From: Mycobacterium gallinarum | GTDB lineage: Bacteria; Actinomycetota; Actinomycetes; Mycobacteriales; Mycobacteriaceae | NCBI RefSeq assembly: GCF_010726765.1 | Contig: NZ_AP022601.1 | Span: 1,612,001 to 1,676,000 of the forward strand | Direction: 5' to 3' | DNA: 64,000 nucleotides | Part shown: positions 1-64,000 of the stretch, piece by piece | How positions within the stretch are numbered: the stretch's first letter is position 1 | Layout: the number at the start of each line of letters is the position of its first letter | The notes under the pieces: model-generated | Databases searched by the model: none | Told to the model about the DNA's origin: nothing | What the model saw: the letters and a program-made list of their open reading frames with translations, nothing else | Program-made: the position numbers and the translations under genes

Positions 1-189
1 CAGATGATGGCGCTGTACTTTTTCTCGGTCGGTGTCGGCACATCGATGTCGGGTGTGCTGTCGGGCTTCTACGATCCGGCGCACGAGTTCGCATACTTCG
101 GCAGCCTCGGCGTCGTCGCCGTTTGCGTCGGTATCGGCGTATTCGCGTTGTCCCCCTGGATAAGCCGATTGATGGAAGGCGTGCACTGA
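1..189 (+). CDS. C-terminal end of a POT/PTR2-like proton-dependent peptide transporter (partial)
   Basis: The reading frame is open from the first base and stops at 187-189, so only the last 62 residues are present and the gene begins upstream. The fragment has two hydrophobic helices: an ALYFFSVGVGTSMSGVLSGFY stretch, then one around LGVVAVCVGIGVFALSPWI. A short polar tail ends in MEGVH. The first helix resembles a late helix of POT-family (proton/oligopeptide symporter) proteins. The family call rests on this short piece, so another MFS-type carrier is possible. The next gene is convergent, 10 bases away. Confidence 0.55.
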   Translation, partial: QMMALYFFSVGVGTSMSGVLSGFYDPAHEFAYFGSLGVVAVCVGIGVFALSPWISRLMEGVH

Positions 190-199
190 CGCCCGAGGG

Positions 200-1141
200 T
201 CATCCCTCGAGGATGTCGTTCAGCGCACGTGGGTCGATATTCCCACCGGACAGCACCATCACGGTGCGACCGGGTGGCGTCTGACCCTGGCGGTAGGCCG
301 CCAATGCGACCGCACCACTGGGTTCACTGACCAGATGCGCCCTGTTCGCGAGTTCACGTACTGCGCTTTCGATCTCGCCCTCGGAAACGGTGATGATGCC
401 GTCGAGCACCCTCTGCAGATGCGCGAACGTCAACTCCGAGGGTTGCGACCGAAGGCCGTCGGCGATCGTGCGGTTCCGGTCTTCGATCGGCCAGTCCACG
501 CGATGCCCCTTGGCGAGTGCCTCGGCGGTGTCGGCGGCGAGCTCGGGTTCGACGCCGAAGACGCGGGCTCGTGGGCACAGCGCCTTGATGGCGGTCCCGA
601 TCCCGGAGGCAAGCCCGCCGCCGCTCACCGGGACGAGGACGTTCTCGACGGCGGGCAGATCCTCGGCGATCTCCAGGCCGATCGTGCCCTGTCCCGCGAT
701 GATGTCGGGGTGGTCGAACGGCGGAACCAACACCCCGCCCGTCTGCTCGAGCACCTCGGCGGCCACGCGCTCGCGCTGCCCCGCATCGCAGAGCACCACG
801 TCGGCTCCGTGACTGCGGGTGGCGTCGACCTTGACCGCAGGCGTCTCCTTCGGCATGACGATGGTCGCCGGAATTCCATAGACGGCGGCGGCGTATGCCA
901 CCGCCTGAGCGTGGTTTCCGCTGGAATACGCCACGACGCCACGGGTGCGCACCGACTCGTCGAGGCTGCCGATCGCACTGAACGCGCCGCGAACCTTGAA
1001 GGCGCCGATGGGCTGCAGGTTCTCGGGTTTGATCCACAGCGGCCGGTCGGCGTCGGCCCACAGCGTCGGGAGCAACGGCGTGCGCACCACGAACGCGTGA
1101 ATCCGCGTCGCCGCCGCCCTGATGTCGTCGATGGTCACCAT
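200..1141 (-). CDS. PLP-dependent threonine/serine dehydratase-like enzyme
   Basis: About 313 residues, fold-type II PLP enzyme of the threonine ammonia-lyase/serine racemase family, which deaminates hydroxy-amino acids to 2-oxo acids. The PLP lysine lies in GAFKVRGAF (about residue 47), the substrate/phosphate loop is SSGNHAQ (about 72-78), and a glycine-rich cofactor loop VSGGGLASGIG lies near residue 170. The C-terminus holds VLSGGN. No ACT regulatory domain is present, so this is a short catabolic-type enzyme and not the long biosynthetic IlvA. ATG at 1141 is chosen; GTG two codons upstream (1147) is the alternative. Serine racemase-like activity cannot be excluded. Confidence 0.85.
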   Translation of the reverse strand: MVTIDDIRAAATRIHAFVVRTPLLPTLWADADRPLWIKPENLQPIGAFKVRGAFSAIGSLDESVRTRGVVAYSSGNHAQAVAYAAAVYGIPATIVMPKETPAVKVDATRSHGADVVLCDAGQRERVAAEVLEQTGGVLVPPFDHPDIIAGQGTIGLEIAEDLPAVENVLVPVSGGGLASGIGTAIKALCPRARVFGVEPELAADTAEALAKGHRVDWPIEDRNRTIADGLRSQPSELTFAHLQRVLDGIITVSEGEIESAVRELANRAHLVSEPSGAVALAAYRQGQTPPGRTVMVLSGGNIDPRALNDILEG

Positions 1142-1192
1142 GTCCACAGGTTCAGTCTTCCCGAACGGCGTGCGGGAATGCGCGCACCCCGG

Positions 1193-1480
1193 TCATCGCC
1201 GGCGTGCGGTGAAACTGTTTCCCGTTGCCGGGCCTTCGATCTCGAATCCGCGGTCGGCCAGTAGCCGGCGAAAGAAGTCGGCGCTGACAGCGCTTTTCAG
1301 CCGCACGCCGTATTCGCGGGAGAACACCCGGTCCTGGGGCAGCCGAATCGGCGGTGGACCGTCCGGCGGTGGAGTGAACTCGATGGCACTGCCGTCGGCC
1401 GACACACCCGCGTACTGGTCGCTCGGCGGAGTCCTCCGGCCGTTGCCGGGCCTGGCGGCCGCTGATCCAACACGCTGCAA
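1193..1480 (-). CDS. Small protein of unknown function
   Basis: Frame of 95 codons filling the gap between the dehydratase-like gene and a divergent thioesterase gene. The product is proline-rich in its first half (FTPPPDGPPPIRLP) and basic at the end (FTARRR), with a likely folded core around FSREYGVRLKSAVSADFFRRLL. No signal peptide or membrane helix is seen. I do not recognise the family. A GTG near 1405 is another possible start, since the first 25 residues look less protein-like. The call rests on the lack of another explanation for the interval. Confidence 0.4.
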   Translation of the reverse strand: MQRVGSAAARPGNGRRTPPSDQYAGVSADGSAIEFTPPPDGPPPIRLPQDRVFSREYGVRLKSAVSADFFRRLLADRGFEIEGPATGNSFTARRR

Positions 1481-1511
1481 CCCGGCCGAGCCTGCTGGCT
1501 AGGGTGATGCG

Positions 1512-1961
1512 GTGACCTCGTATTCGTTGCCGATCACGCCGCGTTACGCCGAGGTCGATCAACAGGGTGTCGTTTTCAACGGTCACTACCTCACCTGGTT
1601 CGATGAGGCGTGCACCGGCTTCCTCGACCATCTCGATGTCACCTATCCGGGGCTGATCGCGAGCGGGTACGACATCCAGGTGGTGCACAGCGAGATCGAC
1701 TTCGCGGGCCCGGTCAGGTGGCGAGACGCCGTCCGCGTCGAGGTCAACTGCGAGAGAATCGGATCCACCAGCTTCACCCTCGGTTTCAACGTGTTGCGCG
1801 GCAAGGACGGCGAACCCACCGCCGAGCACAAGTCCGCGGTACGCGGTCACAACGTCTACGTCGTCGTCTCGACCGAAGACTGGGCCAAACGGCCCATCCC
1901 GCCGCTGCTGCGCGAAGCGCTCACTTCGGTTGAGCGGCAACCCCATAACGTGTCCGAGTGA
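1512..1961 (+). CDS. Acyl-CoA thioesterase, 4-hydroxybenzoyl-CoA thioesterase (hotdog) family
   Basis: 149-residue hotdog-fold thioesterase. The N-terminal ITPRYAEVDQQGVVFNGHYLTW carries the family pattern with the catalytic acid in the AEVDQQGVV segment (usually D-x-x-G-V-V/H-x-x-Y). A second conserved strand is DFAGPVRWRDAVRV. Such enzymes hydrolyse acyl- or aryl-CoA thioesters in the cytoplasm; the substrate is not evident. It starts with GTG at 1512 just after an AGGGTG ribosome-binding stretch. The agmatinase-like gene follows 48 bases downstream on the same strand. Confidence 0.82.
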   Translation: MTSYSLPITPRYAEVDQQGVVFNGHYLTWFDEACTGFLDHLDVTYPGLIASGYDIQVVHSEIDFAGPVRWRDAVRVEVNCERIGSTSFTLGFNVLRGKDGEPTAEHKSAVRGHNVYVVVSTEDWAKRPIPPLLREALTSVERQPHNVSE

Positions 1962-2009
1962 ATCGGCGACTGGGCCCACATCGAAGGCAGGGGACGGTAC
2001 GGTCGACGA

Positions 2010-3053
2010 ATGGGCCACGATCACGATCACGGACATCAGCGCGACCTTCCGCCGGGGATGATCGAACAGCTCGAGCTCGCCTATGCCGGCGTGGCATCGT
2101 TCGGGCACCGGCCCTTCCTCACCGAGGTCGAACAGCTGGAGTCGTGGCGACCGGACGTGGCGATCGTCGGGGCGCCGTTCGATGTCGGGACCACGAACCG
2201 GCCGGGCGCCCGCTTCGGTCCGCGCGCAATTCGGGCGACTGCCTACGAACCTGGCACCTACCACCTCGATCTCGGCCTCGAGATCTTCGACTGGCTGGAG
2301 GTCGTCGACTTCGGTGACGCGTACTGCCCGCACGGGCAGACCGAGGTCTCCCACAACAACATTCGAGAGCGCGTAAACGCCATCGCGTCGCGCGGCATCG
2401 TGCCCGTCATCCTCGGTGGCGACCACTCGATCACCTGGCCGGCCGCGACCGCCGTCGCCGACGTCCACGGCTACGGCAACGTGGGCATCGTGCACTTCGA
2501 TGCGCACGCCGACACCGCCGACGAGATCGAAGGAAATCTCGCCAGCCACGGCACACCGATGCGACGGCTCATCGAATCCGGTGCCGTTCCCGGCAGCCAT
2601 TTCGTCCAGGTCGGCCTGCGCGGCTACTGGCCGCCGCAGGACACCTTCGAGTGGATGCAAGAGCAGCGCATGACGTGGCACACCATGCAGGAGATCTGGG
2701 ATCGCGGCTTCAAGGAGGTCATGCGCGACGCCGTGAACGAGGCGCTCGCCAAGGCCGAGAAGCTCTACGTCTCCGTCGACATCGACGTGCTGGACCCCGC
2801 GCACGCACCCGGCACCGGGACCCCGGAGCCGGGCGGCATCACCACGGCCGACCTGCTGAGGTTGGTTCGGCAACTCTGTCGAGAACACGACGTCGTCGGC
2901 GTCGACGTCGTCGAGGTGGCGCCGGCCTACGACCACGCGGAGCTGACGGTGAACGCCGCGCACCGCGTCGTGTTCGAGGCGCTGGGCGGCATGGCCGCCC
3001 GCCGCCGGGACGCCGCACCCGACGCCGCGCCCCCGGGACCACCGGCCCGGTAG
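2010..3053 (+). CDS. Agmatinase/guanidino-acid ureohydrolase (arginase superfamily)
   Basis: 347-residue Mn-dependent ureohydrolase releasing urea from a guanidino compound. All binuclear metal ligands are visible: GGDHS (about residue 136), DAHAD (about 160-164) and SVDIDVLDP (about 253-261), followed by the PGTGTPEPGG loop. The family includes agmatinase, guanidinobutyrase and guanidinopropionase, and the substrate cannot be told from sequence. The first ten residues are unusually histidine/aspartate-rich (MGHDHDHGH), which may bind metal. The C-terminus is basic and then alanine/proline-rich. The DCC protein gene begins 36 bases later. Confidence 0.85.
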   Translation: MGHDHDHGHQRDLPPGMIEQLELAYAGVASFGHRPFLTEVEQLESWRPDVAIVGAPFDVGTTNRPGARFGPRAIRATAYEPGTYHLDLGLEIFDWLEVVDFGDAYCPHGQTEVSHNNIRERVNAIASRGIVPVILGGDHSITWPAATAVADVHGYGNVGIVHFDAHADTADEIEGNLASHGTPMRRLIESGAVPGSHFVQVGLRGYWPPQDTFEWMQEQRMTWHTMQEIWDRGFKEVMRDAVNEALAKAEKLYVSVDIDVLDPAHAPGTGTPEPGGITTADLLRLVRQLCREHDVVGVDVVEVAPAYDHAELTVNAAHRVVFEALGGMAARRRDAAPDAAPPGPPAR

Positions 3054-3088
3054 TCTCCGGCGACGACACCGACGGGGATAATGAGGGC

Positions 3089-3466
3089 ATGTCCGGAACA
3101 CTGTTCTTCGATGGCAACTGTGGCATGTGCACCCGATCGCGGAACTTCCTGCTGAAACTCAACCGCACCGGCGACCTGCACACCGAACCGCTGCAGACCC
3201 CCGGCACCGCGGAGCGGCTCGGCGTTGCCGACTCGAACCTGATGGATTCGGTGCGCTGGCTCGACACCGAGGGAAACGTGTACGCGGGAGCGGAGGCGGC
3301 CAACGCCGCGGTGTCGGTCGCCCTCGGCACCCGGATCCCGCTGATGATCTACCGCATACCCGGTATTCGGTCACTCGAGGAAGCGGTGTACCGCTGGGTC
3401 GCGGACCATCGGTACCGCTTCCCCGGCACCACCCCGTACTGCGAATCGAATCCGGTCGCCTGCTGA
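3089..3466 (+). CDS. DCC-family thiol-disulfide oxidoreductase-like protein
   Basis: 125 residues. The start at 3089 gives MSGTLFFDGNCGMC, the DCC family signature D-G-x-C-x-x-C with the redox-active cysteine pair at about residues 11 and 14. The family (DUF393) has a thioredoxin-like fold and is thought to act on disulfides; substrates are unknown. The frame is open far upstream inside the agmatinase gene in another phase, but the protein-like sequence begins only at this ATG. The GNAT gene follows after 7 bases, suggesting cotranscription. Confidence 0.8.
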   Translation: MSGTLFFDGNCGMCTRSRNFLLKLNRTGDLHTEPLQTPGTAERLGVADSNLMDSVRWLDTEGNVYAGAEAANAAVSVALGTRIPLMIYRIPGIRSLEEAVYRWVADHRYRFPGTTPYCESNPVAC

Positions 3467-3473
3467 ACGGCCG

Positions 3474-3998
3474 ATGAGCCGCAACGATGTGGCGATCCGG
3501 CCCGCGGTCACCGACGACCTCGACGCGATCGCAGAGATCTACGCCCATCACGTCCTGACTTCAGTGGCGACCTTCGAGCTGACTCCCCCGAACGCAGACG
3601 AGTGGCGCAGGCGCTTCGACGACGTCGCCGAACGCGAATTGCCTTTTGTGACAGCGAGCTTGGACGGCAAGGTGGCGGGCTACGGCTACTGCGCACCGTG
3701 GAAGACGCGGCCGGCCTATCGCCACACCGTGGAAGACTCCGTGTACCTCGCGCCGAGCGCGATGGGGCTGGGCATCGGCGGCATGCTGCTGGATACCCTG
3801 CTCACCGAATGTGGCCGCCTCCGGGTACGGCAGGTCATCGCCGTCATCGTGGACACGGAAGGCGCGGCGGCCTCCCTTGCGCTGCACCGCAATCGCGGAT
3901 TCATCGACGCCGGACGGCTCACTTCGGTCGGGTACAAGCACGGCCTGTGGCTCGACACGATGTTGCTGCAACACAGCATGGCCGAAGTCACAGACTGA
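3474..3998 (+). CDS. GNAT acetyltransferase, phosphinothricin/methionine-sulfone acetyltransferase-like
   Basis: 174 residues. The N-terminal AIRPAVTDDLDAIAEIYAHHVLTSVATFE motif region is typical of phosphinothricin N-acetyltransferases (Pat/Bar, YncA), as are the central GYGYCAPWKTRPAYRHTVEDSVY and the acetyl-CoA loop GLGIGGMLL. It probably acetylates small amino-acid analogues such as methionine sulfoximine or sulfone. Only 7 bases separate it from the DCC gene. Its 3' end overlaps the convergent gene at 3988-4530 by 11 bases. Confidence 0.83.
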   Translation: MSRNDVAIRPAVTDDLDAIAEIYAHHVLTSVATFELTPPNADEWRRRFDDVAERELPFVTASLDGKVAGYGYCAPWKTRPAYRHTVEDSVYLAPSAMGLGIGGMLLDTLLTECGRLRVRQVIAVIVDTEGAAASLALHRNRGFIDAGRLTSVGYKHGLWLDTMLLQHSMAEVTD

Positions 3999-4530
3999 CT
4001 TCCGTCCACGCCGGATTGTCGTTTCGATGGTCCGTCGTATTGCGGCATTCGCCGTACAACCGCGCGGTGGCAAAGCCCGCGTCGTCGCCGTTGCGCTGCA
4101 GCACAGCCGTGACGCCGTCACTGGTGAGTTTCCGGCCGAAGCGCTCGGCGGGGGCGGGTGCATCCGCCCAGCCGCCGTCGATCATCGCCGAGGCGACCTC
4201 ATCCAAGCGGCGACCCCAATCACCCTGCGGGAGCCTGAAACTCATGTAAAGGACCACCTGATAGGGCGGCTCGATCTCGCTGACGCAGGAGACGAAGGCG
4301 TAGCCGGCGGTGACTTCGTTCAGGTGCGCGGTGGCGACGATCTGCCGGGCCGGTGCGAAGACCTGCTGCACCGCCTGCTCATCGGTCAAGGGCACGATGT
4401 CCCGCTGGAGCAGGTCAGCTTCGCGCCGATCGACGACGATGAACGCTGTCCCCAGCACCAACGACAGCATGAGCGCGGCCCAGAGCAGACCCCTGTACCG
4501 CCGTGTGGAAATCCAGCCTGCACTGGGCAT
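3988..4530 (-). CDS. Membrane-anchored protein of unknown function
   Basis: 180 residues from the ATG at 4530. A short basic N-terminus is followed by one hydrophobic helix (LLWAALMLSLVLGTAFIVV, about residues 14-32) and an outward-facing domain of about 145 residues with two cysteines (SCVSE and YGECRN) that could form a disulfide. The family is not recognised. It begins 8 bases after the end of the upstream tetR gene on the same strand, so the two are probably cotranscribed. Confidence 0.65.
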   Translation of the reverse strand: MPSAGWISTRRYRGLLWAALMLSLVLGTAFIVVDRREADLLQRDIVPLTDEQAVQQVFAPARQIVATAHLNEVTAGYAFVSCVSEIEPPYQVVLYMSFRLPQGDWGRRLDEVASAMIDGGWADAPAPAERFGRKLTSDGVTAVLQRNGDDAGFATARLYGECRNTTDHRNDNPAWTEVSL

Positions 4531-4538
4531 GACAGAAC

Positions 4539-5174
4539 CTATCCGCGCCCGGCGATCCCGCTGATCAACCGCGCGCATACCGCATCCATCTCGATGCGCG
4601 CCTGTTCGTGATCGGCCGCGCGGGACACGAACAGCGCCGCTTCGTCGAGCGCGCCGAGCAGCACGTGCGCGGTCGGCCGCAGCGGCTGCTCGGGCACCGC
4701 GCCTTCGGCGATCGCGTGGGCGAGCATGCCCTCGATGACCCCGAGCCCGTATTTCACCCCCACAGCGCGCCAGCGGTCCCAACCCAGCACCGCGGGGGCA
4801 TCGATCAGCACGATCTGCTGAACATCGGGTGCCGCACAGCCATCGAGGAACAATCGCGCCCCGACCTGCATCGCCTCCAACGGATCGAGGGGCTGGCGCT
4901 CCATGATCTGACGCGCGATGTCCTCGACCAGCTGCTGCTCCACCTGCTCGTAGACCGCCGCGAACAGGCCGACCTTGTCGTCGAACTGGTGATACAGCGC
5001 ACCGCGCGTCACCCCGGCTGCGGCCACGATCGCCTGGGTCGAGACATCATTGAAACCCTTGTCGGCAAACAGCTTTCGGCCGGCATCGATCAGCAGCGCC
5101 CGCGTGGCGGCGGTGCGCTCCGCCTGGGTGCGCCGGGTGGTCGGCGCCGCTGCGGCCCGATCGTTGACTTTCAT
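4539..5174 (-). CDS. TetR/AcrR-family transcriptional regulator
   Basis: 211 residues. The N-terminal TetR helix-turn-helix runs from about residue 19 to 65, with FADKGFNDVSTQAIVAAAGV and TRGALYHQFDDKVGLF. The C-terminal ligand domain is variable. It is divergent from the alpha/beta hydrolase gene at 5233, and repeated motifs in the 58-base gap (see 5167-5217) suggest it represses itself and that gene. The membrane-anchored gene at 3988-4530 lies downstream in the same transcription unit. Confidence 0.88.
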   Translation of the reverse strand: MKVNDRAAAAPTTRRTQAERTAATRALLIDAGRKLFADKGFNDVSTQAIVAAAGVTRGALYHQFDDKVGLFAAVYEQVEQQLVEDIARQIMERQPLDPLEAMQVGARLFLDGCAAPDVQQIVLIDAPAVLGWDRWRAVGVKYGLGVIEGMLAHAIAEGAVPEQPLRPTAHVLLGALDEAALFVSRAADHEQARIEMDAVCARLISGIAGRG

Positions 5175-5217
5175 ACAGACTGCACGTAACTTTCATACCA
5201 GGTGTTTGTAAGTTACG
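5167..5217. promoter_or_regulatory. Candidate TetR operator between the tetR gene and the divergent hydrolase gene
   Basis: The 10-mer ACTTTCATAC occurs at 5167-5176 and again at 5189-5198, exactly 22 bases apart, and a related inverted copy (GTTTGTAAGT) lies at 5204-5213. A perfect 8-base inverted repeat, CGTAACTT (5185-5192) and AAGTTACG (5210-5217), spans the centre. The first copy covers the tetR start codon (5172-5174). Binding by the adjacent TetR is inferred. Confidence 0.5.
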
Positions 5218-5232
5218 GGAAGGATAGCGAAC

Positions 5233-6075
5233 ATGCCGCAGGCCGTACTGGATCAAGCCACCATCGAATACCGCGTGTTGGGCCCGGAGGACTCGCCGCA
5301 CCCGCCCGTGGTGTTCGTGCACGGAATCCTGGTAGACAGCCGGTTGTGGGACCGCGTGGCCGACGGTCTGGCAAAGCGTGGCTTCCGGTGCTACCTGCCG
5401 AACTGGCCGTTGGGCTCGCACACCATTCCGGTCAACGACGGCGTCGAACTGTCCCCCCGTTCGGTCGCGACCATGATCGGTGACTTCATCGTCGAACTGG
5501 GTCTTTCGGACGTCACCCTGGTCGGCAACGACACCGGCGGCGGATTGTGTCAGCTGGTCGTCGACGCGTACCCAGACCTCGTCGGCCGGCTGGTCCTGAC
5601 CAACTGCGACGCTTTCGACAAGTTCCCACCGTTCCCGTTCACGCTCGTGTTCGCCTTGCTGCGCGGACCGCGGTCGATCAAGGTGCTGTTCGAGCAGATG
5701 CGGATCAAGGCACTGCGGCATTCGCCGCTCGGCTTCGGCCTGCTTGTCAATCCGGATGCCCAACTGACGGCGTCGTGGCTGGAGCCCGGCCGCACCGACG
5801 TTCGGATCCGACGCGACCTGGCACGCCTACTGCGCGCAGTCGCCAAGACCGACCTGACCGATGTGTCGACCCGCCTGCCCCGCTTCACCAAACCGGTCAC
5901 CATCGTCTGGGGTCAGCGTGATCGCGCATTCACCCCGGCGCTCGGCCGCAGGCTGGCAGCTCTGTTCACCGACTCGACGCTGATCGAGGTACCCGATGCG
6001 AGAACGTTCGTCTCCCTCGATGCGCCGTCGGAAGTGATCGACGCGATCACCAAGGTGGGAGCCAACACCCGCTGA
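5233..6075 (+). CDS. Alpha/beta hydrolase with Asp nucleophile motif and no visible catalytic His
   Basis: 280 residues. The oxyanion motif FVHGILVDSRLW lies at about residue 27 and the nucleophile elbow VGNDTGGG at about 97. An Asp nucleophile places it with haloalkane dehalogenase/epoxide hydrolase-like proteins. The strand before the second acid is VWGQRDRAF. Where family members carry the catalytic His (AGHF-type motif), this protein reads DARTFVSLDAP, so threonine replaces histidine. Activity is therefore doubtful, or uses another residue. It is divergent from a tetR gene with a likely shared operator. Confidence 0.75.
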   Translation: MPQAVLDQATIEYRVLGPEDSPHPPVVFVHGILVDSRLWDRVADGLAKRGFRCYLPNWPLGSHTIPVNDGVELSPRSVATMIGDFIVELGLSDVTLVGNDTGGGLCQLVVDAYPDLVGRLVLTNCDAFDKFPPFPFTLVFALLRGPRSIKVLFEQMRIKALRHSPLGFGLLVNPDAQLTASWLEPGRTDVRIRRDLARLLRAVAKTDLTDVSTRLPRFTKPVTIVWGQRDRAFTPALGRRLAALFTDSTLIEVPDARTFVSLDAPSEVIDAITKVGANTR

Positions 6076-6112
6076 CCCGTCGCGTCGCGGATTGGCGGCG
6101 GGCGCGGCGGTC

Positions 6113-6997
6113 CTAGCTCTTGGCGAGGGTGAACTGGCAGATGTCGGTGTAGCCCTCACGGAAGAGGTCGGCGCAACCCGTCAGGTACTTCATGTACCGG
6201 TCGTAGACCTCTTGAGACTGAATCGCGAGCGCTTCGTCCTTGCGGGCCGACAGCTTGTCCGCCCAGATGTCCAGAGTGCGGGCATAGTGCATCCGCAGCC
6301 GATGTGCGCGTTTGAGCTCAAAGCCAGCCTCCGCGGCGTGCTGCTCGACCTGTGACGGCTTCGGCAGATCACCGCCGGGGAATATCTCGTCCATGATGAA
6401 CTTCGAGAACCGGACGATTCTCATGGTCAGCTTCAGACCCTTGTCCAGGAACTCCTTGTCCTCGGGCTTGATGATCGTGTGCAGCAGCATCACCCCGTCG
6501 TCCGGGAGCACCGCGTAGGCCTTCTTGAAGAAATCGTCGTAGCGATCGCGGCCGAAATGCTCGAAGGCGCCGATCGAGACGATGCGGTCGACGGGTTCGT
6601 CGAACTGCTCCCAGCCCTGGAGAAGCACCCGCTTGGTACGCGTGCTGGGCGAGTCGGCGAACACCTTCTCGACGTGGGCCTTCTGGTTTTGACTCAAGGT
6701 GAGGCCGATGACGTTCACGTCGTACTTCTCCAGCGCCCGGTTGAGCGTGGCGCCCCACCCGCAGCCGATGTCGAGAAGCGTCATTCCAGGCTTCAGATCC
6801 AATTTGCCGAGCGACAGATCGATCTTGGCGATCTGCGCCTCTTCCAGCGTCATGTCATCGCGCTCGAAATACGCGCAGCTGTAGGTCTGCGTCGGGTCGA
6901 GGAAGAGCCGGAAGAATTCGTCGGACAGGTCGTAGTGCGCCTGCACGTCCTCGAAATGCGGCTTCAGACCGCTCTCGTCGCTGGTCGTTTCTGGCAA
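6113..6997 (-). CDS. Mycolic acid cyclopropane synthase/methyltransferase family protein
   Basis: About 294 residues, SAM-dependent methyltransferase of the CmaA/PcaA/MmaA/UmaA family, which adds cyclopropane or methyl groups to meromycolate chains of the cell envelope. Diagnostic segments are [38 protein letters not shown], the SAM-binding [32 protein letters not shown] and [17 protein letters not shown] start at 6997 is chosen because AGAGG lies 9 bases upstream and the protein then has the usual family length. An ATG at 7102 would add 35 atypical residues. The exact paralogue cannot be assigned. Confidence 0.88.
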
Positions 6998-7385
6998 GGT
7001 ATATAGCCTCTGACGTTGGTTCTGGAAAATTTGCGAAGGCCCCGCGTCGGTGCGGTGACCTCCCCCGTCATGTGCGCAGTTTACGCACAGTACATGAGAC
7101 AAACCCTATTGGCCTCATCCGTGAATCCGCCTATCGGGGGGCGCCACTTACTGACGCCAGCGAATATTCTCGCATCGTGGTCCTTCGTCATTGACGGGGC
7201 GGGTTGCCAACTCGAGTTCAACCGCGCCTATACCCACGTCTACGGCCTTTCAAGCGTCGGCGGTGCCGGTCCGACGGTCGGGTCGCGTCGCCCCCGCTGC
7301 GCTGTCCGAATCGCCCCTCAGCAACGTGACGCGCACCGGCGACACCCAGCGCAACGTCAGGGACTCGTCACAACCCCGAGCCGCA
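6998..7385. other. Intergenic region upstream of the mycolate methyltransferase gene
   Basis: About 390 bases with no convincing gene. Frames here are short and low in protein-like character. The part nearest 6997 must hold the promoter of the methyltransferase. The only clear structure is an inverted repeat TGTGCG (7071-7076) and CGCACA (7084-7089) separated by 7 bases, a possible operator. Confidence 0.45.
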
Positions 7386-7685
7386 TCAACTGAGGTTGCG
7401 GGCGGCGCCCACGTCGTACTCCGCTACCGACGCGGCGCGGATGGCCGCCCCCTGTTCGACGCCGACACCGCTGCCACGGAACTCCTCGACCGCGGCCTGC
7501 GACTCCCAGCGTTCCAGGATGTTGATCCGCCCAGCGTCGACAAGGTCGGCCGATAACGCGAAGTCCAGACAGCCCGCGGTCGCGCGGGCTTGACGGACGA
7601 CGTCCACGCACCCCGCCAGGTAGTCGTCGCGCCGCTGAGGGTCGACGATGAGATGACCGGCGACGATGACCTCCTGCAAAACCAC
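7386..7685 (-). CDS. Antibiotic biosynthesis monooxygenase (ABM) domain protein
   Basis: 99 residues from a GTG at 7685 preceded by GGAGG five bases upstream. The sequence is a single dimeric alpha/beta-barrel ABM domain: EVIVAGHLIVDPQRRDDYLA, ATAGCLDFALSADLVDAGRI and ILERWESQAAVEEF are typical strand-helix segments. Family members are small cofactor-free monooxygenases or haem-degrading enzymes; the substrate is unknown. It is divergent from the small membrane protein gene at 7789. Confidence 0.75.
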   Translation of the reverse strand: MVLQEVIVAGHLIVDPQRRDDYLAGCVDVVRQARATAGCLDFALSADLVDAGRINILERWESQAAVEEFRGSGVGVEQGAAIRAASVAEYDVGAARNLS

Positions 7686-7788
7686 AAAGACCTCCGATGT
7701 CGCACCGCGGTGACTGCAATGGAGACTGCGGCGACCGGCGGAACTCATCGACTTCCCGGAACCGCCGTGCGGTAGTAAGCATGAAGGC

Positions 7789-8094
7789 ATGAACCTGCGA
7801 GACGTTTCAGAACTGCGCGACGCCGCACACCCCGATGCCTCACGTGTGTACGGACAGCCGCACGAAACCGCTGACGGCACGACGGTCATCCCGGTGAGCA
7901 GGGCGCGCGGCGGCGCCCTCGGGGTGTTCGTCGTCAAAGACGGCGCGGCCTCATGGGTTCCCGCCGCCGACGCCACCCGCATCGCGCTGCTGGGCATCTG
8001 TGTCGGACTCGTGTCGGTCGCATTCGCCGGCATAGCTATGGTTCGTCGCCCGCCGTGGCCCGACCTGCACGGCGATATCTCGAGGCGGTTGTAG
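7789..8094 (+). CDS. Small membrane protein with GerW/YtfJ-like sequence
   Basis: 101 residues. The N-terminal two thirds (VYGQPHETADGTTVIPVSRARGG) resemble the GerW/YtfJ family, named from spore proteins but widespread in actinobacteria that do not sporulate. A single C-terminal helix (ALLGICVGLVSVAFAGIAMV, about residues 67-86) should anchor it to the membrane. Its last 59 bases overlap the convergent ccdA-like gene, so the two mRNAs would be antisense over that stretch. Confidence 0.65.
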   Translation: MNLRDVSELRDAAHPDASRVYGQPHETADGTTVIPVSRARGGALGVFVVKDGAASWVPAADATRIALLGICVGLVSVAFAGIAMVRRPPWPDLHGDISRRL

Positions 8095-8935
8095 CCCTCG
8101 CGCGCAAGGCCACGAGCACGGCGGCGAGCGCGGCCACCAGCACCACCCAGGGCCAGGCTCCGTGTTGATGAGTCCAGCCTGCTAGCGCACCTTGTACCCG
8201 GCCGGCGGCGGCGATCACCGGATCAGCCGGGTCTCCGTTGGTGTTGAACAGACGCACCTCGTAAACGCCGTAATAGCTCACGTAAAGACCGACGACGACA
8301 AGCAGCGCGCCGCCGATTCGGTTGAGGTGAGGAATGATTCGGCGCATTCGGTCGGCGACGGCGGAACTCGCCACCGCGGCGGCTACGGCCAACGCGCCGA
8401 CCACCAATGTGAATCCGGCGGCGTAGGCGACGTAGACGAGCGCCCCGCCGACATGGGAACCACCCTTGAACGCCATCCCGGTGACCGCGAGGAAGGGGCC
8501 GATCGTGCAGGACAACGACGCGACGGCGTAGCTGACGCCGTAGCCGAACATCGAGCCCAGGCGCGCAGTCGGCGCCGAACGCGTGTGCACAGTCGGAATC
8601 AGCGCCGTGAAGTCGCGGCCGAGCAACAACCAGACGCCGAGGGCGACGAGGACCCCGCCGATGACCACCGTGACGTAGGGCAGGTAACGCTGCACTGTCG
8701 ATGCCGCGGCGATCGTCAGCAGTCCGAACGTGCCGAACACCGCAACGAAGCCGAGCGCCATGGCCGCGGTCGCCGCGACGGCACGGCCCAGCGAGGTGAG
8801 CGGGCCGCCTCGCTCGCCGTCGACGTCGCCCCGCACCACGAGTGCCAGATAGGCGGGCAGCATCGCAAAGCCGCACGGATTGAGCGCGGCGACCAACCCG
8901 GCGGCGAACGCCAGACCGATCAGATCCTGGTCCAC
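8036..8935 (-). CDS. CcdA/DsbD-like membrane thiol-redox transporter
   Basis: 299 residues with several membrane helices of the cytochrome c biogenesis/DsbD transmembrane type. LVAALNPCGFAMLPAYLALV near the N-terminus has the family NPCGF cysteine, and SLSCTIGPFLAVT has the second conserved cysteine; together they shuttle reducing power across the membrane. It lies 14 bases downstream of the MPT53-like gene, the arrangement I recall for M. tuberculosis Rv2878c-Rv2877c. It probably keeps the secreted thioredoxin-like partner in its working redox state. Confidence 0.85.
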   Translation of the reverse strand: MDQDLIGLAFAAGLVAALNPCGFAMLPAYLALVVRGDVDGERGGPLTSLGRAVAATAAMALGFVAVFGTFGLLTIAAASTVQRYLPYVTVVIGGVLVALGVWLLLGRDFTALIPTVHTRSAPTARLGSMFGYGVSYAVASLSCTIGPFLAVTGMAFKGGSHVGGALVYVAYAAGFTLVVGALAVAAAVASSAVADRMRRIIPHLNRIGGALLVVVGLYVSYYGVYEVRLFNTNGDPADPVIAAAGRVQGALAGWTHQHGAWPWVVLVAALAAVLVALRARATTASRYRRAGRATAGDEP

Positions 8936-8949
8936 GCGGGGGCGACCGG

Positions 8950-9453
8950 CTAAGCGAGCGCCGCTACCCGATCGGACAATTCCTTCAGGGGCATCGCCGA
9001 GGTCGGATTGTTGACGAACGACGACGAGCCGTCCGCGCGGTAGAAGACGTAGGCGGGCTGCCAGGGCACGTTGTAACGCGCCCAGATTGAGCCGTCGGCG
9101 TCATTGAGATTCGTGAAGTCGAGGTTGTACTTCGATACGAATCCCTGCATGTCCGAAACGTCCGAGCGGGCTGCGACACCGACGAACGTGACGTCGGGGT
9201 TGGCTGCAGCGACCTGGCTGACGTTCGGCGCCTCGGCGTTGCAGAACGGGCACCACGGCGTCCAGAACCACAACACCGCAGGCTTGCCGACCAGGCTCGC
9301 ACCCGAGAACGGTGCGCCGGACAGGGTCGTACCGGTGAATTGGAGACGGTCATCGGCGAGGGCGGCGGGCGGGCTGACGAGTCCGTACGCCAGCAGGGCG
9401 GCCAGCCCTGCGATCATCACCGACCGACCAATCCGCAAGAACCGAAGCCTCAT
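8950..9453 (-). CDS. mpt53: Secreted thioredoxin-like protein, MPT53/DsbE type
   Basis: 167 residues with a Sec signal peptide (basic start, hydrophobic VMIAGLAALLAYGLV, then a likely cut near PPAALA). The mature part is a thioredoxin fold with the active site WTPWCPFC (about residues 68-75) and the cis-proline segment VPWQPAYVF. In mycobacteria MPT53 is an exported disulfide oxidoreductase. The ATG at 9453 has GGAGGA about 7 bases upstream. It is followed by its CcdA-like partner. Confidence 0.86.
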   Translation of the reverse strand: MRLRFLRIGRSVMIAGLAALLAYGLVSPPAALADDRLQFTGTTLSGAPFSGASLVGKPAVLWFWTPWCPFCNAEAPNVSQVAAANPDVTFVGVAARSDVSDMQGFVSKYNLDFTNLNDADGSIWARYNVPWQPAYVFYRADGSSSFVNNPTSAMPLKELSDRVAALA

Positions 9454-9553
9454 TTCGATCTCCTCCCGGTCATGGCGCCGCAGATGTATGGCCTGGACGC
9501 ACGCTTCTAAACACGCTACGACGGCCGAAATGGTTCACCTCGGAATCGCGTAA

Positions 9554-10435
9554 TCAGTTCTGCCGCGGTAATAATTCGGTCACGAACCGGTCGATGAACT
9601 CCGACGGGTTGTACCGGCCGACAGGCCGGATGACGAACTTGCTCAATCCCGCTTCGAGGTAGGCGTCGAGTTGACGGTGCAGACCCGACCAGCTGTCGGC
9701 GATGAATTCCGACGGGTCCACGTCCGGTCTGCGGCGGCGGATCGCGGCGGCGACCTCGACGGGCAGGGCGCCGTCGGACACCGCGAGGTTGATGCCGTAG
9801 TGGTCGGCGTCGATTTCGCGGCCCGCCTCCTCGGCTGCCCGTTGGATCTGTTCGCATCCGTCTCGGGCTTCACCTGGAGTCAGGAAGCTGCCGAGCCATC
9901 CGTCGCCAAGCTGCCCGATGCGACGAAAGCCCGCAGGCGCCGAGCCGCCGAGCCAGATGTCCAGCGCCTTGACCGGTCGAGGGGCGACACCGACCGAGCT
10001 CACGGTGTAGTAGTCGCCGGTGAAAGACACATCGTCTTGTTCCAGAACGGATCTCAGCAGTCGCAAGGATTCGTCGAACACCGCGGCCCGTGCACCGTCG
10101 GGGACGACGAAGATCTCCCGTTCCCCCGGGATGGCGGGCCGCAGGCCGAAAACCGGGAGGACCCGCTTGGGCGCGAGTGCCGCCAAGGACGCCAGCTGTT
10201 TTGCGACCAGCACCGGATGGCGGCCCGGCAGCACCGCGACCGATGTGCCGACCTTCAGGTTGACCGTCCGTGACAGTGCGTGCGCCATGCCGATGAACGG
10301 CTCCACGGCCTTGCTGTAGACGAGTTCGGAGAACCACACTGAATCCACGCCCGCCGACTCGAGATGGTCGACGATCGCGGGCAGTTGGTCCGGGCTGGTT
10401 TCCGCACCCAATCCGACACCGAAGCGAATCTTCAC
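9554..10435 (-). CDS. LLM-class F420-dependent oxidoreductase
   Basis: 293 residues from GTG at 10435 with a strong AGGAGG eight bases upstream. The luciferase-like TIM barrel is shown by IRFGVGLGAETSPDQLPAIV, SVWFSELVYSKAVEPF, VGTSVAVLPGRHPVLVAKQL, DIWLGGSAPAGFRRIGQLGD and the C-terminal KFVIRPVG. Mycobacterial members usually use F420 rather than FMN. The substrate is unknown. The gene is divergent from the SRPBCC gene at 10545; the DsbE-like gene starts about 100 bases downstream on the same strand. Confidence 0.85.
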   Translation of the reverse strand: MKIRFGVGLGAETSPDQLPAIVDHLESAGVDSVWFSELVYSKAVEPFIGMAHALSRTVNLKVGTSVAVLPGRHPVLVAKQLASLAALAPKRVLPVFGLRPAIPGEREIFVVPDGARAAVFDESLRLLRSVLEQDDVSFTGDYYTVSSVGVAPRPVKALDIWLGGSAPAGFRRIGQLGDGWLGSFLTPGEARDGCEQIQRAAEEAGREIDADHYGINLAVSDGALPVEVAAAIRRRRPDVDPSEFIADSWSGLHRQLDAYLEAGLSKFVIRPVGRYNPSEFIDRFVTELLPRQN

Positions 10436-10544
10436 ACCGTGCCTCCTGGATTCTGCGGTAAATGCTACGGAAAGCGCGGTCGACCCCCTTGCTACGGTGC
10501 AAAGTGCGTGAACGCAAAGGCATTTACCAACGGCAGGAGTAGCG

Positions 10545-11009
10545 ATGGACGGATCGGTGACGGTGTCGATGGCGGCGCCTGCGGAGAGGATCTGGAATCT
10601 GATCGCCGACGTACGCAACACCGGCCGCTTCTCACCGGAGGTGATGGAAGCGGAGTGGATCGGACCCGCGACGGGTCCCGCGCTGGGTGCCCGTTTCCGC
10701 GGGCACGTCAAGCGCAACGAAATCGGTCCGGTCTACTGGACGACGTGCGAGGTCACCGCCTGCGAGCCGGGACGCGAATTCGGCTTCGCCGTCTTGCTCA
10801 ACGGTAAGGCGGTGAACAACTGGCACTATCGGCTCGCGGAAACCGAGGGCGGAACCGATGTCACCGAATCCTTTCGGCTCGATGACTCGCTCACCATGAA
10901 GCTCTTCTCGATTTTCGGCGGGCAGCTGCGTCGTCGCCGCAACATCCGTGACATGCGCAAGACCCTGGAGCGGATCAAGGCCGTCGTCGAGGCACCCGAC
11001 GCTGCCTGA
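10545..11009 (+). CDS. SRPBCC/polyketide cyclase-like protein
   Basis: 154-residue START/SRPBCC-fold protein, a hydrophobic ligand-binding cavity type. The N-terminal GSVTVSMAAPAERIWNLIADVRNTGRFSPEV and central EWIGPATGPALGARFRGH are the usual pattern, with a long C-terminal helix rich in arginine (RRRRNIRDMRKTLERIKAVV). The function is unknown; family members bind lipids or cyclise polyketides. It is divergent from the F420 oxidoreductase gene. Confidence 0.8.
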   Translation: MDGSVTVSMAAPAERIWNLIADVRNTGRFSPEVMEAEWIGPATGPALGARFRGHVKRNEIGPVYWTTCEVTACEPGREFGFAVLLNGKAVNNWHYRLAETEGGTDVTESFRLDDSLTMKLFSIFGGQLRRRRNIRDMRKTLERIKAVVEAPDAA

Positions 11010-11019
11010 CCGCGGCCTG

Positions 11020-11982
11020 CTAGAGACCGCGCAGACGACGCACGCGATCGCTGATCGCCCGCCGCGACACCGGCGCCTCGTGGGCCAGAGCCTCGAACGC
11101 ATGGGGGCAGCCCGGGTACACGTGTAACTCCGTCGGGACGCCCGCGTCACCCAGCCGTCGGGCATATGCGATGTCCTCGTTGCGAAAGACGTCGAGATCA
11201 CCGACGTCGATGTAGGTGTCGGGCAACCCGGTGAGGTCCTCGGCGCGCGCCGGTGCCGCGTACGGCGAAACGTGGTCTCCGCCGGCGTACTCGCCAAGCA
11301 GCGCACCCCATCCGGTGAGGTTGTCGTCGTAGGTCCACGTCAGGAACGGCAGTAGATCCGGATTGGGCGTCATCGGCCGGTCGTCGAGCATCGGATAGAT
11401 CAGGATTTGTTGTGCGACAGCGGGACCGCCGCGGTCCCGCGCCAGCAGGCACACCCCGGCCGCCAACCCGCCACCGGCGCTGTCGCCCATCACCGCCAGG
11501 CGTGCGGGGTCGACGCCGAGGTCGGCCGAATGTTCGGCCAGCCAGACCAGTGCGCGGTAGCAGTCCTCGACCGGCGTCGGGTCTGGATGCTCGGGCGCGA
11601 CGCGGTAGTCGACCACCAGCATCGGCACGCCCGACGCCGCGACATACTCCCGCACCGCCAGGTCGTATAGGACGCCGATCTGCTCGAGGCTGAAGATCAT
11701 GCCCCCGCCGTGCAGATAGAGCGCAGCGCTGCCGGGCTCGGGACGACCCGACGGGCGGTACCAGGTGAGATCCACGGTCGCGCCGTCCGCAGCGGTCATC
11801 GTGTGATTTTCGGTCTCGACGCCTGCGGTCGGTGCCCGTCTGGAGCCGACCAGATCGAACATCCGGTGGCCACTGACGCGCCGCGTTTCGACGTCGCCGA
11901 CGGCGGCGGGCTCCGACTCGCCGACTTCTGCGAACAACGGCGCCATCTCCGCGAGTACCTGCGCGTCGATACCGAGTGTCAT
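11020..11982 (-). CDS. Alpha/beta hydrolase of the hormone-sensitive-lipase/Lip family
   Basis: 320 residues from ATG at 11982. HSL-family marks are the oxyanion motif LYLHGGGMIF (about residue 88), the nucleophile motif MGDSAGGG (about 160), an acid in YIDVGDLDVF and the histidine in YPGCPHAFE near the C-terminus, a complete Ser-Asp-His triad. Such esterases (LipN/LipH type in mycobacteria) hydrolyse short or medium acyl esters. It is divergent from the SnoaL pair, with a KstR-type box in the 250-base gap but nearer the SnoaL side. Confidence 0.85.
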   Translation of the reverse strand: MTLGIDAQVLAEMAPLFAEVGESEPAAVGDVETRRVSGHRMFDLVGSRRAPTAGVETENHTMTAADGATVDLTWYRPSGRPEPGSAALYLHGGGMIFSLEQIGVLYDLAVREYVAASGVPMLVVDYRVAPEHPDPTPVEDCYRALVWLAEHSADLGVDPARLAVMGDSAGGGLAAGVCLLARDRGGPAVAQQILIYPMLDDRPMTPNPDLLPFLTWTYDDNLTGWGALLGEYAGGDHVSPYAAPARAEDLTGLPDTYIDVGDLDVFRNEDIAYARRLGDAGVPTELHVYPGCPHAFEALAHEAPVSRRAISDRVRRLRGL

Positions 11983-12162
11983 GGCAGCGACAGTAACGCG
12001 GATGAAGGTGACAGCGACGGGAACCGCGTCAACTCTGGACCGATCGCACCGTTCGCCACCGGGGTGGTGTTGCCGTCCGCCGATATATTCGCTGTTTTGC
12101 ACTGCGCTGCAGGCAATTTCGGATTACGGGTTGAAAAGCCTCCCGCGTCCCGCTTCCTTTGG

Positions 12163-12176
12163 TAGAACAGGTTCTA
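12163..12176. promoter_or_regulatory. KstR-type operator TAGAACAGGTTCTA
   Basis: The 14-mer fits the KstR consensus TnnAACnnGTTnnA with a full palindrome (TAGAAC and GTTCTA around AG). It lies 57 bases upstream of the first SnoaL-like gene. KstR is the TetR-type repressor of cholesterol catabolism in mycobacteria. Assignment is by motif match only; kstR itself is not in the window. Confidence 0.7.
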
Positions 12177-12232
12177 GTCCCCTGCGCTACGCGCGTGGGC
12201 CCATTATTTGGCGAGCCAAGGGAGTCACCGCG

Positions 12233-12736
12233 ATGGGCAAATGGTCACGTGAAGAACTCGAAGAGGCCTGGCGCCGCTACCAGGAATCCGTCGTCGATGT
12301 CGGAAAGACTTGGGACTGGTCCAGTTACGCCGACCATTTCACCGAGGATGCGCGCTACGTCGAGCATGCGCTGGGCAACATGGAAGGCCGCGAGAACATC
12401 CGCGAGTGGATCGTCTCGACCATGAACACCTTCCCCGGCAGCGAGATGCCGACCTATCCGGTCGAGTGGTACTCGATCGACGTCGACAAGGGCTGGGTCA
12501 TCTTCAAGAACATCAACACTATGCGGGATCCGGGCGACGGCAGTGTCCACGGCGCCGCCGTCATCACTGTGCTCGAGTACGCCGGCGATGACAAGTGGAG
12601 CTACGAGGAAGACGCCTACAACCCGATGAACTTCATGCTGATGATCCAGCAGTACATCCAGCGTAGTCACGAACTCGGCACGATCTCCGATGACGCCAAG
12701 GCGTTCGCCAAGAACATGAACTGGGAGCTGGTCTGA
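12233..12736 (+). CDS. SnoaL/NTF2-like protein, first of a tandem pair
   Basis: 167 residues, one NTF2/SnoaL-type cone-shaped domain: WSREELEEAWRRYQESV, DWSSYADHFTEDARYVEHAL, then IREWIVSTMNTFPGSEMP. The fold is shared by ketosteroid isomerase, limonene epoxide hydrolase and SnoaL cyclases, so a hydrophobic small molecule is the probable ligand. Its stop codon overlaps the next start by one base (TGATG), so translation is coupled to the paralogue. A KstR-type box lies just upstream, suggesting sterol-linked expression. Confidence 0.8.
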   Translation: MGKWSREELEEAWRRYQESVVDVGKTWDWSSYADHFTEDARYVEHALGNMEGRENIREWIVSTMNTFPGSEMPTYPVEWYSIDVDKGWVIFKNINTMRDPGDGSVHGAAVITVLEYAGDDKWSYEEDAYNPMNFMLMIQQYIQRSHELGTISDDAKAFAKNMNWELV

Positions 12737-13245
12737 TGGGTTCTGCGCAGTGGTCTCGGGAGGAGATCGAAGAGACATTTGAGCGTCATCAGCAGCTCGT
12801 CGTCGAGATCGGCCAGTCGTGGGACTGGGCGCGCTACGGCGAGTTGTTCACCGAGGACGCGACCTACGTCGAACACCTCTACGGCAAGATGGCCGGCCGC
12901 AAACAGATCAGCGAGTGGATCGCGTCGACGATGGACACGTTCCCCGGCAGCGAGATGCCGTTCTACCCGGTCACGTGGTATTCGATCGACGTGGAGAAGG
13001 GCTGGGTCTTCAGCGAGATCATGAACCGGATGAAGGATCCCGGAGACGGCACCATCTTCGAGGCGCCGTGCATCACGATCCTGCGGTACGGCGGCAACGG
13101 GATGTGGCACAACGAGGAAGACGCCTACAACCCGACGAACTTCCTGCCGATGGTCCAGGGCTACATCCAGCGAAGCCACGAACTCGGCACGATCTCCGAG
13201 GACGCCCGGACGTTCGCCAGGAACATGAACTGGGCGTTGACCTGA
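12736..13245 (+). CDS. SnoaL/NTF2-like protein, second of a tandem pair
   Basis: 169 residues, clearly paralogous to the preceding protein along the whole length: FPGSEMP, RSHELGTIS and KNMNW/RNMNW are shared. FTEDATYVEHLYGKMAGRKQI corresponds to the first protein's FTEDARYVEHALGNMEGRENI. The two probably form a heterodimer or differ in ligand. It ends 3 bases before the convergent monooxygenase gene. The physiological ligand is unknown; the KstR-type box upstream of the pair hints at steroid or lipid work. Confidence 0.8.
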   Translation: MGSAQWSREEIEETFERHQQLVVEIGQSWDWARYGELFTEDATYVEHLYGKMAGRKQISEWIASTMDTFPGSEMPFYPVTWYSIDVEKGWVFSEIMNRMKDPGDGTIFEAPCITILRYGGNGMWHNEEDAYNPTNFLPMVQGYIQRSHELGTISEDARTFARNMNWALT

Positions 13246-13248
13246 GAC

Positions 13249-15174
13249 CTAACGTATGACGAAGTCCGCCGGATCGGGCTCGCGGGTCCACGTCCAATAG
13301 TCGACGAGACGCCACGGGCTCAGCGTGTGAATCTCGCCGAAGCGGTTCTTGAAGAACGAATGCTTGATGGTGGGCTGTGACCACACCATCTTGTGCATCT
13401 CGGCCTGGCTGCGCTCGTGCCAATCCCTGGTCTTCGCGACCGTCGGCTCGATCGTGGCGTGTCCGCCTTCGATGAGCAGCTCCAGACATTCACTGATGTA
13501 ACGCATTTGGCATTCTGAGTGGAAGATCAGGCTGCCACCACTGGCCAGCCAGGTGCCTGGGCCGTTCATGCAGAAGAAGTTCGGATAGCCGGGAATCGTG
13601 ATGCCGAGATACGCCGACGGCCTCTCCCCCCAGCGCTCGCTGAGGATCTCGCCGTTCCGGCCGCGAATGATCATGGGCCACAACATCTTGGTGTGCTCGA
13701 ACCCGGTGGCGTACACGATGACGTCGGCCGGATACCGGGTGCCGTCCTCGGTGACGACCGCGTCGGCTTCGATGTGGTCGATACCGGTGCGCACCAACTC
13801 GACGTTGTCGCGGGTCAGCGTTTTGAGCCAGCTGCCGTTGTCCTGCAGGGTGCGCTTGCCGGTGGCCGGATAGTCGGGCACGACCTTGGCCCGCAGGTCC
13901 TCGTCGTCGCCGACCTGACTACTGATCCACTCGGTGAACATGATCCGCGTGATCTCGTTGATCTCGCTGACGGCCTTCTGCTGATCCGGGTAGTCGGGGT
14001 CGACGCGGGCCGCATCCAGTCCCTTGTCGCACCCGGGCCAGAAGATCAGGAAGCGGTACCAACGGCCGTAGAACGGCAGGTGACGAAGCGCCCACTGGAC
14101 ACCGGGTCCTACCTTCTCGTGGTAGTTCGGATTCGGGAACATCCACTGGGCTGTGCGCTGAAACACGGTGAGCCGGTTGACTTCCGGTGCGATCGTCGGG
14201 GCGATCTGGAATCCACTGGCGCCCGCGCCGATCATCGCGACGTTCTTGCCGCGCAGATCGACCGAGTGGTCCCATCCGCTGGAATGGAACGCCGGTCCGG
14301 CGAAGTCCTGCTGGCCGTCGATGTGCGGTGTGTGCGGCCGATCGAGCTGTCCGACCGCGCTGATCACCGCGCGGGCTGTGAGCGCCTTCATCTCACCGTC
14401 GCGGTCGCGCGTGCGAACCGTCCACGTCGCATCGGCGTCATTCCAGGCGACCTCGGTCACCTCGGTCTCCCAGAGAACGTGCGGCGCGATGTCGTACTTG
14501 TCCATCACAGCCTGGAAGTACGCCTGCAGCTCCGGCTGCTCGGCGAAAAAGTGCGTCCAGTGATCGGTCGGCTCGAAGCTGTAGCAATAGAAGTGATTTC
14601 CGACGTCAACCCGCGCGCCGGGATAGGTGTTCTGGTACCACGTGCCGCCGACGCCCGCGTTCTTCTCGACGATCGTGAACGGGATGCCGGCTTCCTTGAG
14701 CCGGATCCCCGCCAGCAGTCCGGATTCACCGCAGCCGATCACCACGACCGGGAAATCTTCGCGGGCGGATTCGGCCACCTCACCCGTCGCCCTGGCGTCG
14801 CGGCCGTCGAGTTCCATCTCTTCCAGCACCATCGGTACGTACTCGGCGGGCACCGGCTCGCACACCAGCCACTGCATCATCTCGTGCAGCAACTCGGCGC
14901 TGACGGGTTCGGGCTCCGGGCAGCCCCGGTCGCGGTAGTCCGCGATGACCTCGAGGGCGATCTTGCGGACCGCCGCCTTGTCCTCTTCGGACATGTAACC
15001 CTGGACTTCGTTGAGGAACAGGCCTGCCGGCTTCAGATCACCGCGGATCAGCGACGGGTCGCCGGACATGTGCACCAGCGACAGCATCAGGGTCGGGATG
15101 CTGACGTCCAGCAACGCTTCGGCTATTTCATCGTCGGTCGCCGTAAAGGGTTGTCCGGCATGTGGGTTACGCAC
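13249..15174 (-). CDS. Flavin-containing (Baeyer-Villiger type) monooxygenase
   Basis: 641 residues. An N-terminal extension of about 140 residues precedes the FAD-binding VVVIGCGESGLLAGIRL. The Baeyer-Villiger fingerprint is present as FAGPAFHSSGWDHS (about residue 285, pattern FxGxxxHxxxW), followed by the NADPH-binding VAMIGAGASGFQIAP. ATGFEHTK near residue 505 is the third typical motif. Such enzymes insert oxygen next to ketones, for example in steroid or alicyclic degradation. The gene is divergent from cyp124 and converges on the SnoaL pair. Confidence 0.87.
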   Translation of the reverse strand: MRNPHAGQPFTATDDEIAEALLDVSIPTLMLSLVHMSGDPSLIRGDLKPAGLFLNEVQGYMSEEDKAAVRKIALEVIADYRDRGCPEPEPVSAELLHEMMQWLVCEPVPAEYVPMVLEEMELDGRDARATGEVAESAREDFPVVVIGCGESGLLAGIRLKEAGIPFTIVEKNAGVGGTWYQNTYPGARVDVGNHFYCYSFEPTDHWTHFFAEQPELQAYFQAVMDKYDIAPHVLWETEVTEVAWNDADATWTVRTRDRDGEMKALTARAVISAVGQLDRPHTPHIDGQQDFAGPAFHSSGWDHSVDLRGKNVAMIGAGASGFQIAPTIAPEVNRLTVFQRTAQWMFPNPNYHEKVGPGVQWALRHLPFYGRWYRFLIFWPGCDKGLDAARVDPDYPDQQKAVSEINEITRIMFTEWISSQVGDDEDLRAKVVPDYPATGKRTLQDNGSWLKTLTRDNVELVRTGIDHIEADAVVTEDGTRYPADVIVYATGFEHTKMLWPMIIRGRNGEILSERWGERPSAYLGITIPGYPNFFCMNGPGTWLASGGSLIFHSECQMRYISECLELLIEGGHATIEPTVAKTRDWHERSQAEMHKMVWSQPTIKHSFFKNRFGEIHTLSPWRLVDYWTWTREPDPADFVIR

Positions 15175-15223
15175 GGAACCTTTTTACCGCGAGCAGTCGT
15201 GAAAACCCCCATTTCCGGGGCAA

Positions 15224-15248
15224 ATTGGGGGGATTCGCGTTCCCCAAT
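15224..15248. promoter_or_regulatory. Inverted repeat between the monooxygenase and cyp124 genes
   Basis: ATTGGGG (15224-15230) and CCCCAAT (15242-15248) form a perfect 7-base inverted repeat around 11 bases in the 123-base divergent promoter region. A second weaker pair, CCCC/GGGG, lies just before it. It could be an operator for both genes; no regulator is adjacent. Confidence 0.35.
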
Positions 15249-15297
15249 CTGGCGATGTGGGCCCAACTCGCGCTCGAAGCGGCTTACGCTCCGAACT

Positions 15298-16581
15298 GTG
15301 GGTATCGCGACGAAAACGAACGGCACAGCTCCCCCGGACGTGCCGATGTCGGACATCGACCTCGGCGATTGGAAGTTCTGGGTCCTCGACGACGATATCC
15401 GCGACGGGGCGTTCGCCACGCTGCGACGCGAGGCGCCGGTGTCCTTCCATATGCCGCTGGAAACCCCCGGCGTGGAAGCCGGGCCCGGGCATTGGGCGGT
15501 GACCCGGTTCGACGATGTCCACTTCGCCAGCCGTCACCCGCAGATCTTCAGTTCCAGTCCCGGTATCACCATCAACGACGCCAACCCCGAGGTGTCAGAG
15601 TTCTTCGGCTCGATGATCGCGATGGACGACCCGAAGCACCTGCGACTGCGCAACATCGTCAGCAGGGCGTTCACGCCTCGCGTCGTCGCTCGCACCGAAA
15701 CGTCGGTCCGGGAGCGGGCACGCCGCCTGGTCGAGAAGATGATCGCCGAGCATCCCGACGGCTCGGGCGAGGTCGTGACGGAACTGGCGGGGCCGCTGCC
15801 GCTGCAGGTCATCTGCGACATGATGGGCCTCCCCGAGGAGGACCACGATCAGATCTTCCACTGGACGAACGTGATCCTCGGATTCGGCGACAAGGACATC
15901 GCCACGGACTACGAGGACTTCGTCAAGGTCGCGATGGACATCGGCGCATACGCGACCGCGCACGCCGAGGATCGCAGAGCGAATCCGCACGAGGACCTGA
16001 CGACCGCGCTGGTGCAGGCCGAGGTAGACGGTGAGCGGTTGACGTCGGCCGAGATCGCCTCGTTCTTCATCCTGCTGGTGGTTGCGGGCAACGAGACCAC
16101 TCGCAACGCGATCAGCCACGGCGTGCTCGCGCTGAGCCGGTATCCCGAGGAACGCGCGCGATGGTTGGCGGACTACGAGGCGCTGGCGCCGACGGCCGTC
16201 GAGGAGATCGTGCGGTGGGCGTCGCCGGTCATCTACATGCGGCGCACGTTGACCGAGGACTGCGAGCTGAGCGGCACCAAGATGGCGGCGGGCGACAAGG
16301 TCTCGCTGTGGTACTGCTCGGCGAACCGCGATGAGGACAAGTTCGCCGATCCGTGGACGTTCGACGTGGGCCGCAACCCCAACCCGCATGCCGGCTTCGG
16401 CGGCGGCGGTGCGCACTTCTGCCTGGGCGCCAACCTCGCCCGCCGCGAGATCAGCGTCGTCTTCGAGGAGTTGCACCGCCAGATGCCCGACATCGCCGCC
16501 ACCGAGGAACCCCGACGGTTGTTGTCGCCGTTCATCCACGGAATCAAGCGGCTGCCGGTGTCCTGGACACCACCGAGATGA
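15298..16581 (+). CDS. cyp124: Cytochrome P450 CYP124 (methyl-branched lipid omega-hydroxylase)
   Basis: 427 residues from GTG at 15298. The sequence matches my memory of M. tuberculosis CYP124 over long stretches, including RDGAFATLRREAP, the I-helix LLVVAGNETTRNAI, EEIVRWASPVIYMRRTL and the haem loop FGGGGAHFCLGANLARREI with the cysteine ligand. CYP124 hydroxylates the terminal methyl of branched lipids and also cholest-4-en-3-one. The GTG start keeps the N-terminal TKTNGTAPPDVP segment typical of CYP124; ATG at 15346 is the alternative. The 3' end overlaps a convergent gene by 38 bases. Confidence 0.92.
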   Translation: MGIATKTNGTAPPDVPMSDIDLGDWKFWVLDDDIRDGAFATLRREAPVSFHMPLETPGVEAGPGHWAVTRFDDVHFASRHPQIFSSSPGITINDANPEVSEFFGSMIAMDDPKHLRLRNIVSRAFTPRVVARTETSVRERARRLVEKMIAEHPDGSGEVVTELAGPLPLQVICDMMGLPEEDHDQIFHWTNVILGFGDKDIATDYEDFVKVAMDIGAYATAHAEDRRANPHEDLTTALVQAEVDGERLTSAEIASFFILLVVAGNETTRNAISHGVLALSRYPEERARWLADYEALAPTAVEEIVRWASPVIYMRRTLTEDCELSGTKMAAGDKVSLWYCSANRDEDKFADPWTFDVGRNPNPHAGFGGGGAHFCLGANLARREISVVFEELHRQMPDIAATEEPRRLLSPFIHGIKRLPVSWTPPR

Positions 16582-17869
16582 GTTCCTGACGACTGGGCCC
16601 TTCGGGTGGAGTCGGCCGCCATCCCCGTGAGTAGATCTCGCGAGCACGTGGCTCGGCCAGCAGCAGGCTGTCGGGCAAGTCGTCCATGGTGATGTACGGC
16701 GCAACGACCTCGGTGAGGCGCGGGTCGGCCTCCGCTGCCGCAACGATCAGATCTGACGGCAACGGGCGGCCGAGGTCGATGTCACCACCCGACCACCGAC
16801 GGACCCGGTCACTGTCGACGACTTGGTGGTCGGCGAACCACGGCTTGATGTTGGCGGTGCACCAGGCATCAAATTCCGTTGTCACGCTGACGATGTCGAT
16901 GTTCTTGCCAGTCAGCATCCTTACCAGCTGCCTGGCCTGCATGAAGGCCAACGCGATGCCGCGCCCCGCCAACGGCGTCGTGGTGCAGACGGAATCTCCG
17001 ACAGAGATCAGCCCGGGAAGGGCTGGACGACCGGAAGCGTCGAGCTGACCGCGGTAGTGGTTGTACAACCGCCCGCCGGCCAGGACTGCCATGATCGGCA
17101 GCGAGCGGTCGGAGTCGATCCAGTCGGCCAGTACCGGGATGGCGCCCACCGCAGCCTCGAACACCCCGTCATGCCGGAGACGGTGCAGACCACGGTCCGC
17201 GCCGTCGTGGATCAGCGTGACAGTGAACGTGTCGTTGTCGTGCAGGAACGTCACCGCTGCATAATCGGGAAAGCTCAGAGACAATCCGACCACCGAATTC
17301 GTCGGGCCAGGCTGCGCACCCGGTCGCAACCGATACTGCCGACCGACATAGGTGGCTCCGCAGTCTGCGCCCTCACCGCGGCCGCGCGAAGCGCCGGCGA
17401 TGCGGCCCGTACGGCCCGAGGCGTCGATGACCAAATCGGCGTCCAGCACGTCGGCTCCGATCCTGACTCCGGCGGCGCGTCCTCCCTGCACCACCACCTC
17501 GGTCACATTTGCCGCGACCAGGCGTATCCGTGGGTCAAGGGTGGCACGGTGCCACAGTTCGCGCTCGAACACCATTCGGCGACAGCGCAGCGCGGCGGCT
17601 CGACTGTTGGGACCCGGTGTCATCACCACCGAGGCGCCTGCCGACAGCAAACTCGCCAGCACGTCGGGCATTTCGGCGTTCAATGCGTCGACCACCTGCC
17701 CGCGAAAGCTGTGGGCGTGCTGAAACTGCATCACTCCCCTACGGCGCCATTCGGCCTGGAGCGGTGGCCCGGGTTCGCGGTCGACCACGACGACCTCGCG
17801 CCCCCGGCGAGCCAGCGCGATCGCGGTGAAAAGCCCGGTCGGGCCCGCGCCGACGATGAGGGTTCTCAT
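16544..17869 (-). CDS. FAD-dependent monooxygenase, aromatic-hydroxylase-like
   Basis: 441 residues from ATG at 17869. The N-terminal LIVGAGPTGLFTAIALARRG binds the FAD ADP moiety, DGADRGLHRL lies mid-protein and VGDSVCTTTPLAGRGIALA (about residue 305) is the GD motif that binds the flavin ribityl chain. This pattern fits the squalene-epoxidase/p-hydroxybenzoate hydroxylase superfamily; the substrate is unknown. It is divergent from a tetR gene 56 bases away, its likely repressor. Its 3' end overlaps cyp124. Confidence 0.82.
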   Translation of the reverse strand: MRTLIVGAGPTGLFTAIALARRGREVVVVDREPGPPLQAEWRRRGVMQFQHAHSFRGQVVDALNAEMPDVLASLLSAGASVVMTPGPNSRAAALRCRRMVFERELWHRATLDPRIRLVAANVTEVVVQGGRAAGVRIGADVLDADLVIDASGRTGRIAGASRGRGEGADCGATYVGRQYRLRPGAQPGPTNSVVGLSLSFPDYAAVTFLHDNDTFTVTLIHDGADRGLHRLRHDGVFEAAVGAIPVLADWIDSDRSLPIMAVLAGGRLYNHYRGQLDASGRPALPGLISVGDSVCTTTPLAGRGIALAFMQARQLVRMLTGKNIDIVSVTTEFDAWCTANIKPWFADHQVVDSDRVRRWSGGDIDLGRPLPSDLIVAAAEADPRLTEVVAPYITMDDLPDSLLLAEPRAREIYSRGWRPTPPEGPSRQELISVVSRTPAAA

Positions 17870-17883
17870 GGGCACTCCAATTG

Positions 17884-17922
17884 AGGTACCATTCAGTGTA
17901 ATGACTAGACACAGGGTTACCT
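17884..17922. promoter_or_regulatory. Possible TetR operator between FAD monooxygenase and tetR genes
   Basis: The divergent gap contains imperfect outer arms AGGTACC (17884-17890) and GGTTACCT (17915-17922) and an inner GTGT (17896-17899)/ACAC (17909-17912). Symmetry is modest, so this is a weak candidate supported mainly by the divergent tetR arrangement. Confidence 0.3.
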
Positions 17923-17925
17923 AGA

Positions 17926-18579
17926 ATGTCGGCGGCTGTCAAACGCGATTACCGATCAGATTTGCGCACGGCGCAGGCGCTCGAAACGCGCCGGGTTATC
18001 GTCACCACGGCTGCTGAGCTCTTCGCGGCACGGGGTTATGGTGCGACGACCGTCGACGCCGTCGCCGAAGCCGCAGGGGTCAGCCGCAAGACGGTGTTCA
18101 CTGCAGTCGGTGGCAAGCTCGACCTCCTCAAGACCGCGCTGGACTGGGCGGTGACCGGCGACGACCGACAGCTGGCGCTGGCGGATCGCAACGAGCTTCG
18201 CGAACTGCTGGAGCAGGCAGATCCGAAGAAGCTGATCACAGGATGGGTCCACGTTTTGGTGGATATCGACATCCGCGTGGGCCCCCTGATGCGCGCGCTC
18301 GAGATCGCCGCGAACGGGGACGCCGAAGCGCAGGACTTGCTCGATGAGTCACAGCGGCGGCGTCTAGCAGGTGCACGCGCGATCGTGCGACGGTTGGCCG
18401 CCCTCGGCGCGCTCAACCGCGGACTCAACCAGAACCAAGGTGCGGACATCGCATGGCTGGCCGCGGACCCGATGCTGCATGACCGGCTGGTGCGCACCCG
18501 AGGGTGGTCGCGGGGCCGATTCGAGCGATGGCTGGCCGAACTTCTGTCGGAGCAGCTGATCGGCGAGTCGGTCGACTAA
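17926..18579 (+). CDS. TetR-family transcriptional regulator
   Basis: 217 residues. The DNA-binding region is TRRVIVTTAAELFAARGYGATTVDAVAEAAGVSRKTVFTAVGG at about residues 20-62. The C-terminal domain is helical and unrecognised. It is divergent from the FAD monooxygenase gene, which it probably controls. The 3' end overlaps the convergent HAD gene by 4 bases. Confidence 0.87.
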   Translation: MSAAVKRDYRSDLRTAQALETRRVIVTTAAELFAARGYGATTVDAVAEAAGVSRKTVFTAVGGKLDLLKTALDWAVTGDDRQLALADRNELRELLEQADPKKLITGWVHVLVDIDIRVGPLMRALEIAANGDAEAQDLLDESQRRRLAGARAIVRRLAALGALNRGLNQNQGADIAWLAADPMLHDRLVRTRGWSRGRFERWLAELLSEQLIGESVD

Positions 18580-19277
18580 CGGGCTCCGACCAGATTGGCC
18601 AGCGCCGCGATTGGCGTGTCGTCGAGGTGCTGGCAGAGGTCGATAGCGTCCTCGAAAACCTGGTGCGCCCCGGCCTGTTCGAGTTCGCATTTCGACACCC
18701 CGCCGCTGAGCAGGGCGATGGTGACGACACCGGCGCGCTTGCACGCTTCGACGTCCCACACCGCATCGCCGACGAACACGGCGTGCCCGGCCTCAACTCC
18801 GGCACGCTCGAGGGCGACGTTGATGATGTCGGGCTTCGGCTTGGCGGTGTCCACATCGGCCGACGATGTCATTGCCGACACCAGGTGGTCGCAATCCAGG
18901 ACGTCGCGCAGAATCTCGAGTTCGTCGTCCGGTGCCGATGTCGCCAAAACAACCTGCACGCCCAGCTTTTCGACGGCCTCGAGAAGCTCTCGCGCACCGG
19001 GTAACGGCCGTAGCAGCGACGCTGTTTCTTTGTAGTAGCGAGAATTCAGCTCCTTGGCTCGCGCCCGTGTGTCGTCATCGGCGTCCTCGGCGAGCGTCGC
19101 GAGGAGGGTCGAACCATCCATGCCGATTGACCGGTGAATGCGCCACGCGTCGACCGCGATTCCTACCTCGGCGAACGCTCGGGACCAGGCGTACACGTGG
19201 TGGTAGTTCGAATCGACCAGGGTGCCGTCGATGTCGAACAGCACCGCTGCCGCGGGTTCTCTCTTGCTCGACGTCAC
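18576..19277 (-). CDS. HAD-superfamily phosphatase (phosphoglycolate phosphatase/beta-phosphoglucomutase-like)
   Basis: 233 residues. HAD motif I is VLFDIDGTLVDSNYHHVYAW with both catalytic aspartates, motif II lies in VVLATSAPDDE, motif III lysine in AKPKPDII and motif IV in AVFVGDAVWDVEAC. The helical cap sits between motifs I and II, as in subclass I phosphatases. The substrate cannot be inferred. Its start overlaps the end of the upstream membrane protein gene (ATGA, 19274-19277), so the two are translationally coupled. Confidence 0.84.
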   Translation of the reverse strand: MTSSKREPAAAVLFDIDGTLVDSNYHHVYAWSRAFAEVGIAVDAWRIHRSIGMDGSTLLATLAEDADDDTRARAKELNSRYYKETASLLRPLPGARELLEAVEKLGVQVVLATSAPDDELEILRDVLDCDHLVSAMTSSADVDTAKPKPDIINVALERAGVEAGHAVFVGDAVWDVEACKRAGVVTIALLSGGVSKCELEQAGAHQVFEDAIDLCQHLDDTPIAALANLVGAR

Positions 19278-19720
19278 GAACGCAGATGCTCCTGCGACGC
19301 TGGCCTCTGCTGCGGCGTGGTAGGGGTGTTCGCGCGCCCTTCGTCCACCCCGTCAACCTTGCCGGGAGCGGACTCGTCAGTGCTTCCCTTCGGATCCAGC
19401 TTGTCGACCCGTTCGCGATGCGCGTCCAGTTCCTCGCGAGAGTTGTCGACAGCCTCGCGGTGGGTGCGCGCGGTGTTCTGCAGGCGGGCGGCCTCGGCGG
19501 CCTTCGCCTCGGCTTCTGCGGCCGCTGCCCTGGCCTTCGCCTCGGTCTCATCGGCGACCGCCTGCCGCTTCTCGAGATGCTCTGTCCGTTGGTTGATTTC
19601 GCCGCGCAGCCGTTCGGCTTCGGCGCGCCGGCGTGAATTACGAACGGTCCATGCGACCAACGCGATGATGACTATCGCCGCGACAGCGACAACTATCCAG
19701 ATGACGGCGTTGTTATCCAT
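19274..19720 (-). CDS. Membrane-anchored coiled-coil protein
   Basis: 148 residues. One N-terminal helix (VIWIVVAVAAIVIIALVAW, about residues 6-24) is followed by a long alanine/glutamate/arginine-rich coiled coil (about 28-100) and a disordered tail rich in glycine, threonine and glutamine. The family is not recognised. It could act as a cytoplasmic scaffold at the membrane. Translational coupling to the HAD gene suggests a shared role. Confidence 0.75.
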   Translation of the reverse strand: MDNNAVIWIVVAVAAIVIIALVAWTVRNSRRRAEAERLRGEINQRTEHLEKRQAVADETEAKARAAAAEAEAKAAEAARLQNTARTHREAVDNSREELDAHRERVDKLDPKGSTDESAPGKVDGVDEGRANTPTTPQQRPASQEHLRS

Positions 19721-19839
19721 GTCGGCTCCTTCGGATTGCCCCGGGTCACGACGATTGACGAACCCGCTAATTCTGCGGATGCCCGTCCGTCGATGCGTCT
19801 AAACCGCAGCGGGACGCAGGAACCGGATGCCGGCCGGAT

Positions 19840-20241
19840 TCACTGGACGATCAAGGTGCTCTTCATGGAGGGGTGGTACACGCAGTAGAACGGGTATTCT
19901 CCCGGCTCGGTCGGCGCAGTGAGTGTGCCCTGCTCTCCGGCGTCGACGTGCACGTCGAACGTGCCTTCGGTTTCGGACGTCACGGAGTGCTCGGCCGAGT
20001 CGTCGTTCTTTAAGGTGATCGTCGCGCCCGGTGCGACGGTGATCGGATCGCCGAAGCTCATGTTCGCCATCGTGATCGTCGGACCCGACGCCTCGGTGGT
20101 ACCGCTGGTGGATTCGGGGCTCGCGGTCGCTGTCGCGGTGCCGCTGTCGCCCTCTGAGGTGGTGTAGCTGGATTCGCTGCCGCACGCGGCGATCGCAGCG
20201 GACAGGCAGATGGTCACGCACACCAGCAAGATCTTCTTCAT
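19840..20241 (-). CDS. Cupredoxin-domain lipoprotein
   Basis: 133 residues. A lipoprotein signal ends at the lipobox AAIAAC (Cys about residue 20), followed by a Ser/Thr-rich linker of about 30 residues and a plastocyanin-like domain. Copper ligands are visible as His in AEHSVT and Cys, His and Met in YCVYHPSM near the C-terminus, the normal type-1 copper set. It probably binds copper at the outer face of the membrane and carries electrons or buffers copper. Confidence 0.85.
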   Translation of the reverse strand: MKKILLVCVTICLSAAIAACGSESSYTTSEGDSGTATATASPESTSGTTEASGPTITMANMSFGDPITVAPGATITLKNDDSAEHSVTSETEGTFDVHVDAGEQGTLTAPTEPGEYPFYCVYHPSMKSTLIVQ

Positions 20242-20314
20242 CGCGTCTCCTGAAGTCGAACACGATTATCGACCGGTTTCGTCCAACCAGGGCGCTTTTT
20301 GCGACCGCGCCCGA

Positions 20315-20707
20315 TCAGACCGTCGCGCTGACAGGCCCGACCGGCGTGCACACCGGCTGCGGCGGATTCCCGGTGTTCGCGCATCCCCGGCCTGTCGAGA
20401 CGTAGGTGGCGCCGGGCTCATACGGCGCATAAAAGACCTGCGCGGCCAGCGGTCCGTTGCTCGCCTGGCAGTTGGGGGCCCCGGGGCTGCCCTGCATCTG
20501 GAGACAGGCCACGGAGAGGTAGACGTTGGATCGCTCGCACGCGCCCGGTGAAATCGTCGCAGTGACCATCCTCGTGCCCGACACGTCCACGACCTGCGGC
20601 GGGGACAAATTGTAGGTGCAGGTGGGCGGGGGTTCGGCGACGGCGACGGCGGGGCAGGCAAGCGGCAGCGTCGCTGCGGCGATGAGGAACGTCAGCGACC
20701 GGATCAT
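20315..20707 (-). CDS. Secreted cysteine-containing protein of unknown function
   Basis: 130 residues from ATG at 20707, with a Sec signal peptide (SLTFLIAAATLPLACPAVAVAE) and a mature part of about 105 residues with six cysteines, likely making disulfides (PTCTY, GACERS, VACLQ, PNCQA, RGCAN, PVCTP). The family is not recognised; small secreted proteins of this kind are common in mycobacteria. A longer start at 20725 would overlap the upstream gene. It lies between a cupredoxin lipoprotein and a YoaK-like protein. Confidence 0.7.
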   Translation of the reverse strand: MIRSLTFLIAAATLPLACPAVAVAEPPPTCTYNLSPPQVVDVSGTRMVTATISPGACERSNVYLSVACLQMQGSPGAPNCQASNGPLAAQVFYAPYEPGATYVSTGRGCANTGNPPQPVCTPVGPVSATV

Positions 20708-20721
20708 CCCTGGATCGTAGA

Positions 20722-21411
20722 TCACCGCAGGTAGTGCTCATCGACGATGAACAAACACAGTGTGATGGCCAGGAATCCGGCAGGCAGCCAGATCGCATGC
20801 ACTCCCCACGCAACGCTGGCGAACGAACCCGCGAGGGCGCCCACCCCGAAGACGGTGATCAGCGCACCATAGACCCCGAATGCGCGCCGTGACGCCGCGT
20901 GTTTCTCGACAAACGCGTCGTACCCGGACTCCATGAGTCGCATCAGGTTGCCCGTGGTCGCGACTGGCAGATAGGCCAGGTCTCCGATGTTGCGAAACAG
21001 TCCGATCTGCATGGCGGCCAAGAACGAGATCGGCACGGTCACGTAGCTGTGGGGTACCGAGGCGGGGACGAATCCGATGATGCCCAGCGAGACGGCCTGC
21101 ACGGCCATGGTCCAGCGCAGAGCATGCGGGACGAGACGCTCGACGCGGCCGGATTTGATGTGCGATGCCAGCGCCATGCCGACGATGAACGCCAGCAGCG
21201 GCCAGACGTGGGCGAGCGCCGCAGACCACTTGCCTTCCGACGTGTCGATCGCGCCGAAGATGACGTTCGCGGTCTGCACGTTGGCGAACACGCCGCCGCG
21301 CGCGATGTAGGTGTGCGCGTCGAGGAATCCGTTGGTCACTGTGAGCAGCAAGGCGAACCACAGGGTGCGGGTTCGCTCGATGTCCTGTGGGCCGGTCGGC
21401 ACGCCACCCAT
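20722..21411 (-). CDS. DUF1275/YoaK-family membrane protein
   Basis: 229 residues with about six membrane helices. TNGFLDAHTYIARGGVFANVQTANVIF near the N-terminus and PVATTGNLMRLM are the conserved segments of the YoaK/DUF1275 family, integral membrane proteins of unknown function. The last helix ends in FIVDEHYLR. The gene is on the same strand as mgtA, 32 bases downstream of it, and may be in the same transcription unit. Confidence 0.8.
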   Translation of the reverse strand: MGGVPTGPQDIERTRTLWFALLLTVTNGFLDAHTYIARGGVFANVQTANVIFGAIDTSEGKWSAALAHVWPLLAFIVGMALASHIKSGRVERLVPHALRWTMAVQAVSLGIIGFVPASVPHSYVTVPISFLAAMQIGLFRNIGDLAYLPVATTGNLMRLMESGYDAFVEKHAASRRAFGVYGALITVFGVGALAGSFASVAWGVHAIWLPAGFLAITLCLFIVDEHYLR

Positions 21412-21443
21412 GCCGACAACCTAATCTGTGTCTCCGGTGCGGC

Positions 21444-22550
21444 CTAACCCGCACCCAGCGCGTTCAGCATTCCAGTGGCAGCTCGCGGCCAGGTGAACTG
21501 TTCTGCGCGGCGTCGGGCATCGTTGCGCCGCAACCGCTCTGGACGGCTGATGATTGACGTGACCGCTCGTGCGATGGCAGCCGGGTCGTTGTCTGCTGCG
21601 GCACCACTTTCGGCGGTGAGAAGTTCCGCGAGCGCCGACGTCCGCGAAACCACCGCCGGTGTACCGCAGGCCAAGGCCTCCAACGCGGCAAGGCCGAACG
21701 TTTCGTGCGGACCCGGTGCGATCGCGACGTCGGCGGTCGCGAGGATGGTGGCCACGGTGTCGCGGCACCCGATGTAGCCGGTGAAGTCGACGGGCAGGCG
21801 GGCGGCCTGGCGTTCGAGCCTGGCGCGCATCGGGCCTTCGCCGACGACCACGAGGCGGGCGTCCACACCCGAGTCCCGCAGGGAGGCAACGGTATCAATG
21901 CTGCGGTGAGCATGCTTCTCCACCGAGAGACGGCCGCAATGCACCAGCAACGTCTGCTCCGGGCGGGCCCACCGTCGCCGGACCGAGCTGGATCGTCGGC
22001 TGGGATGGAATTGGTCGAGGTCCACGCCGAGCGGCACCGTCACCACGTTCGTGGCGTCGATCCTGTCGAATTCCGCACGCGCGAACGCCGTGGTGCACAC
22101 GACCGCGTCATAGCTTTCGGCGGTGCGGCGGTTGGCGGCGTCGGCGATCGAGCGGGCGGCACGCGCCGGGAGTACTTGCCCGACAAGGCGATCGAGCCGT
22201 TCATGAGAGATCATCACCGTGGCGACGTCGCGCTGCCTGCCCCATTCACCGAGCGAGCGCAGGGTGAGGCGGTCGGACACCTCGAGTGCATCCGGCGCCA
22301 GCTGCGCCAGCAGTTCGGTGACGGGCCCGGGCAGCACGGCACGATATCCACCGGTGAACGGGATGAGCCGAGCCGGCAGCGAGATTCGGACGACTCCCGA
22401 CGGCAGCTCGTGCCATTCGAGGGTTCGGCCCGGCACCACCAGGAAGACGTCATGTCCGCGGGCGCAGTACTCCGCTCCGAGACGATCCACTGCTGTGCGC
22501 AGGCCCCCCGAACGCGGGCCGTAGAAATTCGCGACCTGTGCTACCCGCAT
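21444..22550 (-). CDS. mgtA: GDP-mannose-dependent alpha-mannosyltransferase MgtA (PimC-like), GT4 family
   Basis: 368 residues from ATG at 22550, matching my memory of M. tuberculosis MgtA (Rv0557): RVAQVANFYGPRSGGLRTAV at the N-terminus, SDRLTLRSLG, VTVPLGVDL, HCGRLSVEKHA and the GT4 catalytic APGPHETFGLAALEALACG. MgtA mannosylates glucuronosyl diacylglycerol to make a lipid anchor of lipomannan-like glycolipids at the inner membrane. An alternative start at 22574 adds eight residues. The menaquinone genes that flank it in M. tuberculosis are absent here. Confidence 0.88.
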   Translation of the reverse strand: MRVAQVANFYGPRSGGLRTAVDRLGAEYCARGHDVFLVVPGRTLEWHELPSGVVRISLPARLIPFTGGYRAVLPGPVTELLAQLAPDALEVSDRLTLRSLGEWGRQRDVATVMISHERLDRLVGQVLPARAARSIADAANRRTAESYDAVVCTTAFARAEFDRIDATNVVTVPLGVDLDQFHPSRRSSSVRRRWARPEQTLLVHCGRLSVEKHAHRSIDTVASLRDSGVDARLVVVGEGPMRARLERQAARLPVDFTGYIGCRDTVATILATADVAIAPGPHETFGLAALEALACGTPAVVSRTSALAELLTAESGAAADNDPAAIARAVTSIISRPERLRRNDARRRAEQFTWPRAATGMLNALGAG

Positions 22551-22644
22551 GAGCTGAATTTGACCCGGACGCATGTGCGGTCAACAACGCGACATCAACG
22601 CCCAGCTGAATTGCGCGCGAATTCGGACTCCCTGACGAAAGTCG

Positions 22645-23556
22645 TCAGGCGACGTGTGCGGTGAACCAGTCCTGCACCCGGCGCCAGGCATCCTCGGCGG
22701 CGGTGGCGTTGTACCGGTCGCCGGTGTCGTTGAAGAACGCATGGTTGGCGTCGGGTTCGGTGACCAGTTCGAATACCAGGCCGGCCTTCTCCAGCGCCGC
22801 CCGCGCGACCGGCTCGGTGGCGTTGACGCGCTGGTCCTGGGCGGCGTAGATACCCAGCACTGCAACATCTTTGGAGCCGGCGAAATCCGGGTTGTCGGGC
22901 GTCGGACCGTAGAACGGCACGGCGGCGGCCAGCCGCGGCTCACCGGAGGCCAGCAGTCGCCAGACGAAACCGCCACCCATACAGAAGCCGACCGCGGCGA
23001 CCTTCTTGCCCGGCACCCGGCGCTGGAGTTCGTCGATTCCCGACTTCAGATCCGCCAGCGCCTCCTCGGGCGGCAGCTTGCCCAAGGCCGCCGTGGCTTC
23101 GGCGGGATCGGCGAACCTACCCGTGCCGCCCTGCGCGGACAGCAGGTCGATCGCCAGCGCGGAGTAGCCGATGCCGGCGAACCGCCCGGCCACCGAGCGG
23201 ATGTAGTCGTTGAGTCCCTTGTTCTCGTGGATGACGAGGACTCCCCCGCGCGGTTCGGCTGCGGGCGCCCAGGCCGCCTGCAGTTCCCCACGGGGGCCGG
23301 CCCAGGTGATCGGCGTAGACGGGACGGTGTTCTCCGATCCTGGCGGCGGTGTCCTGACGGTGGCCGGTTCGTTCGACGTCACGGGCGCGTTCGACGTCGG
23401 CTGCTTGTTCTCGCCGCACGCCGCGATCAACGCGGTCGCCGCCGCGGCGCCCACGCCGAGCAGTGCCAGCCTGCGTAGGGCCTCGCGTCTGGACAGCAAC
23501 CCGTCTACGTGATCGGTGGCGATTTCTTCCGCGATATACCGCTGTAACGGGGTCAC
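22645..23556 (-). CDS. Exported dienelactone hydrolase-family lipoprotein
   Basis: 303 residues from GTG at 23556. The N-terminus has a twin-arginine-like SRREALRRLALLG followed by a hydrophobic stretch and a lipobox-like ALIAACG (Cys about 55). The dienelactone hydrolase domain has the nucleophile in GFCMGGG (Cys, about residue 179), the acid in YAAQDQRVN and the His in DANHAFFND, a Cys-Asp-His triad. A role on envelope or extracellular esters/lactones is inferred. The start is only 18 bases from the divergent SDR gene. Confidence 0.82.
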   Translation of the reverse strand: MTPLQRYIAEEIATDHVDGLLSRREALRRLALLGVGAAAATALIAACGENKQPTSNAPVTSNEPATVRTPPPGSENTVPSTPITWAGPRGELQAAWAPAAEPRGGVLVIHENKGLNDYIRSVAGRFAGIGYSALAIDLLSAQGGTGRFADPAEATAALGKLPPEEALADLKSGIDELQRRVPGKKVAAVGFCMGGGFVWRLLASGEPRLAAAVPFYGPTPDNPDFAGSKDVAVLGIYAAQDQRVNATEPVARAALEKAGLVFELVTEPDANHAFFNDTGDRYNATAAEDAWRRVQDWFTAHVA

Positions 23557-23574
23557 TTTCGCAAGTATGCACTC

Positions 23575-24498
23575 ATGGACTGGACTCCGGATGCGGATGC
23601 ACTGCGCGGCCGGGTGGCCGTGGTGGCCGGAGCGACGCGCGGCGCGGGGCGAGGCATCGCCGCGTCGCTCGGTGAAGCCGGGGCGACGGTGATCTGCACG
23701 GGCCGCAGCAGCGTGGCCGGCAACGCCGAATCCGACTATGACCGCCCAGAAACCATCGAGGAAACCGCCGAACTCGTCTCTGGCCTGGGCGGCACCGGGA
23801 TCGCTGTGCAGGTCGACCATCTCGATGTGGACGCGGTGACGCGTCTCGCGGACCGTGTGCGCCGCGACTACGGCGCGATCGACATCCTCGTCAACGACAT
23901 CTGGGGCGCGGAGATCCTCAAGGGCGGTCCACCCCTGTGGAACCGGCCGATCTGGGAGCACGACCTCGCCGACGGTCTACGCATCCTACGGCTGGGTATC
24001 GACACCCACCTCATCACGTCGCACTGCCTGCTGCCGCTGCTGGTGTGCCGTCCCGGCGGATTGCTCGTCGAAGTGACCGACGGGACAAAGAGTTTCAACG
24101 ACGACAACTATCGGTTGTCGGTGTTCTACGATCTGGCCAAGGTCGCCGTCAACCGGCTGGCCTATAGCCAGGGCCACGAGCTGGCGGGCTTCGGCGCCAC
24201 CGCGGTGGCCGTCACGCCTGGCTGGCTGCGGTCGGAGATGATGCTCGACAACTGGGGCGTCACCGAGGAGAACTGGCATATCGCACTGGACCCGCTGCGC
24301 TCAGACGGCCCCGTCGCTCCCCCGGCCTTCGCCGTGTCGGAGACACCCAGGTACGTCGGGCGCGGGGTTGCCGCGATCGCCGCCGACGCGCGCCGGTCAC
24401 GTTTCAACCAGCAATCCGTCACGTCGGCCGACCTCGCGCGTGAGTACGGTTTCACCGACCTGGACGGCCGCCAGCCGGACGGTTGGGCCCCCGGATAA
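23575..24498 (+). CDS. Short-chain dehydrogenase/reductase
   Basis: 307 residues. The Rossmann cofactor motif is GATRGAGRGIAASLGEAG (about residues 20-37), an NDIWG segment replaces the usual NNAG (about 110), and the catalytic pair is Y-D-L-A-K (about 184-188). The usual serine before it appears to be threonine (LVEVTDGT). Length beyond 300 and an insertion near WNRPIWEHDL are unusual for classical SDRs. The substrate is unknown. It is tightly divergent from the dienelactone hydrolase-like gene. Confidence 0.82.
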   Translation: MDWTPDADALRGRVAVVAGATRGAGRGIAASLGEAGATVICTGRSSVAGNAESDYDRPETIEETAELVSGLGGTGIAVQVDHLDVDAVTRLADRVRRDYGAIDILVNDIWGAEILKGGPPLWNRPIWEHDLADGLRILRLGIDTHLITSHCLLPLLVCRPGGLLVEVTDGTKSFNDDNYRLSVFYDLAKVAVNRLAYSQGHELAGFGATAVAVTPGWLRSEMMLDNWGVTEENWHIALDPLRSDGPVAPPAFAVSETPRYVGRGVAAIAADARRSRFNQQSVTSADLAREYGFTDLDGRQPDGWAPG

Positions 24499-24530
24499 TT
24501 GCAGGTCAGACGTTAAAGTAGACAACTATT

Positions 24531-24580
24531 GAAATCTGTTCACGGATTTCGTTGACACCTGCGGGTCCGCACTGTTCTAT
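24531..24580 (+). promoter_or_regulatory. Possible operator and promoter of the amidohydrolase gene
   Basis: GAAATC (24531-24536) and GATTTC (24545-24550) form a 6-base inverted repeat. Directly after it, TTGACA (24552-24557) is a perfect -35 element and TTCTAT (24575-24580) a weak -10, spaced 17 bases. The GTG start at 24584 would then fall very close to the transcription start, a possible leaderless mRNA. The -10 match is poor. Confidence 0.3.
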
Positions 24581-24583
24581 GAC

Positions 24584-26377
24584 GTGGTGAGTTTTGACAC
24601 GATCATCAACAACGGCCGCTGGTTCGACGGCTCCGGCGCGCCATCGGCCGTGCGCAACATCGGCATCCGCAACGGTCACGTCGCGGCGATCAGCACCGCC
24701 GACCTCGACGAGACGGATTGCCGACGAGTTATCGATGCGACTGGCCAGTGGGTGCTGCCCGGCATGCTCGACATTCACACCCACTACGACGTGGAGGTTC
24801 TGGTCGGCCCAGCTTTGACCGAGTCACTGCGACACGGCGTGACCACGGTGATGCTCGGATCCTGCTCACTGTCCACCGTGCACGTCGACGGCGTGGACGC
24901 CGGAGACATCTTCGGCCGCGTCGAGGCGATCCCGCGCGAACACGTGATCGGCGCCGTCGACACCCACAAGACCTGGACGAACTGCGAGGAGTACATCGCG
25001 GCGCTGGAGGCGCGCCCGCTCGGACCCAACGTCGCCGCGTTCATCGGTCACTCCGATATGCGCGCCGCGACTATGGGGCTGGACCGCGCCACCCAGAAGC
25101 GGCAACGGCCGACCAGACGCGAACAAGCCCAGATGGAGCAGTGGCTCGACGAGGCGTTACGCGCCGGCTTCGTCGGAATGTCCTCTCAGCAACTGCTTTT
25201 CGACAAGCTCGACGGCGAGGTCTGCCGGTCCCGCACGCTGCCGTCAACGTACGCCAGGCCGCGGGAACTGCGTCGCCTCAAGTCGAAACTGCGCCGGACC
25301 GGTCGGGTGCTGCAGTCCGGACCCGACATCGAGAACCCGCTGAACCTGGGTTCGCAGGTCTTCCAGTCGCTGGGCATCTTCCGCAATCCGCTGAAGACCA
25401 GCCTGCTGTCGGCGGCCGACGTGAAGTCGAACCCGTACGCGATCAAGCTGCTCGGCCCGCTGGCGCGGTTGGTCAACCGGCTCGGCGGCAACTTCCGTTG
25501 GCAGCATCTGCCGGTGCCTTTCGAGGTGTACGCCGACGGCATCGATCTGGTGGTCTTCGAGGAGTTCGGCGCGGGCGCGGCGGCGCTGCACCTTCGCGAC
25601 GAGGTCGAACGCAACGAGCTGCTGCGCGACGAGGCGTACCGCCGAGAGTTCCGCAAGCAGTACGAGAGCAAGTTCGGGATGCGGGTGTGGCAGCGCGACT
25701 TCTTCGACGCCGAGATCGTCGCGTGCCCCGACGAGTCGGTGGTCGGCAAGTCGTTCGGCCAAGTGGGCCTCGATCGCGGCGGCCTGCACCCCGTCGACGC
25801 GTTCCTCGACCTGGTGCTCGAGCACGGGACGGCGCTGCGCTGGCGCACGACGATCTCCAATCACCGGCCCGAGGTGCTCAAGAAGCTGGCGCGGGATCCC
25901 GGCATCCAAATGGGTTTCTCCGATGCGGGTGCGCATCTGCGCAATATGGCCTTCTACAACATGAATCTGCGCCTCCTGCGTCACGTCCACGAAGCGCAGC
26001 AGGCCGGTAGTCCCTTCATGACGGTGGAGCAGGCGGTGCACCGCCTGACGGGCGAACTCGCCGACTGGTACCGCATCGACGCCGGCCATCTGCGCATGGG
26101 CGACCGCGCCGACATCGTCGTGATCGACCCGGAGCGGTTGGACGAATCGCTGCAGGCCTACGCCGAGTCACCGGTCGAGCAGTACGGCGGCCTGTCCCGG
26201 ATGGTCAACCGCAATGACGACACCGTACGCGCGGTCTTCGTCGCCGGCCGCGCCGTGTTCCTCGATGGCGAGCCGACGGACGTCGTAGGCGCGCAGCGCA
26301 CCGGACGATTTCTGCGGGCCGCGCACAAGGCGCCGGCCCAGGCGATTCAAGAATCGGAGTTGTCAAGTGTCAGTTGA
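24584..26377 (+). CDS. N-acyl-D-amino-acid deacylase-like amidohydrolase
   Basis: 597 residues, urease/amidohydrolase superfamily. The N-terminal IINNGRWFDGSGAPSAVRNI is the usual beta-sandwich start, the metal-binding H-x-H is in LDIHTHYDVE (about residue 66), and the late aspartate lies in GFSDAGAH (about 445). DRADIVVIDPERL near the end completes the sandwich. The family removes acyl groups from D-amino acids or opens hydantoin-like rings; M. tuberculosis Rv2913c is a probable relative. GTG start with a second GTG next to it. It overlaps the downstream gene by 11 bases. Confidence 0.85.
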   Translation: MVSFDTIINNGRWFDGSGAPSAVRNIGIRNGHVAAISTADLDETDCRRVIDATGQWVLPGMLDIHTHYDVEVLVGPALTESLRHGVTTVMLGSCSLSTVHVDGVDAGDIFGRVEAIPREHVIGAVDTHKTWTNCEEYIAALEARPLGPNVAAFIGHSDMRAATMGLDRATQKRQRPTRREQAQMEQWLDEALRAGFVGMSSQQLLFDKLDGEVCRSRTLPSTYARPRELRRLKSKLRRTGRVLQSGPDIENPLNLGSQVFQSLGIFRNPLKTSLLSAADVKSNPYAIKLLGPLARLVNRLGGNFRWQHLPVPFEVYADGIDLVVFEEFGAGAAALHLRDEVERNELLRDEAYRREFRKQYESKFGMRVWQRDFFDAEIVACPDESVVGKSFGQVGLDRGGLHPVDAFLDLVLEHGTALRWRTTISNHRPEVLKKLARDPGIQMGFSDAGAHLRNMAFYNMNLRLLRHVHEAQQAGSPFMTVEQAVHRLTGELADWYRIDAGHLRMGDRADIVVIDPERLDESLQAYAESPVEQYGGLSRMVNRNDDTVRAVFVAGRAVFLDGEPTDVVGAQRTGRFLRAAHKAPAQAIQESELSSVS

Positions 26378-26810
26378 GGATACGGTGCTGGGCATGTGGA
26401 AGGCCCTGTCGGCGCGCGACTGGGAGCTCTTGACGACCTTCCTTTCTGACGACTGCATCTACTGCGATATGCCCCTAGGGCCGGCGCTTTCCACTCGAGG
26501 ACCCGAGAACATCATCGCGAAGCTCAAGGTCGGACTCGAGCCGTTGGCATCGTATGAGAATCATGACGGCGTTCTGGTCAGCAATGGCGACGACGTCCTG
26601 TACGAGCACTCCGAAACCTGGAAGTGGGTCAGCGGAGAGACCGCGCTGCTGAGGTTTGTCACCGTGCACAAGGTCCACGACGGCAAAATCACGGTGTGGA
26701 AGGACTACTGGGACATGGGCGGGCTGACCAACACCGCGCCCGCGACCTGGCTCGAGGATGTGACGGCGGCATACACCGTGCCGATGTTCGATGCGACCGG
26801 TCTGATCTGA
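26367..26810 (+). CDS. NTF2-like protein, limonene-1,2-epoxide hydrolase family
   Basis: 147 residues, a single NTF2-fold domain: VEDTVLGMWKALSARDWELL, FLSDDCIYCDMPLGPALSTRG and KVHDGKITVWKDYWDMG are the typical strands of limonene-epoxide-hydrolase-like proteins. Epoxide hydrolysis is possible; a non-catalytic ligand-binding role is equally so. Its start lies inside the end of the amidohydrolase gene (11-base overlap), so the two are an operon with translational coupling. Confidence 0.78.
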   Translation: MSVEDTVLGMWKALSARDWELLTTFLSDDCIYCDMPLGPALSTRGPENIIAKLKVGLEPLASYENHDGVLVSNGDDVLYEHSETWKWVSGETALLRFVTVHKVHDGKITVWKDYWDMGGLTNTAPATWLEDVTAAYTVPMFDATGLI

Positions 26811-26814
26811 CGAG

Positions 26815-27921
26815 TCAGCCGAGCGCGTAGACGCGCTCGGCATTACCCCGGGCCATCAGGTCCACGACGCGCACAGCGTCAGACTCGCTCCATTCGCCGG
26901 TGTCGACGAAACCCTGGAACACATCGCGGATTCCATTGCGCCACAACCGTGCTCCGAGATAGTGCAACTCGGCCGGGCCGAAGCCGTCCGATGAATAGAG
27001 AATCTTGCGGAACGGTGCCATTTCCACCAGTCTGCCGATGAACGCCGGCGACCGTGCGCCCAGATAGTTGATGGCCAGCCCGCCGTCGAGGTAGACGTTG
27101 TTGAACGCCTGCGCCAGATAGCCGGCCTCGCGTTCGTAGGGGTAGCAGTGCAACAGCATGATCGGCACGTCTTCGCTGTGCCGCAGGAAATCCAAAAGGT
27201 ACAACGGGTTGGTGGTGTGCAGGTCGCAGTCCCGATCGCCGAAGCCGACATGGAATTGGATCGGCTTTCCCAGTCGCAGCCCCTGATACAAGCCGAACCG
27301 CAACAGAACGCGGTCGGTCAGGCGCGCCTGCCCGCTGTCGCGCCACCGCTGGGCCGCCTTGGCGACCTCGGCGGCGGGAGGCTCCGAGAGGTCACCGGCG
27401 AACCCGCCGCGGTACGCCAGGATCGACTTTGTCGCCACCGCCGTGGCTGCTCGCTCGTGCAGGATCTCGGCGAACGCCGTCGCATAATCGCCGCCCGCGT
27501 GGACTGCCCGTTCGGCCACCGACTCCAGCCGGACGATCTCGTGCACCCGGCCCACCGACAAATCGGTCAGCTCTGCCAGATCGGCGACCCCGGCGGAGAA
27601 GCCGGTATCGACCAGCCAGTCGGACACCCTGGCCGATGACAGGAACAGTTGCGCGAGATCGGCTTCGGAGCGTTCGCGACGCGCCCGCCAGTACGAATCG
27701 GCGTCGGCGTGGCGCGGCAGCCCCAACAGTGGTGCGCAGTGGGCGCGAACCGCGAACCCGAGTTGGGTGTCGAAGGCGGAATCGAAGTCGGCCAGCGGTT
27801 CGGTGTTTGCCTCGTTGAGACTGTCCTCGAACCGGCGGCGGTCAACCGGCGCCAACCGGCAGCCATGCACGTGGTGGTCGATCAGCGACACGCCGTCGAT
27901 GTGTTCGGCCAGTCGGGTCAC
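26815..27921 (-). CDS. Amidohydrolase of the FluG N-terminal type
   Basis: 368 residues, TIM-barrel amidohydrolase (amidohydro-rel family). Candidate metal ligands are DHHVHG (about residues 15-20), HVGFGD, LLHCYPYERE and the aspartate in YSSDGFG. It begins 6 bases after the GlnA3-like gene on the same strand. The same two domains are fused in fungal FluG (amidohydrolase plus glutamine synthetase-like). From memory the pair corresponds to M. tuberculosis Rv1879 and Rv1878. It may release the amine from the gamma-glutamyl product, or act on a related amide. Confidence 0.82.
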   Translation of the reverse strand: MTRLAEHIDGVSLIDHHVHGCRLAPVDRRRFEDSLNEANTEPLADFDSAFDTQLGFAVRAHCAPLLGLPRHADADSYWRARRERSEADLAQLFLSSARVSDWLVDTGFSAGVADLAELTDLSVGRVHEIVRLESVAERAVHAGGDYATAFAEILHERAATAVATKSILAYRGGFAGDLSEPPAAEVAKAAQRWRDSGQARLTDRVLLRFGLYQGLRLGKPIQFHVGFGDRDCDLHTTNPLYLLDFLRHSEDVPIMLLHCYPYEREAGYLAQAFNNVYLDGGLAINYLGARSPAFIGRLVEMAPFRKILYSSDGFGPAELHYLGARLWRNGIRDVFQGFVDTGEWSESDAVRVVDLMARGNAERVYALG

Positions 27922-27927
27922 ACGCGC

Positions 27928-29289
27928 TCACACACTCCAGGCCAGACGGAACTTCTCGGCCAGCTCCTCGGGCGTCAGGTCGCCGTAATTCTGCTGCTCG
28001 TAACGTCGCACCGCGACCACGGCGTCCACCGGTTCGTCACCGAGAATCCCTCGTAGCAAGGCGGATTGGTCGAGCATGTCGATCGCCTCGGCCTGGTCGC
28101 GCGCCAGTAGTCGGATTTCTCCCTTGTCGCGTTCGGCGTCGGTCAACGAGTCGGGGTCGACGGTGACCTCGGGCGGCGCCGTGAGCTCTCGCTCGATGCC
28201 GTCGAACGCGAGACCGAGCATCGCGGCGGTCGCCAGGTAAGGATTGGCCGACGGGTCGATGATCTTGACCTCCACGTTCGCCCCCTGTGGGTTGCTCGGG
28301 CCGCCGATGAGGAAACGGACTGCTGCTTCGCGGTTCTCGGTTCCCCAGCAGACGTGCGCACCCGACCAGTGGCCGGGCTGCATACGCAATCCGGACAGCA
28401 CTGAGCCGCACAGGATGCCCTGCGCTTCGGGCAGACCGGCAAGCAACCCGGCGACCGCGCTCTCGCCCTCCGGTGTCATCCCGGCAGCACCTGAACCGCC
28501 GGAGAACAGCGGAACATCGTCTCGCTTCATCGAGAAGTGTTGATGGGAACCAGATCCGACGCTGCCCGCGAAGGGCACCGGCGAGAGACTGACCCGCAGC
28601 CCGTACTTCCGGGCGACCCGGCCGATGATGATGCGCGTCATCACCAGCGCGTCGGCCGCGGCCACCGGCGGCTGTGGGGACAAGGAGATCTCGAACTGAT
28701 TCCTGCCGTACTCGGGGTGGAACTGTTCGATCGTGATGCCGGAGTTCGTCGCGGCGTTGGTGACGTCGCGGACGAAACCTTCGAACTCGAGCACACCGGC
28801 AAGCCCGTATTGCGCCCACAGGTGCGACGGAAGCTCGCTGCCGTCCGGTCCGACGAGGACGAACTCCATCTCGTGTCCGACCACCGTGTCGATGCCGGCC
28901 TCGGTGATACGGTCGGAAACCCTGCTCAGGGTGCCGCGGCTGCAATAGGGATCCGGTGAACCGTCCTGGTTGAAGAAAGCGCCCGGCGCCCAACACAACC
29001 CGTCTCCGAGGATGCGCAACGCGCCGAGGTCGATCCGGATGCGCTGGTCCCCCACCACCCCGATGGCGTCGCCGAACACGATTCCGGTCTGGTCGATGGC
29101 GAAAACGTGAAAGACAGGGCTCGCGCCGAGTCCGGGATCGGCGAACGCACCCATCCGGCGCAGCGGAACGGTCTTGGCGTGGGTGAGGCCGGCCGGGTTC
29201 ACGACGGTGCCGATCAACGTGGCGACACCGTCGGCCTCGAGTTGGGCGATGGCGGCTGCGGCGAGAGGTTTTGCGGCGCGCGACGTCAT
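27928..29289 (-). CDS. glnA3: Glutamine synthetase-like ligase GlnA3 (gamma-glutamyl-polyamine type)
   Basis: 453 residues from ATG at 29289. Glutamine synthetase marks are HEMEFVLVGPDG, EQFHPEYGRNQFEIS, GSGSHQHFSM and DPSANPYLATAAML. The usual R-x-E-x-R near the end is changed (ANVEVKIID), as in type-3 paralogues that ligate glutamate to amines rather than ammonia. GlnA3 in Streptomyces is a gamma-glutamyl-polyamine synthetase and the mycobacterial enzyme acts on spermine, by what I recall. The FluG-like amidohydrolase gene follows directly. Confidence 0.85.
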   Translation of the reverse strand: MTSRAAKPLAAAAIAQLEADGVATLIGTVVNPAGLTHAKTVPLRRMGAFADPGLGASPVFHVFAIDQTGIVFGDAIGVVGDQRIRIDLGALRILGDGLCWAPGAFFNQDGSPDPYCSRGTLSRVSDRITEAGIDTVVGHEMEFVLVGPDGSELPSHLWAQYGLAGVLEFEGFVRDVTNAATNSGITIEQFHPEYGRNQFEISLSPQPPVAAADALVMTRIIIGRVARKYGLRVSLSPVPFAGSVGSGSHQHFSMKRDDVPLFSGGSGAAGMTPEGESAVAGLLAGLPEAQGILCGSVLSGLRMQPGHWSGAHVCWGTENREAAVRFLIGGPSNPQGANVEVKIIDPSANPYLATAAMLGLAFDGIERELTAPPEVTVDPDSLTDAERDKGEIRLLARDQAEAIDMLDQSALLRGILGDEPVDAVVAVRRYEQQNYGDLTPEELAEKFRLAWSV

Positions 29290-29317
29290 TACGCCATTGT
29301 GCGGGGTGCCGCGTCGG

Positions 29318-29800
29318 CTACAGCGTGATCTTGCAGGTTTGGCCGATGTCCAGCGTGCGCAGCATCCTGCCCATGCCGAGCCACATCGCACACGACAGCG
29401 CGAGGTCGGTGAGCAGCTCGTCGGAGAAGTGCTCGCTCGCGCGCTCCCAGAAATCCTCGTCGTCACGCAATCCGGTGTGGTCGCTGGCGAATCGCTCGGC
29501 GAACTCGGCGGCGATCCGCTCCTGCGGGCTGTAGCCGGGCCACGTTCGCCACTCGGCGGCATGGTCGTAGAGCTCCTCGTCGACCCCGGCGGCGATGCCT
29601 TCGGAGTCGCGGGTGTTCTGGCACACCACGCATTCGTTGTCGAGCGCGATGACCATCCGGGCCAACTCGCGGACACGCATCGGGAGGCGGTTCTTGTTGT
29701 AGACCGCGTTGGTGAATCCGGCCATGGCGACGCCGATATCGGGTGACTTCACCACCCAGGCTGCGGCGTCGTCGTCGGCAAAGGGTCCAATTCGGCTCAT
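29318..29800 (-). CDS. Carboxymuconolactone decarboxylase/AhpD-like protein
   Basis: 160 residues from ATG at 29800, all-helical AhpD-like fold. The CxxC motif is in LDNECVVCQNTRDSEG (about residues 55-70), flanked by LPMRVRELARMVIAL before it. CxxC-containing members act in peroxide reduction or as thiol-dependent enzymes; others decarboxylate gamma-carboxymuconolactone. A KstR-type box lies 32-45 bases upstream of the start, suggesting induction on sterols. Confidence 0.82.
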   Translation of the reverse strand: MSRIGPFADDDAAAWVVKSPDIGVAMAGFTNAVYNKNRLPMRVRELARMVIALDNECVVCQNTRDSEGIAAGVDEELYDHAAEWRTWPGYSPQERIAAEFAERFASDHTGLRDDEDFWERASEHFSDELLTDLALSCAMWLGMGRMLRTLDIGQTCKITL

Positions 29801-29831
29801 GACGGCATGGTACGCCGGAACCGCCCCGAAT

Positions 29832-29845
29832 TGGAACACGTTCTA
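29832..29845. promoter_or_regulatory. KstR-type operator TGGAACACGTTCTA
   Basis: Fits TnnAACnnGTTnnA; on the minus strand it reads TAGAACGTGTTCCA. It sits in the 55-base gap upstream of the AhpD-like gene (29800) and just after the stop of the sugar-transferase gene, so it most likely serves the AhpD-like gene. Motif match only. Confidence 0.65.
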
Positions 29846-29855
29846 GTTTTCCGCC

Positions 29856-31340
29856 CTATTCCGAACCACGCAAGACAGCCGGCACGGTCAGCAAGAGGAT
29901 CTTGAGATCAAGCGCGAGTGACCAGTTCTCGATGTAGTAGTTGTCCCATTCCACCCGGTCTGCGATCGAGGTCTGGCCGCGCAGCCCGTGCACCTGCGCC
30001 CAGCCGGTCATGCCGGCCTTAACGCGGTGACGTTCGCCGTAGCGGTGAATCTGGATTTCGAAGAACTCGACGAACTGCGGTCGTTCTGGACGCGGACCGA
30101 CCAGGCTCATCTCTCCCTTGAGCACGTTGATCAGTTGGGGTAACTCGTCCAGCGATGTCGACCGCATGATCTTGCCGATGCCCGTCCGTCTGTCGTCGCC
30201 TTCGACGCCACCAGGAGCCGAACGCGACTTCAGTTCGAAGTCACCGTCTGAAGCTGTGGCCGGCCGCATCGAGCGGAACTTCAGGCACTGGAAGACCCGT
30301 CCGTCGCGACCGATCCGATCCTGTTTGTAGAAGATCGGTCCCGGTGAGCTCAGCCGAACCAACACGGCCAGCGTTATGAGCACTGGTGAGATCGCGAGCA
30401 GTCCCAGGGCTGCCCCGACGCGATCGATCACGTGTTTCGCGTTGAACTGCCAGCCGTGCGGGTCGGCGCTCGGCAGCGACATCAACGGCAGGCCGCCGAG
30501 ATGATCGACCGTCGCCCGCTCGGCGACCGCGTCGAACATGCGGGGCACCACCCACACCCGCGCTTTGTGTCGGTGCGCGATCCGAACAACGCGGGTAAGG
30601 GATTCGTCGCTCACCCGCGAGAAGGCGATGAGGACGGCCGCTGCCCCGGTGCTCTCTATCGCTGCGCCGATCTTTTCCGGGGGTCCGATGATCGGAACAT
30701 CCGTATCTGCCGCCGCTGTCGCAGCGGAATTCTCGGCATCGAGGAGGCCGACCGGTAGCAGGCCGTACTCGGGGCGGGCGCGCAACCGTTCGACGATTCG
30801 GTTGGCGACTTCCCCGCTCCCGATGATGAGGGTGGGTGCCATGAAGCGGCGATTGAGCCTCATTCGCTTCTGAATCCGCGAATGGATGAAGCGCGGTATC
30901 GGCATCAGGACGGCGGCACAAAACCACGTCTTGGAAACCACGGGTCCGGAGAGCTGCGGCGCTTGGGCGAGAGTCGTGATGCCGAGCACCAGGATGGACG
31001 CCAGTGCGACGTTGGTCTCGATCGGTCCGACCTCGTCGATGAAGTTTCGGTTCAGTTTGTGTCGATACAGGGATTGCACGGCGAACAGCACCACGACAAG
31101 GGGTACGAACAGGGCGACCACCCACGAGGACGGGGGAAGGCTCTCCGATACCGATGACCACCACAAACCTATGGCGACGGCCGCTGAAGCAGCCAGAATG
31201 TCGATGGACACCGCGATGACCGTGCCGATCCAGCCGACACGAACCAGCCCGGCGAGTGCGTTGTTCGTCTCGCGCACACCTGGGTGCTGCCGATCGGTGG
31301 GTTCGTCGGGCGCCTCCAGGATTGTTGGCGATTTCGTCAT
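29856..31340 (-). CDS. Polyprenyl-phosphate sugar phosphotransferase (exopolysaccharide initiation, WcaJ/PssA type)
   Basis: 494 residues from ATG at 31340. Four or so N-terminal membrane helices (about residues 35-170) precede a nucleotide-binding-like region (LIIGSGEVANRIVERL) and the C-terminal bacterial sugar transferase domain: ISPVLITLAVLVRL, FYKQDRIGRDG, CLKFRSM, STSLDELPQLINVLKGEM, SLVGPRPERP and KAGMTGWAQVHGLRGQT. It transfers a sugar-1-phosphate to a polyprenyl phosphate at the membrane, the first step of a polysaccharide. The start overlaps the stop of the GAF gene (ATGA, 31337-31340), a two-gene operon. No other glycosyltransferases adjoin it. Confidence 0.88.
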   Translation of the reverse strand: MTKSPTILEAPDEPTDRQHPGVRETNNALAGLVRVGWIGTVIAVSIDILAASAAVAIGLWWSSVSESLPPSSWVVALFVPLVVVLFAVQSLYRHKLNRNFIDEVGPIETNVALASILVLGITTLAQAPQLSGPVVSKTWFCAAVLMPIPRFIHSRIQKRMRLNRRFMAPTLIIGSGEVANRIVERLRARPEYGLLPVGLLDAENSAATAAADTDVPIIGPPEKIGAAIESTGAAAVLIAFSRVSDESLTRVVRIAHRHKARVWVVPRMFDAVAERATVDHLGGLPLMSLPSADPHGWQFNAKHVIDRVGAALGLLAISPVLITLAVLVRLSSPGPIFYKQDRIGRDGRVFQCLKFRSMRPATASDGDFELKSRSAPGGVEGDDRRTGIGKIMRSTSLDELPQLINVLKGEMSLVGPRPERPQFVEFFEIQIHRYGERHRVKAGMTGWAQVHGLRGQTSIADRVEWDNYYIENWSLALDLKILLLTVPAVLRGSE

Positions 31341-32056
31341 ATCGGTCGGCGAAATATCTTCGCGCTCGCAAGGTCGGCCATGTCCTGCAGGACGAGGATC
31401 TGACCGCCCGACCAGTTCAGCGGCCGGGTATCCCAACTGAAGAGCGAACCGACCGCGTCGTCGTCGTCGCTGAAGATCGGAACACCCGCGTACGCCCCGA
31501 CCTCACCGCTGAGCACGAGCGGATGGTTTGCCAGCAGCGGGTGCGCGGTGGCGTCCTCGACAATGAACGGGATGCCGCTTACCACGGTGAACGTGCCGAT
31601 TGACAGTTTGGCCGGGCGCACCCTTTCGCCGTCACCGTGAACGACGTTGCGCCCGATGATCAGTTCCCTGCTGTCGTCGAGCAGCGACACCGCGGCGAAC
31701 GGCGTTGCAAGCGCTTCTGCCGTCAACAGCGCGACGGTGTCGAGGGCGCCGCTCTCAGGCGTGTCCAGCAGGCCCGTGCTGTGTAGCGCGGCCAGGCGCG
31801 CCGGGTCACTCAGCGAAAGCTGAATTACGGGTTCCAGCGCGTCGGGGTTGGTCGAAAGTCGTTGAATCAACAACTGGGAAGCAGCGTCGTCCACCCCGAC
31901 GCCGACAACAGCCGCTATCAGTCCCTCTTTGAGTTCTCGCTTTTCAGCATCGGACAGCCCCGTCGCAGCCTGCCACCCGTTTGACGGCGTCGCGTCCCCC
32001 ACAGGTGTAAGCGTAAGTCGCCGGGACTTTTCTGGGGCGAAGAGCGGAATCTCCAA
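31337..32056 (-). CDS. GAF-domain sensory protein
   Basis: 239 residues. An N-terminal region of about 100 residues is followed by a GAF domain: LAALHSTGLLDTPESGALDTVALLTAEALATPFAAVSLLD..., then SIGTFTVVSGIPFIVEDA, VGAYAGVPIFSDDDDAVGSLF and LQDMADLASAKI. No output domain is attached, so it probably signals by protein contact. Its end overlaps the sugar-transferase start, and its 5' end faces the STAS gene across a 154-base divergent promoter region. Confidence 0.8.
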   Translation of the reverse strand: MEIPLFAPEKSRRLTLTPVGDATPSNGWQAATGLSDAEKRELKEGLIAAVVGVGVDDAASQLLIQRLSTNPDALEPVIQLSLSDPARLAALHSTGLLDTPESGALDTVALLTAEALATPFAAVSLLDDSRELIIGRNVVHGDGERVRPAKLSIGTFTVVSGIPFIVEDATAHPLLANHPLVLSGEVGAYAGVPIFSDDDDAVGSLFSWDTRPLNWSGGQILVLQDMADLASAKIFRRPI

Positions 32057-32210
32057 TCCGCGATGCCATCGATGTGACGCGCACCGGTGTGTTTTCGCGC
32101 TTTGATCCCAATACCGAGCGCACGTGGCAAGCTACACGAGGGCTTTGTCTAGCCGTTGGTTCTGGTCCCAGGGGTGGTGCCACGACGGTTACGACGAAGA
32201 AGGAGGAAAG

Positions 32211-32543
32211 ATGAGCGACTTTTCCACTCGGACAACGGAGTCGGGTGTCGTCGTGGTGCAGCCGACCGGGAGGCTGAACATGGTGGCTGCCCCCGCGCTA
32301 CGAAAACAGCTCAATGACATCGTTGATGGTGGCGTGAGTCGAATCGTCGTCGATCTCAGCGCCACGGAATTCATTGATTCGTCCGGTTTGGGCGCGTTGA
32401 TCGCGGCCCTGAAGATTGCGCGGAATGCGGGTGGCGACTTGCGCATTGCGGCTCCCACACAGCAGGTTTGCACCGTGCTGGAGTTGAGCAACCTTGACCG
32501 GGTCTTGCGTACCTATGCGTCGGCGGACAGCGCTTTCGAATGA
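32211..32543 (+). CDS. STAS-domain anti-sigma factor antagonist (RsbV-like)
   Basis: 110 residues; ATG at 32211 has a strong AGGAGG six bases upstream. STAS domain with VVVVQPTGRLNMVAAPAL and the phosphorylation-site loop FIDSSGLGAL (Ser about residue 57). In partner switching the unphosphorylated antagonist binds the kinase and frees its target. The stop overlaps the start of the kinase-like gene (ATGA, 32540-32543). The sensor and phosphatases follow on the same strand. Confidence 0.88.
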   Translation: MSDFSTRTTESGVVVVQPTGRLNMVAAPALRKQLNDIVDGGVSRIVVDLSATEFIDSSGLGALIAALKIARNAGGDLRIAAPTQQVCTVLELSNLDRVLRTYASADSAFE

Positions 32544-32941
32544 GTGAGCACGCCATGGAGGCCCTGACCGGTCCCGACACGCTGGCGGAGATCCAGCAGA
32601 CACTCGAACTGGCGTGGGCGGAAGAAGAAGTTTCCGAGCACACCAAGATGTGCATAGAACTCGCGGTCAGTGAGATCGGTACGAACATCATCGCGTACTC
32701 AGGTGACGGGCGGCCAGTGCGATTGCGCATGGTGGTTGACGTGCGCCCGGAAAGCGTGGCCGTCACCTTCACCGACGACGGCCATCCCGCGGAGGTCGAC
32801 CTGACCCGGATAACCATGGCCGACGAGGCCTCCGAAAGCGGCCGCGGACTGGCACTCGCGCATCGCGTACTCGACGAGCTGTCCTACTGGCGCGATCAGA
32901 AGGGCAATCACTGGACGCTGACTCGGCGTCGATCCGGATGA
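32540..32941 (+). CDS. RsbW-like serine kinase/anti-sigma factor (HATPase_c)
   Basis: 133 residues, a single GHKL ATPase domain. The N-box is in CIELAVSEIGTNIIAYSG (with catalytic Glu and Asn), the G1 box in FTDDGHPAEVDL and the G2-like segment is ESGRGLALAHRVLDEL. It should bind the STAS protein, phosphorylate it and release it, and in the bound/unbound cycle hold a sigma factor or other target. No sigma factor gene is nearby. It is translationally coupled to the STAS gene. Confidence 0.87.
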   Translation: MSEHAMEALTGPDTLAEIQQTLELAWAEEEVSEHTKMCIELAVSEIGTNIIAYSGDGRPVRLRMVVDVRPESVAVTFTDDGHPAEVDLTRITMADEASESGRGLALAHRVLDELSYWRDQKGNHWTLTRRRSG

Positions 32942-32957
32942 GGATGCGCGACTTCCT

Positions 32958-34985
32958 GTGACGGGCACGGCTGAATTGTCTGACCAGGTCACGTCGAGCC
33001 CACGCTTATCGCACGCTGGTCATGGGTCGGACACACCGCCTTTCCGCATTGCCAGGTGGCAGATTCCCGACGCCGTATTCATCATCGTCATGCTGCTCGC
33101 TTTGGCCGTGGTGACAGCGATCACCCTGAAGCTCCAACCGTCGGGCCTGTTGACGCCGCCATGGTCGCCGGCCTCGGGCATCGCTCTGGGCCTGGGCATC
33201 TGTTTTCGGCGACGGTACACCTGGATGCTTGCGCTGGCAGTTGCGGCCGTATCGTTGCCGATCTTGGTGTGGTTGGGACGGCCTGCACCCCTCGCTGCCG
33301 CGTTGACCGCGGCCCTAGCCGTCGAGATGATTGTCGGCACACTACTCCTTCGCGGTCGCCAGGACCGCCGACCGCAACTGTTCACTCCGAGCGATCTGGC
33401 CAGGTTTCTGGCGATCGCACTGGTGTCGGCGACGCTCTACGGCGTACTGGCCTCCGCCGCCTTTTATCTGCTCGGGTATCCGGCCGGGGCCGTGGAAACG
33501 CTCCAGACCGCTGTGCTCAAGCATGTTGCGGGAATGGCGCTTCTCACTCCGCTGCTCATGGCGCCGACTTACCGGATACAACGGGCGGGCTACGCCGAAA
33601 CGGTGGGCCACGTCATCTGGACGCTGGGAACCGCCACCGGTGTATTCATATTCGACGACACGCTACTGCCGTTGGCGTTTCTGACCTTTCCGTCCTTGGT
33701 GGCCGCGGCGCTTCGACTGTCGACCCTGCAGCTGTCCCTCGTCCTCATCGGAGTTGCGAGTATTGCATCGCACGGCAGCGTGAACGGTTTGGGCCCATTC
33801 GCATTCGATCAGCTAGGTGGGCCGACGGGAGTTGCCTTACTACAGGCCTATCAGTTATCGATAGTCGCGGTCTTGCTCACGCTGTCCCTTCTGGTGGGAT
33901 CCGAGCGGGAGATGTCATCGCGGCTACACGAGAGCGAGGAGTTGTTCCGCAAGAGCTTCAACTCGTCGGTCGCCGGCAAGCTCATGGGCATCCGGACGGC
34001 CGATCAATGGATTGTCGAGCGTGCCAACCCCTCCGCACGGGCTCTGCTGCCCGGACTGCAAGGTGGCATCAGGAGCCTTGACACCTTGATGGGTCGGGAT
34101 GCCGTTGGCAAACTCTCGCAAGCCGCCGATTCCCTTGTCGGCGACAACGCCCGTATCGTCGTGCAGCTCGACGACGGGCGCAGCCTCAACGTGAGTATCG
34201 CCGTGATCGGCGAGACGACTGAAGGGACCCAGTTCGTCGTGCACTTCCACGACGTCACTGAATCGGAGCGGCTACGTCAGCTGGAGCAGGAGGAACTGAA
34301 CCGGGCTGCCGAAGTTCAACGTGCACTGCTGCCTGGCAAACTCCCCGAGACGCCGGGCTGGACGTTCGGCACGTCCACCAGCCCGGCCAAACAGATCGGT
34401 GGCGATTTCTACGACGTGCGCGTGCATCAACCTTCCATCGTGCTCAGCCTCGGCGATGTCATGGGTAAGGGCATGGACGCGGGAATGCTCGCCGCCGCGA
34501 CTCGCACCGCGCTCCGGTCCCACGATCCCGGTATGACTCCGTCGGCGGTCGTCACGCATGCGGCCGGCATTCTCGAAGGCGATCTGCGTCGCGTCAGTGC
34601 ATTCGTCACGCTTGCCTACGTACAGGTGGACATCGACTCCGGCGACTTCCGGTTCGCAGACGCGGGTCACGGCTTGCATTATGTCCTCCGGACCAGATCT
34701 GGCCGGGTTGAAAGGCTGTCGTCCGACGACATGCCCGTTGGATTGGGCGACCAATGGCGCGAACTCTCCGGCCGCCTCGCCCCGGGGGACATGATCCTGC
34801 TCGTCAGTGACGGAGTGCTCGAGCTGTGGGGCGGTTCGCTTGACGGACTCGAGAACGCAATCGCGCAGTGCGCCAACGGGACTGGGACGGGCCCACAGGA
34901 GGCCGTCGACTACTTGTGTGCGAACGCCGGCGAATTACTGGATGGCGACGACGTCACCGCGGTGGCCTTACGCCGTGCAGGGTGA
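32958..34985 (+). CDS. MASE1-PAS-PP2C (SpoIIE/RsbU-type) phosphatase, first of a pair
   Basis: 675 residues, GTG start 16 bases after the kinase gene. Residues about 30-310 form eight or more membrane helices of MASE1 type (VSLPILVWLGRPAPLAAAL), then a PAS-like segment (SEELFRKSFNSSVAGKLMG) and the SpoIIE phosphatase: QRALLPGKLP, GGDFYD, GDVMGKGMDAG, ADAGHGLHY and LVSDGVLELWGG, with all metal-binding Asp positions kept. It should dephosphorylate the STAS protein when its membrane sensor is stimulated. The last 352 codons match those of the next gene. Confidence 0.88.
   Translation: MTGTAELSDQVTSSPRLSHAGHGSDTPPFRIARWQIPDAVFIIVMLLALAVVTAITLKLQPSGLLTPPWSPASGIALGLGICFRRRYTWMLALAVAAVSLPILVWLGRPAPLAAALTAALAVEMIVGTLLLRGRQDRRPQLFTPSDLARFLAIALVSATLYGVLASAAFYLLGYPAGAVETLQTAVLKHVAGMALLTPLLMAPTYRIQRAGYAETVGHVIWTLGTATGVFIFDDTLLPLAFLTFPSLVAAALRLSTLQLSLVLIGVASIASHGSVNGLGPFAFDQLGGPTGVALLQAYQLSIVAVLLTLSLLVGSEREMSSRLHESEELFRKSFNSSVAGKLMGIRTADQWIVERANPSARALLPGLQGGIRSLDTLMGRDAVGKLSQAADSLVGDNARIVVQLDDGRSLNVSIAVIGETTEGTQFVVHFHDVTESERLRQLEQEELNRAAEVQRALLPGKLPETPGWTFGTSTSPAKQIGGDFYDVRVHQPSIVLSLGDVMGKGMDAGMLAAATRTALRSHDPGMTPSAVVTHAAGILEGDLRRVSAFVTLAYVQVDIDSGDFRFADAGHGLHYVLRTRSGRVERLSSDDMPVGLGDQWRELSGRLAPGDMILLVSDGVLELWGGSLDGLENAIAQCANGTGTGPQEAVDYLCANAGELLDGDDVTAVALRRAG
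33930..34985 (+). repeat. Duplicated phosphatase half, copy 1 (copy 2 at 35863-36918)
   Basis: The PAS-SpoIIE parts of the two neighbouring phosphatase genes align from a shared GAGAGCGAGGAG to their stop codons with the same total length (1056 bases, constant offset of 1933). One codon gained in the middle of copy 2 is balanced by one lost at its end. Many stretches are identical at DNA level, for example around 34440-34500 versus 36373-36433. The N-terminal sensor halves are unrelated, so this is a tandem duplication with sensor exchange. Confidence 0.85.
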
Positions 34986-34995
34986 GCCGCGCGCG

Positions 34996-36918
34996 GTGAG
35001 CGCTCCCGCCTCCGCTGATGCCGACGCCGCGAACTCGCGTCGGCGGCGCATGTACTCGCGGCTGACCGTACAGGGGTGGTTGATGGTCGTGTTGTGCGTG
35101 ATGGGTGTGGTCGTCCTCTGCGGTTCGGCGTCCATCGCGGTGCTGCAATACCGCACCGACGCTGCAATTCGCCAACTGGTGGACATAACATCGCCCGCAC
35201 GTGCCACCGCCTTTCAGATGCAAGCGGGACTGCGTGACCAGGAGACCGGTGTGCGCGGCTACGTCATCACCGGCGACCGCCGATTCCTCGAGCCGTACGT
35301 CGAGGGTCAGCAGGCCGAACAGGCCGCCGCCGCTCGGGTGCGCGAACGCCTGACGGGTAACGACGACCTGCTTGCCGATCTGGACGCGATCGAAACAGCG
35401 GCCGAGCAATGGCGCACCAGCTACGCCGAACCGTTGATCGCACGCGTGTCACCTGGTGAGCCCTACCCGCTCAGCACCACGGAGGCCGACCGCGGCAAGG
35501 CCCAGTTCGACAATCTGCGCGCCCTGTTCGACAGACAAAATGAAAACCTCGTTTCGGCGAGAAACGACGCCCGCGCCCAGTTGCAGCAGTTTGAGTCATG
35601 GCTGAACCAGGTGCTGATCATTGTGTTGGTCGCGCTGGTGGGCACCGCGCTGGCGCTGACCCTCTTGGTGCGCCGCGCAGTCACCCGGCCTGTGGCCGGC
35701 GTCGCGGCGGCATGCCGGCGGATCGCTAAGGGTGATTTCGCCGCGACGATCCCGGTCGAGGGTCCCAGCGATATTCGGGGGATCGCACAGGATGTAAACG
35801 ACATGCGGCGGCGCATCGTCGACGAGCTCCAGACCTCGCAGGCAGCACGAGCCGAGCTCTACGAGAGCGAGGAGTTGTTCCGCAAGAGCTTCAACTCCTC
35901 GGTGGCCGGGAAACTGCTGGTATTCCGTGCGTCCACCCAGTGGATTGTCGAGCGCGCCAACCCCTCAGCACGCGACCTGCTGCCCGGGCTGCGGGAGGGC
36001 ATCACGAACCTTGACCTGCTTATGGGTTCGGACGGCATGGCCGAGCTTTCGACCGCCGCCGATTCTCTCGATGGTGACGACAACGCGCGGCTGACGATGC
36101 GGCTGACCGACGGGCGCAGTCTGCAGGTGAGTATCGCCGTCATCGGCGAGAAGCCCGAAGGGACCGAGTTCGTCCTGCACTTCCACGACGTCACCGAATC
36201 GGAGCGGTTACGTCAGCTCGAGCTGGCGGAGATGAACCGGGCCGTCGAGGTGCAACGTGCACTGGTACCGGGCGCCTTGCCCGCAACGCCAGGTTGGACC
36301 TTCGGCACGTTCACCAGCCCGGCCCGACAAGTCGGCGGGGACTTCTACGACGTGCGCGTGCGTCAACCCTCCATCGTGCTGAGCCTCGGCGACGTCATGG
36401 GTAAGGGCATGGACGCGGGAATGCTCGCCGCGGCGACTCGCACGGCGCTGCGCTCCAACGATCCCGCAGCGACCCCATCGACTGTGGTCAACGGTGCAGC
36501 AGGCATCCTCGAGGGCGATCTGCGCCGGATCAGCGCGTTCGTCACGCTGTCCTATGTCCGGGTCGACATGGACTCTGGCGACTTCCTGTTCGCCGACGCG
36601 GGTCATGGGTTGCACTTCGTCATCCGCACCCGGTCCGGCCGCATCGAGCGCCTGGCGTCCAACGACATGCCCATGGGATTGGACGACCACTGGCAGGAAC
36701 TCTCCGACCGCCTGGCGCCGGGGGACATGATCCTGCTCGTCAGCGACGGTGTGCTCGACCTATGGGGCGGTTCGATCGAGGGACTCGAGGACGCCATCTC
36801 GCAGTGCGCCGATGGCAATGGGACGGGCCCGCAGGCGGTCGTGGACTACCTGTGTGCGAATGCGGACGAGATGCTCGACGGTGACGACGTCACGGCGGTA
36901 GCCCTGCGCCGCGGCTGA
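34996..36918 (+). CDS. CHASE3-HAMP-PAS-PP2C (SpoIIE/RsbU-type) phosphatase, second of a pair
   Basis: 640 residues from GTG at 34996 (GTG at 34975 also possible). One helix (GWLMVVLCVMGVVVLCGSAS), an outer CHASE3 domain with the hallmark QAGLRDQETGVRGYVITGD, a second helix (LIIVLVALVGTALALTLLV), then HAMP (RRAVTRPVAGVAAACRRIAKGD), PAS-like SEELFRKSFNSSVAG and SpoIIE phosphatase with GGDFYD, GDVMGKG and SDGVLDLWGG intact. It likely senses an outside signal and acts on the same STAS protein as its neighbour. It ends 20 bases from a convergent MFS gene. Confidence 0.88.
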   Translation: MSAPASADADAANSRRRRMYSRLTVQGWLMVVLCVMGVVVLCGSASIAVLQYRTDAAIRQLVDITSPARATAFQMQAGLRDQETGVRGYVITGDRRFLEPYVEGQQAEQAAAARVRERLTGNDDLLADLDAIETAAEQWRTSYAEPLIARVSPGEPYPLSTTEADRGKAQFDNLRALFDRQNENLVSARNDARAQLQQFESWLNQVLIIVLVALVGTALALTLLVRRAVTRPVAGVAAACRRIAKGDFAATIPVEGPSDIRGIAQDVNDMRRRIVDELQTSQAARAELYESEELFRKSFNSSVAGKLLVFRASTQWIVERANPSARDLLPGLREGITNLDLLMGSDGMAELSTAADSLDGDDNARLTMRLTDGRSLQVSIAVIGEKPEGTEFVLHFHDVTESERLRQLELAEMNRAVEVQRALVPGALPATPGWTFGTFTSPARQVGGDFYDVRVRQPSIVLSLGDVMGKGMDAGMLAAATRTALRSNDPAATPSTVVNGAAGILEGDLRRISAFVTLSYVRVDMDSGDFLFADAGHGLHFVIRTRSGRIERLASNDMPMGLDDHWQELSDRLAPGDMILLVSDGVLDLWGGSIEGLEDAISQCADGNGTGPQAVVDYLCANADEMLDGDDVTAVALRRG

Positions 36919-36937
36919 TGAGCGAAGGACGCGCAAC

Positions 36938-39004
36938 CTAGCTTGCGCGGCTGCGGGCTGCGTCCAGTTCGCCGCGGTCCTCAGTCCAGTTCCGCTGCAC
37001 GAGCATACGATGCGCGATTCGTTCGAGCGCCGCCTCGACCTGATCACCGTCGGGCCGTCCTTCGAACGAGGATGACGTGGCCAATTTGTCGACGATGCGT
37101 CCTACGATGAGCCCGGATATCGCGTCGACCTGCTTCATTCCGGCCTGTGTCAGCCACAGCCTGCCGCCGCCTCCCAGCACCAGTCCGTCGCGGATCAGCC
37201 CGTCGAAGGTGGGCTCGATGACCTCGTGGGGCACCCGCAGACGTTCGGCGATGTCGGTCAGCGTGGCCGTACCGAACACCTGGTTCTGCCGATAGATCTG
37301 GAGCAGTGCCCACATCTGGGTGACGTCGAGATTGCACCCGGGGAGTTGGGCGAGACTGCGTAGCCGAATCTCGGGCGAGTCGCGGAAGATCCGCCCGATG
37401 GCCACTTCGAGGATCTTCTCGGGCGACTCGGTGCTCGGCATCCCGAAACCCTCACCGAGGTCGCTCGCCGATACGGTTTCGATTTCGCGCAGTCGCACCT
37501 CTTTGAGGAAGAGCGAAACCACGAAGCCGACAACTGCGACGGGTACCCCACAGAGGAACACAGTGCCGAGCGAGTCCGCATATGCGTCGACGATCGGTGC
37601 GGCCATCTCCGGCGACAGCGCGTGCAGTGCCTGCGGGGAATCCGCAGCCCTGGCGGGCGCCCCGCTGGCCACCAGCGCAGCCGGGATCTTGCCGGCAAGG
37701 AAGTTGGCGAACAGCGAGCCGAAGATCGCTGCGCCGAAAGAGCTTCCGATCGTCCGGAAGAACGTGACCCCGGACGTTGCCACACCGAGGTCGGCAAAGC
37801 TGGAGGTGTTCTGGACGACGAGAATCAGAACCTGCATACACAGACCGATACCTGCGCCGAGGATGAACAGCGACACCGACTGCTGCCACAGCGGTGTGGC
37901 AGCCCCCATCTGTGACAGCAGCGCGAACCCCACCGCCATGGTGGCGGTGCCCACGACGGGGAACACCTTGTACCGGCCGGTGCGGCCGATGATCTGCCCG
38001 CTTCCGATGGACATGATCAGCATCCCCGCCACCATCGGCAGGGTGCGCATACCCGACTCGGTCGCCGAGACGCCGTTGACGAATTGCATGAACGTGGGCA
38101 GGAATGTCAGTGCACCCAGCATCGCGAATCCGACGATGAAGCCGAGGATGCAGCACACCGTGAATACCGGGCTGGCGAACAGACGGATCGGCAGAATCGG
38201 CTCTGCGACATGGGATTCCACCCAGACGAAGATTGCCAGTGCGAGTGCGGAACCGACGAAGAGGCTGATGATCATCGGAGACGACCAGGCGTAGGTGCTG
38301 CCGCCCCAGCTGGTGGCCAGCGTCAGGCCGGACGCGGCCACACCGATGAACAGAATGCCCGCGTAGTCGATGACCGCCCTGCCGGCCTTGGCCAACGACG
38401 GGATGGCCAGGGTTCCGACCACGATCACGAGAAGCGCGATCGGCACATTGATCCAGAACGCCCATCGCCAGCTGAGGTGATCGGTGAAGAACCCGCCGAG
38501 TAGCGGGCCGATGACGGTGGTGACTCCGAACACGGCACCGAGCGCGCCCTGATAGCGACCTCGTTCGCGCAACGGGATGACTTCGCCGATAACAGCCATC
38601 GCCGTGACCATCATCGCGCCACCACCGATGCCCTGCAGTGTGCGCGATGCGACCAGCATCGTCATCGAGCCCGCGAGCCCACAGAGGACGGATCCGGCGA
38701 GGAAGAACAGGACCGCCACCTGGAAGACGGCCTTGCGGCCGAACAGATCGCCGAGCTTTCCGACGATCGCGGTGGCGATCGTGGAGGCCAATAGGTAACT
38801 GGTCACCACCCAGGACTGGTGGCCCGCTCCCCCGAGGTCAGCGACGACGGTCGGCAGCGCGGTGGCCACGATGGTCTGATCCAGGGCCGCCATCAACATG
38901 CCGAGCAGCACCGCAACAAAGATGATGTTGCGACGCTGAGGGCTGATCAGCGCGCTGGGAGATTCACAATCTGCGGCAGCCGCGTCCGTTCGCGTGCTCG
39001 TCAT
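36938..39004 (-). CDS. MFS drug transporter, DHA2/14-helix type with C-terminal winged-helix-like domain (Rv1877-like)
   Basis: 688 residues. Fourteen-helix DHA2 transporter: [19 protein letters not shown] in helix 1, [13 protein letters not shown] as motif [14 protein letters not shown] as motif B and [19 protein letters not shown] as motif C. After residue about 520 comes a cytoplasmic extension of about 160 residues with a helix-turn-helix-like stretch ([20 protein letters not shown]), unusual for MFS proteins. From memory it equals M. tuberculosis Rv1877, next to bfrA as here. Substrate unknown, probably drugs or lipids. Confidence 0.85.
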
Positions 39005-39134
39005 ACCTGCCTTCCTTCGGTGGCGTACCCATCAGACCTATCGTTAGACAGGCTATGAAAGTTACGCCACCCACGGAAGATCAGGCGTCACGATGGGCCC
39101 CATGAGTTGGGGACTGGCGACGAATGTGCGTTGG

Positions 39135-39620
39135 CTATGCGCTGGTTGGCGGCCGGGATACGCACTGGGCCGAGTACAGCTCGACGCCGAGCTTGTCCAT
39201 CAACTGGAGCTGGGTTTCGAGGTAGTCGATGTGCTCCTCTTCGTTGGCCAGGATGCCCTCCAAGAGGTTCGCTGAGGTGGCGTCCTCCTTCTCGCGGCAC
39301 ATGATGATGCCCGGCCTCAGCCGCCCTATCACCTCGTATTCGATGGCCAGGTCGGCCTCGAATTGTTCACGCAATGTCTGACCAATTCGCAGCGAGAACA
39401 GCCGCTGATAGTTCGGCAGGCCGTCAAGAAGCAGAATTCGGTCGGTGATCGACTCGGCATGCTGCATTTCTTCGAACGACTCTTTGCGCGTATATTCAGC
39501 AAGCTCGGTGAATCCCCAATTCGCCTGCATCTTCGAATGCAAGAAATACTGGTTAATGGCGGTCAATTCGCTCGTCAGTTGCTCGTTGAGCAATTTCAGA
39601 ACGTCGGGATCCCCTTGCAT
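39135..39620 (-). CDS. bfrA: Bacterioferritin BfrA
   Basis: 161 residues, matching mycobacterial BfrA: MQGDPDVLKLLNEQLTSELT, then QYFLHSKMQANWGFTELAEY, ESFEEMQHAESITDRIL (ferroxidase Glu/His and the haem-ligand Met region), GLPNYQRLFSLRIGQTL and NEEEHIDYLETQL. The 24-mer shell stores iron as ferric mineral. ATG at 39620 is chosen; another ATG directly precedes it. It is divergent from the gene at 39856 with an IdeR-like box between, and the Rv1877-like gene follows downstream. Confidence 0.93.
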   Translation of the reverse strand: MQGDPDVLKLLNEQLTSELTAINQYFLHSKMQANWGFTELAEYTRKESFEEMQHAESITDRILLLDGLPNYQRLFSLRIGQTLREQFEADLAIEYEVIGRLRPGIIMCREKEDATSANLLEGILANEEEHIDYLETQLQLMDKLGVELYSAQCVSRPPTSA

Positions 39621-39807
39621 CATCGCTCCTAGGCAACTTGAGGGCTGGCAGTTGTCGCTGTGGGTGGTGCCATACCCAATCTAGTGCAGGAAATGTGTAT
39701 TGGCGCATCTTTATCGTTGCCCTGGGCGTGTTTTCGGGGTGATCGCGAACGATCGGGACACCGACGGGGCGCAGATCAGGTACCTACTCTGGACTGCCTA
39801 GGCTAAG

Positions 39808-39826
39808 TAAGGTTAGACTGCGCTAA
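39808..39826. promoter_or_regulatory. IdeR-like iron box TAAGGTTAGACTGCGCTAA
   Basis: Compared with the IdeR consensus TTAGGTTAGGCTAACCTAA this 19-mer agrees at 14 positions, best in the left half. It lies 30 bases before the start at 39856 and 188 bases from bfrA. Partial further half-sites (CTAGGCTAA at 39798-39806, AAGCCTAGCCTA at 39834-39845) flank it, so IdeR could bind cooperatively. Iron-dependent control is inferred. Confidence 0.5.
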
Positions 39827-39855
39827 CGCTTGCAAGCCTAGCCTATGGATAGGGA

Positions 39856-40494
39856 ATGGGAATGAGTGATTTCGATCTGCACTCACTCATTCTCGCTTGC
39901 GATTTCCGCGTCGATGACGTCGATCGCATGTGGACGTGGCTGAAGAAGCATTCCGACGGACTCGCCGCTATCGGAGCCCATCATGTCGTTCTCTACACAT
40001 CGATATGGGAACAAAACCGAGTATTGGTGACCATTGGTATTCGGCACGTCCGTTCGATGCGGGATGTACTGCGGTCACCCGAAATTTTCGAGTGGTTCAA
40101 CATTTCGGGTGCCGACGACATTCCACCGATCTTCGGTGGCGAGGTCGTCGAAAAGATCGATCTGTACCCGCCGTCAGCCGACGAACATGTCGGCCGGGTC
40201 GTTGTCGGCGTCATGTCCTCGGTCGAAGACGTCTCTGCACTGATGGTCAAGGTGCACGACGGACTCGACCGCTTCAAACGCGGCGGAGTACGCAAGATCT
40301 GGGTTTATCGCGCGCTCGACGACGGACAGGAAGTGATGATCCTGCAAGAAATCGAGGACGAGACCGCGGCTCGGCAATGGATCGATCATCCGGATGCTGC
40401 CGCCGAATGGATGTCGAATGCGGGCCTCGGGCCCTACCCCACCCAGTTCGTGGGCAGATTCGCCCACCTCATGAGCATCGACGAGCAGAGCTGA
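39856..40494 (+). CDS. Conserved protein of unknown function, possibly dimeric alpha/beta barrel
   Basis: 212 residues. No signal, no membrane helix. Two similar halves can be seen: an LHSLILACDFRVDDVDRMWTW ... HVVLYTSIWEQNRVLVTIGI part and a VGRVVVGVMSSVEDVSALMV ... IWVYRALDDGQEVMILQEI part, each a strand-helix-strand pattern like a ferredoxin-like/ABM barrel. The function is not recognised. It sits behind an IdeR-like box and 7 bases before bfd, between two iron-storage genes, so a role in iron release, haem or the oxidative response is plausible. Confidence 0.7.
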   Translation: MGMSDFDLHSLILACDFRVDDVDRMWTWLKKHSDGLAAIGAHHVVLYTSIWEQNRVLVTIGIRHVRSMRDVLRSPEIFEWFNISGADDIPPIFGGEVVEKIDLYPPSADEHVGRVVVGVMSSVEDVSALMVKVHDGLDRFKRGGVRKIWVYRALDDGQEVMILQEIEDETAARQWIDHPDAAAEWMSNAGLGPYPTQFVGRFAHLMSIDEQS

Positions 40495-40501
40495 GCCGCC
40501 G

Positions 40502-40717
40502 ATGTTCGTATGCCTGTGCATGGGAGTGACGAGCCACGACGTCGACCAGCTCGTCGCCAACGGCGCCTGCACGTCCAAGCAGATCACCGAAGCCTGCGGC
40601 GCCGGAGGCGACTGCGGCCGATGCCGCCGTACATTGCGCGCCATCATCGCCACCCATCACGATGTCGCCGGCTGCCCGTCGAAGAACGGCTGCGCGAAAA
40701 GAACGCTGAGCCGGTAG
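40502..40717 (+). CDS. bfd: Bacterioferritin-associated ferredoxin (Bfd)
   Basis: 71 residues with a BFD-like [2Fe-2S] domain: FVCLCMGVTSHDV and GGDCGRCRRTL supply the four cysteines (C-x-C ... C-x-x-C). Bfd reduces the mineral core of bacterioferritin so that iron can leave. It follows the unknown gene at 39856 by 7 bases, and bfrA is divergent nearby, which supports the role. The C-terminal tail has two further cysteines (AGCPSKNGCAK). Confidence 0.87.
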   Translation: MFVCLCMGVTSHDVDQLVANGACTSKQITEACGAGGDCGRCRRTLRAIIATHHDVAGCPSKNGCAKRTLSR

Positions 40718-40721
40718 GCCC

Positions 40722-42125
40722 TTACGGTCCGCGTTCGTTGTTTCCGTCGTCGTCTGGTGGTCGGAGGAGTAGTTCGGGGCGGTGGTGGTAGTTGATGCGG
40801 GTTTGGCCGGTGTCGAGGCCTGGTGGTGGGTGCCATTCGGCGTCGCCGTGGTTGTTGATGGTGGTGGTCCAGCCGTTGTCCTTGTCGACGAGGCGGTTAT
40901 CCGGGCCGCACGCCAGGGTCATCTCGTTGATGTTGGTGTGGCCGCCGTCGGCCCAATCCTGCAGTGCGTGATGCACCTGGGCGCCGTAGGCCGGGACCGC
41001 GCAGCAGGGTTTGGTGCAGCCCCCGTCACGGGCGATCAGCATGATGCGTTGGGCGGGGGAGGCGGTGCGTCGCGCGCGGAACAGGTCGAGGGCTTGTCCG
41101 GTGGATTTGTCGAAGACCGCCAGCCAGTGGTGGGCGTGGGCGGCCAGGCGGATCACGTCTGTGATCGGTATGAGGCTGCCGCCGCCGGTGGTGCCCACGC
41201 CCGCGCGGGACTCGAGGTCTTGGAGGGTGGTGCGGATGATGATCGAGGTCGGTAGCCCGTTGTGCTGACCCAACTCGCCGGATTCCAACGCGTTGCGGCC
41301 CAGGGCGAGCAGGGCGTCGTGTTGGCGTTGGGCCAGGGTGCGGTGATCGGTGTCGATCTGCTCCTGTGAGGGGGTGCCGCTGATGCACGGGGTGTCGTCG
41401 TCGGGGTTGCACATGCCGCGTGCGCCCCATTTGGCGAAGATGGGTTCGAGCACTGCCCACGCTTCCGGCGTCAGGTCGCCTTTGATGGAGACCATGCCGT
41501 CACGGCCCTGCGGGCCACAAATGAGACCGCGCTTGCGCTGTCGTTCGGTGTCATCGGGTGCCGGGCCGTCCTGATCCAAGAGGAACAGCATGGTGGTGGC
41601 GGCCCTGCCCAGTTCGTAGGGCCCGACACCGACCGCGATACGCACCAAGTCTTGTTCGATCTGTTCGCGTGTGGCGGCATCCACGAACCCGGGAAGGCGT
41701 CCCATGGCGTCGCGGATCTTGTCCACATGCTCGCCGGTGATCTGCCCGGCGGCTTGGGCAGCGGCGGTCGCCGCGAGCACCGGCGCCAACGGTTGACCGG
41801 TCAACGCCCGCCGCGGCCCGAGCACCTCGGCTTCGGCCAGGCGGCGGTTGGCCTCGGTCGCTGAGATCCGCCACCGGATCCGCAGCACGTCTTTCCAGTT
41901 CTTGGCGCCCAACTCCTTGGGCGTCGTTTCGGTCTGTAGCCGGGCCAGCGCACGATGCCACTGCGTAGGTAGTTGACAGGTCAGCGTCTCCAGCTCGTCG
42001 AGCACGTCGAGCAGTTCGCGGTGGGTGAGCATGTCCAGGTCGCAGCCGGCCAGCGACTCGTGGGCGGACCGCAGCGCGGCCATCGCCACCTGCACCGGAG
42101 TCGCCAACATCATTCGAACATACAT
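40722..42125 (-). CDS. HNH endonuclease-like protein of the 13E12/DUF222 family
   Basis: 467 residues. A DUF222 helical domain (about 10-330; ELLDVLDELETLTCQLPTQW, EANRRLAEAEVLGPRRALTG) is followed by the HNH motif region GGCTKPCCAVPAYGAQVHHALQDWADGGHTNINEM, with zinc cysteines and the HNH histidine/asparagine. This is the REP13E12-type family, often multicopy in mycobacteria. ATG at 42125 is preceded by GGTGG; ATGs at 42113 and 42110 are possible. A near-perfect SOS box covers the start region. Confidence 0.85.
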   Translation of the reverse strand: MYVRMMLATPVQVAMAALRSAHESLAGCDLDMLTHRELLDVLDELETLTCQLPTQWHRALARLQTETTPKELGAKNWKDVLRIRWRISATEANRRLAEAEVLGPRRALTGQPLAPVLAATAAAQAAGQITGEHVDKIRDAMGRLPGFVDAATREQIEQDLVRIAVGVGPYELGRAATTMLFLLDQDGPAPDDTERQRKRGLICGPQGRDGMVSIKGDLTPEAWAVLEPIFAKWGARGMCNPDDDTPCISGTPSQEQIDTDHRTLAQRQHDALLALGRNALESGELGQHNGLPTSIIIRTTLQDLESRAGVGTTGGGSLIPITDVIRLAAHAHHWLAVFDKSTGQALDLFRARRTASPAQRIMLIARDGGCTKPCCAVPAYGAQVHHALQDWADGGHTNINEMTLACGPDNRLVDKDNGWTTTINNHGDAEWHPPPGLDTGQTRINYHHRPELLLRPPDDDGNNERGP

Positions 42126-42129
42126 TCGA
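42114..42129. promoter_or_regulatory. SOS (LexA) box TCGAACATACATTCGA at the 13E12 gene start
   Basis: Matches the mycobacterial SOS box TCGAACnnnnGTTCGA with one mismatch. It spans the chosen ATG (42123-42125) and lies immediately upstream of ATGs at 42113 and 42110, which could be the true start. Several M. tuberculosis 13E12 genes are known to be DNA-damage regulated through such boxes. Confidence 0.6.
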
Positions 42130-42221
42130 CCACCGACAACCCAACCCAGGCTGGACAACAGAAACCAAAGTGACAGAAGAGATTTCAGCTGTGAACGACC
42201 CTGACGGGTTTCGGCAGGCGC

Positions 42222-42977
42222 CTACTGACCCTTGCCGGTGAAATCCGCCAGGGCGGCGGCATTGGCGGCCGCGCCCATCAGGACCGCGAAGTGCCCGTTC
42301 TCTCTTTCCGTCGCCGCGGCGATGCCCTCGCGGGTCGGCGCGATGATCGTCTGCTTGACGGCCATGAGACTCGAAATCGGCCGGGAGGCAAGGATTTCGG
42401 CATGACGGCGTGCCTCTGGTAACAGATCGTCGGACTCGCAGACCTTCCAGACCAGCCCCATCGCCCGCGCCTCCTCGGCACCGACCCATTCCGAGGACAG
42501 CAGCAGCCATGCGGCGTTCTGCCGGCCCATCAACCGTGGCAACAGGTACGACGACGCCGCTTCCGGCGCCACGCCGAGGCTGGTGAAGGGGGTCTTCAGG
42601 CGTGCGGCCGAGGACATGAACGCCAGATCCGCGTAACCGAGGATCGTCGCGCCGATGCCCACCCCCACTCCGTTGACCGCAATGATCAACGGTTTGGGGA
42701 AGTCGGCGAGCGCCTCGATCATCGTCGAGAAGTGGCTGCCCTTCTCGTTGAACTCGGGATCGGTGATGCGCCTCTGCATTTCGTTGAGGTCGTTGCCGGC
42801 GCTGAACGCCCGCCCGGCGCCCGTCAGCAACACCACGGCGACTTCCGGATCGGCGGCGGCCTCGTTCAGCGCGGTCGCGGTGGCGAAGTACAGCTCCTCG
42901 TTGAACGCGTTGAGGACGTCGGGCCGATTGAGCGTCAGGGTCCGCACCCGCTGGTCGTCGACAATCTCGAGAATCAC
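42222..42977 (-). CDS. Enoyl-CoA hydratase/isomerase (crotonase family)
   Basis: 251 residues. The crotonase fold is shown by LTLNRPDVLNAFNEEL, the first oxyanion-hole segment GAGRAFSAGNDLNEM (about residue 55), the second NGVGVGIGATIL (about 105) and SLGVAPEAASSYLLPRLMG (about 137) with the catalytic-region glutamate. It should hydrate or isomerise enoyl-CoA in fatty-acid or ring degradation; the substrate is not evident. The F420-type oxidase gene lies 16 bases upstream on the same strand. Confidence 0.87.
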   Translation of the reverse strand: MILEIVDDQRVRTLTLNRPDVLNAFNEELYFATATALNEAAADPEVAVVLLTGAGRAFSAGNDLNEMQRRITDPEFNEKGSHFSTMIEALADFPKPLIIAVNGVGVGIGATILGYADLAFMSSAARLKTPFTSLGVAPEAASSYLLPRLMGRQNAAWLLLSSEWVGAEEARAMGLVWKVCESDDLLPEARRHAEILASRPISSLMAVKQTIIAPTREGIAAATERENGHFAVLMGAAANAAALADFTGKGQ

Positions 42978-42993
42978 GCCAGCAGCGTATGCG

Positions 42994-43437
42994 CTAGCCG
43001 TTGCTGTACACCCGGGCGGGTGCGATAAGGACGACCGTGCGGCGCTGCTCGGCCATCACCCGGTCGTATTCGTCCCAATCGTCGTGTGTGCCACTGGCGG
43101 CGGTGAACACCTCACGCAACAGCAGACGAAGCTGCTCGGAATCGGCCAGCCACGGCTGAGGGTCGTCGGGACCCGCCAACTCCGCTGTGCCTTCGACGGT
43201 GGCCCACTGCCATCCCTTTCGGAACGTGACCGCCAGTTGTGGACGTGCGCGCAGGTTCGCCAGTTTCACTTTTCCGTAGGTGACGAAGCCCAGGGCCGGC
43301 TGCCCCGTCGCGGGATGGGTCAGCACACCGACGTTGACCAGTGACGCCTGGACCGTGGCGTCGGCGCGCACGGTCGCGACCACAGCGAGGCCGCTGTCGT
43401 CGGCCGCAAGGGCGAAGGCTTCCTCCAGTGTGGGCAT
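42994..43437 (-). CDS. PPOX-class F420-dependent oxidoreductase (Rv1875-like)
   Basis: 147 residues, split beta-barrel of the pyridoxamine-phosphate-oxidase-like superfamily: LAVVATVRADATVQASLVNVG, LGFVTYGKVKLANLRARPQLAVTF and WQWATVEGTAEL. In mycobacteria such proteins often bind F420. From memory it corresponds in length and place to M. tuberculosis Rv1875. It begins 6 bases after the EthD-like gene, so the two are cotranscribed. Confidence 0.82.
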   Translation of the reverse strand: MPTLEEAFALAADDSGLAVVATVRADATVQASLVNVGVLTHPATGQPALGFVTYGKVKLANLRARPQLAVTFRKGWQWATVEGTAELAGPDDPQPWLADSEQLRLLLREVFTAASGTHDDWDEYDRVMAEQRRTVVLIAPARVYSNG

Positions 43438-43443
43438 CTGACC

Positions 43444-44160
43444 TCACCCGATCCGGTTGTCGGTGACGAACGGCGTTCGGTAAACGTAGCGGCTCGTCGG
43501 CACGGTGTCGACGTTGCGGTTCGCCCCGAATGCCGAGGTACTGGCCACCATTCGGTCCATCCGGCGGCTCAGCTCGGCGTCGCCGGGAGCGCCGAAGAAC
43601 GCGTGCAGATCGGTGACAGCCGCTTCGGGGAAGAGCTCTTCGACGATCGCGTCGATCGGCGGGGCGTCCGGAGTCAAGGCGCGCACCACCGCGTTCTGGG
43701 TGTAGCCGAACGTGGACTGCGTTTCGATGGCCACCGGTGTGTGGTCGATGTGCCAGCGCCGCAGCCAGGTCGCCTCGTCCAAGTCCTCGGGCCTGCGCAG
43801 TAGCGCGATGTTCGCGAAGCCGTCCGTGCGCGCTCCTTCGGCGGTGGCGGGCGGCGGCAACGGCACCGATTCGGTGACGAGGTAAGCGGCAACCTCGTCC
43901 GCCTCGGATGCCAGCCGGGACAACGCCGCGATCACCGGCTCGGCGTACGACTGATGCGCCCACAGGGTGACGAACCCGACGACCGGCGGCTCGAGGGTCG
44001 TCAACGTCATGAGTGAGTTGCGCACGACACCGTCGCGCACATTGACGGCCAGCCCAGGCAATCCGAGCTCGAGCAGGTCCGCCGCGACGTCGGTCCGCAT
44101 CCTCGTGCACCATGCGTCATCCGCATCCGCGCGCCGGAGCGCGATGATCATCTTTTCCAC
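43444..44160 (-). CDS. EthD-like/dimeric barrel protein (Rv1874-like)
   Basis: 238 residues. The second half carries an EthD-type segment (RRPEDLDEATWLRRWHIDHTPVAIETQSTFGYTQN), which suggests a dimeric alpha/beta-barrel fold duplicated within the chain. The function of such proteins is uncertain; EthD takes part in ether degradation with a P450. The gene lies 6 bases upstream of the PPOX gene and matches M. tuberculosis Rv1874 in position, by recollection. Confidence 0.68.
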   Translation of the reverse strand: MEKMIIALRRADADDAWCTRMRTDVAADLLELGLPGLAVNVRDGVVRNSLMTLTTLEPPVVGFVTLWAHQSYAEPVIAALSRLASEADEVAAYLVTESVPLPPPATAEGARTDGFANIALLRRPEDLDEATWLRRWHIDHTPVAIETQSTFGYTQNAVVRALTPDAPPIDAIVEELFPEAAVTDLHAFFGAPGDAELSRRMDRMVASTSAFGANRNVDTVPTSRYVYRTPFVTDNRIG

Positions 44161-44186
44161 CGGTCGAACCTACCGCGAGGACGTGG

Positions 44187-44558
44187 TCAGGCTTCCAGCC
44201 TCGCCCGGATGCTCGCCAGCCGCTGCTCGAGTTCGGCCTCGTCGATGACGCCTCGGCTCACCAGAGAATGCGCCAGCGACATCAGCTGGTTCTCGGGATA
44301 CGGCAGGTTGGAGTACAGCGTCGCCGATAGCTCGTCCTCCTCGTCGCGGCGCTGCTTGAAATCAGGGATGTTCTCGTCACACGAGGCCCGGTCCAAAGCG
44401 TCGCACATGCCGTCCAAGCTCGACTTCCACGGTGGCACAGGATTTTCGACGCCCCACTTGGCGGCCATTCGGGACCAGACCTGATCGCGCTCGACGATTT
44501 CCTCCAGTGGCGCGATGCGGGAGGACTCGATGGACGCGGGACCGTCGGCGGCGTTCAT
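44187..44558 (-). CDS. Nitrile hydratase/thiocyanate hydrolase accessory protein
   Basis: 123 residues from ATG at 44558, overlapping the stop of the alpha-subunit gene by four bases (ATGA). It resembles the N-terminal helical part of nitrile hydratase beta chains (PPWKSSLDGMCDAL, LPYPENQLMSLAHSLVSRGVIDEAEL), like the small activator proteins that load cobalt into the alpha chain. A third enzyme subunit, as in thiocyanate hydrolase, is the alternative. Confidence 0.7.
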   Translation of the reverse strand: MNAADGPASIESSRIAPLEEIVERDQVWSRMAAKWGVENPVPPWKSSLDGMCDALDRASCDENIPDFKQRRDEEDELSATLYSNLPYPENQLMSLAHSLVSRGVIDEAELEQRLASIRARLEA

Positions 44559-45274
44559 CCGGCGTTGCCCGGATGAATCGCGGGACGGGTGTCGACGATC
44601 ATGTTGGTCGTGACCCCCGCCTTCGGCAGCGCCACCCCGATCAGGCAGTCCCGGGTGATTATCTCGACGAGCTGATCCTCGGTCCAGTCCTCGGTGCCCT
44701 CGGGCTGCAGGGGCATCACCATGAATCGGTGCTTCTGGTTGGAGTCCTGCACATGGACCGTCACCTCGTCGGGCAGATAAAGCCCGAACTCGGCGAGCAC
44801 CTGCCGCGGCCAGCGGACAAGGCGCCGACGGTAATTCGGTGTGCGGTACCACTCGGGTGAGTTGCCGAGGATCGGTCTCGGGTAGCAGGAGCACAACGCG
44901 CAGACGATCACGTTGTGCACCGTGGGGGTGTCCGCGAGGATCTGGAACGCGGTGAAGTCGCTCGGTGTCCCCCATCCGGTGGGGTGCAACCAATCGACGC
45001 CGACCTCCTTGCTCGCCGTCATCGGCTCCGCGAGAGCGAGCTCCTTGAACTTCGGGTCAAGCCACGCCCTGGCGACCAGACGCGCAGCCGGAGTCGGGCC
45101 GATCTGCTCGGCGAACTCGGTCATCAAGCGGTGCTCCTCGGCCGTGAAGATGCCCTTCTCGATGCACAGTTCGCGCAGGGCGATCTCCAGAACCTCGAAG
45201 TCCGTGATCTCGTCGACCATCGGCGCGACGGTCCGGTCGTGATCGTGGTCGTGGTCGTGACCGTGGTCAGACAA
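44555..45274 (-). CDS. Nitrile hydratase alpha/thiocyanate hydrolase gamma-like subunit
   Basis: 239 residues. The metal site is VCALCSCYPRP (about residues 122-132), the Cys-x-x-Cys-Ser-Cys claw that binds cobalt or iron with two oxidised cysteines. Known cobalt enzymes have Thr and iron enzymes Ser in the third place, where this one has Ala. WYRTPNYRRRLVRWPRQVL and TRDCLIGVALP are further family marks. The N-terminus is strikingly histidine-rich (DHGHDHDHDHD), possibly for cobalt capture. Order beta-alpha-accessory suggests one operon. Confidence 0.83.
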   Translation of the reverse strand: MSDHGHDHDHDHDRTVAPMVDEITDFEVLEIALRELCIEKGIFTAEEHRLMTEFAEQIGPTPAARLVARAWLDPKFKELALAEPMTASKEVGVDWLHPTGWGTPSDFTAFQILADTPTVHNVIVCALCSCYPRPILGNSPEWYRTPNYRRRLVRWPRQVLAEFGLYLPDEVTVHVQDSNQKHRFMVMPLQPEGTEDWTEDQLVEIITRDCLIGVALPKAGVTTNMIVDTRPAIHPGNAG

Positions 45275-45296
45275 ATCGAATCCCTTCTGTCAGAGT

Positions 45297-46133
45297 CTAT
45301 TTGGCGGCGTCGAGCCAGTGTTCGGGAATCTCGGTGGATATGACGTCGTTGTCGGTTCCGGTGTAGCCGTACCAGAGGTCGGCCATGTTGAACTTCACGA
45401 CGTAAAACCACTCCGGCTTTGCGGGACGATCCCAGGTTTCGTCCTCGGCGGCCGGGCTCTCGTAAGCGACGGCCTCGATTTCGCCGGTCGCACCGCGCAC
45501 GTATTCAGGGGTGCGGGTGTAGAAGATCACCGGGAGTTCGCGCACCACGACCGGATCACCGACCTTGAACCTGGGCGTCCCGGCCTGACCGGAATAGCAC
45601 TGCGGATCGCCCTTCCCGTTCGCCTCTTCGGCGTGCTGGTTGCGCTTGACGTGCGATCCGTCGCCCTCGGACTTCGGTTTGGCCTCCAGCGTCTTGCCCT
45701 CGAGCCCGCCCGCGTAGCGCTGTTGGACCTCGGCCATCCGCTCGCTCAACTCGGTCAGCCCGATGTGGTGCTTCTCCACCAGAACGCGAGCGACAGCGAG
45801 CAACCAGCGGCCGTAGTAGGGCAGGCCCAGATATTCCGCGCGCCCGACGTCGACGTTGCCGATGCGCCGTCTCTCCTCCGACAGCCAGATACCGCGCCAG
45901 CCCAGCACCTCGCAGATGACGTACGTCATGTGTTCCCAGAGCTCGTACTGCTTGTTTTCGTACTTCATCGGCGCGTCCGGCTCGCCGCCGACGTCGTGGA
46001 CGGGCTTGAGGTACGCGGTGATCCGGCCGTGGTCGAGCATGTCCGGGGTCGGCGCATCGGGAAGTTCCGGGTACGCCGATTTGAGTCGGGACGTCAGTTC
46101 GAGTTGAGCCGCCCGCTCTGCTGCAGTACTCAT
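45297..46133 (-). CDS. Nitrile hydratase beta-like subunit (fused thiocyanate hydrolase beta/alpha halves)
   Basis: 278 residues from ATG at 46133. The N-terminal half (HDVGGEPDAPMKYENKQYELWEH, YYGRWLLAVARVLVEKHHI) matches the beta subunit's helical part and the C-terminal half (FKVGDPVVV, FYTRTPEYVRGATGEIE, EWFYVVKFNMADLWYG) its SH3-like barrel. In thiocyanate hydrolase these are separate chains; here they are joined by a charged linker of about 40 residues. First gene of the operon, 22 bases upstream of the alpha gene. Confidence 0.82.
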   Translation of the reverse strand: MSTAAERAAQLELTSRLKSAYPELPDAPTPDMLDHGRITAYLKPVHDVGGEPDAPMKYENKQYELWEHMTYVICEVLGWRGIWLSEERRRIGNVDVGRAEYLGLPYYGRWLLAVARVLVEKHHIGLTELSERMAEVQQRYAGGLEGKTLEAKPKSEGDGSHVKRNQHAEEANGKGDPQCYSGQAGTPRFKVGDPVVVRELPVIFYTRTPEYVRGATGEIEAVAYESPAAEDETWDRPAKPEWFYVVKFNMADLWYGYTGTDNDVISTEIPEHWLDAAK

Positions 46134-46515
46134 CAAGGGTCCCTTCGTCGGCCGGACATGCCGGCACTCATTGCTGATCGGCGAATCTGAACGGGGGGCG
46201 GAATGCGGTGCGCAGGGCAAGGTCCAGCAACGCCGTCGAACACGACAGCATTGTTGGGCATCGGCACCTCCCGGCTGCTCTATAAACCCAGCGCCGACTC
46301 TATCGGGCAAATTGAACTTATACAGCCAAATCGAAAACGGACTCAGCTGTTGACGGATACGTAAACCATTGTGGGTTCTTGCCATGTGCCACAAGCTGTT
46401 TGGCGCCGGGCTCACCGAGACCGATCGTCCATCCCGAAAACGACGCGGCGGCCTTGTCGCGCGACTCGCACCGAGTTCGGCCGTCGAGCGGCTTCGGTGG
46501 CGTCAGAATGGGTGG
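46134..46515. other. Divergent intergenic region between the nitrile hydratase-like operon and the FUSC gene
   Basis: About 380 bases without a convincing gene; short frames lack homology-like features. It must hold the promoter of the nitrile hydratase-like operon (minus strand) and that of the FUSC gene (plus strand). A locally A+T-richer stretch at about 46280-46370 is the most promoter-like part. No riboswitch-like or strongly palindromic element was recognised. Confidence 0.4.
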
Positions 46516-48504
46516 ATGACCACTGCCAGCCGGGTCTTCGAGGTGTTGAAGCCGCCCACGCCGGACCTCGGCGCGGTCGTTCGCAGCCTGCTCGGTGTCC
46601 TGGCTATGGCGATCTTCGCGCTGGCCATCGGCGGCGGTGCCGCCGGGGTTTGGACAGCCGCCGCCGGGGTGGTCTGTGGCGCGATCGCACTGCAGGACAG
46701 CCCCGGCGGACGTGTGCAACTCGTCGTCATCGTGGCCTTGCAGATGGCCGGCGCCGTCCTCGTCGGAGCGTTGACATCGGCGTACACCATCGTGTTCATC
46801 GTCGTCGTCGCGGTGTGGTGCCTGGCGGCCGGCATGCAGTGGGCGCTCGGGGGCAATGCGGGGCTCGTCGCCGCCGCGGGCAGTGCGCTGCTGGTGATCG
46901 CGCCTCCGATTGCGCCGTCGGTGACGTCGGTCGCGCTGCCCACGATCCTGACGATCGCGGCGGGCTGCGTGCAGGCGGCGCTCATCGCCGTCTGGCCTCC
47001 CCAACGTTGGCGCACGCAGAGCGACGCGTTGGCATTGGCGTACCGGTCCCTGGCCGACGAGGCGCGACGCATCACCGCCGATCACGACGAACCCCCGGAG
47101 GCGGCTCAACTGACCGGGCTTCGCGACGCGTTCGCCGACACTCAGGCCACCAGGCGGCCCGAGGCTTACCACGGCGGCCATCGCCTACCCGAGCGGTTGA
47201 TGGCAACGCTGGTGGCGCTGCGCGGAGCCGACGGCGATGAGCGCGAACGTGTGTCGCACATGCTGAACGATGCCGCGGTGGCGCTCGACGCCATCGCCGA
47301 GAACAAGCACAACGCACGACGCGAAGCCGAGCACGCCCTGGTCCGCGTCGACACCGTGGTGTCGGCCATGAAGGGGCCGGAAGCGGTAGCCGCGCAGCGG
47401 TTCTCGAAGCAACTACAGCAAGCGGCCGAGTTCCGGTTTCCCGACCTCCTTCAACCTGTGGTGATCAGCCCGTTGCGGACCGCGCTCACCGAGGTCCGCG
47501 GGCACCTGACCTGGGCGTCGCCGATCCTGCGACATGCCGTGCGGTTGTCGGCGGCCCTGGCGCTGGCCACCGCCGCCGACCGGTTCGCCCCGATTGAGCA
47601 CGGTCACTGGATCGCGCTCACCGTCCTGTTCGTTCTACGGCCCGAGACGGCGCACACCTACACCCGCTGCGTCGGCCGGGTCGCGGGTATCGCCGGTGGC
47701 ATCATTCTCGCGTCGGTGATCACCACGATCTGGCAGCCGACAGGTGCGGCCGCCGCGGTGCTGACCGTGGGGTTTCTCGCCGTCACCTTCTGGGTGGTGC
47801 GATTCGGCTACATCGCGGCGAGCGCGGGGGTGGCGACCGCCGCGGTGTTCCTGATGAATATCGACGCCGCCGCGGCCGGCGCAACAGTGGAAGACCGGCT
47901 GTTCTCCGTCGTGATCGGCGGCGGGCTGGCGGTCATGGCGCATGTGGTGCTACCCGATGATGCGCTGACGCGGCTACAGCAACGCGCCGGCGAATTACTC
48001 AAGACCGAAATCGATTATGCGGCAACGGTGGTCAAGGCATTCGTCCATGAACTCGATCACCCTGCCGACGCCATGTCGGCCGCCTGGCAGCGCGCGTTCC
48101 GGGCGCGGGCCGCGTTCGAAGCCGCGTCCGGCGCCGCGCGGATGGATTCGCGGGATCTACGTCGGTGGCTGCGCTCCTATCGCACCGCGCTCAACGCGGT
48201 CACCAGCGCGTGCACGTCGCTCGAGCGCAGCCTGCCGATGCAGTCGCCCGACAAGCTGACTCCCGATTTCATCGCTGCGGTCGACGATTACGTCGAAGCG
48301 CTGCGGGGCGCACCGCCGAATCCCGCACTGCCATGGACCGTCGACGTCGCCGCGCTGACGGCGGCGGACGCGCAGGTGCGCGCGCAGGCGGCGCTGCTGC
48401 CAGGTGACAACGGGGCGGCGCGGGTACTGGTCTCCGAAATCGCGGCCATCACACGCAGCCTCGTCGGCATCGCGCCTAGCCGCGAGCCCACTTCGGCTGG
48501 ATGA
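46516..48504 (+). CDS. FUSC-family membrane protein (aromatic acid/fusaric acid exporter-like)
   Basis: 662 residues from ATG at 46516. Two membrane blocks (about residues 25-165 and 345-480), each of five or six helices, alternate with two cytoplasmic helical domains, the layout of FUSC/AaeB-type transporters. TRCVGRVAGIAGGIILASVI in the second block is the usual FUSC segment. It may export toxic aromatic acids or drugs. The 3' end overlaps the convergent thioesterase gene by 29 bases. Confidence 0.83.
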   Translation: MTTASRVFEVLKPPTPDLGAVVRSLLGVLAMAIFALAIGGGAAGVWTAAAGVVCGAIALQDSPGGRVQLVVIVALQMAGAVLVGALTSAYTIVFIVVVAVWCLAAGMQWALGGNAGLVAAAGSALLVIAPPIAPSVTSVALPTILTIAAGCVQAALIAVWPPQRWRTQSDALALAYRSLADEARRITADHDEPPEAAQLTGLRDAFADTQATRRPEAYHGGHRLPERLMATLVALRGADGDERERVSHMLNDAAVALDAIAENKHNARREAEHALVRVDTVVSAMKGPEAVAAQRFSKQLQQAAEFRFPDLLQPVVISPLRTALTEVRGHLTWASPILRHAVRLSAALALATAADRFAPIEHGHWIALTVLFVLRPETAHTYTRCVGRVAGIAGGIILASVITTIWQPTGAAAAVLTVGFLAVTFWVVRFGYIAASAGVATAAVFLMNIDAAAAGATVEDRLFSVVIGGGLAVMAHVVLPDDALTRLQQRAGELLKTEIDYAATVVKAFVHELDHPADAMSAAWQRAFRARAAFEAASGAARMDSRDLRRWLRSYRTALNAVTSACTSLERSLPMQSPDKLTPDFIAAVDDYVEALRGAPPNPALPWTVDVAALTAADAQVRAQAALLPGDNGAARVLVSEIAAITRSLVGIAPSREPTSAG

Positions 48505-49102
48505 AGATGCCTTCCGCCTCTACGGTGATGCCTTCCTCGTCGGCGAGGTGGCCCGCGGCATAGGCCTTGAACCCGTCGGTCCGGGTGATCCTCGCCTCGG
48601 CGTGTAGCTCGCCGAGCCGGGTGGGCCGCAGATAGCGCAGCGTGATGGTGCCGGTGAAGCGTGGCGTTTCCTCGTTGGCCGCCACCTCACCGAGCACATG
48701 GTCGAGGACGAGCGCGGAGACTCCACCGTGCACATGTCCGGGCGGCCCTTCGTACGCGGCCCCCAGGTGAAAGTCGGTGAACACGCCGCCATCGTCGTCG
48801 CGCTGGATCGTCAGCGGCGGCGCGATCGGATTGCGGATCCCGATCACCGGATTTCCCCATGCCAAGCGATCGCCGCCGGTGGTGGAGCGCACGCCGAACG
48901 GACCGTCGCACTGTCGGGACCGCAGCCGCGCCGTCGCCGCGCCGATCTCGGCCGTCACCTCGCCCACGGTGTCGGCGGCGACCTCGGTACGGATCGTCGC
49001 GTCGATGAGCTCGCGGACCGCAGCGGCAAGGGGCTCGTATACGGCGCGCATGCGTTCGACCTCCGCCGAGGACACGTCGCCGATGTCGGTGTACTGCACC
49101 AC
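48476..49102 (-). CDS. PaaI-like hotdog thioesterase
   Basis: 208 residues from GTG at 49102. The C-terminal 130 residues are a hotdog domain: GPPGHVHGGVSALVLDHVLGE has the PaaI/YbgC-type pattern (H-G-G ... D), then TGTITLRYLRPTRLGELHAEARI. The first 75 residues form an alpha-helical extension. It should hydrolyse an acyl-CoA or aryl-CoA. A perfect KstR-type palindrome lies 9 bases upstream of the start, hinting at a steroid-derived CoA ester as substrate. ATG in MRAVYEPL is a shorter alternative start. Confidence 0.82.
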   Translation of the reverse strand: MVQYTDIGDVSSAEVERMRAVYEPLAAAVRELIDATIRTEVAADTVGEVTAEIGAATARLRSRQCDGPFGVRSTTGGDRLAWGNPVIGIRNPIAPPLTIQRDDDGGVFTDFHLGAAYEGPPGHVHGGVSALVLDHVLGEVAANEETPRFTGTITLRYLRPTRLGELHAEARITRTDGFKAYAAGHLADEEGITVEAEGIFIQPKWARG

Positions 49103-49110
49103 CCGTGCAC

Positions 49111-49124
49111 TAGAACACGTTCTA
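49111..49124. promoter_or_regulatory. KstR-type operator TAGAACACGTTCTA with extended palindrome
   Basis: Full fit to TnnAACnnGTTnnA; the symmetry extends to 49108-49127, with arms CACTAGAAC and GTTCTAGTG around AC, the strongest of three such sites in the window. It lies just upstream of the thioesterase start, where a bound repressor would block initiation. Confidence 0.75.
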
Positions 49125-49161
49125 GTGAAGGTTGTCGAGTCACCCGGCGAGGGATGGCGCT

Positions 49162-49716
49162 TCACCCGACGAGATCATCGAGCGCCGCGCGGGCGGCGGC
49201 GACACGGCGGCCCCGCTCGAGTTCGATCAACGCGCACTCCGCCGTCGCGGCAACCCACAGTCGCGCCGCCTCCCGAGGGTGGGCACTGCCGAGCGCGGCG
49301 AAATCGGCGGCCACGACGTCGACATTCATCCGGTTGCGTCGCGTCACCTCGTCGGCGATCGGGAGATGGCCGCGGGCCTCCAGCAGCAGCGCCTTCACGC
49401 CGCGATCGCGAAGACAGGCATCGAGGTAGGTGTTCGCGGCGGCAGCCAGGCGGTCCCGACCCGGCTTCAGATCGGCGATGACGGCCGCCACCTCCTCGAA
49501 GAGCACGTCGTGGAAGCGGCGGTGCAGTGCGACCAGATAGGACACCCGATCCGGAAAGTGGTGGAAGAACGTGCCTTTCGACACGCCCGCCGCGGCCACC
49601 ACGGCGTTGACGCTGAGCCCCTCGAGCCCGAGGTCCTCGGCGAGCACCAACCCCGTCTCGATCAGGTTCGCACGTGTCTGCTGGGCCGCTGCCACCCGCT
49701 TGTTGGCCGTTTCCAC
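49162..49716 (-). CDS. TetR-family transcriptional regulator
   Basis: 184 residues. The DNA-binding domain is RANLIETGLVLAEDLGLEGLSVNAVVAAAGVSKGTFFHHFPDR at about residues 15-57. It is divergent from the alpha/beta hydrolase gene at 49796, with a 21-base palindrome in the 79-base gap, its likely operator. The helical C-terminal domain is not assigned to a ligand. Confidence 0.87.
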   Translation of the reverse strand: METANKRVAAAQQTRANLIETGLVLAEDLGLEGLSVNAVVAAAGVSKGTFFHHFPDRVSYLVALHRRFHDVLFEEVAAVIADLKPGRDRLAAAANTYLDACLRDRGVKALLLEARGHLPIADEVTRRNRMNVDVVAADFAALGSAHPREAARLWVAATAECALIELERGRRVAAARAALDDLVG

Positions 49717-49758
49717 GCTGCCCTCCCTTGCCAGGACGTCGACTCCGGCCTAGTGTAG

Positions 49759-49779
49759 TTGACCGACCGACCCGGTCAA
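49759..49779. promoter_or_regulatory. Candidate TetR operator TTGACCG-N7-CGGTCAA
   Basis: A perfect 7-base inverted repeat, TTGACCG (49759-49765) and CGGTCAA (49773-49779), centred between the divergent tetR and hydrolase genes and 16 bases before the hydrolase ATG. Overlapping GACC repeats lie inside. Binding by the adjacent TetR is inferred. Confidence 0.6.
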
Positions 49780-49795
49780 TGAAAGGCCCCGATCG

Positions 49796-50614
49796 ATGCC
49801 CACTCTGCACACGTCACTGGGAACCGTCTCCTACACCGACGCGGGTTCGGGTCCACCGATCCTGCTGTTACACGCGGCGCTTCACGATCACACCGACTTC
49901 GACACCGTACGCGCAGACCTCGGCCGGGGCCGCCGTGTGCTCACCCTCGATTGGCCGGGTCACGGCGAGTCTCCCCTGCCCCCGGCGCCCTTGCGCGCCG
50001 TTCAACTCGGCGATCTGCTGGTCGAATTCGCCGACCGTCTCGAGCTGGACAATCTCGTTGTCGTCGGGAACTCCGTCGGCGGATACGCCGCATGCCGGCT
50101 CGCGCTCCAGCGCGGAGAACGGGTTTCGGGTGTGGTCCTCGTCAACACCGGGGGCTTCACGCCGCACAGCGTCGCCACCCGCACGCTGTGCGCGGCGATG
50201 GCGCGCACAGCCGTCGTCAAAGCCGTGTTTCCGGTCTTCGTCCGCGCATACATGCGACCGAAGACCCCGACGGACAAGGCCGTCACCCGCCGCGTCGTCG
50301 ACCGGGCGAAAACCGCCGATGGCGCGAAAACCGCTGCGGCACTGTGGAAGAGCTTCGTCGAGCCCGGGCACGACCTGCGGGTGCGTGCCGCCCAGATCCC
50401 TGCACCGGTACTGATCACGTGGGGCGCCAAGGATCCGACCGCCCCGATGCGTTGGGGCAGGAAAGTCGCCGAGGCCATTCCCGGGTCGACGTTCGAAGCG
50501 TTCCCGACGGGACACGTCGTATTCTCGTCCGAGCCGGCGGCCTGGCTCGGTTCGGTGCTGCCGTTCGTCGACGCCGCGCACGGCGTCCGGTCGGACGTCA
50601 GCCGTCGACAGTGA
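49796..50614 (+). CDS. Alpha/beta hydrolase
   Basis: 272 residues. The oxyanion segment LLLHAALHDHTDF (about residue 22), the nucleophile elbow VVGNSVGGYAACRL (Ser about 87), the acid in WGAKDPTAP and the histidine in FPTGHVVFSSEP form a complete triad. It is like esterases or C-C hydrolases of small substrates. It is probably controlled by the divergent TetR. The 3' end overlaps the convergent gene by 17 bases. Confidence 0.83.
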   Translation: MPTLHTSLGTVSYTDAGSGPPILLLHAALHDHTDFDTVRADLGRGRRVLTLDWPGHGESPLPPAPLRAVQLGDLLVEFADRLELDNLVVVGNSVGGYAACRLALQRGERVSGVVLVNTGGFTPHSVATRTLCAAMARTAVVKAVFPVFVRAYMRPKTPTDKAVTRRVVDRAKTADGAKTAAALWKSFVEPGHDLRVRAAQIPAPVLITWGAKDPTAPMRWGRKVAEAIPGSTFEAFPTGHVVFSSEPAAWLGSVLPFVDAAHGVRSDVSRRQ

Positions 50615-51296
50615 CCCTGCCGCCCGCCGATCCGAAGCCCAGCCAGCTGTGCCGATTGCCCGCCCAGCACCAGCCGACCTTGGGGGCGTCGCGGTTCGCC
50701 TTGCCGTCGCGGCCCGTGCCGTTACTGATCCACAGCGCAGGGGTCCTGGCGTCCACGGCGCCCGACGGCTTGGTGAGCCGGGACCCGATCGTCATGAAGC
50801 AGTGCCCCCGCTCCAGCGCATCCGGCTGGTGCAGCAGCCAATGCACGCCCTCGGTGAGCGTCAGCGGCGTCCGTCCAGCATCGACGATCCCGGGCAGCGC
50901 CTCGTCTGGACTCCAGTTGGCCATGTCGTCACCGCGATCGAGGTCGAAGACCAGATACAGCGGTGCGTCCGGCACCTCGGCCGCCGGGATCGGGGTGAAA
51001 TCGTCGACATCGGTCATGTCGCTGACCACGAAACCCGGCTTGCCCGCCCGGCGCAGCAGGGGTGTCAGCCTCGACGCAGGCGCGAGGTCGTGATGAACGG
51101 CCAGGATCGATCCAGACCCGACGGCGTCACGGGCCGCGGCCCGCACTCGATCGGCGGGCAGCCCCGCGATCCGGTGAACTCCGAATTCGATCAGTCGTTC
51201 GGCCTGTTCAGGGACGCTAGGCAGGGTCGCGGCGAGGGTCGGCACCTGCCCACAACGAAGCGAACCCGGCGAGAAGTTCCTACGATTGACCGCCAT
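50598..51296 (-). CDS. Conserved protein of unknown function, possibly DUF5701
   Basis: 232 residues from ATG at 51296. A helical N-terminal part (VPEQAERLIEFGVHRIAGLP) is followed by PLYLVFDLDRGDDMANWSPDEAL, EGVHWLLHQPDALERGHCFMTIGSRL and PALWISNGTGRDGKAN, a sequence I associate with an actinobacterial family of unknown function (possibly DUF5701). No membrane or signal segments are seen. Its start codon overlaps that of the divergent GntR gene. Confidence 0.7.
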   Translation of the reverse strand: MAVNRRNFSPGSLRCGQVPTLAATLPSVPEQAERLIEFGVHRIAGLPADRVRAAARDAVGSGSILAVHHDLAPASRLTPLLRRAGKPGFVVSDMTDVDDFTPIPAAEVPDAPLYLVFDLDRGDDMANWSPDEALPGIVDAGRTPLTLTEGVHWLLHQPDALERGHCFMTIGSRLTKPSGAVDARTPALWISNGTGRDGKANRDAPKVGWCWAGNRHSWLGFGSAGGRVTVDG

Positions 51297-51966
51297 GGCT
51301 GCGCCACGGGTCGACAACGCGCGCGGCGCGCTGCCTGCCACGCTCGTGGAACTAGCCGAACACCGGCTGCGCGACGCCATCCTCAGCGGGGCCCTGGCGC
51401 CCGGAGAGAAGGTCGTCGAGGAGCAACTCTGCGCCGACCTCGGAATCAGCAGGGCGCCACTGCGAGAGGCGTTGCGGTTGCTCGCCCAACAAGGTCTGGT
51501 GGAACACTTCCCGCGCCGGGGCTCGCGGGTGGCGGAATGGTCGCCCACGGACATCCTGCAGTTGTTCGCCCTGCGTCACGTACTGGAATGCCACGCCATC
51601 GAAACGGCGCTGCCGCTTGCGGATCCCGAAGAGGCCCTGCGGCCCGTACGCGCTGCGTTGGACGCCATGCGCACCGCGACCGACGAGTTGGATCGCGACG
51701 ACGCGCATCGTGCGTTCCATGCCGCGGTCGTCGGGCTTGCGTGCAATCGGCAACTCGACATCGCACTCGAGCCGGTCTTGCTCAAACTGCAGTTGCCGAT
51801 GGCGATCAACATGCGGGCTGAGGCGCACCACCGCGACGCACGAGACGGTCTCGACCGGCATCGGGCCATCGTGACCGCACTCGCGACCAACGACCAATCG
51901 GTCGTCATCACCGCACTGCGCGAGCACGGACAATTCGACTATCTCGGCGCGCGACTGCAGCGCTAA
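51295..51966 (+). CDS. GntR-family regulator with FCD domain
   Basis: 223 residues from ATG at 51295. The winged helix is GEKVVEEQLCADLGISRAPLREALRLLAQQGLVEHFPRRGSRVAEW (about residues 40-80), and the C-terminal FCD domain holds the metal/ligand region with DRDDAHRAFHAAVVG and the late DRHRAIV histidine. It is the likely regulator of the allophanate/biuret operon that follows 57 bases later. TTG at 51286 is an alternative start. Confidence 0.88.
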   Translation: MAAPRVDNARGALPATLVELAEHRLRDAILSGALAPGEKVVEEQLCADLGISRAPLREALRLLAQQGLVEHFPRRGSRVAEWSPTDILQLFALRHVLECHAIETALPLADPEEALRPVRAALDAMRTATDELDRDDAHRAFHAAVVGLACNRQLDIALEPVLLKLQLPMAINMRAEAHHRDARDGLDRHRAIVTALATNDQSVVITALREHGQFDYLGARLQR

Positions 51967-52004
51967 CACAAACGACACACGGCTGACCCGAGATCGCCAC
52001 GATT

Positions 52005-52021
52005 CTGTCGACAATCGACAG
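52005..52021. promoter_or_regulatory. Candidate GntR operator CTGTCGA-CAA-TCGACAG
   Basis: A perfect 7-base inverted repeat with a 3-base centre, ending 2 bases before the ATG of the allophanate hydrolase gene (52024). Position and symmetry fit an FCD-type GntR repressor acting on the operon. The short distance to the ATG suggests repression by blocking initiation. Confidence 0.6.
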
Positions 52022-52023
52022 TC

Positions 52024-53430
52024 ATGGCTGACGTCGTGCACGGCCCGTCCATCGGACCTTCGGTCGCCGAGATCCTCGCATCGCACGCATCCGGGACCGG
52101 TTGCCCGACCAAGACCGCCGCCCGGGTCGCCGACGCCATCGCCGCGCGCGGTGACGACGGCACCTGGTTATCCACCGTGCCGCGCGAACAGCTGCTCGCC
52201 GCTGCCGAGGAGATCGAAAAGCGTCCCGGCGCAAGGACTTTGCCTCTCTACGGGGTGCCCTTCGGGGTCAAGGACAGCATCGACGTCGAGGGAGTCGCGA
52301 CCACGTTGGCGTGCCCCGACTACGCCTACGTCGCGACGGCAACGGCACCGGTGGTGCAGCGGCTGCTCGACGCAGGCGCGCTCTATGTCGGCAAGACCAA
52401 CCTCGACCAGTTCGCGACCGGACTGAACGGCACCCGCACCCCGTACACGATTCCGCGCAGTGTGTACGGCGGCGATTTGATCTCCGGCGGGTCGAGTTCG
52501 GGCTCGGCGCTGGCCGTTGCGTTGGGACAGGTGCCGTTCGCGGTCGCCACCGACACCGCGGGATCCGGACGAGTCCCGGCCGCGCTCAACGGCGTTGTCG
52601 GGTTCAAACCGTCGCGCGGTCTGATCAGCACGGTCGGCCTTGTCCCGGCTTGCAAGTCGCTGGACTGCATCAGCCTGATGGCGGGATCGATCGACGACAT
52701 CGACCGCGTTTTCGACGTGGTGGCCGGCCGCGACAACCGCGATGCCTGGTCGCGAGACCGGGGCCCGGGCTACCGCGGTGCGCCGATCCGCGTCGGATTG
52801 CCAGCAGCCGAAGATCTGGAATTCTTCGGCGACACGGTCATGCGCGATGCGCACATGTCGTTCCGGGCGCAGATGTCTCGCACCTGCACCGTCGTCGATG
52901 TTCCACTGGAGCCGTTTTTGGCGGCCGGCTCTCTGCTGTATCAAGGTCCGTGGGTCGCCGAACGTCTGGTGGAGTTCGGTGATTTCCTTGCTGCGCAACC
53001 GGATTCCATCCTCCCGGTGGTGCGGTCGATCCTGCAGGGCGGGCGGAAGTACACGGCGGTCGAGACATTCGCGGCGCTGCAGCGGCTGGCCGATCTCAAA
53101 GCCTCGGTGGCGCGGTTGTGGCAGTCGATGGACGTGCTGGTCCTGCCGACGGTCGGTACGACGTTCACCGTCGATGAGGTGCTCGAGGCGCCCATCGACT
53201 GCAACACGATGCTGGGCCACTACACCCATTTCGGGAATCTGCTCGATCTGCTCGGTGTCGCGATTCCGTTGGGGACCACACCGGACGGCCGTCCCTACAG
53301 CGCAATGCTGCTCGGCGCCGCCCAGACCGACGACACGGTTCTCCAACTCGCGGCGAGGCTGCTCGACGAACCGCGTGCACCGTCGTACTCCACATCCATC
53401 GATCCCGTCGCCGCCGAGGAGCACGTATGA
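52024..53430 (+). CDS. atzF: Allophanate hydrolase-like amidase (AtzF type, amidase domain only)
   Basis: 468 residues, amidase-signature enzyme. The Ser-cisSer-Lys triad is visible: Lys in [13 protein letters not shown] (about residue 82), the cis-Ser in [11 protein letters not shown] (about 157) and the nucleophile in [14 protein letters not shown] (about 181). The [10 protein letters not shown] form is typical of allophanate hydrolases. The C-terminal domain of full-length AtzF (about 600 residues), which handles the second step, is missing. It overlaps biuH by four bases (ATGA), so the products act together: biuret to allophanate, then to CO2 and ammonia. Confidence 0.82.
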
Positions 53431-54119
53431 GCCAGCCCGTAGAGGTCACCGCGGAACCGTCGCCGTTCGCGCTCATCGCCGGTAAGACGGCGCTGATCGT
53501 CATAGACATGCAACGGGACTTTCTGTTGCCCGGCGGTTTTGGGGAAAGTCTCGGCAACGATGTCGGCCAGTTGCAGAAGGTCGTACCACCACTGGCGACG
53601 TTGATCGCGGCGGCCCGGTCGGCGGGGATCATGGTGATCCACACCCGCGAGGGGCACCGCCCGGATCTGTCGGATTGTCCGCCGGCCAAATTGAACCGCG
53701 GAGCGCCGTCCAAGCGGATCGGCGACCCGGGCACGTACGGGCGCATCCTTATTCGCGGCGAATACGGCCACGACATCGTCGACGAGCTCGCCCCCATCGA
53801 CGGCGAGCTTGTCATCGACAAGCCGGGTAAGGGCGCGTTCTACGCCACCGACTTGCAGGACGCGCTCGCGGGAGCGGGTATCACGCAGTTGCTGATCACC
53901 GGGGTCACCACCGAGGTCTGCGTGCACACCACCACCCGAGAGGCCAACGACCGCGGCTACGAGTGTCTCGTCGTATCCGATTGTGTGGGTTCGTATTTCC
54001 CCGAATTTCAGCGAGTCGGCCTGGAAATGATCAAGGCCCAGGGCGGCATCTTCGGCTGGGTTGCCGACACCGCCGCGATTGTTCCGGCATTGCAAACACT
54101 GACCGCCACGGCCGCCTGA
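53427..54119 (+). CDS. biuH: Cysteine hydrolase, probable biuret amidohydrolase (BiuH-like)
   Basis: 230 residues, isochorismatase-like fold. The catalytic triad is Asp in [16 protein letters not shown] (about residue 27), Lys in [14 protein letters not shown] and Cys in [11 protein letters not shown] (about 168). [22 protein letters not shown] sequence around residues 72-88 fits biuret hydrolases. Pairing with an allophanate hydrolase supports biuret as substrate; ureidoacrylate (RutB-like) is the main alternative. The permease gene follows 11 bases after the stop. Confidence 0.8.
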
Positions 54120-54130
54120 AGGGATCCGAC

Positions 54131-55729
54131 ATGAGCACCGACGTAACCAACCCCCTTGCCGACCCATCGGTCGATCCGCCCCAGAAGTCGTCGATCCCGT
54201 GGTGGACCCGTGGCGACCTCAACGCATTCTTCGGACTCGGATTCAACATCCTGGTCAATGTCCTGACCCTGACCGCGCTGATGATCGGGGTGATCGCTGT
54301 ACCGGCAGGCGACGTGCTGGGCACCGTTCTGCCGGCGCTGGGCGTCGCGCTGATCCTGGGAAACCTGTACTACACGTTCCTCGCGCGCCGACTTGCCCAG
54401 CGGGAGAACAGAACCGACGTCACCGCGCTCCCCTACGGGCCCAGTGTGCCGCACATGTTCATCGTGATCTTCGTCGTGATGCTGCCGGTGTACCTGAACA
54501 CCGACGACCCGCTACAGGCCTGGCAGGCCGGGTTGGCGTGGGCCTTCCTGATCGGTGTGATCGTGATGATCGGTGCGTTCGTCGGCCCCTACATCCGCAA
54601 GCTGACGCCCCGGGCCGCGATGCTCGGCACGCTGGCCGGCATCTCGATCACGTTCATCTCGATGCGGCCCGCCGCGCAGATGTGGGAGGTGGCGTGGATC
54701 GGTCTTCCGGTGCTCGCCATCATCCTGATCGGCTTCTTCACCGACGTGAAGTTGCCCGGCAACATCCCGGTGGGACTGGTCGCGCTGTTGGTGGGAACGG
54801 CGATCGGATGGGCCGGCGGCTACATGTCAGCACCGGACGTCGGGCAGGCGGTTTCCGATATCGCGATCGGCATACCGGACCTGCGAGTCGACATGCTGTT
54901 CAACGGCCTCGCCGACCTCGCGCCGCTCCTCGGGACCGCAATCCCGTTGGGCGTCTACAACTTCACCGAAGCGATGAGCAACGTGGAAAGCGCTGCGGCC
55001 GCGGGCGACAACTACAACCTGCGCAGCGTGCTACTGGCCGACGGCGCCGGCGCAGTCGTCGGATCGGCGTTCGGCTCACCGTTCCCGCCAGCGGTCTACA
55101 TCGGACACCCAGGATGGAAGGACGCAGGCGGCCGGGCCGGCTACTCACTGGCCAGCGGCATCGTGATCGGTGTGCTCTGCTTCGTCGGCCTGTTCGGTGT
55201 CCTCGACGCACTGCTGCCGGTCCCCGCGATCGTGCCGATTCTGCTCTACATCGGTCTGCTCATCGGGGCGCAGGCGTTTCAGGCGGTACCTCGGCTGCAC
55301 GCCATAGCCGTGGTCGCCGCGATTCTGCCGAACCTCGCGCAATGGGCCCACGGCCTCATCGACAATGCGTTGAACGCGGCCGGTACCTCGGCGGCCGAGG
55401 TAGGTATGGACGCGCTCAACGGCGCGGGCGTCGTCTACGAAGGACTCAAGACCCTGGGCGAAGGCGCGGTGCTCGTCGGCCTGATCCTCGGCACCATGGT
55501 GACGTTCATCCTCGAGAAGAAGTTCCGCTACGCCGCCATCGCCTCGGCGGTCGGAGCGGTGCTGTCGTTCATCGGGCTCATACACGCACCCGAGGTGTCA
55601 TGGGCCGCCAGCCCGGCGGTCGCGCTCGGATACGTGTTGTTCGGCGTCGTCTGCGTCGCGTACGCATTTCTGCCGGGCGCCAGGGAGCCGGTAGAGGTCG
55701 ACGAATCGGACATAGTGGCGGGCCACTGA
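54131..55729 (+). CDS. NCS2/AzgA-like permease of the biuret operon
   Basis: 532 residues, about 13 membrane helices with a short polar N-terminus (SSIPWWTRGDLNAFFGLGFN). TALPYGPSVPHMFI, LLGTAIPLGVYNFTEAMSNVESAAAAG and FPPAVYIGHPGWKDAG are conserved-looking loops of nucleobase/xanthine-type transporters. As the last gene of the operon it probably imports biuret or a related urea derivative. Its 3' end runs into a tandem hairpin repeat. Confidence 0.78.
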   Translation: MSTDVTNPLADPSVDPPQKSSIPWWTRGDLNAFFGLGFNILVNVLTLTALMIGVIAVPAGDVLGTVLPALGVALILGNLYYTFLARRLAQRENRTDVTALPYGPSVPHMFIVIFVVMLPVYLNTDDPLQAWQAGLAWAFLIGVIVMIGAFVGPYIRKLTPRAAMLGTLAGISITFISMRPAAQMWEVAWIGLPVLAIILIGFFTDVKLPGNIPVGLVALLVGTAIGWAGGYMSAPDVGQAVSDIAIGIPDLRVDMLFNGLADLAPLLGTAIPLGVYNFTEAMSNVESAAAAGDNYNLRSVLLADGAGAVVGSAFGSPFPPAVYIGHPGWKDAGGRAGYSLASGIVIGVLCFVGLFGVLDALLPVPAIVPILLYIGLLIGAQAFQAVPRLHAIAVVAAILPNLAQWAHGLIDNALNAAGTSAAEVGMDALNGAGVVYEGLKTLGEGAVLVGLILGTMVTFILEKKFRYAAIASAVGAVLSFIGLIHAPEVSWAASPAVALGYVLFGVVCVAYAFLPGAREPVEVDESDIVAGH

Positions 55730-55778
55730 TCGGACACAGTGGCGGGCCACTGATCCGACACAGTGGCGGGCTACTCCT
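55707..55778. repeat. Three tandem 24-base units with internal hairpin (possible bidirectional terminator)
   Basis: Units at 55707-55730, 55731-55754 and 55755-55778. Units 1 and 2 are nearly identical; unit 3 is degenerate at its end. Each holds CAGTGGC-GG-GCCACTG or a variant, a 7-base-stem hairpin. The array starts within the last codons of the permease gene and reaches the stop of the convergent lipoprotein gene (55771), so it may end transcription from both sides. Confidence 0.7.
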
Positions 55779-56412
55779 CGGGCAGATTGTCTGCGATGAG
55801 CGTCGCCTGCTGCATCGCAATGTCCTGCGCTTGTTCCGGCGGAACCGGGTCGTTCGGTGCGCTCTCGAAGTTCATCGACACCAAGGCTTTGCCCTGGGTG
55901 AACAGAAGTACGGTCACCGCTTTGCTGCCGTCAGGTGAGGTACCGATCGCCATCACACCCTGGTCGCCAACCTCGACCGGTGCGGGCGCACCGGTGACCA
56001 CGGTGTTCATCGTGGCCGAGTTGCTCTGGAAATTCGACTCGGCGGCTGCGACATCGGGAAAGACGAGGATGGTGTCGATGATCTGCCGGTGGCCTTCAGG
56101 ACTTGAATAGACCTGCGCCGCGCCGGGGTTCCCGCCCGGGTTCAACTGCACACCACCCGGAGTGGCGATGTCAGGACCGATATCGGTCGGCGGAAGGAGT
56201 AGTGAGCCGTAATCGCTCGGCTCCGCGGCGGGCGTGCTGGCCTCCGCCGAGGTGGACTCCTCCGAGGTGGTGGCCTCGGCGGATGTGGTCGTGGACGTCG
56301 CAGAAGTCGACGACTCCGACGCCGAGTCGTCCGACTTGCTGCAGCCGGCGGCGACCCCGATTATCAGCGCCGCGACGGCCAAGCTCGTCGCCGACGAACG
56401 TGCGATATCCAT
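55771..56412 (-). CDS. Lipoprotein of unknown function
   Basis: 213 residues from ATG at 56412. The signal peptide ends at the lipobox GVAAGC (Cys about 24), followed by a long Ser/Thr/Glu-rich linker (about 25-65) and a domain of about 145 residues of the kind seen in mycobacterial sensor-like lipoproteins (LLLPPTDIGPDIATPGG, QVYSSPEGHRQIIDTILVF, GDQGVMAIGTSPDGSKAVTVLLF). It acts at the outer face of the membrane. The function is unknown. Its 3' end touches the tandem hairpin repeat. Confidence 0.75.
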   Translation of the reverse strand: MDIARSSATSLAVAALIIGVAAGCSKSDDSASESSTSATSTTTSAEATTSEESTSAEASTPAAEPSDYGSLLLPPTDIGPDIATPGGVQLNPGGNPGAAQVYSSPEGHRQIIDTILVFPDVAAAESNFQSNSATMNTVVTGAPAPVEVGDQGVMAIGTSPDGSKAVTVLLFTQGKALVSMNFESAPNDPVPPEQAQDIAMQQATLIADNLPEE

Positions 56413-56581
56413 GGAATTCCTCTCGGAGGCAGAAACGGCCAAGACTGACCGGCGGATATAGATCTACAGCACCGTCAATAAATTCGCTATCCCGATCGCG
56501 AAATCAACTCCCGCGTGTCGAGTGCACTCGCGGCGGTGTCATTGCATGTAACACCGAGTTTTGAGGCCGTCGTCACGTCGG

Positions 56582-56604
56582 CACCCTAGGGTGTGTTAGC
56601 TAAC
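56582..56604. promoter_or_regulatory. Two adjacent palindromes upstream of the tetR gene at 56652
   Basis: CACCCTAGGGTG (56582-56593) and GTTAGCTAAC (56595-56604) are perfect palindromes of 12 and 10 bases, one base apart. A related ATAACCTAGG lies at 56634-56643 close to the start codon. They are candidate operators for the TetR at 56652 and may also affect the lipoprotein gene on the other side. Confidence 0.45.
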
Positions 56605-56651
56605 CTAGATTTTCGTAGTCAGTTGTCCATGAAATAACCTAGGCTCGATCC

Positions 56652-57239
56652 GTGGCCACCCGGACCCAAAGCGCCGACCCGCGCGCCGAGCGCGTACGAG
56701 CCAAGTTGATCGACGCGGCGTTCGCGCTGGCCCATGAACGCCCGGTCGATCAGCTCACCGTCGGCGATCTCGTGGCACGGGCCGGCGTCAGCAGGCAGGT
56801 CTTCTACCGGCACTTCGCCGACCGCGACGACGCGGTCGCCACAGCGTTCGTCATCGCCTTCGCGGCCGCGACCGCCGATGTGGACGACGAACCGAGATCC
56901 CGGATTCTGCGGGTCTTCGGGCTCGCCGCCGAACACCGCGCGATGTACCGCAACGTCGTGCCCAGTCCGGTGGCCCAGAAGGTGGTCGCCGCGTTCCGCG
57001 GCGAACTCCTCCCGGCATGTGAGGAGTTGGCCGCCCGAGCCCTACCCGTCGTCGGAGCCGCCGCGGGCCTCGAACCCGGAGCGGTCAGCCGCTTCCTGGT
57101 GGGTGGATTCCAGGAGGTACTGCGGTCATGGATGGAAGACCCCAGCGAATCGGGCCAAGCCGTTGATCTCCTCGGCCGGGTGACCGTAGCGCTCGACACC
57201 GTCGACGCGCTGCTTTCCCGCCTGCACCTCACGACCTGA
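56652..57239 (+). CDS. TetR-family transcriptional regulator
   Basis: 195 residues with GTG start. The helix-turn-helix is RAKLIDAAFALAHERPVDQLTVGDLVARAGVSRQVFYRHFADRDD (about residues 16-60). The C-terminal domain is helical with a late GRVTVALDTVDALLSRL. It lies 16 bases before the membrane protein gene at 57256, so the two are probably one transcription unit that represses itself. Confidence 0.87.
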   Translation: MATRTQSADPRAERVRAKLIDAAFALAHERPVDQLTVGDLVARAGVSRQVFYRHFADRDDAVATAFVIAFAAATADVDDEPRSRILRVFGLAAEHRAMYRNVVPSPVAQKVVAAFRGELLPACEELAARALPVVGAAAGLEPGAVSRFLVGGFQEVLRSWMEDPSESGQAVDLLGRVTVALDTVDALLSRLHLTT

Positions 57240-57255
57240 ACAGAAAGGATCCACC

Positions 57256-58266
57256 GTGGGCAAGCACCACGCTCCCCTCGTCGGGAGAATCGATATTCAG
57301 CCTTCGCGCAGGGACATTCGCAACATGGCAGTGGTCATGGCGGCGCTCGCGGTGTTCGTCATCGCGATGATCGCCAGCTACTCGGGCGCCTTCGCCAAAC
57401 CGACGCTGCACCACCTCAACGTCGCCATTGCAGCACCACAGCAACTCGTGGACGGGGTCCGCGGGCAGGACGCGCTCGGCGTCACACAGGTGGTCGACGC
57501 GGCCGCGGCACGCGATCAGGTCTTCCAGCGCAAGACAGATGCGGCATTCGTCGTCGACGCGCCCGGCCACCTGGACATCTATGTGGCCGGCGGCGGCGGC
57601 CGAAGCGTCGCGGCCGCCGCCGAGACGGTCGGACGTCGCGTCGCCGCCGAGGCCGGACTGACGGCAGATGTCACCGACGTCGCCCCGACCAACGCCGCCG
57701 ACCCGCAGGGCACCGTCGTGTTCTACGCCGTCATCTTCCTGTCGATCGGCGCGTCGGTGGGCGCCACGATCTTCGGGCGAATGATGGGCAATGTGCACAA
57801 GCCGTCCACATTTGCTTGGCGCACATTGAGTCTCGTTGCGTACTCGCTGGTGCTGGCAGGTGGTGTGACCCTGTATGTCGACGTGATCCTCGGCGCGCTC
57901 ACCGGACACACCTGGCAGGTGTTCGGCGCGCTCTTCGTCTACGCGATCGCGGTCGCGGGAGCGGTGACCGGCGTTGCGGCAGCGTTCGGCACCGTGGCCT
58001 CCGCGGCACTCACGGCGTTCCTCGTGATCATCGGCAACGCCGCCGCGGCAGGCCCTGTCGGCAAGCCACTGTTGTCCGGCTTCTACACGACGTTCAACGC
58101 GATCGTGCCGCAGGGCTCCGGCGTCGCGCTGCTGCGCAGCGTCGAGTACTTCGGCACGAACGGCGCAGCGAGCTCGCTTGCCACCCTGCTCGCCTGGGCT
58201 GCGGCCGGATGCGTGCTGGCCATTGGCGCCGCCATGATCCGATCCGGCACGTTTCGCAACACCTGA
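57256..58266 (+). CDS. Integral membrane protein, ABC-2/YhgE-like permease
   Basis: 336 residues from GTG. One N-terminal helix (AVVMAALAVFVIAMIASYSGAF), an outer domain of about 110 residues (about 55-165), then five helices from VVFYAVIFLSIGASVGATIF to LATLLAWAAAGCVLAIGAAMI. This layout matches ABC-2-type/YhgE-Pip-like membrane proteins, which export small molecules or lipids with a partner. No ATPase gene is adjacent, and the repressor-like TetR upstream suggests induction by a toxic compound. Confidence 0.75.
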   Translation: MGKHHAPLVGRIDIQPSRRDIRNMAVVMAALAVFVIAMIASYSGAFAKPTLHHLNVAIAAPQQLVDGVRGQDALGVTQVVDAAAARDQVFQRKTDAAFVVDAPGHLDIYVAGGGGRSVAAAAETVGRRVAAEAGLTADVTDVAPTNAADPQGTVVFYAVIFLSIGASVGATIFGRMMGNVHKPSTFAWRTLSLVAYSLVLAGGVTLYVDVILGALTGHTWQVFGALFVYAIAVAGAVTGVAAAFGTVASAALTAFLVIIGNAAAAGPVGKPLLSGFYTTFNAIVPQGSGVALLRSVEYFGTNGAASSLATLLAWAAAGCVLAIGAAMIRSGTFRNT

Positions 58267-58324
58267 CGTCCGTGCCCGGTACGCGCGCCTCCTGACCGAT
58301 CGCCACTCCGTAAGCTTCTTGATT

Positions 58325-58804
58325 GTGGCCATCGACGACCATGATCTTGAACGCCTGGGCCGTTGTGTCGAACTCGCGCGCGAAGCACTCGAAGACGGCG
58401 ACGAGCCGTTCGGGTCGATCCTCGTCGACGCCGACGGTCGGATCCGATTCGAGGACCGCAACCGCGTCAAGGACGGTGACCACACCCGCCACCCCGAATT
58501 CGCGATTGCGCGGTGGGCCGTCGAGAAGCTCTCCCCCGCCGAACGGATCACCGCGACGGTGTACACCTCCGGCGAGCACTGCCCGATGTGCGCGGCGGCG
58601 CACGCGTGGGTCGGCTTGGGCCGCATCGTCTATGCGACATCGTCGGAACAGTTGACCCAGTGGCTGGCCGAGTGGGGTGCGACGCCGCCACCGGTGGCGC
58701 CGCTCCCCATCACCGCCGTCGCACCGCACGTCGAGGTGGACGGCCCGGCGGCCGAATACGCGGATGAGATGAAGGCACTCTACGAAGCGAAGTTCCGGCC
58801 TTGA
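58325..58804 (+). CDS. Nucleoside/cytidine deaminase-superfamily protein
   Basis: 159 residues from GTG at 58325 (TTG at 58319 is possible). The zinc site is HPEFAI (His and proton-shuttling Glu, about residues 59-61) and GEHCPMCAAAH (two cysteines, about 86-92), as in tRNA adenosine deaminase/guanine deaminase-like enzymes. It probably deaminates a free base or nucleoside. The stop overlaps a possible TTG start of the GH13 gene. Confidence 0.82.
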   Translation: MAIDDHDLERLGRCVELAREALEDGDEPFGSILVDADGRIRFEDRNRVKDGDHTRHPEFAIARWAVEKLSPAERITATVYTSGEHCPMCAAAHAWVGLGRIVYATSSEQLTQWLAEWGATPPPVAPLPITAVAPHVEVDGPAAEYADEMKALYEAKFRP

Positions 58805-58833
58805 CAGGGTCTTCGGGCGGGCGTTCATCCGCA

Positions 58834-60123
58834 ATGGAACCGGCCTGGGTGGAGCACGCGATCTGGTGGCAGGTCTACCCGTTGGGCTTCGTCGGGGCGT
58901 ACCCGGCCGACATACCCCCGGCCGCCACTGAGCATCGACTGCGCCGCGTGGTCGAATGGCTGGATCACGTCATCGGCCTCGGCGCCTCGGGGCTGGCGCT
59001 CGGTCCGATATTCGCCTCGCGCACCCACGGCTACGACACCACCGACCATTATCGGATCGATCCCCGCCTCGGCGACGACGGCGACTTCGATCACCTGATC
59101 GCCGAGGCGCGCAGCCGCGGTCTGCGCGTGTTGCTCGACGGCGTCTTCAACCACGTAGGTACCGAATTCGCCAATACCTCGTGGTTCCGCAAGCAGCGCA
59201 ACGGTTCTGGGTTCGACACGTTCGAAGGCCACGGCGACTTGATCGCGCTCGATCACGACAACCCAGAAGTCGTCGACTACACCGTCGACGTCATGTCGCA
59301 CTGGCTGGGCCGCGGCGCCGACGGCTGGCGGTTGGATGCCGCCTACGCCGTCCCCGACCGGTTCTGGGCGCAGGTGCTTCCCCGCGTTCGGTCGGCCTTC
59401 CCCGAGGCGTGGTTCGTCGGGGAAGTCATTCACGGCGACTACTCGGCGCGGGTGCGTGACACGGGCTTCGACTCCGTGACGCAGTACGAACTGTGGAAAG
59501 CGATCTGGAGCGGCCTAAACGACGGGAACTTTCACGAGATCGACTGGGCGCTGGTACGACACAGCGAATTCCTCGACGCCTTCGTGCCGATGACGTTCGT
59601 CGGCAATCACGACGTGACCCGCATCGCCAGCCGGTTGGAGAACACCAAACACCTGGCACACGCGCTCGTCATCCTGCTGACTACCGGAGGCACGCCGAGC
59701 ATCTACGCGGGCGACGAGTTCGCCTACCGCGGAATCAAAGAGGAGCGATTCGGCGGCGATGATGCGGTGCGACCCGAATTCAGTTCTCCGCCAGACGGTG
59801 TCGATCAACATGGTCGGGACGAGTTCCGACTGCACCAATACCTGATCGGATTACGCAGACGACATCCGTGGCTGCACACCGCGCGCACGTCGCCGCTGCA
59901 ACTGACCAACCGGCAGTACGTGTACCAGACGCGCAACGGTGCCGACGCGCTTGTCGTCGCGCTCAATATCGGCGACGAGCCGCTGTCCGCCTCCCTGCCG
60001 CAGCTGGGCTTCGACCATGGCATCATTCTCGCCGGGTCGGGGGCACCACCACAGGACGTCGTTTCTCAGGTGGATGTCGAGCCGCACGGCTGGTTGATCA
60101 TCTCGCCAGCTGCTCGGCAGTGA
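58834..60123 (+). CDS. Alpha-amylase family (GH13) glycoside hydrolase
   Basis: 429 residues from ATG at 58834 (TTG at 58801 is possible). GH13 marks are the four motifs: DGVFNHVG (region I), DGWRLDAAYAVP with the nucleophile Asp (region II), FVGEVIHGD with the acid/base Glu (region III) and FVGNHDVTRI with the third Asp (region IV). It probably acts on short alpha-glucans, trehalose or sucrose-like sugars. No signal peptide is seen, so it acts in the cytoplasm. Confidence 0.86.
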   Translation: MEPAWVEHAIWWQVYPLGFVGAYPADIPPAATEHRLRRVVEWLDHVIGLGASGLALGPIFASRTHGYDTTDHYRIDPRLGDDGDFDHLIAEARSRGLRVLLDGVFNHVGTEFANTSWFRKQRNGSGFDTFEGHGDLIALDHDNPEVVDYTVDVMSHWLGRGADGWRLDAAYAVPDRFWAQVLPRVRSAFPEAWFVGEVIHGDYSARVRDTGFDSVTQYELWKAIWSGLNDGNFHEIDWALVRHSEFLDAFVPMTFVGNHDVTRIASRLENTKHLAHALVILLTTGGTPSIYAGDEFAYRGIKEERFGGDDAVRPEFSSPPDGVDQHGRDEFRLHQYLIGLRRRHPWLHTARTSPLQLTNRQYVYQTRNGADALVVALNIGDEPLSASLPQLGFDHGIILAGSGAPPQDVVSQVDVEPHGWLIISPAARQ

Positions 60124-60547
60124 GCTCATCCTCCACACCGTCGTAGAGCCGATCCAGCACGGCACGAAAGTCGGCTTGCACTTCGGCGGACTCGGCGGCT
60201 CGGGCGAACAACGTCATCGACGACCGCACCTTCATGTTGTCGGGCCAGCCGAAGATGTCGTCGGCCGAGGCGCCCTGGATGCCGGCTACGACACGCGCAC
60301 ATTCTCGCAGCCGGGGGCCGAGCACCGGGTGATCGAGATACGCCCTGGCCTCGTCCAGTGAGGTGATGCTGTACCGGATCGCCGTCGGGCTGCGCCCGAG
60401 ACCCTGTAGTTGGGGAAAGACGAACCAGATCCAGTGGCTGCGTTTGCGGCCGCTGCGCAGTTCATCCAGGGCCGTCGCATACGCACGGTGCTGGGCATCG
60501 ACAAAGCGTTGCAGGTCGAATGGATCCGCTGCTTCCGATGACAACAA
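60098..60547 (-). CDS. DUF1810 family protein (Rv1873-like)
   Basis: 149 residues from a TTG at 60547 with GAGGGGG about 10 bases upstream. The ATG at 60610 would overlap the divergent cyclase-like gene and add an atypical stretch. DUF1810 proteins are small all-helical proteins: PFDLQRFVDAQHRAYATAL, SHWIWFVFPQLQGLG and DNMKVRSSMTLFARA are the conserved parts. M. tuberculosis Rv1873 is the family member of known structure, by recollection. The function is unknown. The 3' end overlaps the GH13 gene by 26 bases. Confidence 0.8.
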   Translation of the reverse strand: MLSSEAADPFDLQRFVDAQHRAYATALDELRSGRKRSHWIWFVFPQLQGLGRSPTAIRYSITSLDEARAYLDHPVLGPRLRECARVVAGIQGASADDIFGWPDNMKVRSSMTLFARAAESAEVQADFRAVLDRLYDGVEDELTAEQLAR

Positions 60548-60600
60548 TTTGTCTACAGCCCCCTCTTCGGCAAGTTTTGCAGGATAGTGTTTGCGATTCA

Positions 60601-62769
60601 ATGACGACATCGAATGATCCGGAATCGTCGACGACGGCTGAGCCGGTCAAGAAATCCAGAAATTTTCGACTACCCGTCGCGTCGAGGGTCAGCATTCAGT
60701 CGAAGCTCTTGATGATGCTTCTCATCACCAGCGTCCTGTCGGCGGCCGTGGTCGGTGCGATCGGATACCAGTCGGGCAGGTCGTCGCTGCGCGAGTCGGT
60801 GTTCGACCGCCTCACCGAGATCCGCCAGTCGCAGAGCCGCCAGCTGCGAGAAGGCATCGGAGACCTGAAGGACTCCCTCGTCGTCTACTCGCGGGGAGCC
60901 ACGTCGACGCAGGCCGTCCAAGCCTTCACGGCCGGCTTCGATCAACTCAACGCCGCGAATATCAGCGTGGCCCAACAGCAGTCCATCGTCGACTACTACA
61001 CCAACCAGTTCGCACCGACGAAGAAGAAGGCCGGCGAGGAGGTCGACGTCGAGGCGGTGCTGCCGGACACGAATGCTCAGCGCTACCTCCAGGCGTACTA
61101 CACCGCACCGTTCTCGGATTGGGACAAGGCGATCGCGTTCGACGATGCCGGCGACGGGAGTGCATGGTCGGCGGCCAACGCCCGCTACAACGACTTCTAC
61201 CGGGAGATCGTCACGCGGTTCGAGTTCGAGGACGCGTTGCTGTTCGACACCCGGGGCAACATCGTCTACACCGCCTACAAGGGCGTCGACCTGGGCACCA
61301 ACATCTTCAGCGGCCCCTTCAAGGGCGGTCCCCTGGCCGCCGCCTACCAGGAGGCGCTCGATTCGAACACCGTGGACTACGTCGGCCTGACCGACTTCGG
61401 GGAGTACGAACCGGCCGACGAGCCGACCGCATGGTTCCTGTCGCCGGTCGGCCCCCAGGGCCGGGTAGACGGGGTGCTGGCCCTGCAGTTCCCGATCTCC
61501 AAGGTGAACCGCCTGATGACGATGGACCGCAAGTGGCAAGAGTCCGGCATGGGCGAGACGGGCGAGACGTTCATCGTCGGCGACGACGACTTGATGCGGT
61601 CGGATTCGCGCCTGTTCATCGAGGACCCCGAAGCATACAAACGCGACGTCGTCGAGGCGGGCACTCCACCGGACATCGCCCAGGAGGCGATCGACCGGGG
61701 CGGCACGACGCTGATACAGCCCGTGCCCACGGACGCCACCAAATTCGCACAGCAGGGACAATCGGGCACACTGATCGCCCAGGACTATCTCGGCAAAGAG
61801 ACGTTGCAGGCCTACGCCCCCGCCGATCTCGAGGGCTTGCGGTGGAACGTGATCGCCAAGATCGACACATCGGAGGCGTTCGCCCCGGTATCCGCGTTCA
61901 CCCGCACACTGGTGCTGTCGACGGTCGTGATCATCTTCGTCGTCTGTCTTGCCGCGATGCTGCTTGCCCGATTGTTCGTGCGACCCATCCGCCGGCTCGA
62001 AACCGGTGCCCAGAAGATCAGTTCGGGCGACTACAACATCAACCTCCCGGTGCATTCGCGCGATGAGTTCGGTGATCTCACCGTCGCCTTCAACGATATG
62101 AGCCGCAACCTGGCCATCAAGGAGGATCTGCTCGCCGAGCAGCGCCGGGAGAACGACCGGCTGATGCTCTCCCTGATGCCGGAGCCCGTCGTTCAGCGGT
62201 ACCGGGAGGGCGAGGAGACCATCGCCCAGGACCACCACGACGTCACGGTGATCTTCGCCGATGTCGTCGGGCTCGACGCCCTGTCACGTGATCTGAACTC
62301 CGACGAGCTCCTCACGATCGTCAACAAGCTGACACGCCAATTCGATGCCGCGGCAGAGAATCTCGGCGTCGAGCAAGTACGCACCCTGCACAACGGTTAC
62401 CTCGCCAGTTGCGGACTGAGTGTGCCCCGACTCGACAACGTCAGGCGCACTGTCGATTTCGCTATCGAGATGCAGCGAATCATCGAAAGATTCAACGCCG
62501 AGACCGGACACGACCTCAGCCTGCGGGCCGGCATCGACACCGGCACGGTCACCAGCGGCCTGGTGGCGCGGTCCACGCTCGCCTATGACATGTGGGGGTC
62601 GGCGGTGAACCTCGCCTATCAGGTGCAGAGCGGCTCGCCACAACCCGGCGTGTACGTCACCTCGGCGGTCTACGACACGATGCGCGACAGCCGCAAATTC
62701 GAATCCGCGGGCGTGATCACCGTCGATGGTAAAGAAGAACAACCGGTCTGGCGGTTGGCGCAGCAATGA
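60601..62769 (+). CDS. Membrane receptor with degenerate class III nucleotide cyclase domain (Rv2435c-like)
   Basis: 722 residues from ATG at 60601. Layout: TM1 (about 38-60), a large extracytoplasmic Cache-like sensor (about 65-430), TM2 (LVLSTVVIIFVVCLAAMLLA), HAMP (RLFVRPIRRLETGAQKISSG) and a cyclase domain. The first metal Asp is kept (FADVVGL), as are the substrate Asp (YDMWG) and transition-state Asn (VNLAY). The second metal Asp is Asn (HNGY), the transition-state Arg is Gln, and the substrate Lys is Arg. Catalysis is therefore doubtful. The stop overlaps the MscS gene by four bases. Confidence 0.85.
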   Translation: MTTSNDPESSTTAEPVKKSRNFRLPVASRVSIQSKLLMMLLITSVLSAAVVGAIGYQSGRSSLRESVFDRLTEIRQSQSRQLREGIGDLKDSLVVYSRGATSTQAVQAFTAGFDQLNAANISVAQQQSIVDYYTNQFAPTKKKAGEEVDVEAVLPDTNAQRYLQAYYTAPFSDWDKAIAFDDAGDGSAWSAANARYNDFYREIVTRFEFEDALLFDTRGNIVYTAYKGVDLGTNIFSGPFKGGPLAAAYQEALDSNTVDYVGLTDFGEYEPADEPTAWFLSPVGPQGRVDGVLALQFPISKVNRLMTMDRKWQESGMGETGETFIVGDDDLMRSDSRLFIEDPEAYKRDVVEAGTPPDIAQEAIDRGGTTLIQPVPTDATKFAQQGQSGTLIAQDYLGKETLQAYAPADLEGLRWNVIAKIDTSEAFAPVSAFTRTLVLSTVVIIFVVCLAAMLLARLFVRPIRRLETGAQKISSGDYNINLPVHSRDEFGDLTVAFNDMSRNLAIKEDLLAEQRRENDRLMLSLMPEPVVQRYREGEETIAQDHHDVTVIFADVVGLDALSRDLNSDELLTIVNKLTRQFDAAAENLGVEQVRTLHNGYLASCGLSVPRLDNVRRTVDFAIEMQRIIERFNAETGHDLSLRAGIDTGTVTSGLVARSTLAYDMWGSAVNLAYQVQSGSPQPGVYVTSAVYDTMRDSRKFESAGVITVDGKEEQPVWRLAQQ

Positions 62770-64000
62770 CCAGCATTTTCGATTCGGAGTGGTTCTATTG
62801 GGCCATCGCGGTTGCCATCGGCTTCCCCGTCTGCCTGGTGCTCCTGACCGAGTTACACAATGCGCTGCTGCGCCGCAACAACGCACTTGCCCGCCCGGTG
62901 CATCTGGTGCGCAACTATATTCTGCCCCTCGGCGCGTTGCTGATCCTGCTGGTGCAGGCCATCCAAATCAACGGAGAAGCGACGCCGGTGCGCGTCGTCG
63001 CCACCGTCTTCGGTTTCGTCGTCCTGGTCCTGCTGCTGTCCGGCCTCAACGCGACGATGTTCCAGGGCGCTCCGGAGGGCAGTTGGCGCAAGCGAATTCC
63101 GTCGATCTTCCTCGACGTGGCCAGGTTCGCGGTGATCGCCGTCGGCGTCGGCATCATGCTCGCCTACATCTGGGGCGCCAACGTCGGCGGCCTGTTCACC
63201 GCGCTGGGCGTGACGTCCATCGTGCTCGGTCTCGCACTGCAGAATTCGGTTGGGCAGATCATCTCGGGTTTGCTGCTGTTGTTCGAGCAGCCGTTTCAAT
63301 TGGGTGATTGGATCGACGCTCCGACCGCGCGGGGCCGGGTCGTCGAAGTCAACTGGCGCGCAACGCATATCGACACCGGCAGCGGCATGATGATCATGCC
63401 CAACTCGGCCTTGGCCGCGGCGTCGTTCAAGAACTTCAGCCGGCCCGCGGGCACCCACGCCTTGAGCGTCACCACCACCTTCTCGGTCGACGATCCGCCC
63501 GATGACGTCATCGCCATGCTCAACCGGGTGGCCGCCATGCTGCCGCAACTGCGACCGGGCGCGACGCCGTCCAGCGTTCGATCCGGCGCGATGGAGTACA
63601 GCACTGGAGTACCGGTGCGCTCCCCTGCCGACGACTTCGCCGCCAAATCACAGTTCATGCGCTGGGTTTGGTACGCATCGCGACGAGCCGGTCTCCATCT
63701 CGACGAGGCCGAGGACGAGTTCGCGACCACCGAGCGGGTGCAGACATCGTTGCGGATCATCGCACCCACCCTGCGGCTGAGTCCGGAGGACCAAGAGGAC
63801 CTGGTGACACAAGTGCGCCTCACCCGGTACGGCGCTGACGAGTACCTCCAGTACTCCGGTCAGGTACCCAAGCGAATGACGTTCATCGTCAACGGGAGGG
63901 TCCGACTCGCGGTGACCGACGATACCGGTGGGATCGTGCCGGTGCGGACGCTCGAGTCGGGCGACTTCCTCGGCCAGACGGCCCTGACCCTCGAACCGGT
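62766..64000 (+). CDS. MscS-type channel with C-terminal cyclic-nucleotide-binding domain (partial, Rv2434c-like)
   Basis: Open from ATG at 62766 to the window end, at least 411 residues. Membrane helices fill about residues 10-140; the MscS pore and beta domain is ALGVTSIVLGLALQNSVGQIISGLLLLFEQPF then LGDWIDAP, GRVVEVNWRATHI and MIMPNSALAAASFKNFS. From about residue 365 a cNMP-binding-like beta barrel begins (KRMTFIVNGRVRLAV ... LESGDFLGQTALT). The gene is coupled to the cyclase-like receptor by ATGA overlap, the pair I recall as M. tuberculosis Rv2435c-Rv2434c. Confidence 0.86.
   Translation, partial: MTSIFDSEWFYWAIAVAIGFPVCLVLLTELHNALLRRNNALARPVHLVRNYILPLGALLILLVQAIQINGEATPVRVVATVFGFVVLVLLLSGLNATMFQGAPEGSWRKRIPSIFLDVARFAVIAVGVGIMLAYIWGANVGGLFTALGVTSIVLGLALQNSVGQIISGLLLLFEQPFQLGDWIDAPTARGRVVEVNWRATHIDTGSGMMIMPNSALAAASFKNFSRPAGTHALSVTTTFSVDDPPDDVIAMLNRVAAMLPQLRPGATPSSVRSGAMEYSTGVPVRSPADDFAAKSQFMRWVWYASRRAGLHLDEAEDEFATTERVQTSLRIIAPTLRLSPEDQEDLVTQVRLTRYGADEYLQYSGQVPKRMTFIVNGRVRLAVTDDTGGIVPVRTLESGDFLGQTALTLEP

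Follow-up and report, generated by a model that had tools for sequence, protein, structure and literature searches.

Partner switches are mostly viewed as controls of sigma factors and are best known for stress genes. What does a partner switch control, then, when no sigma factor lies beside it and it faces the gene of a sugar transferase instead? The question is raised by a locus of Mycobacterium gallinarum, which is described as a soil-type mycobacterium, in a stretch of 64,000 nucleotides of contig NZ_AP022601.1 that we analysed as a whole (hereafter the window).

The locus consists of two divergent gene sets with 154 bases between them (32057..32210), which form the promoter region. On the minus strand lie the gene for a GAF protein (31337..32056; 239 aa, a helical N-terminal part followed by one GAF domain, PF01590, E 6e-8) and that for a membrane polyprenyl-phosphate sugar-1-phosphate transferase, the type of enzyme that initiates exopolysaccharides (ST; 29856..31340, with its ATG start at 31340; 494 aa; PF02397, E 3e-64, and PF13727). 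This operon may run on, since a gene of the same strand (29318-29839) begins 16 bases past ST. The plus strand carries a STAS antagonist (32211..32543; 110 aa, its ATG preceded by AAGGAGG; PF01740, E 4e-19), an RsbW-like serine kinase (KIN; 32540..32941; 133 aa; PF13581, E 3e-16) and two SpoIIE-type PP2C phosphatases, the first with a membrane MASE1 sensor (32958..34985; 675 aa; PF05231, PF07228) and the second with a CHASE3 and HAMP sensor (about 34972 to 36918; PF05227, PF00672, PF07228). Coordinates and domain matches agree with the layout given in the earlier note, including the ATGA overlaps of GAF with ST and of STAS with KIN; its proposed check, however, counts seven genes where six are described. 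The phosphatases look like a tandem duplicate, because their last 354 residues are 79% identical while their sensor ends differ.

All the parts required of a partner switch are present, namely SpoIIE-type PP2C with metal-site motifs, STAS with a phosphorylatable serine and a GHKL kinase with N, G1 and G2 boxes, and the earlier claim that their key residues are intact holds on closer comparison. The predicted phospho-acceptor of the STAS protein, Ser57, is present in 63 of 63 related loci; the protein matches structures of anti-sigma factor antagonists including SpoIIAA (E about 1e-11), with which it aligns, and from the SpoIIAA counterpart we take Ser57 to be the phosphorylated residue. E45, N49, D79 and G101-R102-G103 of KIN are likewise found in 63/63 related loci, and G81 in 60/63; the profile of its family, with N, G1 and G2 boxes present, matches the RsbW structure 6m36 (E 5e-5). 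Phosphatase 1 matches the solved phosphatase of Rv1364c (3ke6; E 3e-11), the stretches GGDFYD, GDVMGKG and DDVT being aligned. No match to KIN was found on plasmids, and no phage family for either KIN or STAS.

The STAS-KIN pair belongs to an actinobacterial family, of which our literature search found no account. In 62 of 80 actinobacterial loci the pair adjoins a cellulose-synthase-like GT2 that lacks PilZ, the usual partner of the family. KIN adjoins, or is fused to, a glycosyl- or sugar transferase in 51/65 mycobacterial loci and in 69/80 loci across actinobacteria; the two sets overlap, and because their loci are related the counts are not independent. A Kitasatospora record (L115), which clusters closely with Williamsia in a tree and is possibly mislabelled, is retained in the counts. 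No transferase is nearby in 14 of the 65 mycobacterial loci, some of them on short contigs. Transferases accompany KIN in four arrangements: a BcsA-like GT2 operon, GAF-ST, a GT2-KIN fusion, and proximity to a 701-509-GT2-PMT-like operon. The GT2 of this operon is similar to BcsA (E 2e-65), and in 41/62 loci a GH26 gene is near it; unlike BcsA, it carries an insert of 150-159 residues, seen in 75 distinct sequences, and it has no PilZ either in the two proteins scanned or among the domains precomputed for the best 120 of 5240 matches. Among these same 120, obtained with a joined query that scored only candidates sharing most words, no BcsA-like GT2 is fused to STAS or KIN. The KIN domain is, by contrast, fused to another glycosyltransferase in nine mycobacterial genomes, and PF00535 and PF13581 are both present in 80 of the best 120 database matches, from many contigs. 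No STAS adjoins GT2-KIN in 8/9 fusion loci, and the fold predicted for the fusion, from which we draw no argument, is of low overall quality (mean pLDDT 57), although its kinase-like end and the beginning of the GT domain are better. GT2 occurs in 12 of 148 genomes, exactly the 12 that have the GT2-type KIN. Because the switch family is repeatedly found beside enzymes of sugar polymers, or fused to them, its distribution suggests that it controls such enzymes rather than genes. The earlier proposal that the switch is tied to polysaccharide, and not to a neighbouring sigma factor, thus finds support in the transferases that accompany KIN in most loci of the family.

The GAF-ST pair is older, and its history is different from that of the STAS-KIN half. 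ST passes the cut-off of the model for EPS polyprenyl glycosylphosphotransferases (TIGR03025; 407.6 bits, cut-off 295.55), reaches neither that of WcaJ (TIGR03023; 377.6 against 410.75 bits) nor that of WbaP, and resembles solved WbaP structures (E 2e-35), with which it aligns through the DELPQ stretch. GAF lies directly upstream in 40 of 60 close STs, a count that leaves out GAF matches weaker than 2.7e-19 and ST matches below about 460 bits, and ST adjoins 21 of 23 further GAF loci; no fusion of the two was found among 37 matches to a joined query that scored only candidates sharing most words. Within the genus, STAS-KIN is present at 3/30 GAF loci (1.5 kb flanks), the window's own included, and in 2/20 regions, mostly of 18 kb each. 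The AlphaFold2 model of the GAF protein (mean pLDDT 84) has its best Foldseek match in 4zmu, the diguanylate cyclase DcsBis, but neither the fold nor the comparison points clearly to a ligand. In a second GAF type, a ribbon-helix-helix DNA-binding end had been suspected by eye and was dropped, its Pfam matches being sub-threshold only.

Are the two operons, then, mere neighbours without functional link? GAF-ST does occur without a linked switch, the partners of the STAS-KIN family are usually different ones, and in L226 the switch stands at the window's own site with neither GAF nor ST. Nevertheless, we regard this explanation as very improbable. The window arrangement forms one clade (UFBoot 100) of 11 loci, situated at six chromosomal sites whose flanks are not shared; GAF is retained in 10 of these loci, in keeping with the earlier suggestion that it may be a further partner, and GAF-ST in eight, while GAF-ST, STAS, KIN and phosphatase 1 stand together at four sites without common flanks. 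Since further species have it too, and at different places in the chromosome, the arrangement is more than chance. Given these frequencies and the four sites without common flanks, the operons do not separate freely among relatives; free separation is the outcome that the earlier note had named as refuting its reading. The genes also co-vary (r 0.90-0.98), as common descent would equally produce. The notion that the switch is self-contained and serves the sugar transferase is nonetheless not supported in that form: the genus has GAF-ST pairs to which no switch is linked, two window-type loci (L041 and L249) have GAF beside the switch and no ST, and the commonest partner of the family is GT2. 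The first two of these points make GAF a closer associate of the switch than ST is, and it appears the likelier direct partner at the window locus.

Alternatively, the switch could feed a sigma factor in trans, KIN controlling an antagonist in the manner of RsbW2 of M. smegmatis or STAS competing for the anti-SigF protein, with GAF-ST as a neighbour or a member of the regulon. An excerpt of PMC7693655 describes three RsbW homologues in the SigF network of M. smegmatis, among them RsbW2, a kinase without SigF binding, and four sigma-B/F/G genes exceed the model cut-off in the present genome. As noted earlier, no sigma factor is adjacent: all 27 sigma-70 region-2 matches listed for the genome fall outside the window, the nearest (C1:1826729) at a distance of about 150 kb. 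A search with nine sigma proteins placed a sigma gene close to KIN in a single contig, which accounts for two of the 145 loci listed and in which a SigF-like gene lies about 0.9 kb from tandem KINs and a STAS; in three further loci the distance is about 3-8 kb. The mycobacterial SigF switch (RsbW1-3, RsfA, RsfB; same excerpt) shares genus and component types with the window module, from which it differs in several respects. No further relative of KIN is present in its own genome at E 1e-8, so it is no near duplicate of the other RsbW-like proteins encoded there, one of which forms a separate pair with a sigma-B/F/G gene at C1:5802874-5804024. A SigF-type promoter (GTTT-N14-17-GGGTAT, up to one mismatch) is absent from the 330 bases upstream of STAS in 8/11 window-type loci, the window's included, the other three (L040, L041, L223) being omitted because the start pattern did not recover them. 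With neither this promoter nor an adjacent sigma gene, the window does not resemble the operon of the SigF anti-sigma factor (UsfX/RsbW1). Set beside the fusion of the KIN family to glycosyltransferases, these differences make control in trans unlikely, though by no means negligible. It is quite improbable, on the other hand, that what the switch governs, by way of the GAF protein or some regulator, is transcription, be it of the GAF-ST operon or of other genes, rather than enzyme activity. The 154-base region common to both operons has stretches around 32086-32134 conserved in four same-site relatives (L085, L238, L232, L226), the conservation not being visible in L225, L243 and L249, and the GAF protein has a helical N-terminal part; but six N-terminal pieces of GAF proteins all fall far under Pfam cut-offs (best E 0.019, for one piece, with the TraM activator family), and the GT2-KIN fusion would be left unexplained. 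By eye, a response-regulator-like gene adjoins KIN in several relatives, which would fit such a transcriptional role.

We thus favour, with a probability of roughly 0.55, the reading of the window module as a partner switch dedicated to surface polysaccharide, which probably acts on a protein and not via a sigma factor. It resembles RsbU/RsbV/RsbW of Bacillus SigB and SpoIIE/SpoIIAA/SpoIIAB in its SpoIIE phosphatase, its STAS with DSSGLG loop and its RsbW-type kinase with N, G1 and G2 boxes, but has polysaccharide enzymes and no sigma factor. Partner switching onto polysaccharide is already known elsewhere. In Sinorhizobium meliloti, a mixed-linkage beta-glucan is reportedly made by a cellulose-synthase-like enzyme, a likeness to the GT2 of the STAS-KIN family. 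The partner switch BgrU/BgrW/BgrV controls this glucan via the diguanylate cyclase BgrR and c-di-GMP (Baena 2019, described in an excerpt of PMC7647112), whereas the related GT2 lacks PilZ. In Pseudomonas SiaABCD, a PP2C phosphatase, kinase and antagonist control biofilm, with the cyclase SiaD as proposed output (same excerpt). No GGDEF diguanylate cyclase of this kind was found among the nine proteins scanned; the SiaA model has a weak match in the HAMP part of phosphatase 2, and its cut-off is reached by neither phosphatase. SypA/SypE of Vibrio fischeri and HmpU/V/W of Nostoc, as described in an excerpt of PMC8256260, are similar in tying a STAS antagonist to a polysaccharide locus, though loci and organisms differ; a glycosyltransferase of Anabaena that begins with a STAS domain is mentioned in the same excerpt. 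The known target of such switches is a c-di-GMP enzyme (PMC7647112), and those of SypA and HmpV are given as unknown in the excerpt of PMC8256260.

Under the reading we favour, KIN would phosphorylate Ser57 of STAS when there is no signal, and would then be free to bind and restrain the polysaccharide target; alternatively, phosphorylated STAS would fail to activate it. On sensing its signal, the MASE1 or the CHASE3-HAMP phosphatase would dephosphorylate STAS, which would capture KIN and so release the target. In the window this target would most likely be the GAF protein or the GAF-ST pair, and the switch would set how frequently ST starts sugar chains on the lipid carrier. In other members of the family, the target would be the cellulose-synthase-like GT2 without the c-di-GMP-binding PilZ, or the glycosyltransferase fused to KIN.

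In evolutionary terms, we tentatively suggest a wider possibility: a family of actinobacterial RsbW-like kinases may have left sigma factors to become a direct, phosphorylation-controlled subunit of glycosyltransferases. It would be fused to them in some mycobacteria; in many actinobacteria it would dock on the additional domain of 150 residues that PilZ-less cellulose-synthase-like enzymes possess, replacing c-di-GMP; and it would reach the EPS-initiating transferase via a GAF adaptor in the lineage of the window. As the kinase domain is physically within a glycosyltransferase in the fusions, the question of the direct target can be addressed with one purified protein. The family may also offer a c-di-GMP-free gating of a cellulose-like synthase in actinobacteria, and an entry point to the exopolysaccharides and biofilms of mycobacteria.

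The gene layout described in the earlier note, two divergent operons with ATGA overlaps and 154 bases between them, was confirmed by the sequence and a domain scan. On the minus strand lie the genes for the EPS-type sugar-1-phosphate transferase (ST) and the GAF-domain protein (GAF), overlapping by ATGA; on the plus strand the STAS antagonist, which has a good ribosome site at its start (32211), overlaps in the same way the RsbW-like kinase (KIN), and two SpoIIE phosphatases follow. These phosphatases appear to be tandem copies that differ in their sensors, MASE1 on one and CHASE3-HAMP on the other. The key residues claimed to be intact are indeed so in alignments to structures and related loci. 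STAS and KIN are 99% and 95% identical to their counterparts in Mycolicibacterium tusciae, a near relative at this locus. None of the 27 sigma-70 region-2 matches in the 6.3 Mb genome falls in the window, which spans C1:1612001-1676000; at 5.80 Mb a sigma-B/F/G gene is immediately preceded by an RsbW-like match. Behind ST, on the same strand, CMD-like, glutamine-synthetase-like and, by eye, amidohydrolase-like genes occupy 26815-29839, the first at a spacing of 16 bases, and their co-transcription with ST is possible. At 36938-39004 lies an MFS exporter whose long C-terminal extension resembles a winged helix by eye.

The STAS-KIN pair belongs to a polysaccharide-linked family. Of 148 genomes of the genus, 18 have relatives of KIN at E 1e-8, and 12 of these 18 all carry a five-gene run of GH26, GAF/SpoIIE phosphatase, cellulose-synthase-like glycosyltransferase (GT2), STAS and KIN. 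At E 1e-60 this GT2 is restricted to the same 12 among the 148; the KINs that end the run are 50-58% identical to that of the window. A scan of named genomes took in 446 stretches and 153 relatives. Among the best 80 of these 153, GT2 lies beside STAS-KIN in 62 loci (truncated in one, L108), 69 loci have a SpoIIE phosphatase and likewise 69 have some glycosyl- or sugar transferase; by record title the loci span 18 genera, including Gordonia, Rhodococcus, Clavibacter, Microbacterium, Nesterenkonia and Nocardioides (one genus, Kitasatospora, is perhaps mislabelled). This GT2 resembles BcsA (E 2e-65), but PilZ was not found in the GT2 proteins scanned, and all 75 distinct sequences aligned carry an insert of 150-159 residues where BcsA is continuous (for example residues 253-405 of the protein encoded at 8945-10912 of locus L072). 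The insert is a candidate docking site for the switch; its conservation, 0.64, is below the 0.83 and 0.81 of the flanking parts. The window's genome encodes, near C1:2.49 Mb (L254:5439-6707, minus strand), a GAF-SpoIIE phosphatase that shares 59% identity over 411 residues with that of the GT2 operons, although the genome lacks a GT2 of that operon type at E 1e-60; this phosphatase could act on the window's STAS.

Loci of the window type number 11, ten in nine of 396 genomes of the genus plus that of M. tusciae, and their STAS and KIN form one clade (UFBoot 100, tree of 63 loci). GAF is present in 10 of the 11 and the GAF-ST pair in 8; L041 and L249 have GAF without ST, and L226 has neither. 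Six of these loci, the window's included, share flanking DNA (up to 4.5 kb per side), while the flanks of the other five gave no nucleotide match to any at E 1e-20. The 11 loci thus occupy six sites, four of which carry the whole set of GAF-ST, STAS, KIN and phosphatase 1, so the module moves or is kept together as one block. Only at the window's site was a second phosphatase seen. One genome holds two related, paralogous modules: L226, at the window's own site, has STAS-KIN and a phosphatase like the second without GAF-ST, and L225, at a different site, has ST-GAF with STAS-KIN and a phosphatase like the first. Between loci, the identities of ST, GAF, STAS and KIN vary together (r 0.90-0.98 over 28 pairs from 8 loci), as common descent would also give.

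GAF and ST are an old pair. Searches of the 148 genomes supplied 60 STs at or above about 49% identity, from 43 genomes, and the 63 best GAF matches, from 42. A GAF homologue lies directly upstream on the same strand of 40 of these STs (31 genomes) and nearby in another arrangement for two; the remaining 18 have none within 6 kb, and 21 of the 63 GAFs likewise lack such an ST over that distance. Across the family, GAF at E 1e-20 occurs in 24 of 201 genomes and 5 of 31 genera, and ST adjoins it in 21 of 23 newly examined loci (18 of 19 in other genera, 3 of 4 in this one). A second pair in the window's genome (L039, C1:5540000-5558000; GAF at 8651-9364 and ST at 6947-8527 of that region) lies in a locus that also encodes Wzz-, Wzy-, flippase-, GT2- and UppS-like proteins and a protein of 678 aa with no Pfam match. 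In the loci examined, a switch is seldom linked to GAF-ST: STAS and KIN accompany 3 of 30 GAF loci (1.5 kb flanks), the window included, and are present in two (L040 and L041) of 20 fetched regions that are mostly 18 kb long. All 15 GAF proteins aligned from elsewhere have, in a SICK-type stretch, a cysteine that 6 of 8 window-type ones lack (window 31340-32056, around SIGTFTV), which may mean altered ligand or redox sensing.

The KIN family is present in 56 of the 396 genomes, and in nine of them, all drafts of 2.6-4.5 Mb, several with further KIN copies, its domain makes up the C-terminal end of a glycosyltransferase of another kind, PF00535 (L210, L211, L213, L214, L215, L216, L217, L075 and L080). 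A database search with one fusion as query found PF00535 and PF13581 together in 80 of the best 120 of 7096 matches, on many contigs, so the fusion is natural. In L214 it is followed by STAS-KIN-KIN; no STAS lies beside it in the other eight loci. STAS-KIN copies in the draft genomes of L214, L219 and L076 adjoin ribosomal-protein genes (an S10-type operon by eye). At L220 and L077, about 2 kb or less separates KIN from an operon encoding 701 aa, 509 aa, GT2 and PMT-like proteins, homologues of which adjoin GAF at L053. For the 65 mycobacterial KIN loci whose neighbourhoods were fetched, a subset of the copies in the 396-genome search, the partners are BcsA-like GT2 (33), the fusion (9), GAF-ST (7) and the 701 aa operon (2), with none of the four at 14, some on short contigs. 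A small control, on four regions that hold five other RsbW-like genes from the genome of the window, produced no matches to any of these transferases.

The sequence shows the parts of the switch with their residues, the gene linkage, the fusion and the lack of a sigma factor in the window. We infer that KIN would phosphorylate STAS, that the two sensor phosphatases would reverse this, and that the output probably acts on a protein of polysaccharide synthesis. At the window locus GAF is the likelier direct partner, because it is retained where ST is missing; family-wide, the PF00535-KIN fusion makes it plausible that the kinase domain contacts a glycosyltransferase directly. Several findings count against this reading: the 14 mycobacterial loci without such transferase genes, the SigF-like gene near tandem KINs and STAS at L221 (on the same contig as L123), and the sigma gene about 3-8 kb away at three loci, in a search with nine query proteins over 145 loci including repeats. 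At L221, the sole close sigma link found, a response-regulator-like gene lies between the SigF-like gene and the KINs and STAS. Joined-query searches also count against it, as neither fusions of the BcsA-like GT2 with STAS or KIN nor GAF-ST fusions were among the matches listed.

Partner switches that act on biofilm or polysaccharide are known in proteobacteria and, at the hormogonium polysaccharide locus, in a cyanobacterium (PMC7647112, PMC8546604, PMC8256260): SiaABC and a Sinorhizobium system are treated in PMC7647112, and a review of STAS-only proteins covers SypA and Hmp (PMC8256260). The SigF network of M. smegmatis is described in PMC7693655. Searches of open-licence full texts listed no paper that, judged by title and abstract, covers this gene set in mycobacteria or the actinobacterial GT2-STAS-KIN run, so one may exist elsewhere. 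The new elements are the STAS-KIN family of actinobacteria, its glycosyltransferase fusion and its GAF-ST branch.
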